Shown here piece by piece: positions 1-64,000 of a DNA stretch of 64,000 nucleotides. The DNA lies in assembly GCF_023072595.1 (NCBI RefSeq), contig NZ_JALLGK010000001.1, positions 124,001 to 188,000 of the forward strand, in the 5' to 3' direction. The notes beneath the pieces are model-generated. The model saw only the letters and a list, made by a program, of their open reading frames with translations, was not told where the DNA came from and ran no database searches. A program made the position numbers and the translations under genes. The stretch comes from Streptomyces sp. XM4193. Its GTDB lineage: Bacteria; Actinomycetota; Actinomycetes; Streptomycetales; Streptomycetaceae. Positions within the stretch are counted from its first letter, which is position 1. Each line of letters opens with the position of its first letter.

Positions 1-377
1 CCGAGCTGAACAACTGCAACTCCGACTGGTCCGGCGGCAAGGTCGACGCCGCCACGGCCAAGGCGAACGCCCTGGTCACCATGTGGAAGCTCCAGGCCAT
101 GCGGCACGCCATGGGCGACAAGCCGATCACCGTCAACGGCGGCTTCCGCAGCGTCACCTGCAACAGCAACGTCGGCGGCGCCCCCAACAGCCGTCACATG
201 TACGGCCACGCGGCCGACCTCGGCGCCGGCTCGCAGGGCTTCTGCGCACTCGCCCTGGCCGCCCGCGACCACGGCTTCACCGAGATCCTGGGCCCGGGCT
301 TCCCGGGCCACGACGACCACACCCACCTCGCCGGCGGCTCCGGTCGCCACTGGTCGGCCCCCAGCTGCGGCATGTGA
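1..377 (+). CDS. Zinc D-Ala-D-Ala carboxypeptidase, peptidase M15 family (3' end only)
   Basis: The open frame runs in from the left edge (reading from base 3), so the N-terminus is missing. The visible 124 residues are the catalytic domain of the Streptomyces zinc D-Ala-D-Ala carboxypeptidase (M15A-like) group. Zinc ligands sit in SRHMYGHAADL (H-x6-D) and in the later DDHTHLAGG segment. Cysteines near the start, middle and extreme C-terminus fit a disulfide-rich secreted enzyme. Known members trim peptidoglycan stem peptides outside the cell. The signal peptide and any peptidoglycan-binding domain would lie upstream of the window. Confidence 0.85.
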   Translation, partial: ELNNCNSDWSGGKVDAATAKANALVTMWKLQAMRHAMGDKPITVNGGFRSVTCNSNVGGAPNSRHMYGHAADLGAGSQGFCALALAARDHGFTEILGPGFPGHDDHTHLAGGSGRHWSAPSCGM

Positions 378-716
378 CACCCCGTCCCGCTCCGCACAGC
401 TCGCGGTGAACGCACCACTCACGCCGAACGCCGAATGCTGAACGCCGTACACAGCACGCAGCACACGGCACGAGCACCGCACGCACCACCGCGAGCCCGC
501 GCAGCACCGCGGGGACCGTGCACCGCACGCATCACCACGCGCCCGTCCGGGACCTCCCGGGCGGGCGCGCCCGCGTCCGCGAGCACGTACGCTGCCCTCC
601 CGACTCCGTGCCGAGGCGGGCGAGTTCGCCCTGGTGCGACGAACCGGCACGGCTGCGCGCGGGCGGGCACCACCGGGTGCCGGACGGGCGGTGGGCGAGG
701 AGAGGTGTGGACAGCG
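378..716. other. Gene-free stretch between the carboxypeptidase and NUDIX genes
   Basis: About 340 bp rich in short ACGCCG/GCAC-type repeats. Reading frames here are arginine/proline shadows. I see no convincing terminator or promoter, apart from the GAGGAGAGG ribosome site at 697-705 that serves the NUDIX gene. Confidence 0.5.
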
Positions 717-1196
717 GTGAGGCGACTTCTGGCAAGGCTCTGGCACGCGACGCGCGGGCCGATTCAGTGGCGGGTGCTGTGGGTGGCGAACGCCAAGTTC
801 ATGGTCGGCGTCACCGGCGCGGTCCACGACGACGAGGGCCGCTTCCTGCTGCTCCGCCACCGGCTGTGGCCGCAGGACAGGCAGTGGGGCCTGCCGTCGG
901 GGTACGCGATCAGCGGTGAGGAGTTCTCCGAGACGGTGGTGCGCGAGGTGCGCGAGGAGACCGCCCTGGAGGTGCGTCCCGGCGGACTGATCTATCTGCG
1001 GAGCGGGTTCAGGCTGCGGCTCGAAGTCGCCTACGAGGCGCACTTCGTGGGCGGCACGATGCAGCTGGACCCCACCGAGATCCTCGACGCCGGCTGGTTC
1101 CTGCCGGACGAGCTGCCCGAGAACGTCCAGCCTGCCCACCGCGACCTGATCGCCCGGGTGCTCGAAGGGCAGGCCACGACGACCCCGGAGAGCTGA
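717..1196 (+). CDS. NUDIX hydrolase
   Basis: Protein of about 159 residues. The NUDIX box is clear: a G-x5-E arrangement around GYAISGEEFSE followed by REVREETALEV, which binds Mg2+ and hydrolyses a nucleoside-diphosphate-linked substrate. The substrate cannot be told from sequence. The start is uncertain: GTG at 717 lies 11 nt after GAGGAGAGG, while GTG at 705 overlaps that ribosome site. The frame stays open further upstream but becomes low-complexity there. It converges on the HTTM gene, with a hairpin between them. Confidence 0.8.
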   Translation: MRRLLARLWHATRGPIQWRVLWVANAKFMVGVTGAVHDDEGRFLLLRHRLWPQDRQWGLPSGYAISGEEFSETVVREVREETALEVRPGGLIYLRSGFRLRLEVAYEAHFVGGTMQLDPTEILDAGWFLPDELPENVQPAHRDLIARVLEGQATTTPES

Positions 1197-1218
1197 ACGC
1201 GCGGGCGCCGGTGCCGCG

Positions 1219-1256
1219 GCCCGGCGCCGGCCCCGTGAACACCACCGGCGCCGGGC
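1219..1256. terminator. Bidirectional hairpin between convergent genes
   Basis: A 12-bp perfect stem (GCCCGGCGCCGG and its complement) around a 14-nt loop, placed between the ends of the NUDIX gene (+) and the HTTM gene (-). There is no T-tract, which is common for Streptomyces terminators. Confidence 0.6.
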
Positions 1257-1415
1257 GCCGCCCCGTCGACACCCACCGCCACCCGGGCGCCGCCGGCAAC
1301 TCCGGCCGCAGCGCCCGTCGTTCGGGCCCCCGCCGCCCAGCTCCCGCCCGCTCCGGCCCGTACGCCGCGCTCCGGCCCGTACGGCACTGCGGCCCGCTAC
1401 GGCCCGTACGGCTGC

Positions 1416-2954
1416 TCAGCGGCTCTCGTCCGGCTCCTGCGATCCCGGGGGCTCCGCTTCCGGGCCCTTCGGCGGCGGGCCGCCCGCCGGCGGCGCACCC
1501 GTCCCGCCCACCGAGGGCGCACCCGCGCCGCCCGGGCCCGTCGGTCCCGCGGCCCTCGGCCCGGCGCCGTCGCCGGCCCCCGACCCGGTGCCGTCCGCGC
1601 CCGACGCAGCGGCCTCCGTCGGCGGTCGGGACACGGCCGCCTTCGAGGCGTGCGCGGGCTCCGCGACCGCGGCGGTCTCACCGGCCGGCGGACCGGCGGG
1701 CGAGGGCAGGATCGGCCAGGGGTCGCGCGGCGCCGACTTCTCCGCGCGCGGCCCTCTGCCCAGCCGCCCGAGCAGCCGTTCCCGCACTCCGCTCGCGCGT
1801 GCACCGAGCCACAGGAGGAAGACCGTGGGCAGGAAGACCGCGTCGGCGGCGATCATCGCCATGGAGAAGAACGGCAGTCCGAGCAGCACCGCGATCGAGA
1901 CATGCTCGACGATCATCAGTGCGAGCAGCACGTTCTTGATGCGGCGGTTGAAGAGCGTGAAGGGGAAGGCGACCTGCACCATCACCGTGCCGTAGGTGAT
2001 CACCATGACGATCAGCCCGCTGCTCGTCAGGATGTCGGCCAGCGCGGGGAACGGTGCGAAGTAGTCCAGGTGCAGCGGGTACCAGGTGGCGGTGCCGTCC
2101 TGCCAGCGCGAGCCCTGCACCTTGTACCAGCCGGCGGTGGCGTAGATCAGGCAGACCTCGGCCATGATGACCACCAGCGCCGCGTTGTGCGCGAGGTTGG
2201 CGACCGCGGTGGCGAGCGAGCGCGGCTCCCCGGTGCCGTGGAACTGCAGGAGGAACCAGCCGAGCTGGACGAACCACAGCGCCCAGAAGAAGAGCCCCCA
2301 CAGCAGCGTGAACAGTCCGAGCAGCGTGGGTATGCCGAGCGCGAAGCCGGTGAGGACGAGCAGCACCACACCGGTGCGGTCCAGTTGGGAGTCCGGATCG
2401 GCGCCGTCCCGCAGCGCGGCCTCGGTGCGCCGGGCCCGTCGGGCGTCCAGCGACCAGACCTGCGCACAGCGGGTGAAGATCAGGTAGAACGCCATCAGAT
2501 GGATGACGTTGTCGCCGCCGTCCCCCATGAAGACGCTGCGGTTCTGGAGCGAGAAGACACCGACCATGAAGAGCACCGACATGGTGCGCGTGCGCCAGCC
2601 CAGCAGCAGCGCGAGGCTCGCCGCGATCGCCCCGAAGTAGACCAGCTCGAACCACACCGCGCCGTCGGACCACAGCAGCACGGTGAACGCCTTGTTCCGC
2701 TCGACCAGTTGCTCGGCGAGGCTGAACGCCCAGGGCGATTCGGGCCCGTACAGCTCGTACCGGTGCGGGATCTCCCTGATCAGGAAGAAGAACCAGGTGG
2801 CGGCGACGCCGATCCGCAGGATGGCGGTCTGGTAGGGGCCCAGCGCGTGCGAGACCACGGTGAGGAAGTACCGCACCACGGCGGCGTCGAAGCGCGCACC
2901 GAGCTGACGCACGGTGGGGGGCTTCGACGCGACCGCGGCGGTCGGGCGGGTCAT
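1416..2954 (-). CDS. HTTM-domain multispanning membrane protein
   Basis: 512-residue membrane protein with several hydrophobic segments from about residue 25 to 370, followed by a 130-residue Pro/Ala/Gly-rich tail. The central region (LLLGWRTRTMSVLFM, then SVFMGDGGDNV and HLMAFYLIF) matches the HTTM domain, the transmembrane fold shared with vitamin-K-dependent gamma-carboxylase. Biochemical function in bacteria is unknown. The start overlaps the stop of the DUF5819 gene by 4 bp (ATGA), so the two are translationally coupled and probably form a complex. The pair is divergent from paaA. Confidence 0.8.
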   Translation of the reverse strand: MTRPTAAVASKPPTVRQLGARFDAAVVRYFLTVVSHALGPYQTAILRIGVAATWFFFLIREIPHRYELYGPESPWAFSLAEQLVERNKAFTVLLWSDGAVWFELVYFGAIAASLALLLGWRTRTMSVLFMVGVFSLQNRSVFMGDGGDNVIHLMAFYLIFTRCAQVWSLDARRARRTEAALRDGADPDSQLDRTGVVLLVLTGFALGIPTLLGLFTLLWGLFFWALWFVQLGWFLLQFHGTGEPRSLATAVANLAHNAALVVIMAEVCLIYATAGWYKVQGSRWQDGTATWYPLHLDYFAPFPALADILTSSGLIVMVITYGTVMVQVAFPFTLFNRRIKNVLLALMIVEHVSIAVLLGLPFFSMAMIAADAVFLPTVFLLWLGARASGVRERLLGRLGRGPRAEKSAPRDPWPILPSPAGPPAGETAAVAEPAHASKAAVSRPPTEAAASGADGTGSGAGDGAGPRAAGPTGPGGAGAPSVGGTGAPPAGGPPPKGPEAEPPGSQEPDESR

Positions 2955-3976
2955 CGTGCGGCCTCCGGTACGTCGGCGCCGGTGACCGGCAACCAGTGCA
3001 GGGTGCGGTACTTGGTCTCGTCCTTGACCGTCTCGCCGCTCCACGGCGGGGGCTGGACGGGCGTGGTCGCCGAGCGCAGCTGGATGCGCTGCACGGTGCT
3101 CGGGTCCAGGCCCTTGTGCTCGGCGAGCCGGAGCATCGCGATGCGCTTGACGTAGGTCTCGGAGAGCAGGCCGCGCGGCCCGGTCGGCTCGTTCTGGGCG
3201 TCGTGCGAACCGGTGAAGAAGTCCCAGGCGCGCCGGAGTTCGTTCTGCGCGGTGTGGCTCGGCAGCAGGTTGCCGCGGATGTCCTCGGCGTCGAAGGCGG
3301 TGAGGTCCACCCAGTCACCGCGCTCCCGCTCGCCGGAGGGCCCCCGGGTCTCCACCCGTGCGTGCACCGCGATGTTGTGCTGGAGCGGATTGGGCGCGAA
3401 CAGCTTCCAGTTCTGCTCGAACTCCGGATAGATGTAGCCGTCGATCGCCTCCTCGTACTGCCGGGAGACGGTGTTGGGGGGCGCGACGTGCAGGAAGACC
3501 ATGCCCAGATGCACCAGCACCCCGGCGGCCAGCAGCGAGAGCACACCGATCAGCACCGCGGAGGAGGAGGTGCTGAGCACCAGATTGCCGCGGGCGTCAC
3601 GCCGGGGCGGACGCGGTGGGCCGGACGGCTCCGGGGCCGCGCCGGACGGCGGCTCGTTCGACGGCGACTCGCCGGACGGCGGGGCGGACGGCTCCGCCGT
3701 CGGCACGGCGGGCTGCGGCGGTCCCGTCGCGGCGGCCGTCCCGCGGCGCTCGTCGGCCGACTCGGCTTCCGCCCCCGCGGCCGTGCCCGCCCGGTCCGCC
3801 GTGCCCGCCCGGTCCGCCGTGCCCGCCCCGTCCGCCGTGGCCGCCCTGTCGGCCCCGTCGGCCCCGGCCGGCTGTCGCTCGTCCGCCGCGGCGGCCGTCG
3901 GCCCGTCGGTGTCCGGCCCCTCGCCCGGTCCCTCGCCCCGCGAGCGGCGCTCGGGCGGCTCTGGGTCTCGCTGCAT
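2951..3976 (-). CDS. DUF5819 family membrane-anchored protein
   Basis: 341 residues. Residues 1 to about 110 are disordered and contain repeated GTADRA-type units; the DNA shows an 18-bp tandem repeat near 3782-3840. One transmembrane helix (about 125-147) is followed by an extracytoplasmic domain with [17 protein letters not shown], typical of DUF5819. The family commonly sits beside an HTTM gene, as here. ATG at 3976 follows a GGGGACGAG-type ribosome site. Function unknown; a role as partner of the HTTM protein is inferred. Confidence 0.75.
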
Positions 3977-4055
3977 CTCGTCCCCGGTTTCCTCGGTCTG
4001 CTCCCCAGAGGTTAGCCACCGTCTTGACACCCTGTACCGCCGCCGCCCACCATTG

Positions 4056-4075
4056 AACCGAACGATCGGTCGGTT
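4056..4075. promoter_or_regulatory. PaaR-type TetR operator upstream of paaA
   Basis: A near-perfect 20-bp palindrome whose core ACCGAACGATCGGT (4057-4070) fits the ACCG-NN-CG-NN-CGGT pattern known for the TetR-family phenylacetate repressor PaaR. It lies about 30 bp before the paaA start and just downstream of a TTGACA hexamer at 4024-4029. It probably represses paaABCDE until phenylacetyl-CoA is present. It could also affect the divergent DUF5819 gene. No paaR gene is in the window. Confidence 0.75.
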
Positions 4076-4103
4076 GGATTGCCGCGGGCAAGGGAGCTCA
4101 GCC

Positions 4104-5224
<1,121 letters not shown>

Positions 5225-5228
<4 letters not shown>

Positions 5229-5539
5229 CGGTCGAACAGCCCAACACCCCCTCTCCGCAGGCCGGTTGGCCGCTGTGGGAGGTGTTCGTACGGTCCCGTC
5301 GCGGGCTGTCGCACACCCACGTCGGCAGTCTGCACGCGCCGGACGCCGCACTCGCACTGCGCAACGCCCGCGACCTCTACACCCGCCGCAGCGAGGGCGT
5401 ATCGCTGTGGGTGGTGCCGTCCGCGCAGATCACCGCCTCCTCGCCGGACGAGAAGGACCCGTTCTTCGAACCGGCGGGCGACAAGCCCTACCGGCATCCG
5501 ACGTTCTACGAGGTGCCCGAGGGGGTCCGGAACCTGTGA
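5225..5539 (+). CDS. paaB: Phenylacetyl-CoA epoxidase subunit PaaB
   Basis: 104-residue small subunit. The sequence [20 protein letters not shown] followed by [18 protein letters not shown] is diagnostic of PaaB, which bridges PaaA/PaaC heterodimers in the multicomponent epoxidase. Coupled to paaA (ATGA) and to paaC (GTGA), so the three subunits are probably made in balance. Confidence 0.95.
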
Positions 5540-6288
5540 GCGCACACGAGCAGCCGCCCGGAGGCGGCACCGCACCGGGCCCGCAGCGACGGGCCGCGCT
5601 GGCGCTGGGCGACGACGCGCTGGTGCTCGCCCAGCGGCTGGGGGAGTGGGCCGGTCACGCGCCCGTGCTGGAGGAGGACGTCGCGCTGTCCAACATCGCG
5701 CTCGACCTGCTCGGCCAGGCCCGCACCCTGCTCTCGCTGGCCGGCGACGAGGACGAGCTGGCGTATCTGCGCGAGGAGCGCGAGTTCCGCAACGTCCAGC
5801 TGGTCGAGCAGCCCAACGGCGACTTCGCCCGCACCATCGCGCGCCAGTTGTACTTCTCCGTCCACCAGGAGCTGCTGTACGGCCAACTGGCGGGCGGGCG
5901 GGGCGAGTTGGCGGAGCTGGCGGCCAAGGCCGTGAAGGAGACCGCCTACCACCGCGACCACGCCGAGCAGTGGACGCTGCGGCTCGGCGACGGCACGGCC
6001 GAGAGCAGGCGGCGGATGCAGAGCGCGCTGGACGGCCTGTGGCGCTACACCGGTGAGCTGTTCCAGCCCGTCGAAGGGGTGCCTGCCGACTGGGAGGCGC
6101 TGGCGAGCGGCTGGCGGAACGTCGTCGGCGCGGTGATCGAGCAGGCGGCACTGACCGTGCCCGAGGGACCGCAGTCCTCGGCCTGGTCGGCCGGTGCGGG
6201 CCGACAGGGCGTGCACACCGAGTCGTTCGGGCGGATGCTGGCGGAGATGCAGCATCTGCACCGCAGCCACCCGGGGGCGTCGTGGTGA
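5536..6288 (+). CDS. paaC: Phenylacetyl-CoA epoxidase structural subunit PaaC
   Basis: 250 residues. Ferritin-like partner of PaaA, all-helical, with the family sequences NIALDLLGQARTLLSLAGDE and VKETAYHRDHAEQW. PaaC keeps the fold but acts mainly as a scaffold for the active PaaA. GTG start within the GTGA overlap with paaB; the stop overlaps paaD. Confidence 0.95.
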   Translation: MSAHEQPPGGGTAPGPQRRAALALGDDALVLAQRLGEWAGHAPVLEEDVALSNIALDLLGQARTLLSLAGDEDELAYLREEREFRNVQLVEQPNGDFARTIARQLYFSVHQELLYGQLAGGRGELAELAAKAVKETAYHRDHAEQWTLRLGDGTAESRRRMQSALDGLWRYTGELFQPVEGVPADWEALASGWRNVVGAVIEQAALTVPEGPQSSAWSAGAGRQGVHTESFGRMLAEMQHLHRSHPGASW

Positions 6289-6869
6289 CGCGGACGGCCC
6301 GGCCGAACCACCACGGCCCCCGCACCCCCGAGGCCCCGGCCCCGCACACGGCGGAGGCGCCGCACGCGCCGGAGGCGGAGGCGCTGGAGGCGGAGGCGCT
6401 GGCGCTGGCCGGGGCGGTGCCGGACCCGGAGCTGCCGCAGCTCGGCCTCGCCGACCTGGGCGTGCTGCGGGGCGTCGTCCGGCACCGGGACGGCGTCACG
6501 GAGGTCCGCCTCACCCCCACCTACACCGGCTGTCCCGCCGTGGAGACGATGGCCGAGGACATCCGGGAGGCCCTGTCCGCGGAACGCTTCGGCACCGTGC
6601 GGGTGGTGCGGGTGCTCTCCCCCGCGTGGACCACCGACGACATCACCGAAGAGGGACGACGCAAGCTCGCCGAGGCCGGTATCGCGCCGCCGCGTCCCGG
6701 CGGCCCGGCCGCCGACGGGCCCGTACCGCTGTCGCTGGCGATCCGCTGCCCGAACTGCGGCAGCGTGGACACCGAGTTGCTCAGCCGCTTCTCCTCCACC
6801 GCCTGCAAGGCCCTGCGGCGCTGCACCTCCTGCCGCGAGCCGTTCGACCACTTCAAGGAACTGCTGTGA
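6285..6869 (+). CDS. paaD: PaaD, Fe-S maturation factor of the phenylacetyl-CoA epoxidase
   Basis: About 194 residues. The N-terminal 40 residues are Ala/Glu/Pro-rich and nonconserved. The core (about 45-120) is a MIP18/DUF59-like domain with VPDPELPQLGLADLGVLRGV and PTYTGCPAVETM. The C-terminus carries CPNCGS and CTSC, a four-cysteine zinc- or iron-type knuckle found in PaaD. It is thought to help assemble the paa system's Fe-S or iron centre. GTG at 6282 or 6285; 6285 gives a GTGA overlap with paaC. Confidence 0.9.
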   Translation: MTRTARPNHHGPRTPEAPAPHTAEAPHAPEAEALEAEALALAGAVPDPELPQLGLADLGVLRGVVRHRDGVTEVRLTPTYTGCPAVETMAEDIREALSAERFGTVRVVRVLSPAWTTDDITEEGRRKLAEAGIAPPRPGGPAADGPVPLSLAIRCPNCGSVDTELLSRFSSTACKALRRCTSCREPFDHFKELL

Positions 6870-7930
6870 TCTTTCATCCGCTGCGGGTTGCCGAGGTCGA
6901 GCCGCTCACCGACGACGCGGTCCGGATCACCTTCGAGGTGCCGCCGGAGCTGTGGGAGACGTTCCGCCACCGCCCCGGTCAGCACCTGAATCTGCGCCAC
7001 CGCGACACCGACGGCCGGGAGGTGCGCCGCTCGTACTCGATCTGCGCACCCGCCACGGCCGCACCGGCCGCGCCCCTGCTGCGGATCGGCGTACGGCGGG
7101 TCGAGGACGGGGTGTTCTCGACCTACGCGCTCAAGGAGCTGGCGGCGGGCGACACCGTCGAGGCGATGCCTCCCACCGGACGCTTTGTGCTGGAGCCGCG
7201 GCCCGGCCACTTCGCCGCGGTGGTCGGCGGCAGCGGCATCACGCCCGTGCTCTCCATCGCCGCCACGCTGCTGGAGCGGGAGCCCGGAGCGCGCTTCTGC
7301 CTGGTGCGCAGCGACCGGACGGTGGCCTCCACGATGTTCCTGGAGGAGACGGCGGAGCTCAAGGACCGGTATCCCGACCGGTTCCAGCTGGTCAACGCGC
7401 TCTCCCGGGAGGAGCAGCACGCCGGTCTGCCGTCCGGCCGGCTGGACGAGGAGCGGCTGGCCGCACTGCTGCCCGCGCTGCTGCCGGTCCCGGAGGTGGA
7501 CGGCTGGTTCCTCTGCGGGCCGCTCGGACTGATCCGCTCGACCGAGGCCGTGCTCTCGGCGCTCGGAGTGGCGCGGGAGCGGGTGCACCAGGAGGTGTTC
7601 CACGCCGGCGAGGAGACCGTGGCCGCGCCCCCGGGCGGCTGGACCGCGCCGGGCGGCGCCACCGTCACCGCGACCCTGGACGGCCGCAGCGGCAGTTGGC
7701 CGGTGCGGGACGGCGAGACCGTGCTGGAGACCGTGCTGCGCAACCGCGCCGACGCCCCGTACGCCTGCAAGGGCGGTGTGTGCGGCACCTGCCGGGTGCG
7801 CGTGACCGCCGGCGAGGTGCGGATGGAGCGCAACTACGCGCTGGAGGAGGAGGAGTTGGCGTCCGGGTACGCGCTGGCCTGCCAGTCCCACCCGGCCACC
7901 GCGGCGGTCTCGGTGGACTTCGACGCCTGA
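6866..7930 (+). CDS. paaE: PaaE, NADPH-dependent ferredoxin-type reductase of the epoxidase
   Basis: 354 residues in three modules: an FAD-binding beta-barrel with RRSYSIC (about 53-60), an NAD(P)-binding domain with VVGGSGITPVLSI (about 117-130), and a C-terminal plant-type 2Fe-2S domain with ligands C301, C306, C309 and C339. It passes electrons from NADPH to the PaaA diiron centre. GTG start overlapping paaD, end of the operon. Confidence 0.95.
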   Translation: MIFHPLRVAEVEPLTDDAVRITFEVPPELWETFRHRPGQHLNLRHRDTDGREVRRSYSICAPATAAPAAPLLRIGVRRVEDGVFSTYALKELAAGDTVEAMPPTGRFVLEPRPGHFAAVVGGSGITPVLSIAATLLEREPGARFCLVRSDRTVASTMFLEETAELKDRYPDRFQLVNALSREEQHAGLPSGRLDEERLAALLPALLPVPEVDGWFLCGPLGLIRSTEAVLSALGVARERVHQEVFHAGEETVAAPPGGWTAPGGATVTATLDGRSGSWPVRDGETVLETVLRNRADAPYACKGGVCGTCRVRVTAGEVRMERNYALEEEELASGYALACQSHPATAAVSVDFDA

Positions 7931-8121
7931 CGCGCCCCCGGCGTCACCCCCGGCGCCGGGCCGCGGCAGGGACGCGTACGCGCGCCCCGACTCCCGCACC
8001 CCCGGGGGACGTTCACCGCGGGGGCGTTCACGCCGAGCGCGTACGGCGCGGGGCCCGGGGCGCACACGGCTCGTGCGCCGCGTACCGCGCATGGCTCACG
8101 GCGCGTACGGCGCAGGGCCGT

Positions 8122-8463
8122 TCACAGTACGAACGGGTCGCCGCTGTCGCTGGTCATCGGCCGGTTCGCGGCGTCCCAGGCGAGCATTCCGCCGTCGACG
8201 TTGACCGCGTCGAAGCCCTGCTGCACCAGGTACTGCGTGACCCGGGCGGAGCGTCCGCCGACCCGGCACATCACGAACACCCGCCCGTCGCCCGCCCGTT
8301 CGGCGACCTCGCCGAACCGTGCCACGAACTCGCCCATGGGTACGTGGAACGCGCCCTCGACGTGCCCGGCCGCCCACTCGTCCGGTTCGCGGACGTCCAA
8401 CAGCAGCCCGTCGGCGGGCACTTCACCGGCGGTCACGGTCGGTACCTGCTGTCCGAACGACAT
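8122..8463 (-). CDS. Single-domain rhodanese
   Basis: 113-residue rhodanese-like sulfurtransferase. The active-site loop CRVGGRS contains the catalytic cysteine, preceded by the conserved LLLDVREPDEWAAGHVEGA. It probably carries a persulfide, but donor and acceptor are unknown. It starts 1 bp after the J-domain gene ends, so the two are one transcription unit. Confidence 0.9.
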   Translation of the reverse strand: MSFGQQVPTVTAGEVPADGLLLDVREPDEWAAGHVEGAFHVPMGEFVARFGEVAERAGDGRVFVMCRVGGRSARVTQYLVQQGFDAVNVDGGMLAWDAANRPMTSDSGDPFVL

Positions 8464-8464
8464 A

Positions 8465-9463
8465 TCAGCTGCGCCTCTCGTCTGTGTGGTCGTGTGCGGT
8501 GTGCTCCCCCGCGGCGGCATGCGCCGCGGTCCCGGAGCCGGGCCCGGCGCCCGCGGAGGAGACGGCGTCCGCGGAGTCGGTGTCCGCGGACACGGCGTCG
8601 GCGGATACGGCGTCGCCGGAGGAGACGGTGTCGGCGGCGGGGCGCTCGTGCGGGGTGTGCCCGTCGGCCTCGCGGTTCAGCTCGGCGAGCCGGGCCTCCT
8701 TCCGGGCCACCTGGGCGTGCAGCTCCTCGGAGATCTCCTCCAGCAGTCCGTCCGGGTCGTCGGCGGCGAGCTTGAGCATCGAGCCGATCGCGCTCTCCTC
8801 CAACTCCCTGACCTGCTGCGCCAACCAGTCCTTGCGCTGGGCCAGCCACTCCAGCCGGGCGTACAGCTCCTCGGCGCGGGTGAGCAGGTCCGGCGCCTCG
8901 CGGGGGCCGGTCGCCCACTCCTCGGCGAGCGCCGCCAGCTGCGCCTCGTCGCCGTCGGCGTAGGCGCGGTTGACCCGGACGATGAACTCCTCGCGGCGGG
9001 ACCGCTCCTCGGGGTCCGCGCTCAGGTCGGGGTGCGCCTGGCGGACCAGGTCGCGGTAGATCCTGCGGGCCTCCTCGCTCGCCCTGACCCGCTTCGGCGG
9101 AGCCACCTGCTCGCCGGTCAGCATCGCCAGCGCCTCCGGCGACATGCCGTCCTCCTGCACCCAGCCGCCGAGCAGGTCGTCCAGGCCGGGCATCGGAGCG
9201 ATCGCGGCACGCGCGTTGCGGGCGGCCAGCAGGTCCGCGGGGTCGCCGGTACGGGCGGCGACGGCTTCCGCGATCAACGCGTCCAGCTCGTCCATGCGCC
9301 GGTAGACCGGGCCGAGGCGCTGGTGGTGCAGCCGGGAGAAGTTGTCGACCTCGATGCGGAAGGTGTCGACCGCGATCTCGTACTCGATCAACGCTGTCTC
9401 GGCGGCGCGTACCGCCCGCGCCAACCGGTCGGTGGCGGGCTCTTCGCTGCGCTCATTGCTCAC
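8465..9463 (-). CDS. J-domain protein with long helical flanks
   Basis: 332 residues. The J-domain (about 147-190) contains RRIYRDLVRQAHPDLS with the essential HPD tripeptide, so it can be expected to stimulate a DnaK-type chaperone. It is flanked by charged alpha-helical, coiled-coil-like segments. The C-terminal 60 residues are Ala/Ser/Asp repeats (SADAVSADTDSADAVSS). No zinc finger or DnaJ C-terminal domain is present, so it is not housekeeping DnaJ. GTG start. Client and partner are unknown. Confidence 0.8.
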   Translation of the reverse strand: MSNERSEEPATDRLARAVRAAETALIEYEIAVDTFRIEVDNFSRLHHQRLGPVYRRMDELDALIAEAVAARTGDPADLLAARNARAAIAPMPGLDDLLGGWVQEDGMSPEALAMLTGEQVAPPKRVRASEEARRIYRDLVRQAHPDLSADPEERSRREEFIVRVNRAYADGDEAQLAALAEEWATGPREAPDLLTRAEELYARLEWLAQRKDWLAQQVRELEESAIGSMLKLAADDPDGLLEEISEELHAQVARKEARLAELNREADGHTPHERPAADTVSSGDAVSADAVSADTDSADAVSSAGAGPGSGTAAHAAAGEHTAHDHTDERRS

Positions 9464-9580
9464 CGGGCCACCCTACGCAACCGGCGGAACCGGCCGCCGG
9501 GCTCCCCGCGACAGCGCTCCTCGCGGACCTCGCGACCGCCCCCACCGCGACGCCCCCACCGCGAGCGCCGGACAGCCGAG

Positions 9581-9617
9581 ACGACAGCCGACAGCCGACA
9601 GCCGACAGCCGACAGCG
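9581..9617. repeat. 7-bp tandem repeat (GCCGACA)n
   Basis: About five near-perfect copies of GCCGACA between the J-domain gene start and the HxlR gene end. Noncoding, and no clear function. Confidence 0.75.
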
Positions 9618-9664
9618 CGAACCGACCGGCTCACCGGCCGGGCAGCGCGAACCGGTCCGGCCCG

Positions 9665-10066
9665 CTACTCCCGGAACGCGTCCGGGCACTTGCCCTCGGC
9701 GCCGGGGAGGTGCTCCTCGGCCCAGCTGGTCAGCGCGACCATCGCGGGCTTCAGCGCCATCCCGGCCTCGGTGAGTCGGTAGGAGACCCGCAACGGCGGG
9801 CCCTCCTCCACGCTGCGCCGGACCAGACCGAGGCCGGCCAGCTCGGCCAGCCGGTCGGAGAGCATCCGCTCGCTGATACCGGGCACCGCTCTCCGAAGCT
9901 CGGTGAAGTGGCCCGGACCTGTCATCAACGCGGCCAGCACCATCCCGCTCCACCGCTTGCCCAGCACGGCGAAGACATGGCTCACCGCGATCTCGGGCGC
10001 CGAGCAGCCACCGGGCTGCCCCGCGTCGCGCACGCCCTCGGCGGAGGGCTCTCTCTGCTTGGCCAT
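9665..10066 (-). CDS. HxlR-family transcriptional regulator
   Basis: 133-residue winged-helix protein. FAVLGKRWSGMVLAALMTGP and FTELRRAVPGISERMLSDRL are the hallmark HxlR helices. A Cys near the N-terminus (GGCSAPEIAVSHVF) sits where YodB/QorR-type members have their redox- or electrophile-sensing cysteine. It is divergent from the azoreductase gene, a classic regulator-target layout. ATG at 10066 is preferred; GTG at 10090 is possible. Confidence 0.88.
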   Translation of the reverse strand: MAKQREPSAEGVRDAGQPGGCSAPEIAVSHVFAVLGKRWSGMVLAALMTGPGHFTELRRAVPGISERMLSDRLAELAGLGLVRRSVEEGPPLRVSYRLTEAGMALKPAMVALTSWAEEHLPGAEGKCPDAFRE

Positions 10067-10095
10067 GCCCCCAGGGTACTGGAACCACACAAGCG

Positions 10096-10108
10096 ACTTT
10101 CAAAAAGT
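10096..10108. promoter_or_regulatory. Probable HxlR operator in the divergent promoter
   Basis: Perfect inverted repeat ACTTT-CAA-AAAGT followed by AAGTAGCTGTGTTACC, in a locally AT-rich spot between the HxlR and azoreductase genes. The arrangement resembles operators of YodB/QorR-type HxlR repressors, which control quinone and azo reductases. Confidence 0.6.
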
Positions 10109-10171
10109 AAGTAGCTGTGTTACCAATAGAGACATCGGAAACGTCATTCCCTTACGAAGGAGCCACCCCTC

Positions 10172-10819
10172 ATGGCCACCCTGCTGCACATCGACTCCTC
10201 CCTCAACGGCGACAACTCCGCCTCGCGCGCCGTCACCGCGCTCTTCCGCGAGACCTGGCAGAGCCAGCACCCGGAGGGCAAGGTGATCTACCGCGATCTG
10301 GCCGCCCAGCCCGTCCCGCACGTGGACGCCGCCGCCTACTACGCCGGCTTCAGCCCGGCCGAGGAGCGCACCGCGGAGCAGCGCGAGGCCTACGCGCTGA
10401 CCGAGGAGCTGCTGACGGAGATCGAGTCGGCGGACGCGGTGCTGGTCGGCGCCCCGCTGTACAACTTCAACGTGCCCTCCTCGCTGAAGGCGTGGATCGA
10501 CCGGATCATCGCGATGGGCCGCACCTCCGGCACCGAGAACGGCACCCTGGCCGGCAAGCCCGTCACGGTCGTCACCAGCCGCGGCGGCTCGTACGCCGAG
10601 GGCACCCCGCAGGCCGGCAACGACTTCCTGACGCCCTACCTCCAGCACATCTTCGGCACCAGCCTGGGCATGGAGGTCGACTTCATCGTGCCCGAGCTGA
10701 CCCTGGCGCCGACCGTGCCGGCGATGGCCGAGCTCATCCCGCTCTTCGAGCAGTCCCGCGAGCGGGCCCGCGAGGAGGCCAGCTCCAAGGCGAAGGCCCT
10801 CGCGGCGAAGCTCAGCTGA
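10172..10819 (+). CDS. azoR: FMN-dependent NADH:azo/quinone oxidoreductase
   Basis: 215 residues, full length for the AzoR flavodoxin-like family. The N-terminal phosphate-binding region (HIDSSLNGDNSASR), the FMN motif PLYNFNVPSSLKAWID, and TSRGGSY are all present. It reduces quinones and azo dyes by two-electron steps and so protects against electrophile stress. ATG at 10172 follows GAAGGAG. Likely controlled by the divergent HxlR protein. Confidence 0.9.
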   Translation: MATLLHIDSSLNGDNSASRAVTALFRETWQSQHPEGKVIYRDLAAQPVPHVDAAAYYAGFSPAEERTAEQREAYALTEELLTEIESADAVLVGAPLYNFNVPSSLKAWIDRIIAMGRTSGTENGTLAGKPVTVVTSRGGSYAEGTPQAGNDFLTPYLQHIFGTSLGMEVDFIVPELTLAPTVPAMAELIPLFEQSRERAREEASSKAKALAAKLS

Positions 10820-10870
10820 CCTGCCGGACGGCACGGAGCCGCCGGGCCGTCGTCGAGGCACCACAGCGCA

Positions 10871-10904
10871 GTGGGGCCGCCTCCCTCCGGGGAAGCGGCC
10901 CCAC
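10871..10904. terminator. Bidirectional terminator
   Basis: A 10-bp perfect GC stem (GTGGGGCCGC and its complement) with a 14-nt loop, between the convergent azoreductase (+) and DUF4429 (-) genes. The next 60 bp hold four imperfect TCCGGCGGCGTTCAC units. Confidence 0.75.
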
Positions 10905-10964
10905 AAGCACGTCCGGCGGCGTTCACGAAACCTCCGGCGGCGCTCACCGCACGTCCGGCGGCGT

Positions 10965-11897
10965 TCACATGCGGCGCAGGACCGCCTGCTTGGCGGCGGC
11001 GAACTCCTCGTCGGTCAGGATGCCGTCACGGTGCAGCTCGCCCAGCTCGCGCAGCCGCCGCAGCAGCGCGTCGTGGTCCTCGGTCTGCTCCCCGCCCGGC
11101 GCGGAGCCCTGACCCTCGGCCGGGGCGAGCGCCTTGGCGAACGAGGTGGCGGCCGGCTCCTCGACGGCGGCGAGCACGGCGCCGGAGCCCTCGGCCGCGG
11201 ACGGGTGCGGCAGCCGTGCCTGCACCGCGGCGGCCACCAGCACCATCAGCGGGTCCTTGCGAAAGCCGTACAGGTCAACGGCGTTGGGGTCGTGCTTGGG
11301 CGGCGCCTTGGTGGTGGCGCCCCGCACGGTGAAGCGCAGATGGCCGTTCTCCCAGCCCTGCGAGGGCTGCCACTCCACCGCGAGGATGTCCTCCAGCGGC
11401 AGCACGTTGGCCCCGAAGGAGGCCTTCGCCTCCTCGGTCTTCCAGTTCCAGTCCAGCCGCACCGTCTCGCCGTCGAAGGTCGCGCTGCCGTCGCCGGCGG
11501 ACGCGGTCGCGGGCAGCGCGGGGCCCGGCATCAGATAGCGGTCGCTCGGCCCGGCGGGCACCTCCTCCAGCACCATCGCCTGGCGCACGGAGTCCACGAG
11601 GTACTCGGCGACACCGCCGCGGTCCGCGCGCACGGTGAGCTGGTACGGGTCGGAGGCGTCGTCCCACTTGCCGCCCGCGACCTGGGTGAGCGGATCGGCA
11701 CCGGCCCGGATGCGCAGCCGCAGCCGGCGCTTCTTCTTCCCCGGCTCGTAGGAGATGCTCGCCAGCGCCTCCACGGGGACGGTGATCTCACCCAGCGACT
11801 TCCGCAGCAGGCTGACGCCCTTGTCGCCGCCCGGAACGATGCGCAGCATCTCTCCGTCGAATGTCCAGGTCCCGTCGCTCTGGATGATTTCCGCCAT
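10965..11897 (-). CDS. DUF4429 protein with C-terminal SHOCT domain
   Basis: 310 residues. Two DUF4429 units (about 1-95 and 120-220; the first opens with DGTWTFDGEMLRIVPGG) resemble PH-like beta domains. The C-terminus (about 275-310) is a SHOCT helix pair, RLRELGELHRDGILTDEEF, seen in many actinobacterial proteins and thought to mediate oligomerisation or membrane association. Common in Streptomyces; function unknown. Confidence 0.85.
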   Translation of the reverse strand: MAEIIQSDGTWTFDGEMLRIVPGGDKGVSLLRKSLGEITVPVEALASISYEPGKKKRRLRLRIRAGADPLTQVAGGKWDDASDPYQLTVRADRGGVAEYLVDSVRQAMVLEEVPAGPSDRYLMPGPALPATASAGDGSATFDGETVRLDWNWKTEEAKASFGANVLPLEDILAVEWQPSQGWENGHLRFTVRGATTKAPPKHDPNAVDLYGFRKDPLMVLVAAAVQARLPHPSAAEGSGAVLAAVEEPAATSFAKALAPAEGQGSAPGGEQTEDHDALLRRLRELGELHRDGILTDEEFAAAKQAVLRRM

Positions 11898-11997
11898 AGC
11901 GCGATTGTCGCACCAGCCGCGGGCTTCCGGGCCCGCGGTTCCGCGGGCGAAGACCACGGCGCGGCCCGGGCTTTCGCGGAGCCGACGGGTCCGGTTC

Positions 11998-12399
11998 CTA
12001 CCGGTTCGCGAGCCGGAATCCGTGCACGGTGTGCGGCATGATCCGCAGCACCGAGTCGTGCCGTCCGTGCGCCCAGCCGCGCAGCACCCTGCGGTAGTGG
12101 CCGTGCTCGTACGGGTCGGCCACCGCCTCGACCGGACCGGCCGCCGTCACCGTCCAGCCGCGCCCGCTCGCCGCGTTCACCTCGTCGACCTGGTACGTGA
12201 CCTCGGCGTCCGTCTCCGCGATCTCCTCCGGTGCCGGGGCGCGCACGATCAGCCGCCCGTACTCCAGCAGATGGGCGGCCGGGCGCAGCACTGTGGCGCC
12301 CCTGCGGGTGTACACCAGACGACCGGACCGCGAACCCGCCAACAGCCAGAGGGCCTCGGCGCCGGAGATCTCCGCGAGCCTGCGCTCCGCGCCCCTCAC
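11998..12399 (-). CDS. Pyridoxamine-5'-phosphate-oxidase-like flavoprotein
   Basis: 133 residues, split-barrel fold of the PPOX / F420- or FMN-binding class (GRLVYTRRGATVLRPAAHLL, then VTYQVDEVN and GWTVTAAGPVEAV). The short length fits small actinobacterial FMN/F420 reductases of unknown substrate. Its start overlaps the SulP gene stop (GTGA), making it the last gene of the ArsR-SulP-PPOX operon. Confidence 0.7.
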   Translation of the reverse strand: MRGAERRLAEISGAEALWLLAGSRSGRLVYTRRGATVLRPAAHLLEYGRLIVRAPAPEEIAETDAEVTYQVDEVNAASGRGWTVTAAGPVEAVADPYEHGHYRRVLRGWAHGRHDSVLRIMPHTVHGFRLANR

Positions 12400-14255
12400 C
12401 GCGGTTCACCGCCCCGCGCGGTCTCGGCCCGTCCCGCCGCCGCTCCGTCCGGCCCGGACACGGCTTCGGCGACGGCGGCCCCGGCGGCTCCGGGTGCGGC
12501 GGCGCCCTGCTCGTCCCGCGGCTGCGGCGGCGCGGGGTCGCCCAGCAGCTTCGCCGCAGCCGCCCAGGCGAACTCGGCGGTCGTGAACTCCCCTCCCGCG
12601 GCCCGCACCTCGTCCAGCACGCCCAACGCCTCCAGCACCGGACGCTGCTCCTCCCGCACTCCGGAGACCAGCACCGTCACTCCGCGTTCGCGCAGTTCCC
12701 GCAGCGCTGCCGCGAACACGGTCGCGCCCGTGGTGTCGACCACCGTCACCGCCGACATCCGCACGATCAGCACCCGCGCCCGCGGCACCTCGGCCAGCTC
12801 GCGCAGAAAGCCGTCGCCGGCGGCGAAGAAGAGCGGACCGCGCAGCCGGTAGACGGCGATCTGCTCGGCGAATCCGACGGACCCGACCGACCCGACCGGC
12901 CCGACGGACCCGACGGACCCGACGGACCCGACGGAACCAACCGACCCGGCGGACGAACGGGCGCCCGCCGCCGGTGCGTTGCCGTCGCGCGGCGCGACCG
13001 GCACCCGTTCCAGGCCCGCCTGGCGCGCGACCGCGCGCAGCGCCAGCACACCGGAGACCGCGATGCCGATCAGCACCGCCTGCACCAGGTCCAGCGCCAG
13101 CGTCGCCGCGCAGGTCAGCACGAGCACCGCGCCGTCCGGCTTCGAGGCCCTGGCCAACAGCCTGGCCGTGTGCAGCTCGGCCATCCGCACGGCGGTGGCG
13201 AGCAGCACTCCGGCCAGCGCGGCCAGCGGAATGCGGGAGACCAGCGGAGCGGCGGCCAGCACGACCACCGCCAGGAACACCGCGTGCGAGAGCGCCGCCA
13301 GCCGGGACGAGGCCCCCGAGCGGACGTTCACCGCGGTACGGGCGATGGCGGCGGTGGCGGGCACCCCGCCGAAGAGCGGCGCGGCCAGGTTGGCGACCCC
13401 CTGGCCGAACAACTCGCGGTCCGGGTCGTGGCGTTGGCCGGTCGTCATGCCGTCGGCGACGGTCGCGGAGAGCAGGGACTCCAGCGCGGCCAGTGCGGCG
13501 ACCGCCACCGCGGGCGCCAACAGCGAGCCGAGCGCGGAGAGTTCGAGGAACTCCAGCGACGGAGCGGGGAGCCCGGCGGGCAGATCGCCGATGGGCGCGG
13601 CGTCCAGCGGCGTCAGCTCCACCAGCAGCGCGGCGGCGGCGACCGCGAGCACCGAGAACGGCACACCGGGTCGCAACCGGCCGCCGGCCAGCATCAGCAC
13701 CGCCACGCCCAGGGCGATCCCGGGGGCAGTCCAGTCCGGCGAGGCGGCGAAGTCCGCGACCGCCCGCCACGCGACCGCGACGACGCGGTCCCCCTCGGGC
13801 ACCGGCACTCCGAGCGCACCCGGCACCTGCTGGAGCGCGATCACCAGCGCGATGCCGATGGTGAACCCCTCCACCACCGGCAGCGGCACGTAGCGCATGA
13901 CCCGGCCCGCCCGCAGCAGTGCGAGTGCCAGCAGCATCAGCCCGGCCAGCAGCCCGACCGTCAGCACCCCGCCCGGCCCGTGCTGGGCGACGATCGGCAG
14001 CAGCACCACCGTCATCGCACCGGTGGGACCGGAGACCTGGAGGTTGGAGCCCCCGAACACGGCGGCGAGCGCACCCGCGACGATCGCGGTGACCAGTCCG
14101 GCTTCCGCTCCGAGACCCGAGGCGACCCCGAAGCCGAGGGCGAGCGGCAGCGCGACGATCGCCACCGTGAGCCCGGCCAGCAGATCGCGGCGAGGGGACC
14201 GGGTCATTGCCCTGAAGTCGGCGCCGCCGGGCAGGAGTTGACGCACCGCGCTCAT
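12396..14255 (-). CDS. SulP-family anion transporter with STAS domain
   Basis: 619 residues. The membrane domain (about 22-400, some 12 helices) opens with the SulP signature region (LAGLTVAIVALPLALGFGVASG, described in part) and ends with a STAS domain (about 450-570) with VVDTTGATVF. Family members carry sulfate, bicarbonate, chloride or carboxylates, and the substrate here is not clear. The linker between the domains holds a (Gly-Ser-Val)n run encoded by a 9-bp tandem repeat. Coupled to the upstream ArsR gene by ATGA. Confidence 0.88.
   Translation of the reverse strand: MSAVRQLLPGGADFRAMTRSPRRDLLAGLTVAIVALPLALGFGVASGLGAEAGLVTAIVAGALAAVFGGSNLQVSGPTGAMTVVLLPIVAQHGPGGVLTVGLLAGLMLLALALLRAGRVMRYVPLPVVEGFTIGIALVIALQQVPGALGVPVPEGDRVVAVAWRAVADFAASPDWTAPGIALGVAVLMLAGGRLRPGVPFSVLAVAAAALLVELTPLDAAPIGDLPAGLPAPSLEFLELSALGSLLAPAVAVAALAALESLLSATVADGMTTGQRHDPDRELFGQGVANLAAPLFGGVPATAAIARTAVNVRSGASSRLAALSHAVFLAVVVLAAAPLVSRIPLAALAGVLLATAVRMAELHTARLLARASKPDGAVLVLTCAATLALDLVQAVLIGIAVSGVLALRAVARQAGLERVPVAPRDGNAPAAGARSSAGSVGSVGSVGSVGSVGPVGSVGSVGFAEQIAVYRLRGPLFFAAGDGFLRELAEVPRARVLIVRMSAVTVVDTTGATVFAAALRELRERGVTVLVSGVREEQRPVLEALGVLDEVRAAGGEFTTAEFAWAAAAKLLGDPAPPQPRDEQGAAAPGAAGAAVAEAVSGPDGAAAGRAETARGGEPR
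12874..12950. repeat. 9-bp tandem repeat inside the SulP gene
   Basis: Eight or so copies of a CCCGACGGA-type unit encode Gly-Ser-Val repeats between the SulP membrane and STAS domains. Length variation would leave the reading frame intact. Confidence 0.85.
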
Positions 14256-14605
14256 CGGCGGTGGCCCGAGGCGGTCGCGGCCTCCCCGCGCAACTCGTCG
14301 AGCAGGGCGTTCCGGTCGGAGAGCATCTCGGTGAGGATGCGGCGGGCGGCGGCCATCAGCTCGGCGACGTCACCGCCGGCCAGCTGGTAGACGACCGTGC
14401 CGCCCTCACGCTCCGAGAGCACGATCCCCGAACGCCGCAGCACCGCGAGCTGCTGGGAGAGGCTGGAGGGCTCTGTGTCGATCTCCGTCAGCAGCTCGCG
14501 CACCGCCTTCGGCCCGTCCTGGAGCAGTTCGAGGACCCGGATGCGGACGGGGTGGCCGAGCATGCGGAAGAACTCGGCCTTGGCCTGGTAGAGCGGTACG
14601 GGCAT
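14252..14605 (-). CDS. ArsR/SmtB-family repressor
   Basis: 117-residue winged-helix protein (FFRMLGHPVRIRVLELLQDG, then EPSSLSQQLAVLRRSGIV and EGGTVVYQL). There are no cysteines in the recognition helix, and no ELCVC-type metal site is visible, so the signal may not be a metal. First gene of the ArsR-SulP-PPOX unit, overlapping SulP by 4 bp. Candidate operators lie at 14715-14738. Confidence 0.85.
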   Translation of the reverse strand: MPVPLYQAKAEFFRMLGHPVRIRVLELLQDGPKAVRELLTEIDTEPSSLSQQLAVLRRSGIVLSEREGGTVVYQLAGGDVAELMAAARRILTEMLSDRNALLDELRGEAATASGHRR

Positions 14606-14714
14606 CTGGGCTTCACTTTCTGCGTCGGAGCGGCGGACCTGCGGTGGCTGGACGGGCGGACGGCGATCTGCGGGACGACCTCCGCGCGGCTCGGACCGCC
14701 GTACGGCTCCACCA

Positions 14715-14738
14715 TCTTCACACATGAAGAATTCTTCA
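14715..14738. promoter_or_regulatory. Overlapping ArsR-type operators
   Basis: Two overlapping inverted repeats, TCTTCA-CACA-TGAAGA (14715-14730) and the perfect palindrome TGAAGAATTCTTCA (14725-14738), give three half-sites about 110 bp before the ArsR start in an AT-rich island. TGAA-N6-TTCA is the usual SmtB/ArsR operator shape, so autoregulation is likely. Confidence 0.72.
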
Positions 14739-14829
14739 ATTCGCCAAGTCGGCACATCCACCTCCGCAGCCCGCCGGACGGGAGAGCCGAGGGGTGGGAG
14801 AACCGAGGCGCAACCGGCCCCGCGTGGCG

Positions 14830-15813
14830 TCAGCGGCCGAAGGCGGCGAGCAGGCGCTGGGCGGCGAGCGTGGCGGTGAGGGTGCCCGCGCGCACGTCGG
14901 CCTCCAGCCCGGGTGCCAGCGCCCGTACGGCGGGGTCGCCCTTGAGCCGGTCGAGCAGCTGGTCGCGGACCATCGCCCACACCCACTCCACCTGCTGGTC
15001 CTGGCGTTTGCGGACCAACTCCCCCGTGCCGTCGAGGACTTCGCGGTGACGCTCGACGCGCTCCCACACCTCGTCCAGCCGCAGCTCCTGCTGCGCGCTG
15101 CAGGTGAGCACCGGCGGCTGCCAGCCCTCGGTGCCGGAGTGCAGCAGCCGCAGCGCGCCGGAGAGCTCGCGCGCGGCCGAGCGGGCGTCGCGTTCGTGCG
15201 GCCCGTCCGCCTTGTTGACGGCCACGACGTCGGCGAGCTCCAGCACGCCCTTCTTGATGCCCTGGAGCTGGTCCCCGGTACGGGCCAGGGTCAGCAGCAC
15301 GAAGGTGTCGACCATCGCGGCGACCGTGGTCTCCGACTGGCCCACGCCGACCGTCTCCACCAGCACCACGTCGTACCCCGCGGCCTCCATCACCACCATG
15401 GTCTCCCTGGTGGCTCGGGCGACCCCGCCGAGCGTGCCGGCGCTCGGCGAGGGCCGGACGAACGCGGCCTCGTCGACCGCCAGTCGGGCCATCCGCGTCT
15501 TGTCGCCGAGGATCGAGCCGCCGGTGCGCCCCGAGGAGGGGTCGACCGCCAGCACCGCGACGCGGTGGCCGCGCGAGGTGAGCAGTGTGCCGAGCGCGTC
15601 GATGAACGTCGACTTGCCCACGCCCGGGACGCCGCTGATGCCCACCCGGCGGGCACCGCCGGCGTGCGGCAGCAGCTCGACCAGCAGCCGCTGGGCGAGC
15701 TCGCGGTGGTCGGCCCTGGTGGACTCGACCAGCGTGATGGCCCGGGCGATCTGCGCCCTGGAGCCGCCCAGGACCCCGCGGACGTACGCGTCGACGTCGA
15801 TCTTCGGTGGCAT
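14830..15813 (-). CDS. meaB: MeaB, GTPase chaperone of methylmalonyl-CoA mutase
   Basis: 327 residues, full length. Walker A GVPGVGKST, the DPSSGRTGGSILGDKTRM segment, ETVGVGQSE and NKAD identify the G3E GTPase MeaB. It gates adenosylcobalamin loading and protects the mutase from inactivation. It follows mutB by 30 bp, the standard mutA-mutB-meaB order. Confidence 0.95.
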   Translation of the reverse strand: MPPKIDVDAYVRGVLGGSRAQIARAITLVESTRADHRELAQRLLVELLPHAGGARRVGISGVPGVGKSTFIDALGTLLTSRGHRVAVLAVDPSSGRTGGSILGDKTRMARLAVDEAAFVRPSPSAGTLGGVARATRETMVVMEAAGYDVVLVETVGVGQSETTVAAMVDTFVLLTLARTGDQLQGIKKGVLELADVVAVNKADGPHERDARSAARELSGALRLLHSGTEGWQPPVLTCSAQQELRLDEVWERVERHREVLDGTGELVRKRQDQQVEWVWAMVRDQLLDRLKGDPAVRALAPGLEADVRAGTLTATLAAQRLLAAFGR

Positions 15814-15843
15814 CAGCTCACGTCGCTCACAACTCGGAGGATC

Positions 15844-18234
15844 TCAACTCGGCTCAACGGTCCCCGGAACCTCCGGCGGCGAAAGCTCGTGGCCGAGCGC
15901 CCGCGCCAGCCCGCGCACCAGGTCCTGCGCCGCGTCCGGGATGACCGTACCCGGCGGGAAGACCGCCGTGGCACCCATGTCCAGCAGCGGCTGGACGTCC
16001 TGCGGCGGGATGACGCCGCCGACCACGATCCGGATGTCCTCCCGCTCCTGGGCGGCCAGTTCCTCGCGCAGGGCGGGCACCAGCGTCAGATGCCCGGCGG
16101 CCAGCGAGGAGACGCCGACGATGTGCACGTCCGCCTCCACCGCCTGCCGCGCGACCTCCGCGGGAGTCTGGAAGAGCGGGCCGACGTCCACGTCGAAACC
16201 GAGGTCGGCGAAGGCGGTGGCGATCACCTTCTGCCCGCGGTCGTGGCCGTCCTGGCCCATCTTGGCGACCAGGATGCGCGGGCGGCGCCCCTCGGCCTCC
16301 TCGAACTCCGCGACCAGTTCACGGCTGCGGGTGAGGGCGGAGGAGGGCCCGGCTTCGTCTCGGTACACACCCGAGATCGTACGGATCTGGCCCGAGTGGC
16401 GGCCGTACACCCGCTCCAGGGCGTCGGAGATCTCGCCGACGGTCGCCTTGGCGCGGGCGGCGTTGACGGCCAGGTGCAGCAGGTTGCTCTCCGGGTCCGG
16501 TCCCGCCCCGGCCCCGGCGGCGCGGGTGAGGGCGCGCAGCGCGTCCTGGGTGGCGTCCTCGTCGCGCTCCTCGCGCAACCGCCGCAGTTTCTCGATCTGC
16601 TGGGCGCGCACCGAGGAGTTGTCGACCTTGAGCACGTCGATCTGCTCGTCGGAGTCCACCCGGTACTTGTTGACGCCGATGACGGGCTGGCGGCCGGAGT
16701 CGATGCGCGCCTGGGTGCGCGCCGCGGCCTCCTCGACGCGCAGCTTCGGGATGCCCTCGTCGATGGCCTGCGCCATGCCGCCGGCGGCCTCGACCTCCTC
16801 GATGTGCTGCCAGGCCCGGCGCGCCAGGTCCTGCGTCAGCCGCTCCACGTACGCCGAGCCGCCCCAGGGGTCGATGGAACGGCAGGTGCCGGACTCCTGC
16901 TGGAGCAGCAGCTGGGTGTTGCGGGCGATCCGGGCGGAGAAGTCGGTGGGCAGCGCGAGCGCCTCGTCCAGCGCGTTGGTGTGCAGCGACTGGGTGTGGC
17001 CCTGGGTCGCGGCCATCGCCTCCACACAGGTGCGGGTGACGTTGTTGAACACGTCCTGCGCGGTCAGCGACCAGCCCGAGGTCTGCGAATGGGTGCGCAG
17101 CGAGAGGGACTTGGCGTTCTTCGGCTCGAACTGCGAGACCAGCTTCGCCCACAGCAGCCGGGCGGCGCGCAGCTTGGCGACCTCCATGAAGAAGTTCATG
17201 CCGATCGCCCAGAAGAACGACAGCCGCGGCGCGAAGGCGTCCACGTCCAGCCCGGCGCCCCGGCCCGCGCGCAGGTACTCGACGCCGTCGGCCAGGGTGT
17301 ACGCCAGCTCCAGGTCGGCGGTCGCCCCGGCCTCCTGGATGTGGTAGCCGGAGATCGAGATGGAGTTGTACCGCGGCATCCGCTGCGAGGTGTACGCGAA
17401 GATGTCCGAGATGATCCGCATCGAGGGCTTCGGCGGATAGATGTAGGTGTTGCGGACCATGAACTCCTTGAGGATGTCGTTCTGGATGGTCCCGGCCAAC
17501 TTCTCGGGCGGCACGCCCTGTTCCTCGGCGGCGACGATGTAGAGCGCGAGAACGGGCAGCACCGCGCCGTTCATCGTCATCGACACGCTCATCCGGTCCA
17601 GCGGGATGCCGTCGAAGAGCTGCCGCATGTCGTAGATCGAGTCGATCGCCACCCCCGCCATGCCGACGTCACCGGTCACCCGCGGGTGGTCGCTGTCGTA
17701 ACCGCGGTGGGTGGGCAGGTCGAAGGCGACCGAGAGGCCCTTCTGACCGGCGGCGAGATTGCGCCGGTAGAAGGCGTTGGACTCCTCGGCGGTGGAGAAC
17801 CCCGCGTACTGGCGGATAGTCCAGGGCTGGTTGACGTACATCGTCGGGTACGGGCCGCGCAGGTACGGCGCGATGCCCGGGTAGGTGCCGAGGAAGTCGA
17901 CGCCCTCCAGGTCCTCGGAGGTGTAGAGCGGCCGGACGCCGATCCCCTCGGGGGTCTCCCAGAGCAGGTCCTCGGCGCTCTGCCCGGTCTCCTTCTCCAG
18001 CGCGGTCCGCCACCGGTCCACGTCCGTCTCGACCTCGGCCGGGCTGTCGAGCCCGATCCCGGAGAAGTCCGGGACAGCCGAACCCGCGTGCCCGATGGGC
18101 GCGTTGGACCCGTGGGGCGCGGTCGGCGCGTTGGGCCCGGTCAGCGCGTTGGACCCGTTGGGCCCGGCAGCGCCCGCGGGTGCCTCGGTTTCTGCCGAAC
18201 CGGCCCTGTCCGGCCGGGAGTTGACGTCGTTCAT
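15844..18234 (-). CDS. mutB: Methylmalonyl-CoA mutase, large (catalytic, B12-binding) subunit
   Basis: 796 residues. A TIM-barrel substrate domain ([18 protein letters not shown], later [16 protein letters not shown]) is followed by a C-terminal cobalamin domain with the base-off motif DGHDRG (D-x-H-x-x-G). It interconverts succinyl-CoA and methylmalonyl-CoA, feeding or draining propionyl units. The first 55 residues are an unusual Asn/Pro/Gly-rich leader with GPN/GSNA repeats. ATG at 18234 overlaps the mutA stop. Confidence 0.96.
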
Positions 18235-20246
18235 CGCACTGCTCCGTTCGAGGCGTCCGCCGCCACTCGCTGCTCTGCCGGGAGCAGTCCGTCCTGGAGC
18301 GCCGTCAGCAGCGCCACCGCGTCCACGCCCGCTCCGACGAACTCGTCGACGCCGGCCGCCTCCAGCTCCGCCCGGTCCTCGCCGGGCCGCCCGGCCAGCA
18401 GCACCCGCCGCGCGCCCGCCGCCCGGAAGGCGCGGGCCAGCGGAGCCGCCTGCTCGGCGTACACCCGGTCGCTGGAGCACAGGAAGACCACATCGGTACC
18501 GCTGTCGCGCAGCAGACCGGCCAACGGCCCCACCTCCGGCGGCTGTTCGCCGCCTCCCCCGGCCGCGTCCACCGGCCGCGCGCCGGCGGTCCGCGCGTCG
18601 GCAGCCGGACCGTCGGGCGGGCGGACCTCCTCGGTCAGGGGCTCGATCCCGCCCGCCTGGAGGAGGTTGGAGACGAACGTCGCCCGCGCCGTGTACGCGG
18701 CCGGGGTGCCCAGCGCCGCCAGCAGCACCCGGGGGCGTGTGCCGGTCGCGGCCAGCGCCGCGTCCGAACGCGCCCGCAGCGCCTCGTACTCCTCGTCCCG
18801 GCGGACCCGCGGCAGGCCGCCGCCGAGCGGCTCGGGCGCCGGCTCACGCCGCACCGGCTCCTCCGCCAGCGCGGGGAACTCGCTGACCCCGGTCACCGGC
18901 TCCCTGCGCCGCGCCAGCGCGGTGCGCCGCCGCTCCCAGGTCTGCGCCAGCCGGTCCCGTACGAAGCCGCTGTCCAGTGAGGCCCGCTGGCCGCCCTCGC
19001 CCTCGATCCGCTGGAAGAACTCCCAGCCGGCACGGGCGAGTTCGTCGGTCAGCCGCTCGACGTACCAGGAGCCGCCGGCCGGGTCGACCACCCTGGCGAC
19101 GTGCGACTCCTCGATCATGATCGTCGAGGTGTTGCGGGCGATCCGGCGGGCGAAGCCGTCCGGCAGCCCGACCGCGTGGTCGAAGGGCAGCACCGTCACC
19201 GAGTCCGCGCCCCCGACGCCGGCGGCGAGGGTGGCGACGGTGGTGCGCAGCATGTTCACCCAGGGGTCGCGGCGGGTGACCATCACCGGGGACGTCACCG
19301 CGTGCTGCCGCTGCGCGGCGGTCCCGGAGTCGCCCACCGAGCACACCTCGGCCACCCTGGCCCACAGCCGGCGCGCGGCCCTCAGCTTGGCGACGGTGGT
19401 GAACTGGTCCGCGGTCGCCGCGTATCTGAACTCCAGCTGTGCACAGGCCTGTTCGGCACTGAGCCCGGCCGCCGTCAGCTCCCGCAGATACGCCACTCCG
19501 GTCGCCAGCGAGCAGCCCAGCTCCTGCGCGGGCGAACCGCCGGCCTCGTGGTACGGCAGCGCGTCCACCGTCATCGCACGCAGCCGCGGACGGCTCTCGC
19601 CGAGCCGTGCGGCCAGCCCTGCGGCGGCCTCCAGCAGCGCGGGGGTGCGGTCCGCCGCGCCGGTGCGCGCCTGGAGGCCGAGCGGATCGGCGCCCAGGTT
19701 GCCTGCGACCTCCGACGGGGCGACGCCCGTGCGCTCGTGGAGCGCGAACAGCTGCTCGGCGGCGGCCTCGAACTCCTCGCCGGCGTCCAGCACGATGGGG
19801 GCCAGGTCCAGATAGACCCCGTCCAGCGCGGTCGGCAGCTCGGCGACCGGGAGGCCGGCCGCGCCGAGCACCAGCCACAGCGAGGTGACGCCGTTCTCCA
19901 GGTCGGCGAGGACCAGTTCGTTGGCGGCGGAGGCGTGCGGGCTGCGGTGCTGCTGCCGCACGTCCCATCCGCCGACCACCCGCCCCTGCGGGCGGCCACC
20001 GCGCAGATACGGTGCGAAACCGGGCAGTCCGACGGGCGCCGTGGGCGCGTCCTCCGCCGTGTAGAGCGGATGGGCGTGCAACTCGTCTTCGAGTGGGGTG
20101 AACAGCGCTTCCTCGGCCTCGTACCCTGTCGCGTCGCTCGCGCCGGTCTTGACCAGCACTCCCTCGACGAGACGTTGCCACTCTTCACGCGTGGCAGAGG
20201 GGAAGTCGGCGGCCAGGGAAAGCCCGTCGTCAGGCTGGACCGTCAT
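18231..20246 (-). CDS. mutA: Methylmalonyl-CoA mutase, small (noncatalytic) subunit
   Basis: 671 residues with the mutase TIM-barrel fold ([40 protein letters not shown]) and a degenerate C-terminal Rossmann-like domain that lacks D-x-H-x-x-G. This is as expected for the structural subunit. It is first in mutA-mutB-meaB, with the stop overlapping mutB by 4 bp. Confidence 0.95.
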
Positions 20247-20968
20247 AGCGGAAGGCTAGGCGAGCGCCGGGGCGAGCGGTAGCTGGGAAATTCTGTGACC
20301 TTGGACTCGGCGTCCTCCGCCGGCGAGGCGGGTAGGCGCCTCTGCCCCGTCCCGCGACCTCAACGGGCGGTGCGTACGGGGGATTTCACCCGTTTCCGCC
20401 GCAACGGAACCGGACGCCCGACCACGGCTCCGACCACGACCCGAGCGGCGCAGCCAGCCTGCGCGGGCGCGACGCAGCCGGCCTGCGCGGGCGGCCGACG
20501 CGGGCGCGGTCCGCGACGGGGCTCGGGAGGGTCTTCGGGGCGGGACTCGGGGAGGTTCTTCGGGACTGGGCGCCGGGCCGCGCGTGTCGTCCGGGCGCAC
20601 CGCCGACGGCCGCCCCTGCTGCGCCGTCGGGGCAACGGCCTTGCCCGCGGGCCCGGTTGGTCGGGCCGGGCCCGCGGTGGCCTTGACGGAACCCGGCGGG
20701 ACGGTCCGTGCCGCGTCGCACCGGATCAGGTCGTCCGTCGCGCCACAGCCTCGCCCGCCGCCCCGGTCGGACGCATCCACCGACGGTGCCGCTCCTGCCC
20801 CCGCCGGTCGGCGGGGTGCGCAGAGCGAACGCACCCCCGTACCCGCGCGAAAGCCCCCGAACCGTACGCGAACCGGGCCCGGTGCGCGCCCGCGTCTCCC
20901 GCACCCGGGCGGACGACGCGGCGGCACCGGTGCGCACGGATGTTCACCGGCGGGGCAGACTGCGGGGC
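20247..20968. other. Long gene-free divergent region between mutA and cobF
   Basis: About 720 bp. Apart from short GCAGCC/TGCGCGGGC repeats near 20450-20500, it contains only arginine-rich shadow frames. I looked for a cobalamin riboswitch (both flanking functions are B12-related) and did not recognise its conserved B12-box on either strand. Confidence 0.5.
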
Positions 20969-21781
20969 GTGAGACGCATCCTCGTGATCGGCATCGGCGC
21001 CGGCGATCCCGAACATCTGACCCTCCAGGCCGTCCGCGCGCTCGGTGCGGCGGACGTCTTCTTCCTGCTCGGCAAGGGGGAGGAGAAGCAGGAGCTGATC
21101 GACCTCCGCACCGGCATGCTGCGCGAGCACGCGCGGCCCGGACACCGCGTCGTCGAGGCCCGTGATCCCGAACGCGACCGCACCCCCGCGCGCTACGCCG
21201 CCGAGATCGACGAATGGCGCCGACGCCGCGGCGACCTGTACGAGGCGATGATCCGGGACGAACTGGCCGAGGACGGCTGCGGCGCCTTCCTGGTCTGGGG
21301 CGACCCCTCGCTCTACGACTCGACGCTGGCCGTCCTGGACGACGTGCTGGCCCGCGGCCGGATCACCTTCGAGCACGAGGTGGTCCCCGGGGTCAGCAGC
21401 GTCTCCACCCTCGCCGCACAGCACCGCATCGGCCTCAACCGGGTCGGCCGCGCCTTCCAGGTGACGACCGGCCGACGTCTGGCGGCGGGCTTCCCGAGCG
21501 GCGTGGACGACGCCGTGGTGATGCTGGACGCCCGGCACGCGTTCAGCCTCCTGCCGCCCGAGGAACAGGCGGAGTTGGACATCTACTGGGGCGCGTACCT
21601 CGGCACGGACGACGAACTCCTGGTGAGCGGGCCCCTGGCCGAGAAGGCCGCCGAGATCGAGGAGGTGCGCACGGCCGCCCGCGCCCGCAAGGGCTGGATC
21701 ATGGACACCTATCTGCTGCGCCGCCGCGACCCGAGCCCCGGCCCGGCACCGAAGCCGACCCCGGGCAGCGCGTCCGCCTGA
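20969..21781 (+). CDS. cobF: Precorrin-6A synthase (deacetylating) CobF
   Basis: 270 residues, tetrapyrrole methyltransferase fold. ILVIGIGAGDPEHLTLQA, the FLVWGDPSLYDST loop and the EVVPGVSSVS segment are typical. CobF methylates C1 of precorrin-5 and releases acetate in the aerobic cobalamin pathway. GTG at 20969. It stands alone rather than in a cob operon, facing away from the B12-dependent mutase genes. Confidence 0.9.
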   Translation: MRRILVIGIGAGDPEHLTLQAVRALGAADVFFLLGKGEEKQELIDLRTGMLREHARPGHRVVEARDPERDRTPARYAAEIDEWRRRRGDLYEAMIRDELAEDGCGAFLVWGDPSLYDSTLAVLDDVLARGRITFEHEVVPGVSSVSTLAAQHRIGLNRVGRAFQVTTGRRLAAGFPSGVDDAVVMLDARHAFSLLPPEEQAELDIYWGAYLGTDDELLVSGPLAEKAAEIEEVRTAARARKGWIMDTYLLRRRDPSPGPAPKPTPGSASA

Positions 21782-21977
21782 TCCGCCGGCCGCGGTCCGC
21801 GCACCGCGCCGGGGTCCGCCCGTCCCCGCCGGGCCGCGAGCCACCGGCTCCGCAGGCGCCCACCGGCCGCCTCCTCTCCCACGCCTGCCGCGCCTGCCGC
21901 GCCTGCCGCGATGAGTTTTCGCCTCCGCGACGGTCACACCTCACGAGTACGCCGCACCGCACCTTCCGGAGGACGCC

Positions 21978-22451
21978 ATGACCGCCCGCCCCGCCACCGA
22001 GCCCGAGATCGTCGAGATCGCGCAGACCCCGACCGTGGTCGTGCGCGACCGGGTCGCCTTCGCCGACTTCGCGGAGTTCTTCGACCGCAGCTTCCCGCTG
22101 CTGGCCGACGCCGTCGTCGCCCAGGGGCTCACCATCACCGGTCCCGCCTTCTCCCGCTACCACGGCGAGATCACCGAAACCGCGGACGTGGAGGCCGGAT
22201 TCCCGGTCGACCGGGCGCCCGAGCCGGACGGCAGGGTCACCGCGAGCACCCTGCCCGGCGGCCGGGTCGCCCGCCTGGTGCACGTCGGTTCCTACGACGG
22301 ACTCCCGGACGCCTGGGCCGCGTTGGAGTCCTGGATCGCCGGGCAGGAACTGGCCGAGCGGGACGACTTCTGGGAGGTGTACACCACCGAGCCCACCCCG
22401 GAGACGGACCCGGCCGACCTGCACACGGAGCTCAACAGGCCCCTGGCCTGA
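21978..22451 (+). CDS. GyrI-like effector-binding domain protein
   Basis: 157 residues. VEIAQTPTVVVRDRVAFADF, PAFSRYHGEI, GGRVARLVHVGSYDGLPDAW and FWEVYTTEP are the pattern of stand-alone GyrI/SOUL-like small-molecule-binding domains (AraC/BmrR effector fold). There is no DNA-binding part. Ligand unknown. ATG follows GGAGGACGCC. Confidence 0.8.
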   Translation: MTARPATEPEIVEIAQTPTVVVRDRVAFADFAEFFDRSFPLLADAVVAQGLTITGPAFSRYHGEITETADVEAGFPVDRAPEPDGRVTASTLPGGRVARLVHVGSYDGLPDAWAALESWIAGQELAERDDFWEVYTTEPTPETDPADLHTELNRPLA

Positions 22452-22610
22452 GCCCCGTCGCACCAACGCAACGCACGGACCGTCGCGCACGCGGGGCGCA
22501 CACCGTCAGTTGCCGCGGCCCGGGGCTGTTGCGCCTCGGGTGCGCGGCAACATCCCGCAACACCCCGCGACATCCCGCAACAAGCGGCAGCACTGCCGCA
22601 ACAAGAAGAA

Positions 22611-22632
22611 GACCCCGGCCGAGGCCGGGGTC
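22611..22632 (-). terminator. Terminator of tRNA-Leu
   Basis: A 10-bp perfect stem (GACCCCGGCC and its complement) with a 2-nt loop. On the minus strand it is followed by TTCTTCTTGTTG, a U-rich tail, so it ends the tRNA-Leu transcript. Confidence 0.85.
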
Positions 22633-22640
22633 TCTCTCTG

Positions 22641-22724
22641 TGCGCGAGGGGGGAGTTGAACCCCCACGCCCTTTCGGGCACTGGAACCTGAATCCAGCGC
22701 GTCTGCCTATTCCGCCACCCGCGC
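22641..22724 (-). tRNA. tRNA-Leu (anticodon CAG)
   Basis: 84-nt class II tRNA. The acceptor GCGCGGG pairs with CTCGCGC, the anticodon loop ATTCAGG gives CAG (Leu, codon CUG), the variable arm GCCC-GAAA-GGGC is long, the T-arm is TTCAACT and the discriminator is A73. CCA is not encoded. It is a normal decoding tRNA and a useful contrast to the aberrant array at 43340-43652. Confidence 0.97.
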
Positions 22725-23134
22725 ATGGGTGTTGCCTTCGACACACACATCCGTTCGGGGGCTTGCTTTATCCCGATCGGTGTGGGCGCCTCTCGACTTC
22801 CAGAAGATTAGCACGCTCCGGGCGGTGGTTTCACATCCGTATCCCGGCCCCCGTCCAGGGTGCCCGGGTGCTGCGGCCCGGCGGCCCGCACAACTGTCCA
22901 CAGTCCCTGCGACTGTGGGGGACACTGGTATCGGAGCCCTCTACGATCCCGTGTGACGGGTAACACCCGCTCATCGCACCACGAAGCGGAACCAGTGCAT
23001 TTCTCCGCGCGTGGATACGATCAGTGGGACTCGTGCGCCGTCGCGGGGCACAGCAGTTCGGTCCAGTGCCGTGATGGCCCAGCCAGGCCGTCGCGGCGTA
23101 CTAGAGCACTAGGCAGTGGGGAAGTAGGTGCATC
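22725..23134. other. Gene-free region upstream of fhaA
   Basis: About 410 bp. It must contain the tRNA-Leu promoter (minus) and the promoter of the fhaA-pknB cluster (plus), but I cannot assign -35/-10 pairs with confidence. One CTGTCCACA (22894-22902) matches the Streptomyces DnaA-box consensus. Confidence 0.45.
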
Positions 23135-23986
23135 GTGGGAGTTCTCAAACGCTTCGAGCAGCGACTCGAGGGTCTCGTCAACGGCACCTTTGCCAAGGTG
23201 TTCAAGTCCGAGGTGCAGCCGGTGGAGATCGCGGGCGCGCTCCAGCGCGAGTGCGACAACAACGCCACCATCTGGAACCGCGACCGCACCGTGGTCCCGA
23301 ACGACTTCATCGTCGAGCTGAGCGCGCCCGACCACGAGCGGCTCAGCCCGTACTCGGGGCAGCTGGGCGACGAGCTGGCCGGGATGGTCAGGGAGTACGC
23401 CAAGCAGCAGCGCTACACCTTCATGGGCACCATCAAGGTGCATCTGGAGAAGGCCGAGGACCTCGACACCGGCCTCTACCGGGTGCGCAGCCGCACCCTG
23501 GCCGCCAGCGCCTCGCAGAGCCCGCAGGCCCAGCCCGGCCAGTCGGAGCGGCAGGGCGGATGGCCGGGCAGCGGCGGGCCCAGCGGCCCGACGGTCGGCG
23601 GCTCCTCCGGAGTGCCCAACGGCGCCCCTCCGATGCCGTCCGGCGCCCCCAAGATGCCGAGCACCCCGCCTCCGGTCGCCGGCGCGGGACCGCTTCCGTC
23701 GAGCCAGACGCGGCGCTGGGTGGAGATCAACGGCCAGCGCCACCAGGTGACGAGCGCGGCCCTGGTCATGGGCCGCTCCACCGAGGCCGACGTGCGGATC
23801 AACGACCCGGGCGTCTCCCGGCGGCACTGCGAGATCCGGCCCGGAAACCCGTCCACGGTGCAGGACTTGGGCTCCACCAACGGCATCGTGGTGGACGGGA
23901 AGCGGTCCACTCACGCTACGCTCCGCGACGGCTCACGGATCCTCGTGGGCAACACCACGATCATTTACCGGCAAGCCGAAGGGTGA
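23135..23986 (+). CDS. fhaA: FhaA: DUF3662 and FHA-domain protein
   Basis: 283 residues. An N-terminal DUF3662 domain (about 1-120: GVLKRFEQRLEGLVNGTFAK) is followed by a Gly/Pro/Ser linker and a C-terminal FHA domain (about 195-275) with GRSTEADVRI, SRRHCEI and DLGSTNG, which binds phosphothreonine. In mycobacteria FhaA works with PknB and the MurJ/RodA peptidoglycan machinery. GTG start; first gene of a co-directional run to pknB. Confidence 0.93.
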   Translation: MGVLKRFEQRLEGLVNGTFAKVFKSEVQPVEIAGALQRECDNNATIWNRDRTVVPNDFIVELSAPDHERLSPYSGQLGDELAGMVREYAKQQRYTFMGTIKVHLEKAEDLDTGLYRVRSRTLAASASQSPQAQPGQSERQGGWPGSGGPSGPTVGGSSGVPNGAPPMPSGAPKMPSTPPPVAGAGPLPSSQTRRWVEINGQRHQVTSAALVMGRSTEADVRINDPGVSRRHCEIRPGNPSTVQDLGSTNGIVVDGKRSTHATLRDGSRILVGNTTIIYRQAEG

Positions 23987-23996
23987 AGCGGGGGCA

Positions 23997-24521
23997 ATGT
24001 CAGAGCTGACCCTGACGGTCATGCGGTTGGGTTTTCTCGCCGTGCTGTGGCTGTTCGTCATCGTGGCCGTCCAGGTCATCAGAAGTGACCTGTTCGGCAC
24101 GCGCGTGACCCAGCGCGCGGGACGGCGCGGCCCCGAGCGGCCGGCCGCCGCCCGACCACAACAGGCCGCCCCGCAGCAGCAGGCGGCGAGCCGCGGCGGC
24201 GGACGCGGCGGTCGCACCAAGCGCGGAGCCCCGACCAAACTCGTCGTGTCCGAAGGGTCACTGAGCGGTACGACGGTCGCCCTCCAGGGCCAGACCATCT
24301 CGTTGGGCCGTGCACACGATTCAACAATCGTGCTCGACGACGACTACGCGTCCAGCAGACATGCCAGGATCTATCCGGACCGCGACGGGCAGTGGATCGT
24401 CGAGGACCTCGGATCCACCAACGGCACCTACCTTGACCGGACCCGACTCACGACACCGACGCCGATTCCGCCCGGAGCGCCGATCCGCATCGGCAAAACG
24501 GTCATCGAGCTGCGGAAGTAG
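23997..24521 (+). CDS. fhaB: FhaB/FipA-type membrane-anchored FHA protein
   Basis: 174 residues: an N-terminal transmembrane helix (about 7-27), a basic Gln/Gly/Arg linker and an FHA domain with LGRAHDSTIVLDDDYASSRH and DLGSTNGTYLD. It is a phosphothreonine-reader partner of PknA/PknB in cell-wall and division control. It starts 10 bp after fhaA. Confidence 0.92.
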   Translation: MSELTLTVMRLGFLAVLWLFVIVAVQVIRSDLFGTRVTQRAGRRGPERPAAARPQQAAPQQQAASRGGGRGGRTKRGAPTKLVVSEGSLSGTTVALQGQTISLGRAHDSTIVLDDDYASSRHARIYPDRDGQWIVEDLGSTNGTYLDRTRLTTPTPIPPGAPIRIGKTVIELRK

Positions 24522-24550
24522 ACGAACATGACGACCGGAGGGTGGGCACC

Positions 24551-26092
24551 GTGCGGATGTACCCCGAGCAAACGGGCGAGGTGCGCATGAGCCTGGCACT
24601 GCGATTCGCCGCCGGATCACACGACGGCATGATCCGCGAGCACAACGAGGACTCCGGTTACGCCGGTCCCCGGCTGCTCGCGGTCGCCGACGGCATGGGC
24701 GGCCAGGCGGCCGGCGAGGTCGCCAGCTCCGAGGTGATCTCCACCATCGTCGAGCTGGACGAGGACGTCCCCGGCTCCGACATCCTCACCACGCTCGGCA
24801 GCTCGGTGGCCCGCGCCAACGAGCAGCTGCGCGTGATGGTCGAGGAGGACCCGCAGCTGGAGGGCATGGGCACCACGCTCACCGCCCTGCTCTGGACCGG
24901 TCAGCGCCTCGGCCTCGTCCACGTCGGCGACTCCCGCGCGTATCTGCTGCGGGACGGCGTACTGACCCAGATCACCCAGGACCACACCTGGGTGCAGCGG
25001 CTGGTCGACGAGGGCCGGATCACCGAGGAAGAGGCCACCACCCACCCCCAACGCTCCCTGCTGATGCGGGCGTTGGGCAGCGGCGACCATGTCGAGCCGG
25101 ACCTCTCGGTGCGCGAGGTGCGCGCCGGGGACCGCTATCTGATCTGCTCCGACGGACTCTCCGGCGTCGTCAGCCACCAGACGCTGGAGGACACCCTCTC
25201 CAGCTACCAGGGCCCGCAGGAGACCGTCGAGGAGCTGATCCAGCTCGCTCTGCGCGGCGGCGGCCCGGACAACATCACGGTGATCATCGCGGACGTCCTG
25301 GACGTCGACGCCGACGACACCCTCGCCGCGGCCCAGCTCAACGACACCCCGGTCGTCGTCGGCGCCGTCGCGGAGAACCAGCAGCAGTCCGGCGGGGCCT
25401 CGCTCCAGACACCGGCCGGTCGGGCGGCCGAGCTGCGCCGCAGCCAGCAGGCCGTGCCCCCGCAGTCCGCGCCCACCCCGCCGGAGGGCAGCTTCGGCCC
25501 GCCCGGCAGCGGTACCGGCGCCGCCGCCCCGCCGCCGCACGACGGCGGATACGGCGGGGCCTACCAGGACCCGCCCCCGCGCCGCGGTCGGTGGATCAAG
25601 CGCTCCCTGCTGATCGCACTGGTGCTGGCGGTGATCGGCGGCGGGCTGTACGCCGGCTGGCGGTGGACGAAGACGCAGTACTTCGTCGGCGCGGACGGCG
25701 ACCGGGTCGCCCTCTACCAGGGCATCAGCCAGAAGCTGGCCTGGATAGACCTGAGCAGCGTCCAGGAGCGCACCGGCGTCGAACTCAAGTACCTGCCGAA
25801 GTGGCAGCGCGACGACGTGCAGGCCACCATCACGATGGACAGCCGCGAGCAGGCCGAGGACAAGATCGGCGCGCTCCGCAACCAGGCGGAGGTCTGCAAG
25901 ATCGTCACCGACGAGCGTCCGTCGGACAGCGGCAAGGACAGCGACGAGATCGGTTCGCAGTTCGGCACGGCCAACCAGGACGACAAGGACAAGAAAGACG
26001 GCAAGGACGGCAAGGACTCCGAAAGCACCGATCCCGGGCCGGAGTTGACGGAAGAGCAGCAGCGGCTCGCCAAGCATTGCCGGATGCCGTGA
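24551..26092 (+). CDS. pstP: PstP: PP2C-type Ser/Thr phosphatase
   Basis: About 513 residues. The PP2C domain (about 15-250) has the metal-binding motifs NEDSGY, ADGMGGQAAGEV, VGDSRAYLLR and SDGLSG plus GGPDNITVI. It continues into a low-complexity linker, one transmembrane helix (about 350-370) and an extracytoplasmic domain with a Lys/Asp-rich tail. It reverses PknB phosphorylation. GTG at 24551 sits 8 nt after GGAGGG; ATG at 24557 or 24587 are alternatives. Confidence 0.94.
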   Translation: MRMYPEQTGEVRMSLALRFAAGSHDGMIREHNEDSGYAGPRLLAVADGMGGQAAGEVASSEVISTIVELDEDVPGSDILTTLGSSVARANEQLRVMVEEDPQLEGMGTTLTALLWTGQRLGLVHVGDSRAYLLRDGVLTQITQDHTWVQRLVDEGRITEEEATTHPQRSLLMRALGSGDHVEPDLSVREVRAGDRYLICSDGLSGVVSHQTLEDTLSSYQGPQETVEELIQLALRGGGPDNITVIIADVLDVDADDTLAAAQLNDTPVVVGAVAENQQQSGGASLQTPAGRAAELRRSQQAVPPQSAPTPPEGSFGPPGSGTGAAAPPPHDGGYGGAYQDPPPRRGRWIKRSLLIALVLAVIGGGLYAGWRWTKTQYFVGADGDRVALYQGISQKLAWIDLSSVQERTGVELKYLPKWQRDDVQATITMDSREQAEDKIGALRNQAEVCKIVTDERPSDSGKDSDEIGSQFGTANQDDKDKKDGKDGKDSESTDPGPELTEEQQRLAKHCRMP

Positions 26093-26105
26093 GGGTCACT
26101 GAGCG

Positions 26106-27491
26106 ATGAGTTTCAATCTCGGGAACACCACCGTCTCCTCCGGTGGTCCGCCCAGCCGACGCAACACCGAGCTGGCGCTTCTGGTCTTCGCCGTCCTGGT
26201 GCCCGTCTTCGCGTACGCCAACGTCGGCCTCGCGATGGACGGCACCATACCGGCGGGCATGCTCGGCTACGGCCTGGGCCTCGGCCTGCTGGCCGGCGTC
26301 ACGCACCTGGTGGTGCGCAAGTTCGCCCCGTACGCCGACCCGTTGATGCTGCCGATCGCCACGCTGCTCAACGGGCTCGGGCTGGTGCTGATCTGGCGCC
26401 TCGACCAGGAGCCCGCGCTCAAGCCGTACAACGCCGCCCCGACTCAGCTGATGTGGTCGGCGCTCGGTGTCGCGCTCTTCGTGGGCGTGCTGGTCACCCT
26501 CAAGGACCACCGCATCCTCCAGCGCTACACCTACATCTCGATGGCGGTGGCGCTGGTACTGCTGACGCTGCCGGTCTTCTTCCCGCCGGTCAACGGCGCA
26601 CGGATCTGGGTCACCATTCCGGGCGTGGGTTCGCTGCAGCCCGGTGAGTTCGCCAAGATCGTCATCACCGTCTTCTTCGCCGGCTATCTGATGGTCAAGC
26701 GGGACGCGCTGGCGCTGGCCAGCCGCCGCTTCATGGGCCTGTACCTGCCGCGCGGACGGGACCTCGGCCCGATCCTGGCGATCTGGCTGCTGAGCCTGAT
26801 GATCCTGGTCGTCGAGACCGACCTCGGCACCTCGCTGCTCTTCTTCGGCATGTTCGTGGTGATGCTCTACGTCGCCACCGAGCGCACCAGTTGGATCATC
26901 TTCGGTCTGCTGCTGTCCACGGCCGGCGCGGTCTTCGTCGCCTCCGTCAACAGCCACGTCGGCGACCGCGTGCACAACTGGCTGAACCCGCTGGAGCTGC
27001 AGAACGGCGGTGTCACCGAGACCGCCCAGGCGATGTACTCCTTCGGCTCCGGCGGGCTGCTCGGCTCCGGCCTCGGCCAGGGCTTCTCGCGGCTCATCGG
27101 CGGTATCGCCACCAAGAGCGACTACATCCTCGCGACGATCGGCGAAGAGCTGGGCCTGGCCGGGCTGATGGCGATCATCCTGCTCTACGGTCTGCTCATC
27201 GAGCGCGGCATCCGTACCGCCCTCGCGGCCCGCGACCCGTTCGGCAAGCTGCTGGCGGTCGGGCTCTCCGGCGCCTTCGCCATCCAGATCTTCGTGGTCG
27301 CCGGCGGTGTCACCGGGCTGATTCCGCTGACCGGTATGACGATGCCCTTCCTCGCACAGGGCGGTTCCTCGGTCATCGCCAACTGGGCGCTGGTGGCGAT
27401 CCTGTTGAGGATCAGCGACACGGCCCGACGGCCGGCCCCCGCGCCCGCACACAATCCCGATGTCGAGATGACCCAGGTGGTGAAGCCGTGA
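26106..27491 (+). CDS. rodA: RodA/FtsW SEDS-family peptidoglycan polymerase
   Basis: 461-residue polytopic SEDS protein with about 10 helices. The family signature runs through LPVFFPPVNGARIWVTIPG, GEFAKI and the C-terminal GMTMPFLAQGGSS. It polymerises lipid II into glycan strands with the class B PBP encoded next, whose start overlaps its stop (GTGA). The gene context is the RodA/FtsW paralogue of the pknB cluster, not the dcw-cluster FtsW. Confidence 0.93.
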   Translation: MSFNLGNTTVSSGGPPSRRNTELALLVFAVLVPVFAYANVGLAMDGTIPAGMLGYGLGLGLLAGVTHLVVRKFAPYADPLMLPIATLLNGLGLVLIWRLDQEPALKPYNAAPTQLMWSALGVALFVGVLVTLKDHRILQRYTYISMAVALVLLTLPVFFPPVNGARIWVTIPGVGSLQPGEFAKIVITVFFAGYLMVKRDALALASRRFMGLYLPRGRDLGPILAIWLLSLMILVVETDLGTSLLFFGMFVVMLYVATERTSWIIFGLLLSTAGAVFVASVNSHVGDRVHNWLNPLELQNGGVTETAQAMYSFGSGGLLGSGLGQGFSRLIGGIATKSDYILATIGEELGLAGLMAIILLYGLLIERGIRTALAARDPFGKLLAVGLSGAFAIQIFVVAGGVTGLIPLTGMTMPFLAQGGSSVIANWALVAILLRISDTARRPAPAPAHNPDVEMTQVVKP

Positions 27492-28942
27492 ACAAGCCCC
27501 TGCGTCGGGTCGCGATTTTCTGCGGGCTGCTGATCATGGCCCTGATGGTCCGGGTGAACTGGGTGCAGTTCGTCCAGGCCGAGGACCTGAAGAACCACGA
27601 GGGCAACCGCCGGGTCGCCATCGAGCGCTACGCCCACCCCCGCGGCAACATCATCGTCGAGGGGAAGTCGATCACCGGTTCCGCCGAGACCTCCGGCAGC
27701 GACTTCGCGTACAAGCGCACCTACAAGGACGGCACCATGTGGGCGCCGATCACCGGTCGCGCCTCCCAGGCGTACGGCGGCACCCAGCTCGAGGAGATCT
27801 ACGACACGATACTCACGGGCAACGACGACCGGCTGTTCTTCAACCGCACGATCGACATGCTCACCGGCAAGCCCCGCGAGGGCGGCAACGTCGTCACCAC
27901 CCTGAACAACGCGGCCCAGCAGGCGGCGTTCAAGGGGCTGGAGGGCAAGAAGGGCGCGGTCGCCGCGCTCGACCCGCAGACCGGCGCGATCCTCGCCCTG
28001 GCCAGCACCCCCTCGTACGACCCCTCCAAGGTCGCCGGAAACTCCAAGGACGACGAGAAGAACTGGGTCGAGCTCAACAAGGACGACGACGACCCGACCC
28101 TGAACCGGGCGCTCCGTCAGACCTACGCCCCCGGTTCGACGTTCAAGGTCGTCACGGCCGCGGCGGCGCTGGAGAGCGGCAAGTACGACGTCGACAAGAA
28201 GACCGGCATCGAGAGCCCGCTCAAGCTGCCGCAGTCCAGCACCATGCTGGGCAACGACAAGATCAACCCGCTCTGCGACAAGGCCACCATGCGCAGGGCG
28301 ATGGAGCTCTCCTGCAACGCCACCTTCGCCGGCATCAGCGACGACGTCGGCAACAAGGCGATGATCGAGCAGGCCGACAAGTTCGGCTTCAACGAAGAGG
28401 TCTTCACCCCGGTCCGCGGCGTCGCCTCCGTCTACCCGGAGGACAACCGCCCGCAGAACGCGATGGCAGGTATCGGCCAGGCGTCCAACCGTGCGACGCC
28501 CCTCCAGATGGCCATGGTCACCGCGGCGATCGCCAACGACGGCAAGTTGATGAAGCCGTACATGGTCGACCGCCTGGAGGGCCCGCGCAGCACGGTCGAG
28601 CAGTTCCAGCCGGAGGAGATCGGCGAGGCCGTCTCCGCCCCGAACGCCAAGAAGCTCCAGGACATGATGGAGTCCGTCGTCGAGCGCGGCACCGGCAGCA
28701 CCGCCCGAATCGACGGTGTGAAGGTCGGCGGCAAGACCGGTACGGCCCAGCGCGGCGAGGAGAACAAGGACAACCCGTACGCGTGGTTCATCTCCTACGC
28801 CAAGGACGACAACGGCTCCCCGGTCGCCGTCGCGGTGGTCGTGGAGGACAGCGAAGCGGCACGCGGCGACATTTCGGGCGGTGGTCTCGCGGCCCCGATC
28901 GCGGTGGATGTGATGAAGGCCATTCTCGACGGCAAGCGCTGA
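27488..28942 (+). CDS. pbpA: PbpA: class B penicillin-binding protein
   Basis: 484 residues. One N-terminal membrane anchor, a dimerisation domain, and a transpeptidase domain with S217-T-F-K (SxxK), SCN and KTGTAQ active-site motifs. It cross-links glycan made by the neighbouring SEDS protein. GTG start in the GTGA overlap with rodA. Confidence 0.95.
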   Translation: MNKPLRRVAIFCGLLIMALMVRVNWVQFVQAEDLKNHEGNRRVAIERYAHPRGNIIVEGKSITGSAETSGSDFAYKRTYKDGTMWAPITGRASQAYGGTQLEEIYDTILTGNDDRLFFNRTIDMLTGKPREGGNVVTTLNNAAQQAAFKGLEGKKGAVAALDPQTGAILALASTPSYDPSKVAGNSKDDEKNWVELNKDDDDPTLNRALRQTYAPGSTFKVVTAAAALESGKYDVDKKTGIESPLKLPQSSTMLGNDKINPLCDKATMRRAMELSCNATFAGISDDVGNKAMIEQADKFGFNEEVFTPVRGVASVYPEDNRPQNAMAGIGQASNRATPLQMAMVTAAIANDGKLMKPYMVDRLEGPRSTVEQFQPEEIGEAVSAPNAKKLQDMMESVVERGTGSTARIDGVKVGGKTGTAQRGEENKDNPYAWFISYAKDDNGSPVAVAVVVEDSEAARGDISGGGLAAPIAVDVMKAILDGKR

Positions 28943-29073
28943 GCACAGTACGGCAGTTGAGCGTCACAGGGGCGTAATAGGCAACCGGTTCGGCCACCTG
29001 GCACGGGTACCGTATGCCCCGAGACAGCGGCTCCGGGTCGAGCGGGCCGAGACGATGTGGAAAGGCCGGAGAT

Positions 29074-31107
<2,034 letters not shown>

Positions 31108-31165
31108 CCGGCCCGGTCCGGCCGCAGCACCGCCCACCGGCGGCGCGGCGGCCGGACCGGACAGC

Positions 31166-31214
31166 ACGAGGGGCCGGTGCGCCTCCCCGGTGGGGAGGCG
31201 GACCGGCCCCTCGT
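31166..31214 (+). terminator. Strong terminator after pknB
   Basis: An outer 13-bp perfect stem (ACGAGGGGCCGGT) encloses an inner GCCTCCCC/GGGGAGGC stem, with a CGTCGTCTCC tail. It closes the fhaA-pknB block. Confidence 0.8.
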
Positions 31215-31518
31215 CGTCTCCTCCGCCCCCCGGACCCGGACGCGGCCGGACCACGACGCCCGTACGGGTACGGCGCGTACGGCGGCCCGCGTACGGCTCG
31301 TACGGCAGGCGTGCTCCCGCGACACGCGGCGGGGGCGGCACGCACGTACGGCCCGCGTCCGCCGCGTCGTGCGGGGTTCAGCGGGCCGTCGTACGTCTCA
31401 ACCGCCGCTCGCCGTACGGCGATCGCGGTCGCGCGCCGTGTGCGGCCCGCCGGGCCCGTCGCGGGCCGGCAGCCGGCACGTGACGGGCGGCGGTGCCGCG
31501 TTCAGCGCCGGACGGGGC
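31215..31518. other. Gene-free stretch between pknB and DUF5324
   Basis: About 300 bp of GC-rich sequence with recurrent CGTACGGC words on both strands. No gene or clear signal. Confidence 0.45.
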
Positions 31519-32235
31519 TCAGCCGGCCCGGTCGCCGCCGGCGGCGTCGCTCTCGGACTGCTTGGCGCGCACCTCGGGGTCGAGCACCGTGCTGCCCTCC
31601 TGGGCGCCCTCGGCGAGGTCCTCGCCGACCTCGGTCGCGGCGGGCGGTTCGACCAGCCAGTCCGGGTTGGCCTGGCGCTCCCACCAGCGGTAGGCGGCGT
31701 ACGCGCCACCTGCCACCAGGCCGACCAGCGCGAGCCGCTTCACGGCCCTGCCGGTGCGGGCGCGCCGGGCGCGGCGCCTGGTCAGCTTGTCGACCTCCGC
31801 GGGCGTGACCTCGCCGCGCAGGGCCGCCAGCGCGGCCGTGGAACGGGCCATCGCCTCGTCCTTGGCGGGGAGCGCCGCCGCCCGGGCGGCCTCCAGCCGG
31901 GGCGCGGCGTACTCGGCGGCGTGCCGGGCCGCCTCACGGGTGCGCTCGGCCGCTTCACGGGTGCGTCCGGCCGCCTTGGTCGCGGCGTCGTCCAGCGCCG
32001 GCGGGAAGGTGTCCCGGGCGTGGCTCAGTCGCGGTGCCACATGGGCCTGGAACTGCTCTCGGGCACTGAGCTGGGCCTGCCGCGCGCTCAGCTGGGCCTG
32101 CTTGGCTCCCAGCTGCGCCTGCTGCGCCGCGTGGCCGACCTTCGGTGCCACCGTGTCCTTGACGGCCTTGACGTGCCGCATACCTTCCTTGGCGCTGCCG
32201 GTAGTCGCGGCGCGCACATCATCGATGCGGGTCAC
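31519..32235 (-). CDS. DUF5324 family helical membrane protein
   Basis: 238 residues. Long Ala/Gln/Glu amphipathic helix with repeated QAQLSAR-type units (about 35-60), then REAAERTREAARHAAEYAAP. One transmembrane helix lies near residue 175 (LALVGLVAGGAYAAY), with an acidic C-terminus after it. This matches the Streptomyces DUF5324 family; function unknown. The GTG at 32235 follows GAGGAGGAGG. Confidence 0.75.
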   Translation of the reverse strand: MTRIDDVRAATTGSAKEGMRHVKAVKDTVAPKVGHAAQQAQLGAKQAQLSARQAQLSAREQFQAHVAPRLSHARDTFPPALDDAATKAAGRTREAAERTREAARHAAEYAAPRLEAARAAALPAKDEAMARSTAALAALRGEVTPAEVDKLTRRRARRARTGRAVKRLALVGLVAGGAYAAYRWWERQANPDWLVEPPAATEVGEDLAEGAQEGSTVLDPEVRAKQSESDAAGGDRAG

Positions 32236-32506
32236 GGAACCTCCTCCTCGGTGGCGTACTTCGTCGAGCATGCCTGGCTGGAATCCCGCGGGACGTCAGA
32301 CAGGACGTCTCGATCACGTGCATCTCGATCACCTGCCCCGCCGGCGCGGGTCTACTCAATACGGCTACCCATTGGATACCGATTGCCTCGCTAAGGCCGA
32401 CAATGCCACGGTTCGCGCACAGGCGCGCTGATTCCCCCTCGGGTGCTCGCGCCCGACCCGGCATGGGAGGATCGACAGCCGCACAGAGGACTATGGAAGG
32501 TAGATC

Positions 32507-33034
32507 GTGGCTGAGCAGCTCTACGCCACCCTGAAGACCAACCAGGGCGACATCGAGGTCCGGCTCTTCCCGGACCACGCACCCAAGACGGTCAAGAACT
32601 TCGTCGAGCTCGCCGAGGGCTCCCGCGAGTGGACCAACCCGTCCACGGGTCAGAAGACGACCGACAAGCTCTACGACGGCACGGTCTTCCACCGCGTCAT
32701 CAGCGGCTTCATGCTCCAGGGCGGCGACCCCCTGGGCAACGGCACCGGCGGCCCGGGGTACGAGTTCGGCGACGAGTTCCACCCCGACCTGTCGTTCAAC
32801 CGCCCGTACCTGCTGGCCATGGCCAACGCGGGTCCGGGGACGAACGGTTCGCAGTTCTTCATCACCGTCGCCCCGACGGCCTGGCTGACCGGCAAGCACA
32901 CCATCTTCGGTGAGGTCACCGACGACGCGGGCAAGAAGGTCGTCGACACCATCGGCGCGACCCCGACCAACCCGCGCACCGACCGTCCGGTGCAGGACGT
33001 CGTGATCGAGTCGGTCGTCGTCGAGCGTCGCTGA
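32507..33034 (+). CDS. ppiA: Cyclophilin-type peptidyl-prolyl cis-trans isomerase
   Basis: 175 residues, single cyclophilin domain without signal peptide. VFHRVISGFMLQGGDP, NGSQFFITV and HTIFGEV are active-site segments, including the catalytic Arg of FHR. Cytoplasmic folding catalyst. GTG start; GGAAGGTA lies upstream. Confidence 0.95.
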   Translation: MAEQLYATLKTNQGDIEVRLFPDHAPKTVKNFVELAEGSREWTNPSTGQKTTDKLYDGTVFHRVISGFMLQGGDPLGNGTGGPGYEFGDEFHPDLSFNRPYLLAMANAGPGTNGSQFFITVAPTAWLTGKHTIFGEVTDDAGKKVVDTIGATPTNPRTDRPVQDVVIESVVVERR

Positions 33035-33062
33035 TCGCGCTCCGGCGCCGCCGGGAACCCTG

Positions 33063-33095
33063 GCGCCCCATCCGTCCGTAGGACGGGTGGGGCGC
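33063..33095 (+). terminator. Terminator after ppiA
   Basis: A 15-bp stem with one G-T pair (GCGCCCCATCCGTCC and partner) around a GTA loop, 29 bp past the ppiA stop. Confidence 0.85.
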
Positions 33096-33153
33096 GTCCT
33101 GTCGGCGGCGGGCCACCACGGGTCCGGTCACCGTCCGAGGCGAAGGAAGAGCC

Positions 33154-34050
33154 ATGGATCACCAGCAGGGCGATCACGGTCAGGGGCAGCACCAGCTGCC
33201 CGGCTGCTACCGACACAGGGAGCGGGAGACCGGCATCAGCTGCACCCGCTGCGAGCGGCCGATCTGCCCCGAGTGCATGATCTCCGCCTCGGTCGGCTAC
33301 CAGTGCCCGGAGTGCGTGCGCGAGGGCTCCGGCACCGGCCACTCACCGTCCGCGAACCAACCGCGCACGGTCGCCGGCGGGTTGCTCGTGTCGGACACCA
33401 GGCTGGTCGTCAAGATCCTCCTGGCGATCAATGTGACGGTCTTCGTCGCGGTGCTCGCGGTCGGCGACGATCTGGTGAGCCGGCTGGCGATGATCGGGTA
33501 CGCCATCGACCCGGGCACGTTCTCGATGGTCGGTGTCGCGGACGGCCAGTGGTACCGCCTGGTGACCTCGGCCTTCCTGCACCAGGAGTTCTGGCACATC
33601 GGCTTCAACATGATGGCGCTGTGGTTCCTCGGGCCGCCGCTGGAGCAGGCGCTGGGCCGGCTGCGTTTCATCACGCTCTATCTGCTGTCCGCGCTCGGCG
33701 GAAACGTGCTCACCTACTGGCTGATGGCGCAGAACGTGCTCTCGCTCGGTGCCTCCGGCGCGATCTTCGGCCTCTTCGGCGCCACGGCGGTGCTGATGCG
33801 GCGGATGCGCTCGGACATGCGGCCCATCGCGGTGCTGCTCGGCATCAACCTGGTGATCACCTTCCTCCCCGGCCTGAACATCGCCTGGCAGGCGCACCTG
33901 GGCGGCCTGATCGTCGGTGCGGTGGTGGCGTACGCGCTGGTGCACGCGCCGCGGCAGAGCCGGACGGCGGTGCAGTACGGCACCTGTCTGGCCGTGCTGG
34001 CGTTGCTGCTCGTCGCCTGTGTGGTGCGCACCTCGATACTGCTGGGCTGA
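33154..34050 (+). CDS. Rhomboid-family intramembrane serine protease
   Basis: 298 residues. N-terminal cysteine-rich knuckle (CTRCERPICPECM, CPECV; about 31-55), then a six-helix rhomboid core with catalytic Ser in GASGAIFGLFG and His in WQAHLGG, and the structural WHIGFNMMALWFLG loop. Substrate unknown. Conserved in the Streptomyces crgA region. ATG follows GAAGGAAG. Confidence 0.92.
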   Translation: MDHQQGDHGQGQHQLPGCYRHRERETGISCTRCERPICPECMISASVGYQCPECVREGSGTGHSPSANQPRTVAGGLLVSDTRLVVKILLAINVTVFVAVLAVGDDLVSRLAMIGYAIDPGTFSMVGVADGQWYRLVTSAFLHQEFWHIGFNMMALWFLGPPLEQALGRLRFITLYLLSALGGNVLTYWLMAQNVLSLGASGAIFGLFGATAVLMRRMRSDMRPIAVLLGINLVITFLPGLNIAWQAHLGGLIVGAVVAYALVHAPRQSRTAVQYGTCLAVLALLLVACVVRTSILLG

Positions 34051-34123
34051 GCCGCCGCGCGGGGTGGGGACAGCGGGGTTCGAAGGGGTGTGTGAACACC
34101 CTGTGCACACCTCTCCCCAGGAG

Positions 34124-34323
34124 TTATCCACAGCGGGTGGGTGATCTTGTGCATGAACCTTCGAAGACGGCGCCCACCTCGCACAACGGTGCGTTTCTCA
34201 GCACCTTTCGGGCATGAGAAAGCCCCGGCCGAGGTACCGACCGGGGCTTGGTCCAGCGTCACGCGCCGAGTTATCCACAGATCCTCGGAACTTTTCCCAG
34301 CCCTGTGGACGGACTGTGGATAA
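34124..34323. promoter_or_regulatory. Cluster of DnaA-box-like 9-mers
   Basis: Four matches to the Streptomyces DnaA-box pattern (Y-Y-R/C-TCCACA) within 200 bp: TTATCCACA at 34124 and 34271 on plus, CCGTCCACA at 34304-34312 and TTATCCACA at 34315-34323 on minus. They lie in the noncoding gap between rhomboid and crgA. No dnaA/dnaN genes flank it, so this is not oriC. It could titrate DnaA or regulate crgA. Confidence 0.6.
34221..34249 (-). terminator. Terminator between rhomboid and crgA
   Basis: AGCCCCGG pairs with CCGGGGCT around an inner CCGAGGTACCGA. On the minus strand it is followed by TTTCTC, so it mainly ends crgA; it may also stop rhomboid transcripts. Confidence 0.75.
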
Positions 34324-34336
34324 CTCCGGGTCGAAG

Positions 34337-34603
34337 CTACTTCCACTGGGTGGAGACCACGAACCCGACGCCGATGAAGCCGAAGCCGACCAGGATGTTC
34401 CAGTTGCCCAGCGGATCGATCGGGAACTTGCCCTCCGTCACATAGAAGACGACGATCCACGCGAGGCCGATGGCGAACATCGCCAGCATCAGCGGCGCGA
34501 CCCAACCCCGCCCGGAGGAGAGATCGATCTTCGTCTTCTGCGGCTGCCTGCTCCCCTCGGACGCGGGGCGGTCCTTCTTCTTTCGGATTCGTGACTTCGG
34601 CAC
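34337..34603 (-). CDS. crgA: CrgA, cell-division inhibitor/coordinator
   Basis: 88 residues with two transmembrane helices (about 34-54 and 65-84) and a basic N-terminus ([13 protein letters not shown]). Typical actinobacterial CrgA, which coordinates FtsZ-ring formation and septal peptidoglycan synthesis in sporulating hyphae. Divergent from the DUF881 gene. Confidence 0.95.
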
Positions 34604-34703
34604 GAGGAGATCTCCTGTCGATGCGCTCCGACCGCGCGGGCTTCATACTGCTGCGGTCCGTTAGCGTAGTGCTTCCGGGTGGTGGGAAGGAGACAAGGGT
34701 ACG

Positions 34704-35459
34704 GTGACCACTTCGACCAGATCGATCGCGTCCCTCTTCCGACCGGCGCGGCTCGCCACCATCGGCATCTTCGCCCTCGCGGGAATGATCTTCTGGGTCA
34801 GTTTCAACACCGCACAGGGCACCAATATCCGCAGCGACGAGTCCATGTTGAGGTTCTCCGACCTCATCGACGAGCGTAGCCGCGAGAACCGAAAGCTGGA
34901 ATCCTCCACCGCCAAGCTTCGCAAAGAAGTGCAGGGTCTGGCCAAACGGGACAGCGGCGGAAGCGCCGAGGAGCGCAAGCGGCTCAGCGACGTCGAGCGG
35001 AACGCCGGCGCGGAGAGGCTCGTCGGCAAGGGGCTCACCGTGACCCTCACCGACGCCCCCAGCGACGCCACCGCCCAACTCCCGGGCTGGCCCGAGCCCG
35101 AGCCCGACTACCTGGTGATCCACCAGCAGGACCTCCAGGCCGTGGTGAACGCGCTCTGGCAGGGCGGCGCCGAGGGCATCAAGGTCATGGACCAGCGGCT
35201 GATCTCCACCAGCGCGGTCCGCTGCGTCGGCAACACCCTCATCCTCCAGGGCCAGTTGTACTCACCGCCGTACACGGTCACCGCGGTGGGGGACCCGCAG
35301 AAGCTGAAGAAGTCGCTCGACACCAACAAGACGATCGAGATGTACAAGAAGTACGTCGACGCCTACGGCCTCGGCTGGGAGGTGGACGAGCACCGCAGCA
35401 CCACCGTCCCCGCCTACACCGGCGCGGTCGAACTCCACCACGCCAAGCCCGTCGAGTAG
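34704..35459 (+). CDS. DUF881 family membrane-anchored protein
   Basis: 251 residues: N-terminal transmembrane helix (about 17-35), coiled-coil stretch (RSRENRKLESSTAKLRKEV) and the DUF881 domain (GLTVTLTDAP, VVNALWQGGAEGIKVMDQRL). Found next to crgA and class E sortase genes in actinobacteria, suggesting an envelope or division role. GTG start. Confidence 0.85.
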   Translation: MTTSTRSIASLFRPARLATIGIFALAGMIFWVSFNTAQGTNIRSDESMLRFSDLIDERSRENRKLESSTAKLRKEVQGLAKRDSGGSAEERKRLSDVERNAGAERLVGKGLTVTLTDAPSDATAQLPGWPEPEPDYLVIHQQDLQAVVNALWQGGAEGIKVMDQRLISTSAVRCVGNTLILQGQLYSPPYTVTAVGDPQKLKKSLDTNKTIEMYKKYVDAYGLGWEVDEHRSTTVPAYTGAVELHHAKPVE

Positions 35460-35719
35460 CCGGCCGCCGCGAAGCGGTTGCCGTCCGTGCCCCCGCGCCG
35501 ACGCCGCCCGCCCGGACCGGCGTGCGCGCAGGTGGCGTCGGCACAGGTGGCGCCGGCGCGGACGGAGGCAGCGGACACGCATCCGTGACGGACAGCACGT
35601 GGTCCGTTCTGTCGGGACAGATCCCCGAGCGCCGCGCCGCCACGTACTCTGGACCCGGCGCGACCGGCGCGCTCGGCGATCACCACGGGCGGCGAGTGAA
35701 AGGACGGACGGGGTAGCTC

Positions 35720-35881
35720 ATGTACGGCTGGATCTGGCGGCACCTGCCGGGGAACACCCTGCTGCGATCGGTGCAGTCACTCGTCCTGTTCCTCGCGGTG
35801 GTGTACGTGCTGTTCCAGTACGTCTTCCCGTGGGCGGAGCCGCTGCTGCCCTTCAACGACGTCACCGTCGACGAGAGCTGA
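35720..35881 (+). CDS. Small single-pass membrane protein
   Basis: 53 residues: MYGWIWRHLPGN, a hydrophobic helix (about 15-40) and an acidic end. Lies between DUF881 and pabA with clear coding GC bias. Resembles a conserved small protein of the Streptomyces sortase region. Function unknown. Confidence 0.7.
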   Translation: MYGWIWRHLPGNTLLRSVQSLVLFLAVVYVLFQYVFPWAEPLLPFNDVTVDES

Positions 35882-35935
35882 CGCGCGGGTGCGCGCCGGC
35901 GGCACGGACCGGACCGACAGGGGAAGACAGCCCAG

Positions 35936-36565
35936 ATGAGCACACGGATTCTCGTCGTCGACAACTACGACAGCTTCGTCTTCAACCTCGTGCAGTACCT
36001 GTACCAGTTGGGTGCCGAGTGCGAGGTGCTGCGCAACGACGAGGTGCGCACCGAGCACGCCCAGGACGGCTTCGCCGGGGTCCTGCTCTCCCCCGGTCCG
36101 GGCACGCCCGAGCAGGCCGGTGTCTGCGTCGACATGGTCCGGCACTGCGCGGCGACCGGGGTGCCGGTCTTCGGGGTCTGCCTGGGCATGCAGTCGATGG
36201 CTGTGGCGTACGGCGGCGTGGTCGGTCGGGCGCCCGAACTCCTGCACGGCAAGACCTCGTTGGTCAGCCACGAGGGCGAGGGCGTCTTCGCCGGGCTGCC
36301 GTCCCCGTTCACCGCGACCCGCTACCACTCGCTGGCCGCTGCGCCGGAGTCCGTTCCGGCGGAACTGGCCGTCACCGCACGGACCGAGTCCGGCGTGATC
36401 ATGGGCCTGAGGCACCGCGAACTCCCCGTCGAAGGAGTGCAGTTCCACCCCGAGTCGGTCCTCACCGAGTGGGGGCACCTGATGCTCGCCAACTGGCTCG
36501 TCGAGTGCGGTGACACCGGAGCCGTCGACCGATCCCGCGGGCTGGCCCCCGTGGTCGGCACGTGA
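35936..36565 (+). CDS. pabA: Aminodeoxychorismate/anthranilate synthase glutaminase subunit
   Basis: 209 residues, class I glutamine amidotransferase. NYDSFVFNL, LSPGPGTP, nucleophile in FGVCLGMQ, and FHPES complete the triad. It supplies ammonia to a PabB or TrpE partner not encoded here; pabA rather than trpG is chosen from location only. The stop overlaps the first sortase gene (GTGA). Confidence 0.88.
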   Translation: MSTRILVVDNYDSFVFNLVQYLYQLGAECEVLRNDEVRTEHAQDGFAGVLLSPGPGTPEQAGVCVDMVRHCAATGVPVFGVCLGMQSMAVAYGGVVGRAPELLHGKTSLVSHEGEGVFAGLPSPFTATRYHSLAAAPESVPAELAVTARTESGVIMGLRHRELPVEGVQFHPESVLTEWGHLMLANWLVECGDTGAVDRSRGLAPVVGT

Positions 36566-38214
36566 CCCACCCGCACGACCCGTACGGCGAGCCGACCGAC
36601 CTGGAGGACGCGGTCGGCCGGCTCAGCGATCCGCTCAACGACCCGCTGCCCGGCGCCGCTTCCCGTCCGACCGCCCCGCACCCGGGCAGCACCCCGCACC
36701 GCGGCCCCGGCGGCCCGGGCGAGCCGCACGGCCCCGGCCGGCCGCACGGTGGTGGAACGGCGCAGGGCGACGGGCGTTCGCACCGGGGCGGGCAGCAGGG
36801 CGGTACGGGTTCGCCCTGGTTCCGTCCGCAGCAGGCTCGGGCCGAGCAGCAGCCGTACACGGGCGGTTACGCCCCCGCGGCGCCGGCCCCCGGGCACTCC
36901 CCGGACCGCAACTCCCCGCGTCGGCACGGCCCGCGGGCGGAGTACGACCCGCTCAACGATCCGCTGCCGGGCATGCCGGGTTCACCGGCCGCGACCGCGG
37001 CGCCGGGTCCGGGACGTCGCAGAACGCCCGACCCGTCGGCCGACCCGCGGGGCGGCGGCGCACCGGGCCGCGCTCCCGATCCGCTCAACGACCCGCTCAA
37101 CGACCCGCTTTCGGGCGCCGGCGCCGACCGGCCCGCCGCTGTCGACTCCGGCGCTGCCGACCGGTCCGCGACCGGACGCGGCCGGCGCCGGCGCGAGTAC
37201 GAGCCCGAGCGGGACGGTCGGCGGGCGACGCAGGACCCCGAGCACCGGCCGGGCCACGAACCGCGCCGGCGCCGGGCCGCGCGCACGGCAGGGGGGACGG
37301 CGGCGGGGACGGCGGCGGGGACGGCGGGGCAGTCGGTCGTGCGGGAGGAACCGTACGAGGCCGAACCGCCCGCCGACAACGAGACGATGGCGCTGCGGCA
37401 GGCCGAGAGGAGCGCGAGCACCGCGACCTCCGGGAGGGCCGCGAACCGCGACCGGAAGAAGGACGGCGACGAGCCGGACGGCACCGGCGGACGGGTGGCC
37501 CGGCGGAAGGCGGCGGCCAGAGCGGCCAAACAGCGCAGAACCGACCTGGGGACGCTCGCGAGCCGCGCCGTGGGTGAGTTGTTCATCACCACCGGCGTGC
37601 TGCTGCTGCTCTTCGTCACCTACCAGCTGTGGTGGACCAACATCCAGGCCAACCAGCAGGCGAACAAGGAAGCCAACAACCTGGAGCGGTCCTTCGAGGC
37701 GGGCGACGGCGAGGAGCCGGAGGCGTTCGAGGCGGGCGAGGGCTTCGCGATCATGTACATCCCCAAGCTGGACGTACGGGTGCCGGTGGCCGAGGGGATC
37801 GAGAAGGGCGGAGTGCTCGACCGCGGCATGGCCGGCCACTACGACAAGAAGTCGGGCATCGAAACCGCCATGCCCTGGGACAAGAAGGGCAACTTCGCGG
37901 TCGCCGGCCACCGCAACACCCACGGCGAACCGTTCCGCTACATCAACAAGTTGGACGCGGGCGACGAGATCATCGTCGAGACGCGGAGCACGTACTACAC
38001 GTACGAGGTGTCCAGTCGGCTGGCTTCGACCTCGCCGCGCAACATCGACGTCGTCAGCCCCGTGCCCAAGGAGTCGGGCTTCACCAAGGAGGGCAGGTAC
38101 CTCACACTGACGACCTGTACTCCGGAGTTCAGCTCCAAGTACCGTCTCATCGTGTGGGGCACAATGGTCGACGAACACCCCCGGAACGAGGGCAAGCCGG
38201 ACGCACTCGGCTGA
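36562..38214 (+). CDS. Class E sortase with long disordered N-terminus
   Basis: 550 residues. About 330 N-terminal residues are Pro/Gly/Arg-rich and contain repeated DPLNDPLPG-type motifs. A transmembrane helix (about 338-358) and a class E sortase domain follow, with H450 (AGHRNTHG), C519 in TLTTC and a downstream Arg (KYRLIVWG). Class E sortases in Streptomyces anchor LAxTG surface proteins such as chaplins. Tandem paralogue next door. Confidence 0.9.
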   Translation: MTHPHDPYGEPTDLEDAVGRLSDPLNDPLPGAASRPTAPHPGSTPHRGPGGPGEPHGPGRPHGGGTAQGDGRSHRGGQQGGTGSPWFRPQQARAEQQPYTGGYAPAAPAPGHSPDRNSPRRHGPRAEYDPLNDPLPGMPGSPAATAAPGPGRRRTPDPSADPRGGGAPGRAPDPLNDPLNDPLSGAGADRPAAVDSGAADRSATGRGRRRREYEPERDGRRATQDPEHRPGHEPRRRRAARTAGGTAAGTAAGTAGQSVVREEPYEAEPPADNETMALRQAERSASTATSGRAANRDRKKDGDEPDGTGGRVARRKAAARAAKQRRTDLGTLASRAVGELFITTGVLLLLFVTYQLWWTNIQANQQANKEANNLERSFEAGDGEEPEAFEAGEGFAIMYIPKLDVRVPVAEGIEKGGVLDRGMAGHYDKKSGIETAMPWDKKGNFAVAGHRNTHGEPFRYINKLDAGDEIIVETRSTYYTYEVSSRLASTSPRNIDVVSPVPKESGFTKEGRYLTLTTCTPEFSSKYRLIVWGTMVDEHPRNEGKPDALG

Positions 38215-38281
38215 CCCCGGCGAAAGCGGCAGACGGACCGGCGGCACGACAGCGCGCTCAGTCAACGGTGGGAGTGGAACA

Positions 38282-39565
38282 GTGACGGACGAGCGGGACG
38301 GCGCGGGGACGCCGGACGACTCCGCTGCGGACGGCCACCCGCGGACCCGGCGCAGGCGCCGCCGTCGCGCCAGGAACGCCGAAGTCGGCGGTACGGGCGG
38401 GGAGTCGGCCGCGAAGCCGGTCTCCGAGCCGGTCCCGGACGGAGCCGGGCCGGTCTCCGAGGACAAACCGGGCGGGTCCCCGGGCGCGGCCGCCGACAAC
38501 GTTCCGGAAGCGGCCGAGGCCGGCGAGGCACCGGCCGCAGACGGCGACAGGACGGAGTCCGCCGAGCGCATCGAGCGCGAGCACGCCGAGGGCGCCGGTG
38601 GCAGCGGTGCGACAGCGGACACCGCGACCGCCCCCGCCCCCGCCTCCGAGGAGTCGGGATCCGAGGGGGCGTCCGCCGCCGGGACCGCTTCCGAGAAGCA
38701 GCCGGCAGCCGGTGGAGAGGCCGACGAGAAGGCGGTATCGGTTCAGGACGCGCCGACGGGAGAGGCCACCAGCGGGGCGTCGAGCAGAAAGTCGAGCGGA
38801 GCCAAGTCCGCTGCGCGGGACGGGAGTTCGGCGGCGCCCGCCCCCAAGTCGGGTGCTGCGCGCGGGCGTTCGCGCGGAAAGCTGGCGGCCGTGGTCAGCG
38901 TGAGCGGTGAACTGCTGATCACCGCGGGCGTGGTGCTCGCGCTCTTCGTCGTCTACTCGCTGTGGTGGACCAACGTCCTGGCCAACCGCGAGGCGGACCG
39001 CGAGTCCGACCGGGTCCGCGACAACTGGGCCGCCGACCGCGACGTGGGCGCCAACACCCCGACCGGACCGGGCAAGTTGGACACCCGGGACGGCATCGGC
39101 TTCCTGCACGCACCGGGCCTCGGCAAGAAGGAAATCCTGATCAAGCCGGGCACCGACCCCAAGGAACTCAACCAGGGGATCGCGGGCTACTACAAGAAGC
39201 CGGTCAAGTCGGCGATGCCGTGGGACGAGTCGGGGAACTTCTCGCTCGCCGCCCACCGCGACGGCCACGGCGCCAAGTTCCACAACATCCACAAGCTCAA
39301 GGACGGCGATCCGCTGGTCTTCGAGACCAAGGACACCTGGTACGTCTACGAGGTCTACTCGAGCCTTCCGGAGACCTCGAAGTACAACACCGAGGTGCTC
39401 GACGCCATCCCGAAGGAGTCCGGCGCCACCGAGAAGAGCCGGTACATCACGCTCACCACCTGCACCCCGGTCTACACCTCGAACTACCGCTACATCGTCT
39501 GGGGAGAACTGGTGCGCACCGAGAAGGTCGACGCCGACCGCACCCCGCCCGCCGAACTCGGCTGA
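38282..39565 (+). CDS. Class E sortase, second paralogue
   Basis: 427 residues: acidic/Ala-rich cytoplasmic N-terminus with a poly-Arg patch (RTRRRRRRRAR, about 21-31), transmembrane helix (about 205-225), and sortase domain with H325 (AAHRDGHG), C394 in TLTTC and Arg in NYRYIVWG. Pairs of class E sortases occur together in streptomycetes. GTG at 38282, 67 bp after the first sortase. Confidence 0.9.
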   Translation: MTDERDGAGTPDDSAADGHPRTRRRRRRRARNAEVGGTGGESAAKPVSEPVPDGAGPVSEDKPGGSPGAAADNVPEAAEAGEAPAADGDRTESAERIEREHAEGAGGSGATADTATAPAPASEESGSEGASAAGTASEKQPAAGGEADEKAVSVQDAPTGEATSGASSRKSSGAKSAARDGSSAAPAPKSGAARGRSRGKLAAVVSVSGELLITAGVVLALFVVYSLWWTNVLANREADRESDRVRDNWAADRDVGANTPTGPGKLDTRDGIGFLHAPGLGKKEILIKPGTDPKELNQGIAGYYKKPVKSAMPWDESGNFSLAAHRDGHGAKFHNIHKLKDGDPLVFETKDTWYVYEVYSSLPETSKYNTEVLDAIPKESGATEKSRYITLTTCTPVYTSNYRYIVWGELVRTEKVDADRTPPAELG

Positions 39566-40025
39566 CCCGTCCCGGGGCACGCGCGCCCGGGGCACACGCA
39601 CCGAGACACACGCACCCGGGGCACGCCCGCCCGGCCACGAGCCACGGCGCGACGCTCCCGGCACGACCCGCGGCGCCGTCCAACTCCGGTGGCGAGCCGC
39701 CGAGTTGACCGCCCGGCACCCCGTGCGTCCCGAGGCTGCACGCTGCCGGGTACGCGCACCCGCGCACGCACGTCCTCGGCCACGTACGCCGCGCACGTAC
39801 GCCGTCGGGCACGTACGCCGGGCTCGTGCGCTGCCGGGCACGTACGTCCTCCGCCTCGTCCCCGGCGGCGGTGGGCCGGGCGGTTGCCGGGTCGGGGACG
39901 ACGGAGGCCGGCGCCCCGCCGCTGGGGCGGAGCACCGGCCGTTGGCCGTCGGGGCGGGGAAGCGCGGTCACGGGAAGCGCGCGTCCCGCCCCAGCGGGGT
40001 GTGCGGGTGGATCAGGGGGTGTGGA
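39566..40025. other. Gene-free repeat-rich stretch after the sortases
   Basis: About 460 bp. Irregular repeats of CACGTACGCCG (about 39775-39850) and GGGGCACACGCAC (about 39575-39620); a GTGGATCAGG direct repeat abuts the protease gene end. Arginine-rich frames only. Confidence 0.5.
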
Positions 40026-41183
40026 TCAGGCGGTGTGGAGGGTGAGGCCGTAGCGGCTCAGGATCTCGTTCACCGGCTGGTACCAGGTGCGGCCGCCGGC
40101 CGAGCAGTCGCCGTAGCCGCCGGAGGTGACGCCCTGGGCCTGGTCGCCGGCGAGGAACGAGCCGCCGGAGTCGCCGCCCTGGGCGCAGACGCTGGTTCCG
40201 GTCATCTGGTGGACCGCGCCCTGCTCGTAGTTGATGGTCTCGTTGTGGGCGAGCACGGTGCCGCAGTGCCAGCCGGTGGTGGAGCCGGAGCGGCAGATCG
40301 AGGAGCCGACCGGGGCCACGTTGGAGCCGCGGACGAGCTGGTCCGGGATGGTGCCGTAGCCGAGTACGACCGGCTCGGTCCACCAGCCGCTGCCGACGTT
40401 CACCCAGGCGAGGTCGTCACCGGGGAAGGACGAACCCTGGAAGTGGCCGATCTGCGAGTGGTCCCAGCCGCGCACCTGCTGCCCCTGCGGTCCGCAGTGG
40501 CCGGCGGTGACGAAGCCGCCGTGCACCGAGAAGCCGATGGAGCAGCGGACGTTGCCGGTGTAGTACGGGTCGCCGCCGACCGTGCCCGCGGCGAAGGTGC
40601 TCGGCGCCTCGGTTGCGTCGGCGCGGACCGTCACCGGACCGGCCGCCTTGGCGCGCTTGATGAAGTCCTTGGTCGCGGCGTCCTTCTTCGCTCCCTTGAC
40701 CAGGCTCACCACGACCTCGTTGGCACGGGTGTCCACGCCCCAACCGGCCACCTGGGAGGGGGCGTTCTTCTCGGCGGCGAGGGCGTCGATGTCCGCCATC
40801 GCCCTGTCCAGGGTGCGTGCGCTGTACTTGGCCGACACCGTTTCGGCGCCGGTTCCGCGTACCGCCTCGGCGCGGTCCCCGTCGGTGAGGGCGACGGTGA
40901 GCTTGCCCGTCTCCTCGTCGTACCAGCTGCCCGCGTAGGCGCTGCCCGCCGCCTTCTCCGCGGTCGGCGCGACCTCCGCCGCGGTCGCCTCGAGGGCGAG
41001 GCGGGCACGGGCCTCCTTGGCGCTGAGACCGAGGTCGGTGCTCATCGCCTCGATCAGGCCCGGGGAGTACTCGAGGTTGTTCGTGGGGGCGGCCATCGCT
41101 GCGGTGGCGGGGCCGGTGGCGGCGATACCGCCGAACAGAAGAAGAGCGGACAGGCCGACTCTCACAACACGTCTGCGTCGCAT
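40026..41183 (-). CDS. Secreted streptogrisin-like serine protease (S1E) with propeptide
   Basis: 386 residues. Signal peptide (basic MRRRRVVRVG, hydrophobic core to about residue 32), an alpha-lytic-type prodomain (about 35-200), then a chymotrypsin-fold domain with triad H in FVTAGHCG, D in GDDLAWV and S in GGDSGGS. The prodomain folds the enzyme and is then cleaved. Cys pairs flank the His and Ser loops. A CebR-like box lies upstream. Confidence 0.92.
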   Translation of the reverse strand: MRRRRVVRVGLSALLLFGGIAATGPATAAMAAPTNNLEYSPGLIEAMSTDLGLSAKEARARLALEATAAEVAPTAEKAAGSAYAGSWYDEETGKLTVALTDGDRAEAVRGTGAETVSAKYSARTLDRAMADIDALAAEKNAPSQVAGWGVDTRANEVVVSLVKGAKKDAATKDFIKRAKAAGPVTVRADATEAPSTFAAGTVGGDPYYTGNVRCSIGFSVHGGFVTAGHCGPQGQQVRGWDHSQIGHFQGSSFPGDDLAWVNVGSGWWTEPVVLGYGTIPDQLVRGSNVAPVGSSICRSGSTTGWHCGTVLAHNETINYEQGAVHQMTGTSVCAQGGDSGGSFLAGDQAQGVTSGGYGDCSAGGRTWYQPVNEILSRYGLTLHTA

Positions 41184-41234
41184 GGGGGTTGATGCCCTTC
41201 TGTTGTTGCCAGGGGTGAGGTTGCAACAGCAGTC

Positions 41235-41248
41235 TGGGAGCGCTCTCA
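41235..41248. promoter_or_regulatory. CebR/LacI-type operator-like palindrome
   Basis: TGGGAGCGCTCTCA differs at one position from the CebR box TGGGAGCGCTCCCA known from streptomycete cellulose utilisation. It lies about 50 bp before the protease start, where a repressor would act. Confidence 0.5.
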
Positions 41249-41586
41249 GTCCGCAGCATGAGAGTAGAGAGCGCGACTTGTCTTGTCCATACCAATGCGG
41301 CCGGTACTGCGCGGAACTGTCGCAGACTCGAGGAACATCGCCGTATCGGATGCCCAACTCCCTTATAAACGTGGGGGGTTGGGCACAAGCGACAGTCGAA
41401 GGCCCCTCCTGCGTCCCGTCCGCCACAGCGTCCCCTGCCGCCTCGGGCAGGCACCGCGCGCGCCGATCGCCCGCATGCGCGAGGCAGGCAGAGGCGCGGG
41501 GTACGGGGTGTGGGGGTGCACGCGGGGTACGCGGGGTACGCAGCGCACGCCGGGTACGGGCCGCGAGAGGTGGCGGTCACGCGCGA

Positions 41587-41629
41587 ACGGGCGGTGTGCG
41601 CACCGGAGTTCGGTACGCGCACCGCCCGT
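41587..41629 (-). terminator. Terminator downstream of the SnoaL-like gene
   Basis: ACGGGCGGTG pairs with CACCGCCCGT and the stem extends inward through a G-T pair. It sits just past the stop at 41663 on the minus strand. Confidence 0.65.
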
Positions 41630-41662
41630 CGTGTGCGCCGCGGAGGCGTCACGGGCCGTGGT

Positions 41663-42028
41663 TCAGCCGGGCACCTTGTCGAGGAAGCCGTACACACCCT
41701 GGATACGGCCGTCCTCGGTGGTGACGGCGACGTCGAAGCCGATGGCGATCGGCTCGGCGCCGGCCTGGGCGACGAGGCCCCAGCGGAAACGGGCGATGTT
41801 GTGGTGTGCGTCGACCTCGCCGAGCAGCTCGAACCGGAGGCCGGCGAACTGCTCCTGGGCACCCTGGACGACGGCGCCCATGCCGTCGTGGCCGGCGACG
41901 GAGGCCAGCGGGTCGACGTAGACGGCGTCCTCGGTGAACTGCTCGCTGATCGCCTTCGCGCGGCGCTCGGCGTCCGGCTCGTTCCAGATGTCCAGGTAAC
42001 GCTCGACGACCGCGTTCAGATCAGCCAT
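41663..42028 (-). CDS. SnoaL/NTF2-like small protein
   Basis: 121 residues, NTF2-like alpha+beta barrel: VERYLDIWNEPDAERRAKAI, FTEDAVYVDPLASVAGHDGM and a final strand-rich half. Such folds act as isomerases, hydrolases or binding proteins. It lies 147 bp after the kinase gene on the same strand, with a 22-bp repeat but no terminator between, so it may belong to the tRNA-kinase transcript. Confidence 0.75.
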   Translation of the reverse strand: MADLNAVVERYLDIWNEPDAERRAKAISEQFTEDAVYVDPLASVAGHDGMGAVVQGAQEQFAGLRFELLGEVDAHHNIARFRWGLVAQAGAEPIAIGFDVAVTTEDGRIQGVYGFLDKVPG

Positions 42029-42130
42029 GGCAACTCCTTGGTGGTCAATGCCTGTTCGGCCCCGTCAGTAGTGTTTTCAGTCTGTTGGTGGGCTTATGGC
42101 GGAGCAACGCGGAGCGGCAGACTCCGTCAA

Positions 42131-42196
42131 GTCACGCCGTCGGGCACCAGGAGTCACGCCGTCGGGCACCAGGAGTCACGCCGTCGGGCACCAGGT
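42131..42196. repeat. Three 22-bp direct repeats spanning the kinase stop codon
   Basis: Copies begin at 42131, 42153 and 42175 with core CACGCCGTCGGGCACCAG. The third copy encodes the last residues and stop of the kinase; the other two are noncoding duplicates downstream of it. Confidence 0.9.
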
Positions 42197-43258
42197 CCAC
42201 AGCGCCCCGGCCCGCACCTCCAGGGTGGCGCGGTCGCCGAGCGTGTCCTGGTACTCGCCGTCGTGCTCCAGCGGCAGCCGCTCGCCGTCCAGCCGTTCGA
42301 CGACGATGGTCCGGCCGCGTGCGTAGACGGTGTCGGGCAGCTCCAGATGCGCGGCGGTCCGGGTCAGCTCGGGCACGCGGGAGGCGGCGACGGACCCGCC
42401 GATGACGCACACGTCCAGCAGCCCGTCGTCGGGCTCGGAGTGCGGGAGCACGAGGTACTGGCCGCCCCGGTAACGGCCGCCGCCCACGTTCGCCAGCACG
42501 GTCGGCCCCTCGTGGACCACCTCGCCGTCCACGGTGACCCTTCCCGGGTAGGGCCGGTGGGCGTCGGCCGCGCGGGCGAACGCCTCGGCGTACCGGGCGC
42601 GGCCGTGCAGCGGGACCGTACGGGCGATCGGCAGCGCCTCGGCGATCACACCGCTGCACGCGCCCAGGAAGACCAACTGCGCGGTTTCGCGCAGCAGCGC
42701 GAGGTCCAGCCGCCGAAGCCGGGCCCGGTCGCCGGGGTGGCTCAGCAGGGCGGTGAGCGCCTCCTCCCAGGGACGGTCGCCCCAGATCATGCGGTAGCCG
42801 GAGTTGCCGGTGCCGCCCGGCACCAGGGCCAGAGCCGCGGGCGCGGGCGCGTCGGCCATGCCCTGGACGACCTCGCGCACGGTGCCGTCCCCGCCGACCG
42901 CGACCACCAGATCGGGGCGGACCTCGTCGGACCGCACGGCGGTCCCGTCGGAGTGTGCGGCGGTCGCGTTCGCGCGCACGACCTCCGGCGCGTACGGGGC
43001 GTAGGGGCGGCGCAGCGCACGGCCGACGGCGTCCGTGGCGTCGCGGCGGGCGGTGGTGAGGTGGACCTCCACCGCGTCGAGCCGGGCCGCGCACAGTTCC
43101 CGCACCTCGCGCAGCAGTGCCTCGCTGTGGCTCCCGGAGGCGGGATTGGCCACGATGAGGGCGCGGGTGGGCCTCGCACCCGGTGAGCCGGTGTACGCGG
43201 CGGCGGGTGGGGCGAGAGTGGCCGGAGCGGGCCCCGACCGGGTGGCCGTGGTGTCCAT
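42176..43258 (-). CDS. Diacylglycerol-kinase-family enzyme, VlmJ-like
   Basis: 360 residues. DAGK catalytic fold: ALIVANPASGSHSEALL, the nucleotide motif AVGGDGTVREV (about 125-135) and PGGTGN, then a C-terminal beta domain. In valanimycin biosynthesis the DAGK-like VlmJ phosphorylates the serine-derived hydroxyl of valanimycin hydrate before elimination. That role is inferred here because a VlmK-like PrpD gene, a DUF2156 transferase and a SARP are nearby. A generic lipid kinase is the alternative. ATG at 43258 follows GAGGAG and lies 81 bp after the tRNA-like array, same strand. Confidence 0.78.
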   Translation of the reverse strand: MDTTATRSGPAPATLAPPAAAYTGSPGARPTRALIVANPASGSHSEALLREVRELCAARLDAVEVHLTTARRDATDAVGRALRRPYAPYAPEVVRANATAAHSDGTAVRSDEVRPDLVVAVGGDGTVREVVQGMADAPAPAALALVPGGTGNSGYRMIWGDRPWEEALTALLSHPGDRARLRRLDLALLRETAQLVFLGACSGVIAEALPIARTVPLHGRARYAEAFARAADAHRPYPGRVTVDGEVVHEGPTVLANVGGGRYRGGQYLVLPHSEPDDGLLDVCVIGGSVAASRVPELTRTAAHLELPDTVYARGRTIVVERLDGERLPLEHDGEYQDTLGDRATLEVRAGALWTWCPTA

Positions 43259-43339
43259 CGTTGCGGGCTCCTCGCGTGGTGGGTGGCGCCGGTCGGCGCC
43301 ACCGACAACGGAGTTGCCCACACGGCGTGGCATACGGAG

Positions 43340-43432
43340 CGGAGAGGGCAGGATTCGAACCTGCGAGGGCCATGAAGACCCGACCAAGTGCAAAGCACCC
43401 GGACCCCGTTGGGCCGCTTCGGGTACCTCTCC
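43340..43432 (-). tRNA. tRNA-Ser-like gene, copy 1 (abnormal anticodon arm)
   Basis: 93 nt. The acceptor GGAGAGG pairs fully with CCTCTCC, the discriminator is G73, the D-arm is CCCG/CGGG with a GG-containing loop, the variable arm is long (GGGTC/GGCCC) and the T-arm is GCAGG-TTCGAAT-CCTGC. These match serine identity elements (G1-C72, G2-C71, A3-U70, long extra arm, G73). The anticodon arm does not fit 5 bp plus 7 nt. The best fold is CCGGGT/ACTTGG around GCTTTGC, with C instead of U33 and a formal UUU triplet. CCA is not encoded. Nearest copy to the kinase gene. Confidence 0.75.
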
Positions 43433-43449
43433 CCATCGACCGGAAGGAG

Positions 43450-43542
43450 CGGAGAGGGCAGGATTCGAACCTGCGAGGGCCACGAGGACCCGACCAAGTG
43501 CAAAGCACCCGGACCCCGTTGGGCCGCTTCGGGTACCTCTCC
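43450..43542 (-). tRNA. tRNA-Ser-like gene, copy 2 (abnormal anticodon arm)
   Basis: Identical to copy 1 except in the variable-arm loop, which reads CTCGT instead of TTCAT; the paired bases are unchanged. The 17-bp spacers between copies are also near-identical, so the array arose by tandem duplication of a 110-bp unit. Same aberrant anticodon arm. Confidence 0.75.
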
Positions 43543-43559
43543 CCATCGACCGGAAGGAG

Positions 43560-43652
43560 CGGAGAGGGCAGGATTCGAACCTGCGAGGGCCATGAAGACC
43601 CGACCAAGTGCAAAGCACCCGGACCCCGTTGGGCCGCTTCGGGTACCTCTCC
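43560..43652 (-). tRNA. tRNA-Ser-like gene, copy 3 (promoter-proximal, abnormal anticodon arm)
   Basis: Same sequence as copy 1. Its 5' end is about 35 nt downstream of the expected start site of the SARP-type promoter at 43695-43736. The order promoter, three tRNA-like units, kinase suggests one precursor transcript processed by RNase P and 3' trimming. Confidence 0.75.
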
Positions 43653-43694
43653 ACGTCTTCCCGGTTCGGATGTTCCTTCCCGGTGACAAGGACG

Positions 43695-43736
43695 ACTCTG
43701 CCGGGGTGTGCTGACGTCCCCCTGACACCTCTCTGA
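43695..43736 (-). promoter_or_regulatory. SARP-type promoter of the tRNA-like array and kinase
   Basis: On the minus strand: TCAGAGA (43730-43736), TCAGGGG (43719-43725) and TCAGCAC (43708-43714), exactly 11 bp apart, then 7 bp and CAGAGT (43695-43700) as -10. Heptamer direct repeats at 11-bp spacing abutting the -10 are the classical binding layout of SARP activators. The rest of the 43653-43978 gap shows no other clear signal. Confidence 0.75.
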
Positions 43737-43978
43737 CCCGGGTGCGGACGCCGTACGCCCGTACGGAGATACGCGCCGGGCGTACGCCGGGGCGGACGCT
43801 GCGTGGCTCTGCGACCGGTCCGCGCCCCACTACCTCGTCAGGTCGGCCGGACGGCTCCGCACGGCGTACCGGGCACGACGAACGCGGCCGGCGGACACCT
43901 GACGAAGTCACCGCAATGCGGTAAGTCGCCCATCTGTGACGAAGCACTCTGGTAAGCCGTTCGAACGGGGAGGCTTCT

Positions 43979-44782
43979 GTGCTGAACTTCGAGATCTTGG
44001 GCGGCGTGCAGGTGCACACACCCAGTGGCGTGCACAAAGTGAGCGGACAGTCCAGGCGGGTCCTGTTGCAGGCCCTCCTGGTGAGCGAAGAGCACACGGT
44101 GGGCCACGGCGCACTGATCGAGGAGCTGTGGGGCGAGGACGTGCCGAACGGTGTCGTCAACGCGTTGCAGGCCCACATCAGCAGACTGCGCAAGTGGCTC
44201 CGCTCGATAGACGACGGTTCCAGCGGCGTACAGCTGCTGAGCTACGCGCATGGATACCAACTGTCCCTGGGCAGAGCCCGGTTGGACGCCACGGACTTCG
44301 GCTCGGCGATCGCCCGCGGCGTGGAGCTCGCGGCGGACGACCCGGCCGACGCGGTCAGGACGCTGAGAGCCGCCCTGCGGATGTGGCGCGGACCGGTCTT
44401 CGGCGGCGACTGCGGAGGGCTGATGTGCGAGTGCGCGGCAACCCGTTTCAACGAACTGCGGTTGCAGGGGCTGGAGTCGCTCTTCGACGCCGAGCTCGCC
44501 CTGCGCAGGGAGGGCCAGTTGCTGGGCGAGCTGAACCAGGCCCACCGGGAGAACCCGCTGCGCGAGCGCTTCTGCGGGCAGCTGATGATCGCGCTCTACC
44601 GGTCGGGCCGACAGGCGGAGGCGCTGGAGGTCTACCACCGCACGCGCCGCCGGCTCAGCGACGAACTGGGCATCGACCCGACCCCCGAACTGCGGAAGCT
44701 GGAGGAGTGCATCCTCCAGCACGCGCCCCAGCTGCGGCACGTCGAGTCCGAACTGACGCTGCTCTCCGCCCGCCTGGCGTGA
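43979..44782 (+). CDS. Small SARP-family pathway activator (VlmI-like)
   Basis: 267 residues. N-terminal OmpR-like winged helix (about 1-95: LNFEILGGVQVHTPSG, VNALQAHISRLRKWL) and bacterial transcriptional activation domain (about 105-255: LRAALRMWRGP, QAEALEVYHRTRRRLSDELG). No ATPase part, so ActII-ORF4/DnrI size. It probably activates the TCAG-heptamer promoters at 43695, 46646, 48556 and 62198. GTG at 43979 follows GGGGAGG. Divergent from the tRNA-like array. Confidence 0.92.
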   Translation: MLNFEILGGVQVHTPSGVHKVSGQSRRVLLQALLVSEEHTVGHGALIEELWGEDVPNGVVNALQAHISRLRKWLRSIDDGSSGVQLLSYAHGYQLSLGRARLDATDFGSAIARGVELAADDPADAVRTLRAALRMWRGPVFGGDCGGLMCECAATRFNELRLQGLESLFDAELALRREGQLLGELNQAHRENPLRERFCGQLMIALYRSGRQAEALEVYHRTRRRLSDELGIDPTPELRKLEECILQHAPQLRHVESELTLLSARLA

Positions 44783-44853
44783 CCGATCCGCCCCGCCCCG
44801 GCCGGCACCGCACGACCGGGGCGGCACCGCGAACCCCGTACGCCCGGCACAAC

Positions 44854-44910
44854 CCCCGTACGCACGAGATCCGGCCCCTGTGACAGGGGCCGGATCTCGT
44901 GCGTACGGGG
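44854..44910. terminator. 27-bp perfect inverted repeat after the SARP gene
   Basis: Two perfectly complementary 27-nt arms (44854-44880 and 44884-44910) around a TGA loop. Very stable hairpin, surely able to terminate in either direction. Unusually long and error-free. Confidence 0.9.
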
Positions 44911-44921
44911 CGCCGCGTACT

Positions 44922-45104
44922 GGACGCCGTGTGCGCGAAGCCGCGCGCGGACGGCGTGTGCGCGAAGGCGCGCGCGGACGCCGCGTGCGCGAAGGCGCGC
45001 GCGGACGCCGCGTGCGCGAAGGCGCGTGCACGGAACGCCGCGTGCGCGAAGGCGCGCGCGGACGCCGCGTGCGCTAAGGCGCGTGCACGGAACGCCGCGT
45101 ACGG
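44922..45104. repeat. About 6.5 copies of a 27-29-bp tandem repeat
   Basis: Units start at 44922, 44949, 44976, 45003, 45032, 45060 and 45089, with core GGACGCCGCGTGCGCGAAGG. Some copies have a 1-2 nt insertion, so the tract is not selected as coding. It lies between two strong hairpins and is therefore probably not transcribed. Confidence 0.88.
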
Positions 45105-45164
45105 ATCGCTGTGTGCGGGACACCGTGTGCGGGACGGAGCCGTGGCGGCGCGGGGTGGAACACG

Positions 45165-45202
45165 CCGTGGGGGCGGACGGCAATCGCCGTCCGCCCCCAC
45201 GG
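45165..45202 (-). terminator. Terminator of the 78-residue protein gene
   Basis: 17-bp perfect stem (CCGTGGGGGCGGACGGC and complement) around AATC, 9 bp beyond the stop codon on the minus strand. Confidence 0.88.
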
Positions 45203-45210
45203 AGTTCGAC

Positions 45211-45447
45211 TCAGCTGTCGGCGCCGACCGTTCCGGCGGACGTCCCGGGGCCCGCGGGGGCGGCGTCGAGCAGCGCGTCCAGTTCGGCGAGGGCGCGGGC
45301 GCCTCCGGCGAGCGCGTCGGGGTCGTCGGGCGCCCCGATGATGCCGAAGAACGTCTCGACCACGGCCTGCTGGAAGACGCTGATGTCGGGCAGCGCCATG
45401 GCTGCGTTCTGCGGCGTGGTGGGCGGGTTCACGATCGTCTCGGACAT
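45211..45447 (-). CDS. Small acidic protein of unknown function in the cluster
   Basis: 78 residues: MSETIVNPPTTPQNAAMALP, a hydrophobic amphipathic stretch (ISVFQQAVVETFFGIIGAP), then an Ala/Leu/Asp helix and a Gly/Thr tail. No serine in a carrier-protein motif and no signal peptide. It follows the VlmA-like gene by 65 bp on the same strand and ends at a terminator. I do not recognise the family. A small partner of the transferase, or a RiPP-like or structural peptide, are possibilities without evidence. Confidence 0.7.
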   Translation of the reverse strand: MSETIVNPPTTPQNAAMALPDISVFQQAVVETFFGIIGAPDDPDALAGGARALAELDALLDAAPAGPGTSAGTVGADS

Positions 45448-45512
45448 GGCTCTCTCCGTCTCCTCGGGCCGTCGTCGGCCCGTAGCTCGGGGCCTTCGGC
45501 AGAACGCACGCG

Positions 45513-46511
45513 TCAGAAGGCGTTGGCTGCGCGGAAGATGTGGGCGAAGGCGCCGAGGTCGGCGCGGCCCTGGAAAGCGACGTACTCGGGGAGCACCGCG
45601 TGCGGTGCCCACTTCTCCTTGTAGGAGAGCTGGGTCCGGGCGGGGTAGACCGCCTCGCCGTTCTCCCAGAGCCAGTGCATGAACCACTGGAACGCGCTGC
45701 TGCGGCCCGGGAGTTCGTGCTCCTCGGCCAGCCCGGTGAACGGGGTGAAGCCGAAGTGCAGCCACGGGACGCCCTCCGTGCGGAAGACCTCGATGGCGGT
45801 GGAGTTGATGGCCTCCATGACACCGGGCGGGCCCTCGGGCACTCGTCGGCTGAGGTCGTGCATCCAGCCCTGTCTGCTGCCGAAGACCGGCGAGTAGGAG
45901 ATGTAACCGATCGGCCGGCCCTCGATGCTGCCGAGGAACAGCCGGCGTTCGGCCTGTGCCCGGCCGCCGGTCTGTCCGACCAGGAACTCCAGCGGGCGGG
46001 CGGCCTCGCCCTTGGTGCCGAGCCAGGCCGCGTCGATCTCGGCGACCGCCTCGGCGTGGGCTTCCAGGTCCACCTCGGTGACCTGCAGTCCGGCCCGGAA
46101 GGAGCGGGAGATCTTGTTGCGCAGCTGCATGAAGCGGGTGCCGCGCAGGGTGAACCTCTCCAGGTCCACGGCGTACGAGGCGCCGACCTGGTTCACCGTG
46201 AAGCCGTGGCGGACGTACAACTCCGCGTCCTCGCGGGCGAGTTGTACGCCGACGACGGTCGCCGAACGCTCCCGGGCGTGGCCGAGGAACTCGTGCAGCA
46301 GCTCCGCACGGTCCCCCTCGGCCGCGAAGGGGCCGCCGAGCTGGACCAGGAAGCGGCCCGCCGCGCGGTAGCTGATCACCCCGTCCAGATGCGGGCGGCC
46401 GAACGACGAGGTGCCCTCGTTGAGCGCCAGGAAGGAGCTCGGATTGTCCGCTCCCGTATGGGCGCCGATGGCTTCCCGTATTTCCTCGAAGTTTGCTGTC
46501 GCGACCTGCAT
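45513..46511 (-). CDS. DUF2156/MprF-type aminoacyl-tRNA-dependent transferase, VlmA-like
   Basis: 332 residues, about the size of the MprF C-terminal catalytic domain: two GNAT-like halves with RNKISRSFRAGLQVTEVD, RRLFLGSIEGRPIGYISYSP, DLSRRVPEGPPGVMEAIN and WLHFGFTPFTGL. MprF domains take an amino acid from aminoacyl-tRNA. In valanimycin biosynthesis VlmA moves serine from seryl-tRNA to an alkylhydroxylamine, and the same role is inferred here. No membrane flippase part, so it is not a lipid-modifying MprF. ATG at 46511 follows GAAGAGGA; 46553 is an alternative. Confidence 0.78.
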   Translation of the reverse strand: MQVATANFEEIREAIGAHTGADNPSSFLALNEGTSSFGRPHLDGVISYRAAGRFLVQLGGPFAAEGDRAELLHEFLGHARERSATVVGVQLAREDAELYVRHGFTVNQVGASYAVDLERFTLRGTRFMQLRNKISRSFRAGLQVTEVDLEAHAEAVAEIDAAWLGTKGEAARPLEFLVGQTGGRAQAERRLFLGSIEGRPIGYISYSPVFGSRQGWMHDLSRRVPEGPPGVMEAINSTAIEVFRTEGVPWLHFGFTPFTGLAEEHELPGRSSAFQWFMHWLWENGEAVYPARTQLSYKEKWAPHAVLPEYVAFQGRADLGAFAHIFRAANAF

Positions 46512-46645
46512 GGCGTTCCTCTTCCCGGCCGGCACCACATGAGCTGTAAGCCTCATTGAATTCGCCTTCAGTGCCGAGCAGTAGAGCACCGAAGAATTCC
46601 GCCGACAAGACCCAGCTGACGAAGTATCGAGAAATCAATTCCCTG

Positions 46646-46687
46646 TCAGGGGCGCGTAAGCGACGAGTCAGCGCGAGCCCCAAACCT
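46646..46687 (+). promoter_or_regulatory. SARP-type promoter of the PrpD-like gene
   Basis: TCAGGGG (46646), TAAGCGA (46657) and TCAGCGC (46668) at 11-bp spacing, then 7 bp and AAACCT (46682-46687) as -10. Same geometry as at 43695, 48556 and 62198. On the opposite strand a weaker set (TCGATAC, TCAGCTG, TTGTCGG, period 11) might serve the divergent transferase gene. Confidence 0.65.
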
Positions 46688-46758
46688 TGCGTTGCGCACG
46701 CCGCGACCGGGCGACGCGCTCCTGCCTGACCGCCAAGGCCCGAGAGGGGCGTTACGTC

Positions 46759-48309
46759 GTGGCCAAACTGCTGGGAACCGGTGTGGTGCACGCGCTGTGC
46801 GCGGAGTGGGGGGCACCCGTCGAGGCGCCGCCGCCGGACGCCGGGCCCGCGCTGCACACCATGGCCGCCTGGGGCTCGGAGCTGCGGCCCGAGACCATCC
46901 CCTGCCGGGTGCTGAAGCTGGCGGCCAGCCAGGTCCTGTCGCAGATCGCCGCGGTGCGCGCCGGCTCGGCGCACCCGCTCGGCCGGCGCCTGCTCCAGGC
47001 GTTCGGCGACCCGCTGGGCGAGGATCCGCGGATCTCCGCCGGGGTACTGGCCGGCCTGGGCTCCTGGCTCAACCTGGACGACACGGCGTACGCCGGTCAT
47101 CTGTCGAACTCCACCGTCGCCGTACCGCTGGCGTACGCGCACGCCTACCGCCTGGACGGCCTCTCGCTGCTCACCGCGGTGGTGGCGGCGAACGAGTGCG
47201 CCTCGCGGATCACCGCCGCCGCGACGCTCGGTCCGCTGCGCGGGCAGAGCGCGGTGCACACCCATCTCGCCGGTGCGGTGGCGGGCCGGCTGGCCTGCGA
47301 GGGCGCGACCACGAGCGTGTGGGAGAACGCGCTCGGACTCGCCCTCGGAATGCCCAACTGGCCGCTCATGCGCGCCTTTCTGGCCAGCGACGCCCGACTG
47401 CTGAACACCTTCACCCCGGTCCGTACGGCGATGGACGCCTGCGACGCCGCACGGGCCGGACTGCTGGGCGCCTCCGACCTGATCGAGCACCCGGACGGCT
47501 TCCTCGCGCGCTTCGCGACCGTGCCCCTGCCCGACGCCGCCACCGCGGGACTGGGCCGGCGCTGGCACACCGAGACGCTCTCGTTCAAGATGCACCCCGG
47601 CGGGCCCGGCATCGACGCCGCGGTGGACTGCGCCGCCGAGATCCACCGGGCGCTCGGCCCGGTCGCGCCGGAGGACGTGCGGGAGGTCGTGGTCGAGGCC
47701 TCGGTGTACACGCTGTTCGCCGGCAAGCACGCGGAGCGGTACGTGACGGGGCCCGGCTCGCCGCAGGGCGCGCTGGTCCTGCACGTCCCCTACCCGGTGG
47801 CCACGACCCTGCTGAACGGCGAGTTCACGGTCGACGACCTCGCCGCACCCGCCACCGACGACGCCCGGCGGTGGGCGTTGGCCGACCGGGTCCGGCTGGT
47901 CCACGACACCGAGATGACCCGGGAACTGCTGCGCTCGGACGCGCCGTTCGGCGAGGCGGTGCGGCAGGCGGGCGCCGCGGGACGCGGCTGGCTGCGGGAC
48001 TTCGGCGGCGATCGGCTGGTCGAACTGGCCGACCACCGCGAGCCGTTCAACCGGGACTTCGCCAGCTCGACCAAGTCCACCGGGGCCCGTGTCACCGTGC
48101 GTCTGACCGACGGGCGCAGCTTCACCCGCGAACGCCTCATCCCGCTGGGCGCCGCCGGCCAGGACACCAGATCGCACCATCCTCGGCTGGTGCGCGAGAA
48201 GTTCGTCTCGCTCGGCGGCCCGGCCTCGGTCGCGAACGAGGCGTCGAGGCTGCACCGGATGCGGCCCGAGGAGCTGCGCCGCTGGATAGAGGCGGCACTG
48301 CGCACCTGA
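46759..48309 (+). CDS. MmgE/PrpD superfamily lyase, VlmK-like
   Basis: 516 residues. MmgE/PrpD fold: HLSNSTVAVPLAYAHA, TAVVAANECASRITAAA, the all-helical domain 1, and a smaller domain (about 290-420) around LSFKMHPGGPGIDAAVDCA. Family members are dehydratases (2-methylcitrate, cis-aconitate) or, for VlmK, eliminate phosphate from phosphorylated valanimycin hydrate to form the double bond. With a DAGK-like kinase in the cluster, a kinase-lyase dehydration is inferred. GTG at 46759 is chosen for GAGAGGGGC 9 nt upstream. Confidence 0.85.
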   Translation: MAKLLGTGVVHALCAEWGAPVEAPPPDAGPALHTMAAWGSELRPETIPCRVLKLAASQVLSQIAAVRAGSAHPLGRRLLQAFGDPLGEDPRISAGVLAGLGSWLNLDDTAYAGHLSNSTVAVPLAYAHAYRLDGLSLLTAVVAANECASRITAAATLGPLRGQSAVHTHLAGAVAGRLACEGATTSVWENALGLALGMPNWPLMRAFLASDARLLNTFTPVRTAMDACDAARAGLLGASDLIEHPDGFLARFATVPLPDAATAGLGRRWHTETLSFKMHPGGPGIDAAVDCAAEIHRALGPVAPEDVREVVVEASVYTLFAGKHAERYVTGPGSPQGALVLHVPYPVATTLLNGEFTVDDLAAPATDDARRWALADRVRLVHDTEMTRELLRSDAPFGEAVRQAGAAGRGWLRDFGGDRLVELADHREPFNRDFASSTKSTGARVTVRLTDGRSFTRERLIPLGAAGQDTRSHHPRLVREKFVSLGGPASVANEASRLHRMRPEELRRWIEAALRT

Positions 48310-48387
48310 ACCCGGTCCGCGACCGGCCCCGTACCGGCCGCCCCGTACCCGTCCCGTGCCGCGCCACCGTGCGGCACGCCCCGAACC

Positions 48388-48462
48388 GGCCCGGGGCGCG
48401 CTCCGTTCGACCCCCTTCGGCTCCCCCTCGAAGGTCGCAGCGAGCGCGCCCCGGGCCTTTTT
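48388..48462 (+). terminator. Rho-independent terminator after the PrpD-like gene
   Basis: A 16-bp perfect outer stem (GGCCCGGGGCGCGCTC with its complement at 48442-48457) followed directly by TTTTT; the loop forms an inner CGACC/GGTCG helix. Confidence 0.9.
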
Positions 48463-48555
48463 CGTTTCCGGTGCGCGGCGGAACCGGGAATTCACTTCCA
48501 TTCACACCGGCCGCGCTCCGGGTTTTCTCCCGACCGATTACCGAATCCATTCGAG

Positions 48556-48597
48556 TCAGAACCGCGTCAGTCGGTCGTCAGATTCTTTTGACACGGT
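48556..48597 (+). promoter_or_regulatory. SARP-type promoter of the 10-gene operon
   Basis: TCAGAAC (48556), TCAGTCG (48567) and TCAGATT (48578) at exact 11-bp spacing, a 7-bp gap and CACGGT (48592-48597). The start site would be near 48604, about 40 nt before the aldehyde dehydrogenase gene. It is the clearest of the four sets on the plus strand. Confidence 0.82.
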
Positions 48598-48645
48598 CTG
48601 ACGCGTGCTGGCCGACGCTTGCCAGGCAATGAGGAGGCAGTCGCA

Positions 48646-50316
48646 ATGTTTCCGAAAGGGAATACCACGCTCGCAGCTGCGGAAAGCGGTGTGACCGCGC
48701 CGGAGCCGACCTCGCAGGAACGCGAGAGGCCGCTGCTCAGCTACCAGTCCTATGTGGGTGGCGAGGATCTGCCCAACAGCGCCTGGGTGTACACGATCAG
48801 CTCCCGCTCACTCCTGGAGGACGTCTTCACCGGCGTCTCGCTCAAACGGGAGCTGGAGCAGAACCCGCAGTCCGAGGCGGCGGAGCACCCGTACGTGGTC
48901 GGGCGGGTGGCCGTCGCGACCGACGAGGAGAACGACCGGGCGCTGGAGGCCGCGGCCGAGGCGGCACCGGTGTGGGCCGCGGTCCCGCTGGACGAGCGGA
49001 TGCGTCTGGGAGAGCTGTTCCGCGAGGCGCTGCTGGAGCACCGCCAGGAGTTCCTGGACATGCTCGTCGCCGAGGCGCACCCGCTCAAGCTCGCCCGCTG
49101 GGAGCTGAGTTGCCTGCTGGAGGTCTACAGCAGGGAGAACTGCCACTGGTACCGCAAGCGGATGTACTCCGAGTGCTCCTACGCCGGCCGCACGCTCATC
49201 TCGCACCGGCAGCCCGACGGGGTCGTCTGCTTCAACCCGCCGCAGAACGCGCCCGCCCCCAGCGCCGCACTCGCCGTCCTGGCGCTGATGGCCGGCAACG
49301 CGGTGGTCGTACGGGCGCCGCGCAGCATCCCGCTCAGCACCATGTTCGTGCTGCGCGACATCGTCGCCCCGCTGCTGGAGAAGGTCGGCGCCCCGCCCGG
49401 CACCCTCAACGTGGTCTGCGGCAACGCCCGCAGCACGATGGACAAGTGGGTGAGCAGCCCGCTGGTCGACGACATCTTCTACATCGGCGGCAGCGACCAG
49501 GGACTGCGCTTCCAGGAGCAGTGCATCGCGGCCGGCAAGAAGCCGATCCTCGAACTGGCCGGCAACGACACGATCGTCGTCTGGAAGGACGCCGACCTCT
49601 CGCTCGCCGCGGAGGCGATCACCGAGTCGTTCTACGGCTCGGGGCAGATCTGCATGGTGCCCAACACCGTGCTCGCCCATCCGGAGATCGTCGAGGAGCT
49701 GATCGGGCATGTGAAGGAGAAGATCCGCGGCATCCGGCCCGGCTTCCCCGAGGACCCCGACGTACTGCTGTCCCCGGTGCGGCGCAGCGAGAAGTTCTTC
49801 GGGCTGCTGTCCCAGGCGCTGGAGGAGGGCGCCGAGCTCGTGTGCGGCGGCCACCGCATGGAGGTGGACGGGACGCGCTCGGACACCGGCGTGTTCCTGG
49901 AGCCGACCGTGCTGCGGGTGGACGGGCTGGAGCGCGGTCGGCGCATCGAGGCGGTCATGCAGGAGACGTTCTTCCCGCTGCTGCCCATCGTCGCGGTCGA
50001 GCCGGCGCCCGCCGAGGAGCTGCGCGAGACGTTCGTGCGGTTCGTCAACGCCAACGCCTACGGCCTGCGCAACTCGCTGTGGTCCAGGTCGCCGCGGGTC
50101 ATCAACACCTTCGTCAGCCGCACCACCAACGGCGGCCTGCTGAAGGTCAACGACTCGCACATCGGCTTCCTGCCCTATCTGCCGAGCCACGGCGGCACCG
50201 GGATGACCGGCGGCGTGTTCGGCGAGGCCAACTACCCGATGTTCAAGACCTCGCATCTGCAGGGCGTGAGCATCAGCGAGGGCATCAGCCCCTACCGCGC
50301 GGTCTTCGGCGACTGA
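48646..50316 (+). CDS. Aldehyde dehydrogenase-family protein (possible acyl reductase)
   Basis: 556 residues, longer than usual because of about 60 extra N-terminal residues. ALDH core with catalytic C336 in GSGQICMVPN and general base E303 in LELAGND; the NAD-fold region VVVRAPRSIPLSTMFV is present. First gene of an operon ending with KAS II. In this setting it may run as an acyl-thioester reductase giving an aldehyde for the transaminase encoded two genes on; direction is inferred. ATG at 48646 follows GAGGAGG. Confidence 0.8.
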   Translation: MFPKGNTTLAAAESGVTAPEPTSQERERPLLSYQSYVGGEDLPNSAWVYTISSRSLLEDVFTGVSLKRELEQNPQSEAAEHPYVVGRVAVATDEENDRALEAAAEAAPVWAAVPLDERMRLGELFREALLEHRQEFLDMLVAEAHPLKLARWELSCLLEVYSRENCHWYRKRMYSECSYAGRTLISHRQPDGVVCFNPPQNAPAPSAALAVLALMAGNAVVVRAPRSIPLSTMFVLRDIVAPLLEKVGAPPGTLNVVCGNARSTMDKWVSSPLVDDIFYIGGSDQGLRFQEQCIAAGKKPILELAGNDTIVVWKDADLSLAAEAITESFYGSGQICMVPNTVLAHPEIVEELIGHVKEKIRGIRPGFPEDPDVLLSPVRRSEKFFGLLSQALEEGAELVCGGHRMEVDGTRSDTGVFLEPTVLRVDGLERGRRIEAVMQETFFPLLPIVAVEPAPAEELRETFVRFVNANAYGLRNSLWSRSPRVINTFVSRTTNGGLLKVNDSHIGFLPYLPSHGGTGMTGGVFGEANYPMFKTSHLQGVSISEGISPYRAVFGD

Positions 50317-50519
50317 CCGCACCCGGCCCGCGGGCACCGCACCCGCCGACCGGCGCACAGCACCGCACCGCGCCGCGCCCGCCGACCGCCGTACACACCG
50401 CCGCACCGTGCCGACCGCCGGCACCCGCCGGCACCCGCCGGCACGACGAGCGGCCCGTGGAGCCGGCACCGCCCCGACACCGTCGTACCCAGTCATCGCA
50501 CCCCGGAGGTGCCCCGCAC

Positions 50520-51668
50520 ATGCGCACTCTCGACAACGCCCGCGACACCTGTGACCGGCTGCATCCCGGTCTGTGCAAGGCACTTGACGCCATCCCGTTC
50601 GCCGAGCGGGAGAGCCCCGGCGACGGGGGAAGCGCCGTGATCGACCTCTTCCGCCGGCACGACGGGGTCGGACTGCTCGTACCGACCGAGTACGGCGGGC
50701 ACGCGGCCGACCCGGTCGAGGCCGTACAGGTCATGCGGGCGCTCGGTTCCTACTCGCCCTCCCTCGCGGCCGGCACCGCCATGCACCACTTCACCGCCGC
50801 GATGCTGTTCTCGCTGGCGGAGACGGCCGGGCGGCTCACCGACGCGCAGAACGCGGTGCTGGCCGACGTCGTACCGGGCCGGCGGCTGATGGCCTCCGGC
50901 TGGTCCGAGGGGCGGACCGCTCAGAACATCCTCGCGCCCACGGTCAACGCCCGCCCGACCGAGGGCGGTTACCTGCTGAGCGGTGCCAAGAAGCCGTGCA
51001 GCCTGGCCCGTTCGATGGACCTGCTGACCGCCTCCACCGCCCTGCCCGGCCCGAACGGCGCACCGGGGCTGGCACTCGCGCTCGTCCCCGCGGACTCGCC
51101 GGGCATCTCGGTGCACCCCTTCTGGGGGAACGAGGTGCTGGCCGCCGCGGAGAGCGACGAGGTGCGGCTGGAGGACGTGTTCGTCCCCGAGGACCTGCTC
51201 GTGACGACCACCGAGGACGATCCGACCCGGCTCGACGATCTCCAGACCGCCGGTTTCGTCTGGTTCGAGCTGATCATCTCCTCCTGCTACGCCGGTGCCG
51301 CCGCCGCTCTGGTGGAGGAGGTGCTGCGGCGCGGCAGGGGCCCCAGCACCGAGCGCGCCCAGCTCGCCGTACGGTCCGAGGCCGCGTTCGCCCTGCTGGA
51401 GGGCGCCGCCCGGGCGGTGCGGGACGGTCTGGCCGGCGAGGAGGCGGTGGCCGCGGTGCTGGTCGCCCGGTACGCCGCGCAGGAGTCGATGGCCGCCGTC
51501 GCCGACCAGGCGCTGGAGCTGCTGGGCGGCATGGACTTCATCCAGTCCTCCGACCACTCCCGACTCGCCCGCGCCGTACGGCCGTTGGCGTTCCACCCGC
51601 CGTCCAGGGTCGCCGCCGCGGAGCCGCTGCTCGGCTGGTTCGCCGGCGGATCGCTCGAACTGGCCTGA
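50520..51668 (+). CDS. Acyl-CoA-dehydrogenase-fold flavoprotein, probable amine N-hydroxylase (VlmH-like)
   Basis: 382 residues. ACAD fold: VGLLVPTEYGGHAADPVEAV, the flavin/substrate loop MASGWSEG, and a C-terminal helical bundle with ALELLGGMDFIQ. The segment that normally carries the catalytic Glu (YEGT-like, near the end) reads AFHPPSRV, so ordinary dehydrogenation looks unlikely. VlmH, the isobutylamine N-hydroxylase, belongs to this superfamily and uses reduced flavin from VlmR; a reductase is encoded four genes on. Confidence 0.75.
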   Translation: MRTLDNARDTCDRLHPGLCKALDAIPFAERESPGDGGSAVIDLFRRHDGVGLLVPTEYGGHAADPVEAVQVMRALGSYSPSLAAGTAMHHFTAAMLFSLAETAGRLTDAQNAVLADVVPGRRLMASGWSEGRTAQNILAPTVNARPTEGGYLLSGAKKPCSLARSMDLLTASTALPGPNGAPGLALALVPADSPGISVHPFWGNEVLAAAESDEVRLEDVFVPEDLLVTTTEDDPTRLDDLQTAGFVWFELIISSCYAGAAAALVEEVLRRGRGPSTERAQLAVRSEAAFALLEGAARAVRDGLAGEEAVAAVLVARYAAQESMAAVADQALELLGGMDFIQSSDHSRLARAVRPLAFHPPSRVAAAEPLLGWFAGGSLELA

Positions 51669-51774
51669 CCCGGACCGGACGACCGGACCGCTCCGGACCG
51701 GACGACCGGCGCACTTCGCGCCGGGGAGAACCGGCGCACTTCGACCTCCGCCCCAGAGAAGGAGCCAGATTCCC

Positions 51775-53091
51775 GTGACCACGTTTCCCGAAGCACCGGA
51801 ACTGCCGCGCCTCGGTGACCCGCCGCGCGGCGCGGACACCGAGGCGGAGATCCTCGGCCTCTACCGGGCACACCTCAGCAAGGGCCGGGCGACCCTGGCC
51901 GAACTCTTCGGCAGCCACATGGAGATCGCCTCCAAGGGCGCCTGGCTGCACACCAGCGACGGCGAGCGCTTCCTGAACGCGGGCGGCTACGGCGTCTTCC
52001 TGATGGGCGCCCGGCACCCGCTGGTGGTCGAGGAGGTGCAGCGCCAGCTCACCACCCATCCCACCGCCACCCGGATCCTGCTGGAGCCCACGGTCGCCCG
52101 CGCCGCCGAGGCGCTGGTCTCCACGCTGCCCGAGCAGCTGGACCGTGTGCACTTCGGCCTCTCGGGCGCGGAGGCGGTGGAGACCGGTCTGAAGCTGGCC
52201 CGGGCCAACGGCCGCCGGCGCATCGTCTCGATGGAGAAGGGCTACCACGGCAAGACGATGGGCGCCCTGACGGCGACCGCCAAGGAGGTCTACCAGAAGC
52301 CCTTCCGGCCGCTGCTGCCCGACGCCGTCCACCTTCCGTTCGGCGACGCCGAGGCGCTGGAGCGCGAACTGGCCGCGCACCCGGGCGAGTGCTGCGTGAT
52401 CCTGGAGCCGGTCCAGGGCGAGGGCGGCGTGATCCTCCCGCCGCGCGGCTACCTCACCAGGGTCGCCGAACTCGTGAAGGAGTACGAGGGGTTCCTGATC
52501 CTGGACGAGGTCCAGTCCGGGATGGGCCGCCTCGGCGAGTGGTGGGGCGCCGACTTCGAGGGCGTCGTGCCGGACGTGCTGCTCGCCGGCAAGGCGCTGG
52601 GCGGCGGCGTCGCCCCGGTGTCGGCGGCCATCGCCACCCGGCAGGCGTTCCGCCCGTTCGACAAGGACCCCTACGTCCACACCGCGACCTTCTCCGGGCA
52701 GCCGCTGCTGATGGCCGCCGTCCAGGGCGCGATCCGGGCGATCCAGGAGGACCGCCTGGTCACCAGGGCGATGGATCTGGGCGCGACGCTGCTGCCGCGC
52801 ATCAGGGAGATCGCCGAACGCACCATCCCCGACCTGGTGGTGGAGGTGCGCGGCCAGGGCCTGTTGATCGGCGTCGAGCTGATCGAGGGCGGTCTGGCCG
52901 GTGAACTGCTCATCGAGCTGTTCAACAACGGAGTCGTTGCCAACCACTCGATGAACGGCAGCACGGTCGTGCGGTTCACCCCGCCCGCGACGCTGACCGA
53001 CAACGAGGTGGAGCACCTGCTCGGCTCCTTCGAGAAGGCCTGCCGCGACCTGGTCGCCGGCAAGGCCACCATGCCGAAAAACGTGAGGTGA
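51775..53091 (+). CDS. Class III PLP aminotransferase
   Basis: 438 residues, full length. GAEAVETGLKLARANGRRRI, LILDEVQSGMGR and the PLP lysine K273 in AGKALGGG are the class III hallmarks. Probably aminates an aldehyde to a primary amine, consistent with the reductase-like ALDH upstream. GTG at 51775 follows AGAAGGAG. The stop overlaps the SRPBCC gene (GTGA). Confidence 0.92.
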   Translation: MTTFPEAPELPRLGDPPRGADTEAEILGLYRAHLSKGRATLAELFGSHMEIASKGAWLHTSDGERFLNAGGYGVFLMGARHPLVVEEVQRQLTTHPTATRILLEPTVARAAEALVSTLPEQLDRVHFGLSGAEAVETGLKLARANGRRRIVSMEKGYHGKTMGALTATAKEVYQKPFRPLLPDAVHLPFGDAEALERELAAHPGECCVILEPVQGEGGVILPPRGYLTRVAELVKEYEGFLILDEVQSGMGRLGEWWGADFEGVVPDVLLAGKALGGGVAPVSAAIATRQAFRPFDKDPYVHTATFSGQPLLMAAVQGAIRAIQEDRLVTRAMDLGATLLPRIREIAERTIPDLVVEVRGQGLLIGVELIEGGLAGELLIELFNNGVVANHSMNGSTVVRFTPPATLTDNEVEHLLGSFEKACRDLVAGKATMPKNVR

Positions 53092-53594
53092 GCACGGTGC
53101 GTCATGTGGAACTCGAAGCCCAGGTGCACGGCGAGAGCGCCGAGCACGTCTTCGACAACATCCTGCGGTGGGACCGCTATCCCGAACTCGCCCCGCACGT
53201 GCGGGAGACGACCGTTCACAGCACGCTGCCCGACCCCAGGGGCAGCTCCAGCTGGGCGCTGCACTTCCGCAGCGGGCTGCTGCGCTGGACGGAGGACGAG
53301 ACCTTCGACCGGGAGAAGCTGCGGATCGGCTTCTCCCAGTCCGACGGGGACTTCGACGAGTTCTCCGGGACCTGGCAGATCGAGCAGCAGGGCGACGATG
53401 TGGGCGTCCGCTTCTCCTGCGAGTTCGACTTCGGCATCCCGAGCCTGGAGTCCATCCTCGACCCGATCGCCCAGCGCGTCATCAGGGAGACCATCGCCTG
53501 GGCGGTGACCGGGCTGTTCGAGAAGGTCGAGCTGCTCGGCGAGATCGAGCTGCCGGCGACCGCGGCCCCGAGCGCGACATCCGGCGAGGGCTGA
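53088..53594 (+). CDS. SRPBCC/polyketide-cyclase-like protein
   Basis: 168 residues with the START/Coq10 helix-grip fold: VFDNILRWDRYPELAPHVRE, FRSGLLRWTEDETFD and an amphipathic C-terminal helix. It could bind the hydrophobic alkyl intermediate or act as a cyclase/dehydrase; no catalytic residues can be named. Couplings on both sides show it is made with the aminotransferase and membrane protein. Confidence 0.82.
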   Translation: MSTVRHVELEAQVHGESAEHVFDNILRWDRYPELAPHVRETTVHSTLPDPRGSSSWALHFRSGLLRWTEDETFDREKLRIGFSQSDGDFDEFSGTWQIEQQGDDVGVRFSCEFDFGIPSLESILDPIAQRVIRETIAWAVTGLFEKVELLGEIELPATAAPSATSGEG

Positions 53595-53597
53595 GAC

Positions 53598-54215
53598 ATG
53601 GACCAGCGCAACGTCTTCGACACCCCGGTCACCGCACGTCTGCACCGGGCCGAGTACCTGCTCGCCTTCGCCGTCACCACGGGATTCGCCGTCGCGCACT
53701 TCGACGAGATCCGCTGGCCGGTGGCGATCGCGCTCTTCCTCTACATCGACCTCATCGGCTACATACCGGGCGCGATCGCCTACCACCGCAGCCGCACCAA
53801 ACAGATCCACAAGGCGTACTACGTCCTCTACAACACGATGCACAGCCTGCTCACGCAGGCTGCGGTGATCGGGCTGTGGTGCCTGTTCGTCGGGCCCGAG
53901 TGGGCGCTGCTGGCCATTCCGTGGCATCTCTTCGGCGACCGCGGGCTGTTCGGCAACTTCCTCAAGCCCTTCGGCCTGCACTTCGAGCCGGTCGTCGACC
54001 CCCGCTTCAACCAGCTCCTGGACGAGGTGGCCGCCCGTTCGGGCCGTGCCGGCGTCGCCCCGGACCCGCTGCCGCCCGTGGAGTCCGCACCGGACGGCGA
54101 GGGCGGTACGGAGTCCGGCAAGGAGTCGGGATCGGCCGCTTCGCCGGGCCGCGGCGGCGCACCCGGGAGCGACGCGCCGCGGGTGCCGGCCGCGGTGACG
54201 GGCGCGGAGTCGTGA
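53598..54215 (+). CDS. Histidine-containing integral membrane protein, VlmO-like candidate
   Basis: 205 residues: three or four hydrophobic segments (about 20-34, 41-61, 84-98, 100-112), then a 75-residue disordered tail. H34, H63, H71, H82, H110 and D114 (in GAIAYHRSRTKQIH, NTMHSL and PWHLFGDRG) cluster at membrane edges and could bind metal. In the valanimycin pathway the membrane protein VlmO turns an O-seryl hydroxylamine into a hydrazine (N-N bond). Position between SRPBCC and flavin reductase and the histidines suggest this role; homology needs testing. Confidence 0.6.
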   Translation: MDQRNVFDTPVTARLHRAEYLLAFAVTTGFAVAHFDEIRWPVAIALFLYIDLIGYIPGAIAYHRSRTKQIHKAYYVLYNTMHSLLTQAAVIGLWCLFVGPEWALLAIPWHLFGDRGLFGNFLKPFGLHFEPVVDPRFNQLLDEVAARSGRAGVAPDPLPPVESAPDGEGGTESGKESGSAASPGRGGAPGSDAPRVPAAVTGAES

Positions 54216-54946
54216 GCACCCAGGCGGCGCCGGCCCGTCCGCAGGCGGTCCGCCGGAGGAACGCGGTGCTGCGTTCGCTGGCCTCCGGCGTCGCCGTGCT
54301 CACCGTCCGCAGCGGGGACCGGATGCACGGGACCACGGTCTCCACGCTGACCTCGGTCTCCCGCAAGCCGCTGATCATCGGTGTCTGTCTGCGGCCGGGA
54401 TCGGCCATGGCCGATCTGGTCCGCACCGAGGAGCGGTTCGTCGCCAACGTGCTGAGCGGCGAACAGCACGCGCTCGCCCGCTGGTTCGCCAACCGGGACC
54501 GGCCCGAGGGCGCGGCCCAGTTCGACGGGGTCGACTGGATGCCGGGCTCGCGGGCCGCCGGCGGCGCTCCGCTGCTGGACGGCGCGGTGGCCCAGCTGAC
54601 CTGCCGGCTGAGCAGCTGTGTGCCGGTCGGCGACCACGAGGTGCTGCTCGGACTGGTCACCGAGGCGACCGCCAACGGCGGTGAACCGCTGCTGAGTTAC
54701 GCGGGCGCACTGCACGCCCCCGCGCTGTACGACCCGGCGAACGCGCTCCCGGCCTCCGCACTGCCGGCCGTCGCATCCCCCGCCACCCCGGCCGGGGCCC
54801 CGGCGCTGACCGCACCGACGCTGCCCGCTGCCGCGCCGTACGACCCGACCGGGCTGCCGCCGACCGCGGGCGCCGCCCGGGCGAGCGCCACCGCCGGCAC
54901 CCCCGTACCGAGCATCGCCGCAGGCGAGGAAGGTAAGAATCGATGA
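54212..54946 (+). CDS. Flavin reductase (VlmR/HpaC-like) with C-terminal tail
   Basis: 244 residues. Flavin reductase-like split barrel (about 15-165): NAVLRSLASGVAVLTV, HGTTVSTLTSVSRKPLIIGV, FVANVLSGEQ. The last 75 residues are Ala/Pro/Thr-rich. It should supply FADH2 or FMNH2 to the N-hydroxylase encoded at 50520. GTGA overlap with the membrane gene; ATGA overlap with the diiron gene. Confidence 0.9.
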   Translation: MSTQAAPARPQAVRRRNAVLRSLASGVAVLTVRSGDRMHGTTVSTLTSVSRKPLIIGVCLRPGSAMADLVRTEERFVANVLSGEQHALARWFANRDRPEGAAQFDGVDWMPGSRAAGGAPLLDGAVAQLTCRLSSCVPVGDHEVLLGLVTEATANGGEPLLSYAGALHAPALYDPANALPASALPAVASPATPAGAPALTAPTLPAAAPYDPTGLPPTAGAARASATAGTPVPSIAAGEEGKNR

Positions 54947-55923
54947 ACACGCCCGTCGCGCACGAAGCCGACTTCGACACCGCACCAGGGCTGCTGGACG
55001 GTGCCAAGACCCTGGAACTGACCGCCGAACGCTGCGATCTCGCCTACTGGTTCACCGAGGTGGCCCAGGGCACCCTGCGCGGACGCGGGGTCAGCGGGCA
55101 CACCGGGGACGCCGAGATCCCCGCGTTCATGAAGGAACCCGGACCGCTGCGCGAGGCCATGGTGCTGGAGCTCGGCTACCGCTCGCTGGCGGAGGAGATC
55201 GCCACCCGGCTGCTGGCGCACTACGTCGACCGCGCGCCCGGCATCCCGGAGATGGAGTTCTACGCGACCCAGATGATCGACGAGGCGCGGCACGCCCGCG
55301 TCTTCCGCAACCACCTGGTCGAACTGGGGATGCCGGAGAAGACCCTGGTCGCCGACATCGAGGAGATGGCCGCCGACTACCGTCGCCGAGTGCTCGCACC
55401 GGTCGAGGAGTTCACTCTCGACATCGTGCGCGACCAGGGCGACTTCGCCGGCGGCGTGGCGGTCTTCACCATCGTCATCGAGGGGGTGCTGGCCCCCGCG
55501 GCGGAGCTGAGCGAGCGCAAGTGGGACCGGCTCGACCCGGCCGCGGCCGAGCTGTCCCGCACCGCGGCGATCGACGAGATCCGCCACCTGGCGGTCGGCA
55601 GCTCGCTGATGCGGGACCATCTGATCGCCCACCCCGAGTACCGGCCGCGGCTGATGGAGATCCTGCGCGCCGGACGGGAGTTGTGGGACCGGGTGCCGGA
55701 CAGGGAGTTCGTCCTGCACCGCGAGGAGCTGTTCCAGCAGGGCATGGAGCAGCACGCGGACGCGGTCGGCGACTACGAGGTGTGGCCGGGCCGAAAGATG
55801 CTCGACACCACGCCCGAGGAGCGCTACGACACGGCCGAGCGCTGGACCGACGAGATGGCCGAGGTCCGGATGGAGTACATGGGCCTGGCGGACGCCGTCG
55901 GCATTCTCTCCGGACAGGGCTGA
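54943..55923 (+). CDS. Ferritin-like diiron oxygenase, VlmB-like candidate
   Basis: 326 residues, mostly helical. Two E-x-x-H pairs, E114/H117 in DEARHAR and E212/H215 in DEIRH, plus earlier and intermediate Glu residues (SLAEEIATRLL, VIEGVLAP) give a diiron site of the AurF/ferritin-like type. The valanimycin enzyme VlmB is a non-heme diiron protein that oxidises the N-N bond to azoxy; the same is inferred here. An alternative is a simple N-oxygenase. Confidence 0.72.
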   Translation: MNTPVAHEADFDTAPGLLDGAKTLELTAERCDLAYWFTEVAQGTLRGRGVSGHTGDAEIPAFMKEPGPLREAMVLELGYRSLAEEIATRLLAHYVDRAPGIPEMEFYATQMIDEARHARVFRNHLVELGMPEKTLVADIEEMAADYRRRVLAPVEEFTLDIVRDQGDFAGGVAVFTIVIEGVLAPAAELSERKWDRLDPAAAELSRTAAIDEIRHLAVGSSLMRDHLIAHPEYRPRLMEILRAGRELWDRVPDREFVLHREELFQQGMEQHADAVGDYEVWPGRKMLDTTPEERYDTAERWTDEMAEVRMEYMGLADAVGILSGQG

Positions 55924-55933
55924 GGAGGCCGCG

Positions 55934-56989
55934 GTGTCGAACAGCGAGGCCCCGCCCGGCCGTTGGCCCGGGCCCGCGCCGGGCCGGTCCGCCGTACTGG
56001 CCGGGCTGGGCGGCTGGGTCCCCCCGCGGCGGGTGACCAACGCCGAGCTCAGCGCCCGGCTGGACACCTCGGACAGCTGGATCCGCTCCCGCACGGGCAT
56101 CGCCACCCGGCACGTCGTCGCACCCGGCGACGCGACCTCGGACCTGGCCGTGGAGGCCGGGCGGCTGGCACTGAAGTCGGCCGGCCGGGCGGACGGCGAG
56201 AACGGCGCGGACGCGGTGGTGCTGGCCACCACCACTCCGGACCGGCCGTGCCCCGCCACCGCCCCCGAGGTGGCCGACCGGCTCGGCCTCAACGGCAGCG
56301 CCGCCTTCGACGTCTCGGCCGTGTGCACCGGTTTCCTCTACGCCCTGGCGGCCGGCCAGGGGTTGATCGCGGCCGGTACGGCGGAGCGGGTCCTGGTGAT
56401 CGGTGCGGACGCCTTCACCACGATCATCGACCCGCAGGACCGCGGTACGGCCGTGATCTTCGCCGACGGCGCGGGTGCCGTCGTGCTGCGGGCGGGGCGG
56501 CCGGACGAACCCGGGGCTCTGGGGCGGGTCTTCCTGGGCAGCGACGGCAGCCGGTCGGAGCTGATCCAGGTACCGGCCGGCGGCTCCCGCCAGCGCTCCA
56601 CCGGGGTGCCCGCGCCGGAGAGCGACACCTACTTCCGGATGAGCGGGCAGCAGACGTTCCGACAGGCGGTGGAACGCATGTCCGCCGTCTCCCGGCAGGC
56701 CGTCGGCTCCGCCGGCTGGCGGCTGGCGGACGTCGACCGGGTCGCCGCGCACCAGGCCAACGCCCGGATCCTGGGCGCGGTCGGCGAGGAACTGGGCCTG
56801 CCCGAGGACCGGTTGCTCTCCAACATCGAACACGTGGGCAACACCGGCGGGGCCAGCATCCCGCTGCTGCTGCACCACTCCCACGCCGACCGCTCGCTCC
56901 GGGCGGGCGACCGGCTGCTGCTCACCGCGTTCGGCGCGGGGCTCGCCTGGGGCGCCACCACGGTGGTCTGGCCCGACCTCCCGCACTGA
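55934..56989 (+). CDS. Beta-ketoacyl-ACP synthase III (FabH-like)
   Basis: 351 residues. Catalytic triad C131 (SAVCTGFLYAL), H273 (AHQANARI), N303 (GNTGGAS). It would start chain elongation from an acyl-CoA primer on the cluster's ACP. The N-terminal 20 residues are an extension. GTG at 55934 follows GAGGAGG. Confidence 0.93.
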   Translation: MSNSEAPPGRWPGPAPGRSAVLAGLGGWVPPRRVTNAELSARLDTSDSWIRSRTGIATRHVVAPGDATSDLAVEAGRLALKSAGRADGENGADAVVLATTTPDRPCPATAPEVADRLGLNGSAAFDVSAVCTGFLYALAAGQGLIAAGTAERVLVIGADAFTTIIDPQDRGTAVIFADGAGAVVLRAGRPDEPGALGRVFLGSDGSRSELIQVPAGGSRQRSTGVPAPESDTYFRMSGQQTFRQAVERMSAVSRQAVGSAGWRLADVDRVAAHQANARILGAVGEELGLPEDRLLSNIEHVGNTGGASIPLLLHHSHADRSLRAGDRLLLTAFGAGLAWGATTVVWPDLPH

Positions 56990-57050
56990 CGACCCGTCCG
57001 AGACCCCCGGCAGTCCCGGCTGCTCCGGCCGGCCGGCACGAACCGCCGAC

Positions 57051-57082
57051 CCATCCGTCCATCCGTCCATCCGTCCATCCGC
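57051..57082. repeat. 8-bp tandem repeat upstream of the ACP gene
   Basis: About four copies of CCATCCGT between KAS III and the ACP ribosome site. Could form no stable hairpin; function unclear. Confidence 0.85.
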
Positions 57083-57098
57083 ACCGAAGGAGATCGAC

Positions 57099-57329
57099 AT
57101 GTTCGAAACGCTCAAGGACATCCTGGTCAACAAGTTGAAGGTGTCGCCCGACACGATCACGGCCGAGGCCACGCCCGAGGAGATCGACCTGGACTCGCTG
57201 GCCATCGTCGAGCTGTCCCTCGTGCTGGAGAAGGAGCTCGGGCTCACCGTGTCCGAGGACGAGCTCAGCGAGGCCGAGACCGTGGGAGACATCGTGCGTC
57301 TCATGGACGAGCGGAGTGCCAGGGTCTGA
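57099..57329 (+). CDS. Acyl carrier protein
   Basis: 76 residues, acidic four-helix ACP. Phosphopantetheine site S33 in DLDSLAIVE. Carries the growing acyl chain between KAS III, KAS II and probably the reductase. ATG follows GAAGGAG; TGATG overlap with KAS II. Confidence 0.95.
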   Translation: MFETLKDILVNKLKVSPDTITAEATPEEIDLDSLAIVELSLVLEKELGLTVSEDELSEAETVGDIVRLMDERSARV

Positions 57330-58549
57330 TGTCCGGATTCGAGGCTGCGGTAACCGGACTCGGACTGGTGACCCCGGCCGGGGTGGGCGTGCAGCAGAAC
57401 TGGGAGGCCGTCTGCTCGGGAGTTTCCCGGGCGGCGGTGGACCCGGCGCTGGACGCCTGCCCGGTCCGGATCTCCTGCCGGGTCCCCGACTTCGACGCCG
57501 GTGAACTCCTGGGACAGCGCAGGGCCCACCGGCTCGACCCCTTCGTACAGTTCGCGCTGGTCGCCGCGAAGGAGGCGCTGGCCGACGCCGGACTGGACCC
57601 GCGGACCTGGGACGGCGCCCGGGTCGGCGTCGTCCTGGGCACCGCCGACGGCGGCACGGCCACCATGGAGCAGCAGAACCAGACCTTCCTCGCGGAGGGC
57701 GCACGCTGGGTCTCGCCGCTGCTGCTGCCGATGCATCTGCCCAACATGCTCGCCGGACAGATGGCGATGGAGTTCGGCGCCACGGGGCCCAACCTCGTGG
57801 TGGCGACCGCCTGCGCCTCGGGCGCGACCGCGATCGGCACCGCGAGGGACCTGTTGGCCGCCGACCGCTGCGACGTGGTGCTGACCGGCGGCTCCGAGGC
57901 GATGCTCGGCCGGGTGACCATGGCGGGCTTCGCGCAGATGGGCGCGCTCTCCCGCCGCGAGGACGAACCGGCCCTGGCCTCCCGGCCGTTCGACGTGGAC
58001 CGGGACGGTTTCGTCGCCGGCGAGGGCGCGGGCGTACTGGTGCTGGAGCGGGCGGCCGACGCCCGCGCCAGGGGTGCGCGCAGCCACGGCCGGATCATCG
58101 GCTACGGCGCCTCGGCGGACGCGCACCACATGACCAAGCCGCATCCGGAGGGACACGGCACCGAGGCGGCCGTACGGCGGGCACTGGCCGACGCCGGCAC
58201 GGCCGTGCGGGACATCGGCCACGTCAACGCGCACGGCACCTCCACCCCACTCAACGACCGCGTGGAGGGGCAGATGCTCGGCCGGGTGCTGCCCGGCCGG
58301 CCGCTGGTCACCTCGACGAAGGGGGTGACGGGCCATCTGCTGGGAGCGTCGGGCGCGGTCGAGGCCGCCCTGACACTGCTGACCCTGCGGAACGGCCTCG
58401 TTCCGCCCACCGCCAATCTGACCACCCCCGATCCGGCCGTCGACATCGAGATCGCCACCGAACCGACGCCGTGCGCGGCGCAGTTGGCGATGAGCAACTC
58501 CTTCGGTTTCGGCGGACAGAACACCGTGCTGGTGGCCGCGGCACCCTGA
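57329..58549 (+). CDS. Beta-ketoacyl-ACP synthase II (FabF-like)
   Basis: 406 residues with intact C162 (TACASG), H302 (NAHGTS) and H336 (GVTGHLLGASG), so a true condensing enzyme, not a chain-length factor. It would extend the chain primed by KAS III; ketoreduction and dehydration would need primary fatty-acid enzymes, since none are in the window. Last gene of the 48646 operon. Confidence 0.95.
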   Translation: MSGFEAAVTGLGLVTPAGVGVQQNWEAVCSGVSRAAVDPALDACPVRISCRVPDFDAGELLGQRRAHRLDPFVQFALVAAKEALADAGLDPRTWDGARVGVVLGTADGGTATMEQQNQTFLAEGARWVSPLLLPMHLPNMLAGQMAMEFGATGPNLVVATACASGATAIGTARDLLAADRCDVVLTGGSEAMLGRVTMAGFAQMGALSRREDEPALASRPFDVDRDGFVAGEGAGVLVLERAADARARGARSHGRIIGYGASADAHHMTKPHPEGHGTEAAVRRALADAGTAVRDIGHVNAHGTSTPLNDRVEGQMLGRVLPGRPLVTSTKGVTGHLLGASGAVEAALTLLTLRNGLVPPTANLTTPDPAVDIEIATEPTPCAAQLAMSNSFGFGGQNTVLVAAAP

Positions 58550-58550
58550 C

Positions 58551-58590
58551 ACGCCTCTTCGGCGGCGGCCCGCTCCCGCCGAAGAGGCGT
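58551..58590 (+). terminator. Terminator of the 10-gene operon
   Basis: 15-bp perfect stem (ACGCCTCTTCGGCGG and complement) with a 10-nt loop, starting 2 bp after the KAS II stop. Confidence 0.9.
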
Positions 58591-58909
58591 CCGCCGGACA
58601 CGGCGTCAGCCCTCCGTCAGCGCATCCGGGGACGCTGGCCGGGCACCGTTCCGGACCCCTGCCGCGCCGCAGGTGCCGGGCCGCGGTCCCGACGTCCGGG
58701 TCTGCGGTCGCGCGGCACCGCACCGCGGGAGCGCGCGGGTAGGCCGGACGGTGCGACCGCACCGCGCGAGCGCACCACACCCGTTGACCCGCACCTGGTT
58801 CCACCCGACCCCCGTCCGCGACAACCGACCCCGTCCGCCCGAGAACGACTACGCAGCGCGACCGCACGGATGCACGAACGTCCGACCACACACCGACCGG
58901 GAGTAAGAC
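58591..58909. other. Gene-free region before the small membrane protein
   Basis: About 320 bp. Two TCAG-heptamers 11 bp apart (TCAGCCC 58606, TCAGCGC 58617) recall the SARP layout but lack a third and a good -10. Repeated CGCACCGCG words near 58700-58770. Otherwise nothing clear. Confidence 0.4.
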
Positions 58910-59350
58910 ATGACCACCTACACCTCCGCCACCGGCGGCACGGCAACGACGGCAGCACCCGCCGCGGCGAAGCCACTGCGCATGTTCCTCACGCTGGACG
59001 CCGTCGTGACGGGCGGCAACGGCCTCATCTACCTGGCGTTCTCGGGGCCGGTGGCCGACCTGCTCGGCCTGAGCAGCACGTTCCTGCTGGGCATCGGCGT
59101 CTTCCTGGCGGCGTACGGCGCGTTCGTCGGCTATCTGGCGTCCCAGCCCTCGCCCTCGGTGCTCGGGACCAAGCTGGTCATCGAGGCCAACGCGCTGTGG
59201 GCCGTCGCGAGCGTGGCCGCGCTCGTGCTGTGGCTGAGCCCCAGCACCGTGGGCGCCTTCTGGATTCCGATGCAGGCCGTGGTGGTCGGCGGGTTCGCCC
59301 TGCTCCAGCACCTCTCGCTGCGCAAGCTGCGCGCGGCCACCGGCGGCTGA
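58910..59350 (+). CDS. Small four-helix membrane protein
   Basis: 146 residues with about four transmembrane helices (LRMFLTLDAVVTGGNGLIYL onward) and a short basic end. Resembles uncharacterised actinobacterial integral membrane proteins often seen near biosynthetic or regulatory genes. Own transcription unit after the operon terminator. Function unknown; too small for a known exporter family. Confidence 0.75.
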   Translation: MTTYTSATGGTATTAAPAAAKPLRMFLTLDAVVTGGNGLIYLAFSGPVADLLGLSSTFLLGIGVFLAAYGAFVGYLASQPSPSVLGTKLVIEANALWAVASVAALVLWLSPSTVGAFWIPMQAVVVGGFALLQHLSLRKLRAATGG

Positions 59351-59748
59351 ACGCGCCCGTACGGTGCGGGTGCGGGTGTCTGACGCCCGCCCCACCCCGC
59401 CGTACGAGAGTCCGAGCGGCGCGGCGCCCGTACACCCCTCCCCCGGGGTACGGGCGTCGCGCCGCTCCCGCGTGCGGCGGGCGCCTGCCGGCGCGGCCGA
59501 CTCGCGAACGGGACGACCGGCTCGCGGTGGGGCAACCGGCTCGCGGTGGGGACGACCGGGCCGGCCGGACGCCCCCGGCTCGGAGTGTCCAACCGGCAGC
59601 TCTGCGTGCGGAGTTGACCGACCCCAGGCACTCGTCCCGCACCCGTCCTCCCGCGCCCGCCTCCCCCGGCGCACGAGCGCGCACGGCCGGGACTCGGTGC
59701 GGGGCAGGCGGGCGCGGCACGCGGCACGCGGGGCGGGCGGGCGCGAAG
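59351..59748. other. Gene-free stretch between convergent genes
   Basis: About 400 bp with a GGCTCGCGGTGGGG direct repeat near 59520-59560. No gene seen; the terminator follows at 59749. Confidence 0.5.
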
Positions 59749-59780
59749 GAGCAGGGCCCGGCGGTTGCCGGGCCCTGCTC
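59749..59780. terminator. Bidirectional terminator
   Basis: 14-bp perfect stem (GAGCAGGGCCCGGC and complement) with a GGTT loop, 25 bp from the end of the hydrolase-fold gene (-) and downstream of the membrane gene (+). Confidence 0.88.
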
Positions 59781-59804
59781 GCGGTGTGTGCGGCGGTGGC
59801 GCGA

Positions 59805-60644
59805 TCAGCGCGGTCCGCGGCCCACGAAGTCCACCAGATCGTCGTTGAACCGCTCGGCGTGCGTGGCGAACAGACCGTGCGCCGCGCCCTCGTACACCGA
59901 GAGGGAGCTGCCCGGCACCAGCGCCGCCGTCGGCGGGCCGCAGAGCCCGAAGGGGCTGCCCACGTCCGCGTCGCCGTGCACCACCAGGGTCGGCACGCCG
60001 ACGAGCGGCAGCTCGGCCCTGAAGTCCTCGCCGAGCAGCATCCGGTACAGCGCCTCGGCCGCGTGCGGGGCGGTGTCCATCGCCAACCGGGCGACCCAGG
60101 AACGGAGTTCGGCGGAACTGCCCGGGTTCTGCTCGGTGGCCGCCGGGCCGCCGAAGAACGGTACGGACAGCTGCTCCAGGAAGCCCGGGAGGTCCGCGCG
60201 CATCGCGGCGAACATCGGCTCCAGCTCCTCCAGCACCAGGCCGTCCGGGTTGCCCTCGGTGCGGTGGAGCACCGGGGTGGCGGAGGCGGCGAGTACCAGC
60301 CGGTCCACCCGGTGCGCACCGTGCCGGGTCAGATAGCGCACGGCCTCGCCGCCGCCGACCGCGTAGCCGACGAGGGTGACCCCGGTCAGTTCGAGGTGGT
60401 CCAGCAGCGCGGCGAGGTCGTCGGCGAGGGTGTCGTAGTCGTAGCCCTGGGCGGGATGGTCGGACCGGCCGCAGCCGCGCCGGTCGTAGGTGACGCAGCG
60501 CAGGCCGCGCTCCACGAGCGCGTCCACCTGGCGGTGCCACATGCGGGAGTCGAGCATGGCGACGTTGAGGAACACCACGGGCGGGCCGCTGCCGGCGTCG
60601 CTGTAGTGGATCTGTGTTCCGTCCTTGGCCGAGACCGTCGGCAC
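59805..60644 (-). CDS. Alpha/beta-hydrolase-fold protein lacking the catalytic serine
   Basis: 279 residues, haloperoxidase/esterase-like fold (CVTYDRRGCGRSD, LVVHGDADVGSPFG, AAHGLFATHAERFNDDLVDF). The nucleophile elbow reads GYAVGG with A95 where GYSMGG is expected, and the usual oxyanion HG motif is replaced by NVAML. The Asp and His remain. It is therefore probably not a hydrolase and may act as a binding or cyclase-like protein. GTG start after AAGGAGG, 93 bp after the P450 gene, same transcript. Confidence 0.85.
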   Translation of the reverse strand: MPTVSAKDGTQIHYSDAGSGPPVVFLNVAMLDSRMWHRQVDALVERGLRCVTYDRRGCGRSDHPAQGYDYDTLADDLAALLDHLELTGVTLVGYAVGGGEAVRYLTRHGAHRVDRLVLAASATPVLHRTEGNPDGLVLEELEPMFAAMRADLPGFLEQLSVPFFGGPAATEQNPGSSAELRSWVARLAMDTAPHAAEALYRMLLGEDFRAELPLVGVPTLVVHGDADVGSPFGLCGPPTAALVPGSSLSVYEGAAHGLFATHAERFNDDLVDFVGRGPR

Positions 60645-60737
60645 GGTTGCCTCCTTCGGTCGCGCCGGCGCGAACTCGCGTTCGCGCGCGGCGCGTTGAC
60701 GTTTCCGGACGGCCGGGTTCGCTGCCGGCCGCGGTGG

Positions 60738-61946
60738 TCACCAGGTGACCGGCAGCGAGTGCAGCCCGTAGAAGACCGTCTCGTGCCGGAAGGGGAGCTC
60801 CTCCCTGTCGCAGGCCAGTCGCAGGTCCGGGAAGCGGGCGAAGAGCGATCTGATCGCCAGCTCGATCTCCAGTCGCGCGAGCGGCGCGCCCAGGCAGAAG
60901 TGCGGGCCGATGCCCCACTGGAGGTGTTCGCCGGTGTCCCGGTGGACGTCGATCCGGCCCGCGTCGGGGAAGACGTTCTCGTCCCAGTTGGCCGCCGGAA
61001 TGGAGATGACGACGGCGTCGCCCTTGGAGATCCGTACGCCGCTCACCTCCATGTCCTCCAGGCAGAGCCGGACGATCGCGTCCTGCGAGATGGACCAGTA
61101 GCGCATCGACTCCTCGATGAAGGCGGGCAGCAGCTTGCCGTCGTCGGCGAGCACCTGCCGCTTCAGCTCCTCGTCGAGGAGCAGGTTGAGGGTGCTGAGC
61201 GCGAGCTGGTTGGTGGTGGTCTCGTGACCCGCGACCAGCACGAGCAGGGCTATGCCCACGGCCTCCTTGACCGTGATCCGCCCGCTCGCGACGTGCTGGG
61301 ACGCCAGCCGGCTGATGATGTCGTCCGCCGGGTCCGACTGCTTGGCGAGCGTCAACTCGGTGAGGAAGGCGGTGAGTTCCTGGTACGCGGCCCAGGAGGC
61401 GGCCGGGTCGCCCTGACCGATGGTGATCCGCGTCAGCCGTACGAAGCGCTCGGACTCCTCGCGCGGCACCCCGAGGACGCGGGCGATGACCTGGGTGGGC
61501 AGCTGGGTGGTGAAGTTCTCGCAGAGGTCGGCCGGCTTGTCCCGGCCCGCGAGGCCGTCGAGCAGCTGGTCGACCAGCTCCTCGATGCCCGGCTGGTACG
61601 CGCGCACCCTGCGGGCGGTGAAGTCCGAGGTCACGAGCGTACGGAGCCTGCCGTGGTCGGGCGCGTCCATCCGCAGAAAGGAGGAGGGGCGCTCGCCCGG
61701 CGGCAGTTGGATGCGTACGGGCGCGCCGGGCAGGCCCTCGTCCGCGCTCATCCGGGGGTCCATCAGGGCCATCCGCACGTCCGCGTGCCGGGTCAGCAGC
61801 CAGGCCCGCCGGGAGCCCACGGCCCCCTCGGGTATGCGTACCGCGCACGGCGGTTCGTCGCGCAGTTCGGCCAGTTCCGGCGGTACGGACATGGGACAGG
61901 TCCGGGCGAGCGGCCAGTCGAGAACCTTCTCCTGTTCGTCCAGCAT
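60738..61946 (-). CDS. Cytochrome P450
   Basis: 402 residues, bacterial class I type. I-helix AGHETTTNQLAL, E-x-x-R in EESMRYW, and heme loop GPHFCLGAPLAR with ligand C351. Probably hydroxylates or desaturates the alkyl chain. ATG at 61946 follows AAGGAG. Transcribed from the SARP-type promoter at 62198, giving a long leader that contains a 9-bp repeat. Confidence 0.95.
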   Translation of the reverse strand: MLDEQEKVLDWPLARTCPMSVPPELAELRDEPPCAVRIPEGAVGSRRAWLLTRHADVRMALMDPRMSADEGLPGAPVRIQLPPGERPSSFLRMDAPDHGRLRTLVTSDFTARRVRAYQPGIEELVDQLLDGLAGRDKPADLCENFTTQLPTQVIARVLGVPREESERFVRLTRITIGQGDPAASWAAYQELTAFLTELTLAKQSDPADDIISRLASQHVASGRITVKEAVGIALLVLVAGHETTTNQLALSTLNLLLDEELKRQVLADDGKLLPAFIEESMRYWSISQDAIVRLCLEDMEVSGVRISKGDAVVISIPAANWDENVFPDAGRIDVHRDTGEHLQWGIGPHFCLGAPLARLEIELAIRSLFARFPDLRLACDREELPFRHETVFYGLHSLPVTW

Positions 61947-61961
61947 CCAACGACTCCTTGC

Positions 61962-62040
61962 GGTTCGGGGGTTCGGCGGTTCGCGGGTTCGGGGGTTCGG
62001 GGGTTCGCGCGTTCGGGGCTTGGGGGGCGCGCGTTCGGGT
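61962..62040. repeat. 9-bp tandem repeat (GTTCGGGGG)n in the P450 leader
   Basis: About eight imperfect copies of GTTCGGGGG/GTTCGCGGG directly upstream of the P450 ribosome site. It would be transcribed as a C-rich stretch in the 5' leader. Confidence 0.85.
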
Positions 62041-62197
62041 CGAGTGCTTCGGGGGCGGGCACGCCGGGGCGGCGTCCGTGGAGCGCGGGTCCGCTCGGGC
62101 GCGGGCGCGCAGGAGTGCGGGGCGCGCGGCGGGACCGGTGCGCGCAGGGGCGGGGCGGGGCGGGAGGCGGCTCGGCGGCCGTCTCGTTGTTCGCCGC

Positions 62198-62239
62198 ACT
62201 GTGTACGAGGGCTCTGACCGGCTCCTGACCGGTACCTGA
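62198..62239 (-). promoter_or_regulatory. SARP-type promoter of the P450 operon
   Basis: On the minus strand: TCAGGTA (62233-62239), TCAGGAG (62222-62228) and TCAGAGC (62211-62217), 11 bp apart; 7 bp later CACAGT (62198-62203) as -10. All three heptamers carry TCAG. The start site would lie about 245 nt before the P450 ATG. Confidence 0.78.
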
Positions 62240-62348
62240 CCCCTGCGGCCCCGCCCGCGGACCCCGCGGACCGCCCGTCGGTGCGGCCCCGGACGGGACG
62301 CGCCCGCCGCCTGCGCCGGGGGCGGCAGGTGGCGGGCGGCGCCGCGGT

Positions 62349-63140
62349 TCAGCCGGAGACGGACGCCGTCAGCCGGTCCAGATGACGGGCGAAGTCGGCG
62401 GTCACGGCAGCGGCGTGCTGGTCGATGTAGAAGTGGCCGCCGGAGAACTCCCGGTGCCCCAGGTACCGTTCGCCGCGGTCCTTCCAGTGCGTCATCGCGT
62501 CGTCGGTCTCCTGGAGCGGGTCGGACCTGCCGCCGTAGGAGACGAACGGGCAGTCCACCGTCACGCCGTCGTCGACGTACTGCGCCGCGACCCGCAGATC
62601 GGCCCGGAGCGCGGGCACGACCAGGGCGAGCATCTCCGGGTTGTCGTAGACCTCCGCCGGGAAGGAGCCCAACTTCTTGATCCACTCGACCAGTTCGGGG
62701 TCCGGCATCCGGCTCTGCTCCTCCGTGGGCTGGAAGAAGCCGATCGGCGACCAGCCGGAGGTGCCGAGCAGCGCCGGCGCCGGCATCCCGTCCTCCGCGA
62801 GCCGGACGGTCAGCCGGTAGGCGAGCTGGGCGCCCAGGCAGTGGCCGAAGAAGGCGAACGGACGGTCGTCGATCTCCGCCACGACCGCCTCGTACAGCGC
62901 GTCGAGCAGCGGGTCCCACTTCTCGAAGGTCTCCTCCTCCCGGCGGTTGTGCCGGCCGGGGAGGGTGACGGCCTGCGGTGCGATCGTGGGCGGGAGGAGC
63001 TCCGCCCAGTCCCGGTAGATGATCGCCCCGCTGCCGGCGTGCGGCAGCAGGAAGAGCCGGGTCTCGGCCTCGTCGGAGGGCTCGACCGGGTGGAACCAGT
63101 GGCCCGCGGTCGACATGTCCTGTACTGGGTTGTCCCCCAC
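62349..63140 (-). CDS. Type II thioesterase with Cys in the nucleophile position
   Basis: 263 residues. External thioesterase of the alpha/beta-hydrolase fold: LFLLPHAGSGAIIYRDWAEL, LPGRHNRREEETF and C-terminal GGHFYID with the His. The nucleophile elbow is GHCLGAQ with C101 instead of Ser. It may clear stalled acyl groups from the ACP. GTG at 63140 lies 7 nt after AAGGAG; an internal ATG at residue 9 is possible. Confidence 0.88.
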   Translation of the reverse strand: MGDNPVQDMSTAGHWFHPVEPSDEAETRLFLLPHAGSGAIIYRDWAELLPPTIAPQAVTLPGRHNRREEETFEKWDPLLDALYEAVVAEIDDRPFAFFGHCLGAQLAYRLTVRLAEDGMPAPALLGTSGWSPIGFFQPTEEQSRMPDPELVEWIKKLGSFPAEVYDNPEMLALVVPALRADLRVAAQYVDDGVTVDCPFVSYGGRSDPLQETDDAMTHWKDRGERYLGHREFSGGHFYIDQHAAAVTADFARHLDRLTASVSG

Positions 63141-63232
63141 GTGTGGACTCCTTGGTGTGCGTTGGAAGTGGGCTGCCGCCGCTGGCGACCCGGTTGACTC
63201 GCGGTCACGACCGCGCTGACGCCCCGGCAGGT

Positions 63233-64000
63233 TCAGCCGAGGGCGCGGACGGCCGGCAGCAGCTCCTCGGCGATCTGCTTCAACTGCGGCTCGGGGTCGA
63301 GCGATCCGATCCGCAGCACGATGTGCCGGGCGCCCTGGTGCACATAGCCGGCGAGCCACTGCGCGCACTTGGCCGGGCTGCCCCAGGCGTACGCCTGGAT
63401 CGTCGCCATCGCCTCCAGCGAGCGGCCGTAGTAGTGCTCGACGTAGTGCTCCAGCTCCTCCTTGGCGCGCTCCTCGTCGTCGTTGACGGTGAGGGTCGCG
63501 TAGAAGCCGGGAGTGACGGCGTCCGCCGGGCGCCCCTGCGCCACGGTCAGTTCGGCCAGCGTGCGCCGCGCGGCGCCGTACGCCGCTGCGGTGGGCAGGA
63601 ACGGCAGCCAGCCGTCGTACCCGCGTGCCACCCTGGCCAGCACGCGCGGGGTGTCGCTGCCGGCCAGCCACAGCGGCGGGCCGCCCGGCGTACGGGTCCG
63701 GGGCAGCCGGTCGAGCCCGTCGGCCTGCCAGTAGCGCCCCTCGAAGTCCGTGGGCGCGCCCGGTTCGTGGCTGCGCCACGCGGTGCGCCAGAGCCGGGTG
63801 ATCTCGTCCAGCCGACCGGCCCGGCCGCCGAACTCGGCGCCCACCGCGGCGAATTCGGCCTCCGTCTCGGGCACCGGGAACCCCGAGCCCAGCCCCAGCA
63901 CGAGCCGCGAGCCGCAGACGTGGTCCAGGCTGGCGAGCATGTTGGCGCCGATCAGCGGGTGCCGCAGCGCGGGTGTGAGCGCCGCCGTGCCCAGGGTGAC
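63233..64000 (-). CDS. Luciferase-like (LLM class) flavin/F420 oxidoreductase, 5' end beyond window
   Basis: 256 residues visible, with the N-terminus off the right edge (frame open to base 64000). TIM-barrel LLM family: HPLIGANMLASLDHVCGSRL, LVLGLGSGFPVPETEAEFAA, PPLWLAGSDTPRVLARVARG. These enzymes use FMNH2 or F420 for oxidation or reduction. It lies 92 bp upstream of the thioesterase on the same strand, so the biosynthetic cluster continues beyond the window. Confidence 0.88.
   Translation of the reverse strand, partial: VTLGTAALTPALRHPLIGANMLASLDHVCGSRLVLGLGSGFPVPETEAEFAAVGAEFGGRAGRLDEITRLWRTAWRSHEPGAPTDFEGRYWQADGLDRLPRTRTPGGPPLWLAGSDTPRVLARVARGYDGWLPFLPTAAAYGAARRTLAELTVAQGRPADAVTPGFYATLTVNDDEERAKEELEHYVEHYYGRSLEAMATIQAYAWGSPAKCAQWLAGYVHQGARHIVLRIGSLDPEPQLKQIAEELLPAVRALG

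Follow-up and report, generated by a model that had tools for sequence, protein, structure and literature searches.

What are three serine-tRNA-like genes with no normal anticodon arm doing inside an apparent antibiotic cluster? The question is raised by an array on the minus strand of the window, the stretch of 64,000 nucleotides from Streptomyces sp. XM4193 that was analyzed here, and an earlier note on this DNA had proposed that the array supplies dedicated serine carriers to a VlmA-like transferase encoded nearby. Sequence comparison strongly supports the proposal, a VlmA relative being present in 36 of 36 genomes that hold full-length relatives of the RNA and in 50 of 50 genomes that were chosen by the RNA and searched. 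We put at roughly 0.87 the probability that the array RNAs, which lack a normal anticodon arm, are private serine carriers for azoxy-compound synthesis, acting by the steps proposed below.

The array consists of three 93-nt units with a 110-bp period, as described from the letters alone; Tandem Repeats Finder reports a period of 110, 2.9 copies, and 98% matches. In reading direction, the first unit (43560..43652, minus strand) has a hairpin in place of the anticodon arm and scores 98.4 bits with a covariance model of the family; the third unit (43340..43432, minus strand) is identical to it and scores the same, and the middle unit (43450..43542, minus strand; 97.8 bits) differs from both at RNA positions 57 and 60, in the loop of the variable arm. 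The spacers between units are 17 bases each and have the same sequence. Units 1 and 3 are folded by RNAfold as a cloverleaf with a 7-bp acceptor stem, a 4-bp D stem, a 5-bp variable arm, and a 5-bp T stem, so the four arms called intact in the earlier note are predicted to form; the anticodon arm is replaced by a hairpin of 8 bp (CCGGGUGC/GCACUUGG) whose loop is UUU. The energy of this cloverleaf is -46.4 kcal/mol (z -3.1; none of 200 shuffles as good). The lowest-energy fold of the middle unit is not the cloverleaf (-45.5 versus -45.1 kcal/mol, a gap of 0.4). The array is the only one found in its own genome.

ARAGORN labels all three window units tRNA-Ala (tgc), the tgc lying inside the hairpin stem and lacking U33; on related units its labels vary (Ala, Arg, Gln, Gly, Thr, His, Val, Ile, Met, Asp, Leu, Pro, once Ser, or "???"). 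A covariance-model search for tRNAs, one of the checks that had been suggested, was made with Rfam RF00005: none of the three units reaches the 29-bit gathering score, and the model does detect an ordinary tRNA-Leu in the window. The units share with canonical tRNA-Ser the 7-bp acceptor stem, the first pairs, G73, the long variable arm, and the G18-G19/T-loop core, and depart from it in the anticodon arm and in the RF00005 score. The G73 and serine-type first pairs previously reported are borne out by the genome's own four kinds of tRNA-Ser (GCT, TGA, CGA, and GGA), all of which have the same G1-C72, G2-C71, and G73; A3-U70 is common to three of the four. These four tRNA-Ser genes are complete, separate from the array, and equipped with normal 5-bp/7-nt anticodon arms with U33.

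The lack of such an arm extends beyond the window. With five offsets tried, a 5-bp stem with a 7-nt loop and U33 is found at the standard place after the D stem in 0 of 207 distinct units, which agrees with what had been seen in the three units here; out of place, at any offset between the D and T stems, one is possible in 15 of the 207. The criterion accepts the ordinary tRNAs (Ser, Leu, and Tyr) encoded in the loci and the genome's own Ser and Leu tRNAs. The pattern used to select the 207 units holds most positions of the acceptor, D, and T regions constant and leaves the anticodon region free, so only the latter region is informative in this set. Their predicted hairpins end in tetraloops in 140 cases (GCAA 27, UUCG 19, and UCUG 17) and in triloops in 27.

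Full-length relatives were found by nucleotide search in 36 of 297 Streptomycetaceae genomes; the search matched 51 genomes, of which 15 with partial matches only were dropped. After stricter filters the tally is 36 genomes with strong matches and 2 with weak ones (G041 and G120), with scoring confined to 14 candidates in each genome, so that a copy number of 14 is a minimum. Some genomes hold many copies, from 9 to at least 14 (at least 14 each in G163, G195, and G207). Dispersed units number at least 10 per genome in G102, G163, G173, G179, G195, and G207, several of them near chromosome ends, and no SerRS marker was found near VlmA in these genomes. One unit is located on plasmid pSGRIFU1 of Streptomyces griseofuscus DSM 40191 (L186, NZ_CP051007.1), with several more on the chromosome. 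A covariance model (R1) built from 61 units gives family units 75-106 bits and the ordinary tRNAs encountered 59 bits or less; two divergent copies score 61 and 53 bits. In a class-wide search with this model 29 of 394 genomes match, 25 of them at 59 bits or less, and ARAGORN calls tRNA-Ser for all 16 of the low-scoring matches that were checked. The family ranges from Streptomyces to Actinokineospora, Micromonospora, and Longispora.

Alignment A2 comprises 101 rows, including ordinary tRNAs and one fragment, and covariation was counted on all 81 distinct rows. In the anticodon-arm hairpin, each of the seven modelled pairs has both of its bases substituted somewhere, and none of 500 shuffles of the whole structure attains the observed covariation. 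Column identity averages 0.98 over the acceptor, 0.996 over the T arm, and 0.65 over the hairpin, so that the acceptor and T arms are 98-100% conserved and the hairpin sequence drifts; this count was made without seven rows lacking the GGA start or the T-arm core, a choice that favors those regions. Covariation, low hairpin identity, and a near-fixed body together suggest that the hairpin is kept as a shape and the tRNA body nearly letter by letter. The long variable arm is also retained (5 bp in the window; 92.4% of its A2 cells are paired), and G18, G19, T74, T75, C76, and A78 (numbered on the first sequence), the core for the L shape, are invariant in 61 of 61 rows.

The surrounding genes resemble those of azoxy-compound clusters. 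A VlmJ-like kinase with DAGK_cat and YegS_C domains (42176..43258, minus strand; Pfam PF00781, 5e-20, and PF19279, 2e-15) and a VlmK-like MmgE/PrpD protein (46759..48309, plus strand, within a longer open frame 46687-48309; PF19305, 4e-11, and PF03972, 3e-9) form the pair associated with the serine branch. Between them are a SARP-type activator (43979..44782, plus strand; Pfam BTAD, 2.6e-44, and Trans_reg_C, 7e-8) and a predicted aminoacyl-tRNA-dependent transferase (45513..46538, minus strand), recognized as VlmA-like from its LPG_synthase_C domain (1e-64) and its place in a tree of relatives from the genomes searched; its solved relatives are the alanyl- and lysyl-tRNA-dependent phosphatidylglycerol synthases 4v34 and 4v36. 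Further genes follow on the plus strand: an aldehyde dehydrogenase family protein (48691..50316; Aldedh, 3e-64), an acyl-CoA-dehydrogenase-fold protein (50520..51668) that is putatively VlmH-like by position, a class-III aminotransferase (51775..53091), a Polyketide_cyc/SRPBCC protein (53097..53594), a VlmO-like candidate (53598..54215) without a Pfam match, named by its conserved position beside VlmA in relatives, a clear flavin reductase of VlmR-like type (54266..54946; PF01613, 1e-32), a VlmB-like diiron oxygenase candidate (54943..55923) with weak AurF and R2lox matches, and genes for a KAS III, an acyl carrier protein, and a ketosynthase (55934..58549). A 27-bp GC-rich tandem repeat of about six copies (44922-45100) separates the SARP gene from VlmA, and three perfect copies of a 22-bp unit (42130-42195) overlap the 3' end of the VlmJ-like gene. 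The cluster adjoins core genes (23135-39565) for an FHA-domain protein, a PP2C phosphatase, a PASTA kinase, a rhomboid protease, and two sortases.

Presence of the RNA is tightly tied to presence of VlmA. A protein search found VlmA relatives in 52 of the 297 Streptomycetaceae genomes; the RNA and VlmA occur together in 36 genomes, VlmA only in 16, the RNA only in none, and neither in 245 (Fisher p 3e-34), and when weak copies are counted the RNA-only class becomes 2 and the last class 243 (p 2e-31). The two VlmA-less genomes concerned have one weak match each, a divergent copy whose D arm does not fold normally (G041) and a copy without its 5' end (G120). The same array in many streptomycetes lacking the cluster, which the earlier note had named as evidence against its proposal, was not seen, as 0 of 245 VlmA-less genomes have a strong match. 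Among genomes of a named collection that were selected solely for the RNA pattern, VlmA is present in 50 of the 50 searched, which are part of 73 organisms listed and include two Actinokineospora, one Micromonospora, and one Longispora; at least 120 stretches of this collection match the pattern, and VlmA itself is found within at most 8 kb in 29 of the 120 listed. In the class-wide sample VlmA occurs in 8 of 394 genomes. The only array of that sample outside the Streptomycetaceae (G555) lies on one contig with a VlmA of 61% identity and is preceded by GTCAG repeats; class-sample genomes with a more distant VlmA (44-48% identity; G328, G377, and G380) gave no array match.

The association can be narrowed to one lineage of the transferase. 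A tree of 57 of the 58 VlmA loci (G074, with VlmA in two pieces, was left out) contains one clade (100/97) of 38 in which an array is found within 30 kb for 34 and elsewhere in the genome for the remaining 4 (G173, G195, G011, and G197:C3); an array is near none of the 19 out-of-clade VlmA. Three genomes with an out-of-clade VlmA do have arrays (G020, G060, and G241), and each also holds an in-clade VlmA; in G060 and G241 the array adjoins the in-clade VlmA only. The VlmA match G197:C3:313354-314319 (L267) is inside a 1040-codon open frame and perhaps belongs to a fusion protein.

Cluster content divides along the same line. Among markers sought up to 25 kb from VlmA in fetched stretches, where absences are soft, VlmJ, VlmK, or SerRS is found in 25 of 38 in-clade clusters versus 0 of 19 outside, and a SARP gene in 33 of 38 versus 0 of 19; a thioester reductase like that of the out-of-clade locus L209 occurs in 13 of 19 outside and one inside, and a methyltransferase like that of L209 in 8 of 19 outside. 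The labels AdyRed, AdyMT, and AdyFAD, the first two denoting these reductase and methyltransferase markers, are our own and come from gene content; the L209 methyltransferase belongs to TIGR00027 and was taken as the Ady1 kind (PMC9379638). The marker split and the restriction of the RNA to one clade suggest that the serine-type RNA goes with serine-type chemistry. Because the array-bearing VlmA form one clade, the counts could be inflated by a single ancestral gain and faithful inheritance, and because SARP and cluster type track the same clade, the RNA might serve another step of the cluster; in 13 of the 38 in-clade clusters serine use is presumed, the region searched holding no serine marker.

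The window array immediately precedes the VlmJ-like gene, which shares its strand, with 81 bp from unit 3 to the gene. This placement recurs in both clusters of G169, in one of which the array is also 192 bp from VlmA. In 19 of 34 near loci the array is on the opposite strand and points away from VlmA, 129-327 bp upstream of it. Altogether 94 arrays were seen, 41 within 30 kb of VlmA and 53 farther away or on another contig; the neighbors of these 53, taken from 48 loci, include no common family (at most 4 of 48 loci), and a link through the neighbors of far arrays was therefore dropped.

Upstream of the first unit in the window is a predicted operator of SARP type (43711..43737, minus strand), in which a motif scan finds three GTCAG direct repeats with an 11-bp period (43733-43737, 43722-43726, and 43711-43715); a possible -10 element, CAGAGT, can be read between operator and first unit (43695..43700, minus strand). 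SARPs are known to bind heptameric repeats whose unit is classically 11 bp long. For the SARP PapR2 the consensus is GTCAGSS (PMC7040171), and VlmI, the SARP of the valanimycin cluster, binds upstream of vlmJ and vlmA-vlmH (PMC10972967). GTCAG-type direct repeats (NTCAG-N6-NTCAG) stand upstream of 84 of 93 distinct arrays versus 23 of 1616 gene starts from a subset of the fetched loci, a post hoc count in that the repeats were spotted by eye and then counted in the same data, with gene starts and resampled sequence as controls; by the pattern used they are absent from 9 of the 93. The G555 array, from outside the Streptomycetaceae and checked later, carries them too. Near arrays have them in 35 of 40 cases and far arrays in 49 of 53, for which the resampled sequences, a first-order Markov draw and not an exact dinucleotide shuffle, give means of 0.14 and 0.39. 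Some relatives (uncounted) have strings resembling GGCAGAGT after the repeats. In a scan for -35/-10 promoters, none of 95 first units was preceded by one of TTGAC type, and none of 95 last units is followed by a TTTT run. Repeats at near and far arrays alike suggest, at the level of sequence, that even dispersed copies are tied to a SARP-type regulon.

Other sets of such repeats in the window are located upstream of the aldehyde dehydrogenase gene (48555..48581, plus strand), before 58910 (58605-58620, plus strand), and upstream of a P450 gene (62214-62240, minus strand), so the predicted SARP regulon may reach to about 62 kb of the window. Three divergent tRNA-like copies (L246:5000-5093, L065:3352-3445, and L081:10001-10095) share the middle string CGAGCAGG, which is also found in dispersed copies in G163 and Kitasatospora sp. 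MBT63. The copy in L246 (G041) keeps SARP-type repeats upstream, and a VlmA search found none in G041 or in G123, the source of L081. These copies may be remnants, or they may form a second subfamily with another partner.

A SerRS gene is found in 13 fetched array regions; identity to the window genome's housekeeping SerRS is only 35-40%, so these genes are presumably extra copies. The class-II core domain is present in all four that were checked, and the N-terminal domain is above the cut-off in two and below it in one, the fourth being a partial sequence. There is no second SerRS (VlmL) in the window cluster or its genome, which has one SerRS; the housekeeping enzyme would therefore charge the window units. 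That arrays substitute for a missing extra SerRS was considered and dropped, since 13 regions have both. Serine identity resides mainly in the variable arm and not in the anticodon, and most tRNA-Ser of bacteria retain the pairs G1-C72 and G2-C71 (PMC9976931). The T stem has A51-U63 in 77 of the 81 distinct A2 rows, some of which are ordinary tRNAs, versus G51-C63 in the genome's four tRNA-Ser; G49-C65 is present in 81 of 81 rows, and G18-G19 is invariant. A change from G51-C63 to A51-U63 is among the elements said to weaken binding of EF-Tu by the cell-wall tRNA-Gly of Staphylococcus aureus (PMC4052509). As no anticodon loop is predicted in the units, decoding should be barred.

These features can be assembled into a proposed route. 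The cluster SARP would bind the GTCAG repeats and turn on the array along with the pathway; the transcript is assumed to be cut to units and given CCA ends. SerRS, the housekeeping enzyme here and an extra, cluster-encoded one in some relatives, would charge the units through the variable arm, the first pairs, and G73. With a predicted structure that offers no anticodon loop, the charged units would be unreadable by ribosomes, and the near-invariant A51-U63 may weaken EF-Tu binding as well. The VlmA-like transferase would then move serine from the units to an alkylhydroxylamine, forming an ester, and by analogy with valanimycin, homologs of VlmO/VlmB and VlmJ/VlmK would complete the azoxy product.

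Four other explanations have to be set against serine donation. One is that the RNA is a pathway-linked regulator, a tRNA-like sensor, decoy, or leader that responds for example to the level of SerRS or governs vlmJ expression and donates no serine. Some pseudo-tRNAs do act in regulation, among them tRNA-Other of Bacillus cereus (PMC3399842), and the position of the array ahead of the VlmJ-like gene, seen in the window and for both clusters of G169, would suit a leader. The divergent orientation relative to VlmA in 19 of 34 near loci would not, nor would the far arrays, which have no recurrent neighbor family; and acceptor and T arms that stay almost fixed as the hairpin drifts fit a charged carrier better than a base-pairing regulator. 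We regard this explanation as improbable. Another is that the units are functionless, selfish or leftover tRNA copies, either integration-site duplicates or decaying tRNA-Ser genes. Their patchy distribution, the tandem and dispersed copies that reach at least 14 in G163, G195, and G207, and the weak matches of G041 and G120, which are divergent or truncated, are what such an origin might leave. A hairpin kept by compensatory changes in 7 of 7 modelled pairs, near-invariant acceptor and T arms, and repeats upstream of 84 of 93 arrays are not; no recurrent neighbor family accompanies the copies, and the RNA pattern has no match in a viral contig collection, which also leaves a phage origin unsupported. 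This makes functionless copies very improbable.

The units might also protect the producer, acting as decoys or spare acceptors against the azoxy compound that it makes or against an agent that damages tRNA. The location of the array inside a biosynthetic cluster is compatible with this, and an RNA without an anticodon would withstand anticodon nucleases. The restriction to one VlmA clade, the serine markers, and the occasional extra SerRS are explained by donation and not by protection, and the azodyrecin-type clusters seen are without an array; we give protection hardly any credence. Least credible of all, and rejected here, is that the units are ordinary decoding tRNAs of the tRNA-Ala (UGC) type, as the ARAGORN label has it: a normal anticodon arm is missing from the standard place in 207 of 207 units, RNAs that are otherwise similar have different supposed anticodons in different species, and the window units fall under the Rfam tRNA cut-off.

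If the units are indeed serine carriers, they would explain how such bacteria separate antibiotic from protein synthesis: the pathway would have a serine carrier of its own that the ribosome cannot read. It is quite probable that widespread, genome-encoded, anticodon-less tRNAs under the control of pathway activators are the antibiotic clusters' own seryl-tRNA currency and, in clusters with a dedicated synthetase, tRNA, and transferase, part of a full aminoacyl-tRNA economy kept apart from the genetic code. For genome mining, the RNA is also a sharp mark of such VlmA clusters (VlmA in 50 of 50 genomes searched), and the family has perhaps gone unnoticed because the two tRNA tools used, ARAGORN and Rfam RF00005, misname or miss its units. 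To our knowledge, there is no earlier case of a biosynthetic cluster encoding its own tRNA, nor of a chargeable tRNA gene family without any anticodon loop. That tRNAs can be set aside for non-ribosomal use is known in general. No cluster-encoded or anticodon-less tRNA of this kind was found in the literature searched, and none is described in the available text of reviews on aminoacyl-tRNA-dependent enzymes (PMC12945691), non-canonical tRNAs (PMC7609411), and N-N bond enzymes (PMC11705231); with the reservation that most subscription journals were outside coverage, we therefore take as new an anticodon-less tRNA family that is encoded and apparently regulated with antibiotic clusters. The statement in the earlier note that no natural-product cluster with such an array had been described holds for this literature, but such clusters do occur in nature.

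Among known systems, the valanimycin pathway of Streptomyces viridifaciens (VlmA, VlmL, VlmJ/VlmK, and VlmI) is similar in its Ser-tRNA-using transferase, its VlmJ/VlmK-type pair, and, through candidate genes in the window, its VlmH/R/B/O-like set (PMC4052509; PMC11705231), and in SARP control, predicted for the window, at vlmJ and vlmA (PMC10972967). It differs in that the donor is given as seryl-tRNA, with no cluster tRNA gene mentioned in the available text of these sources, and in having VlmL, which the window lacks; how Ser-tRNA is diverted from translation in that pathway is stated as unknown in PMC4052509. ElaO of elaiomycin is listed from Streptomyces atratus NRRL-16927 (PMC11705231). 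Azodyrecin clusters (Ady7 type) have in common with the window a VlmA homolog and azoxy chemistry, the latter predicted for the window, but alanine from the cellular tRNA pool is proposed for them (PMC9379638). The azodyrecin-like VlmA loci in our set have no array nearby, their likeness being judged from gene content.

Both tRNA-Sec and allo-tRNA have a 12-13-bp acceptor branch, of 8/5, 8/4, or 9/3 type, unlike the units here, which are 7/5 and have no anticodon loop. They are class-II tRNAs of unusual shape that accept serine, as the units are predicted to do, and are set apart by the longer acceptor branch and by decoding (PMC7609411; PMC7590224). The tRNA-Other of B. cereus is likewise a tRNA-like gene outside translation, but it keeps a Trp anticodon, is poorly aminoacylated, and is part of a larger regulatory RNA, and the available text mentions no biosynthetic cluster (PMC3399842). 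Also comparable are the non-proteinogenic tRNA-Gly of S. aureus, cell-wall glycine donors reserved for a non-ribosomal transferase and carrying A51-U63; they are isoacceptors with G18-G19 replaced and with A49-U65 (PMC4052509), unlike the units here, which keep G18-G19 and G49-C65. The amino acid, the host group, and the purpose also differ, and a corresponding use of the units is suggested by their linkage to VlmA. The S. aureus tRNAs keep an anticodon; in the units described here the anticodon arm is a plain hairpin.
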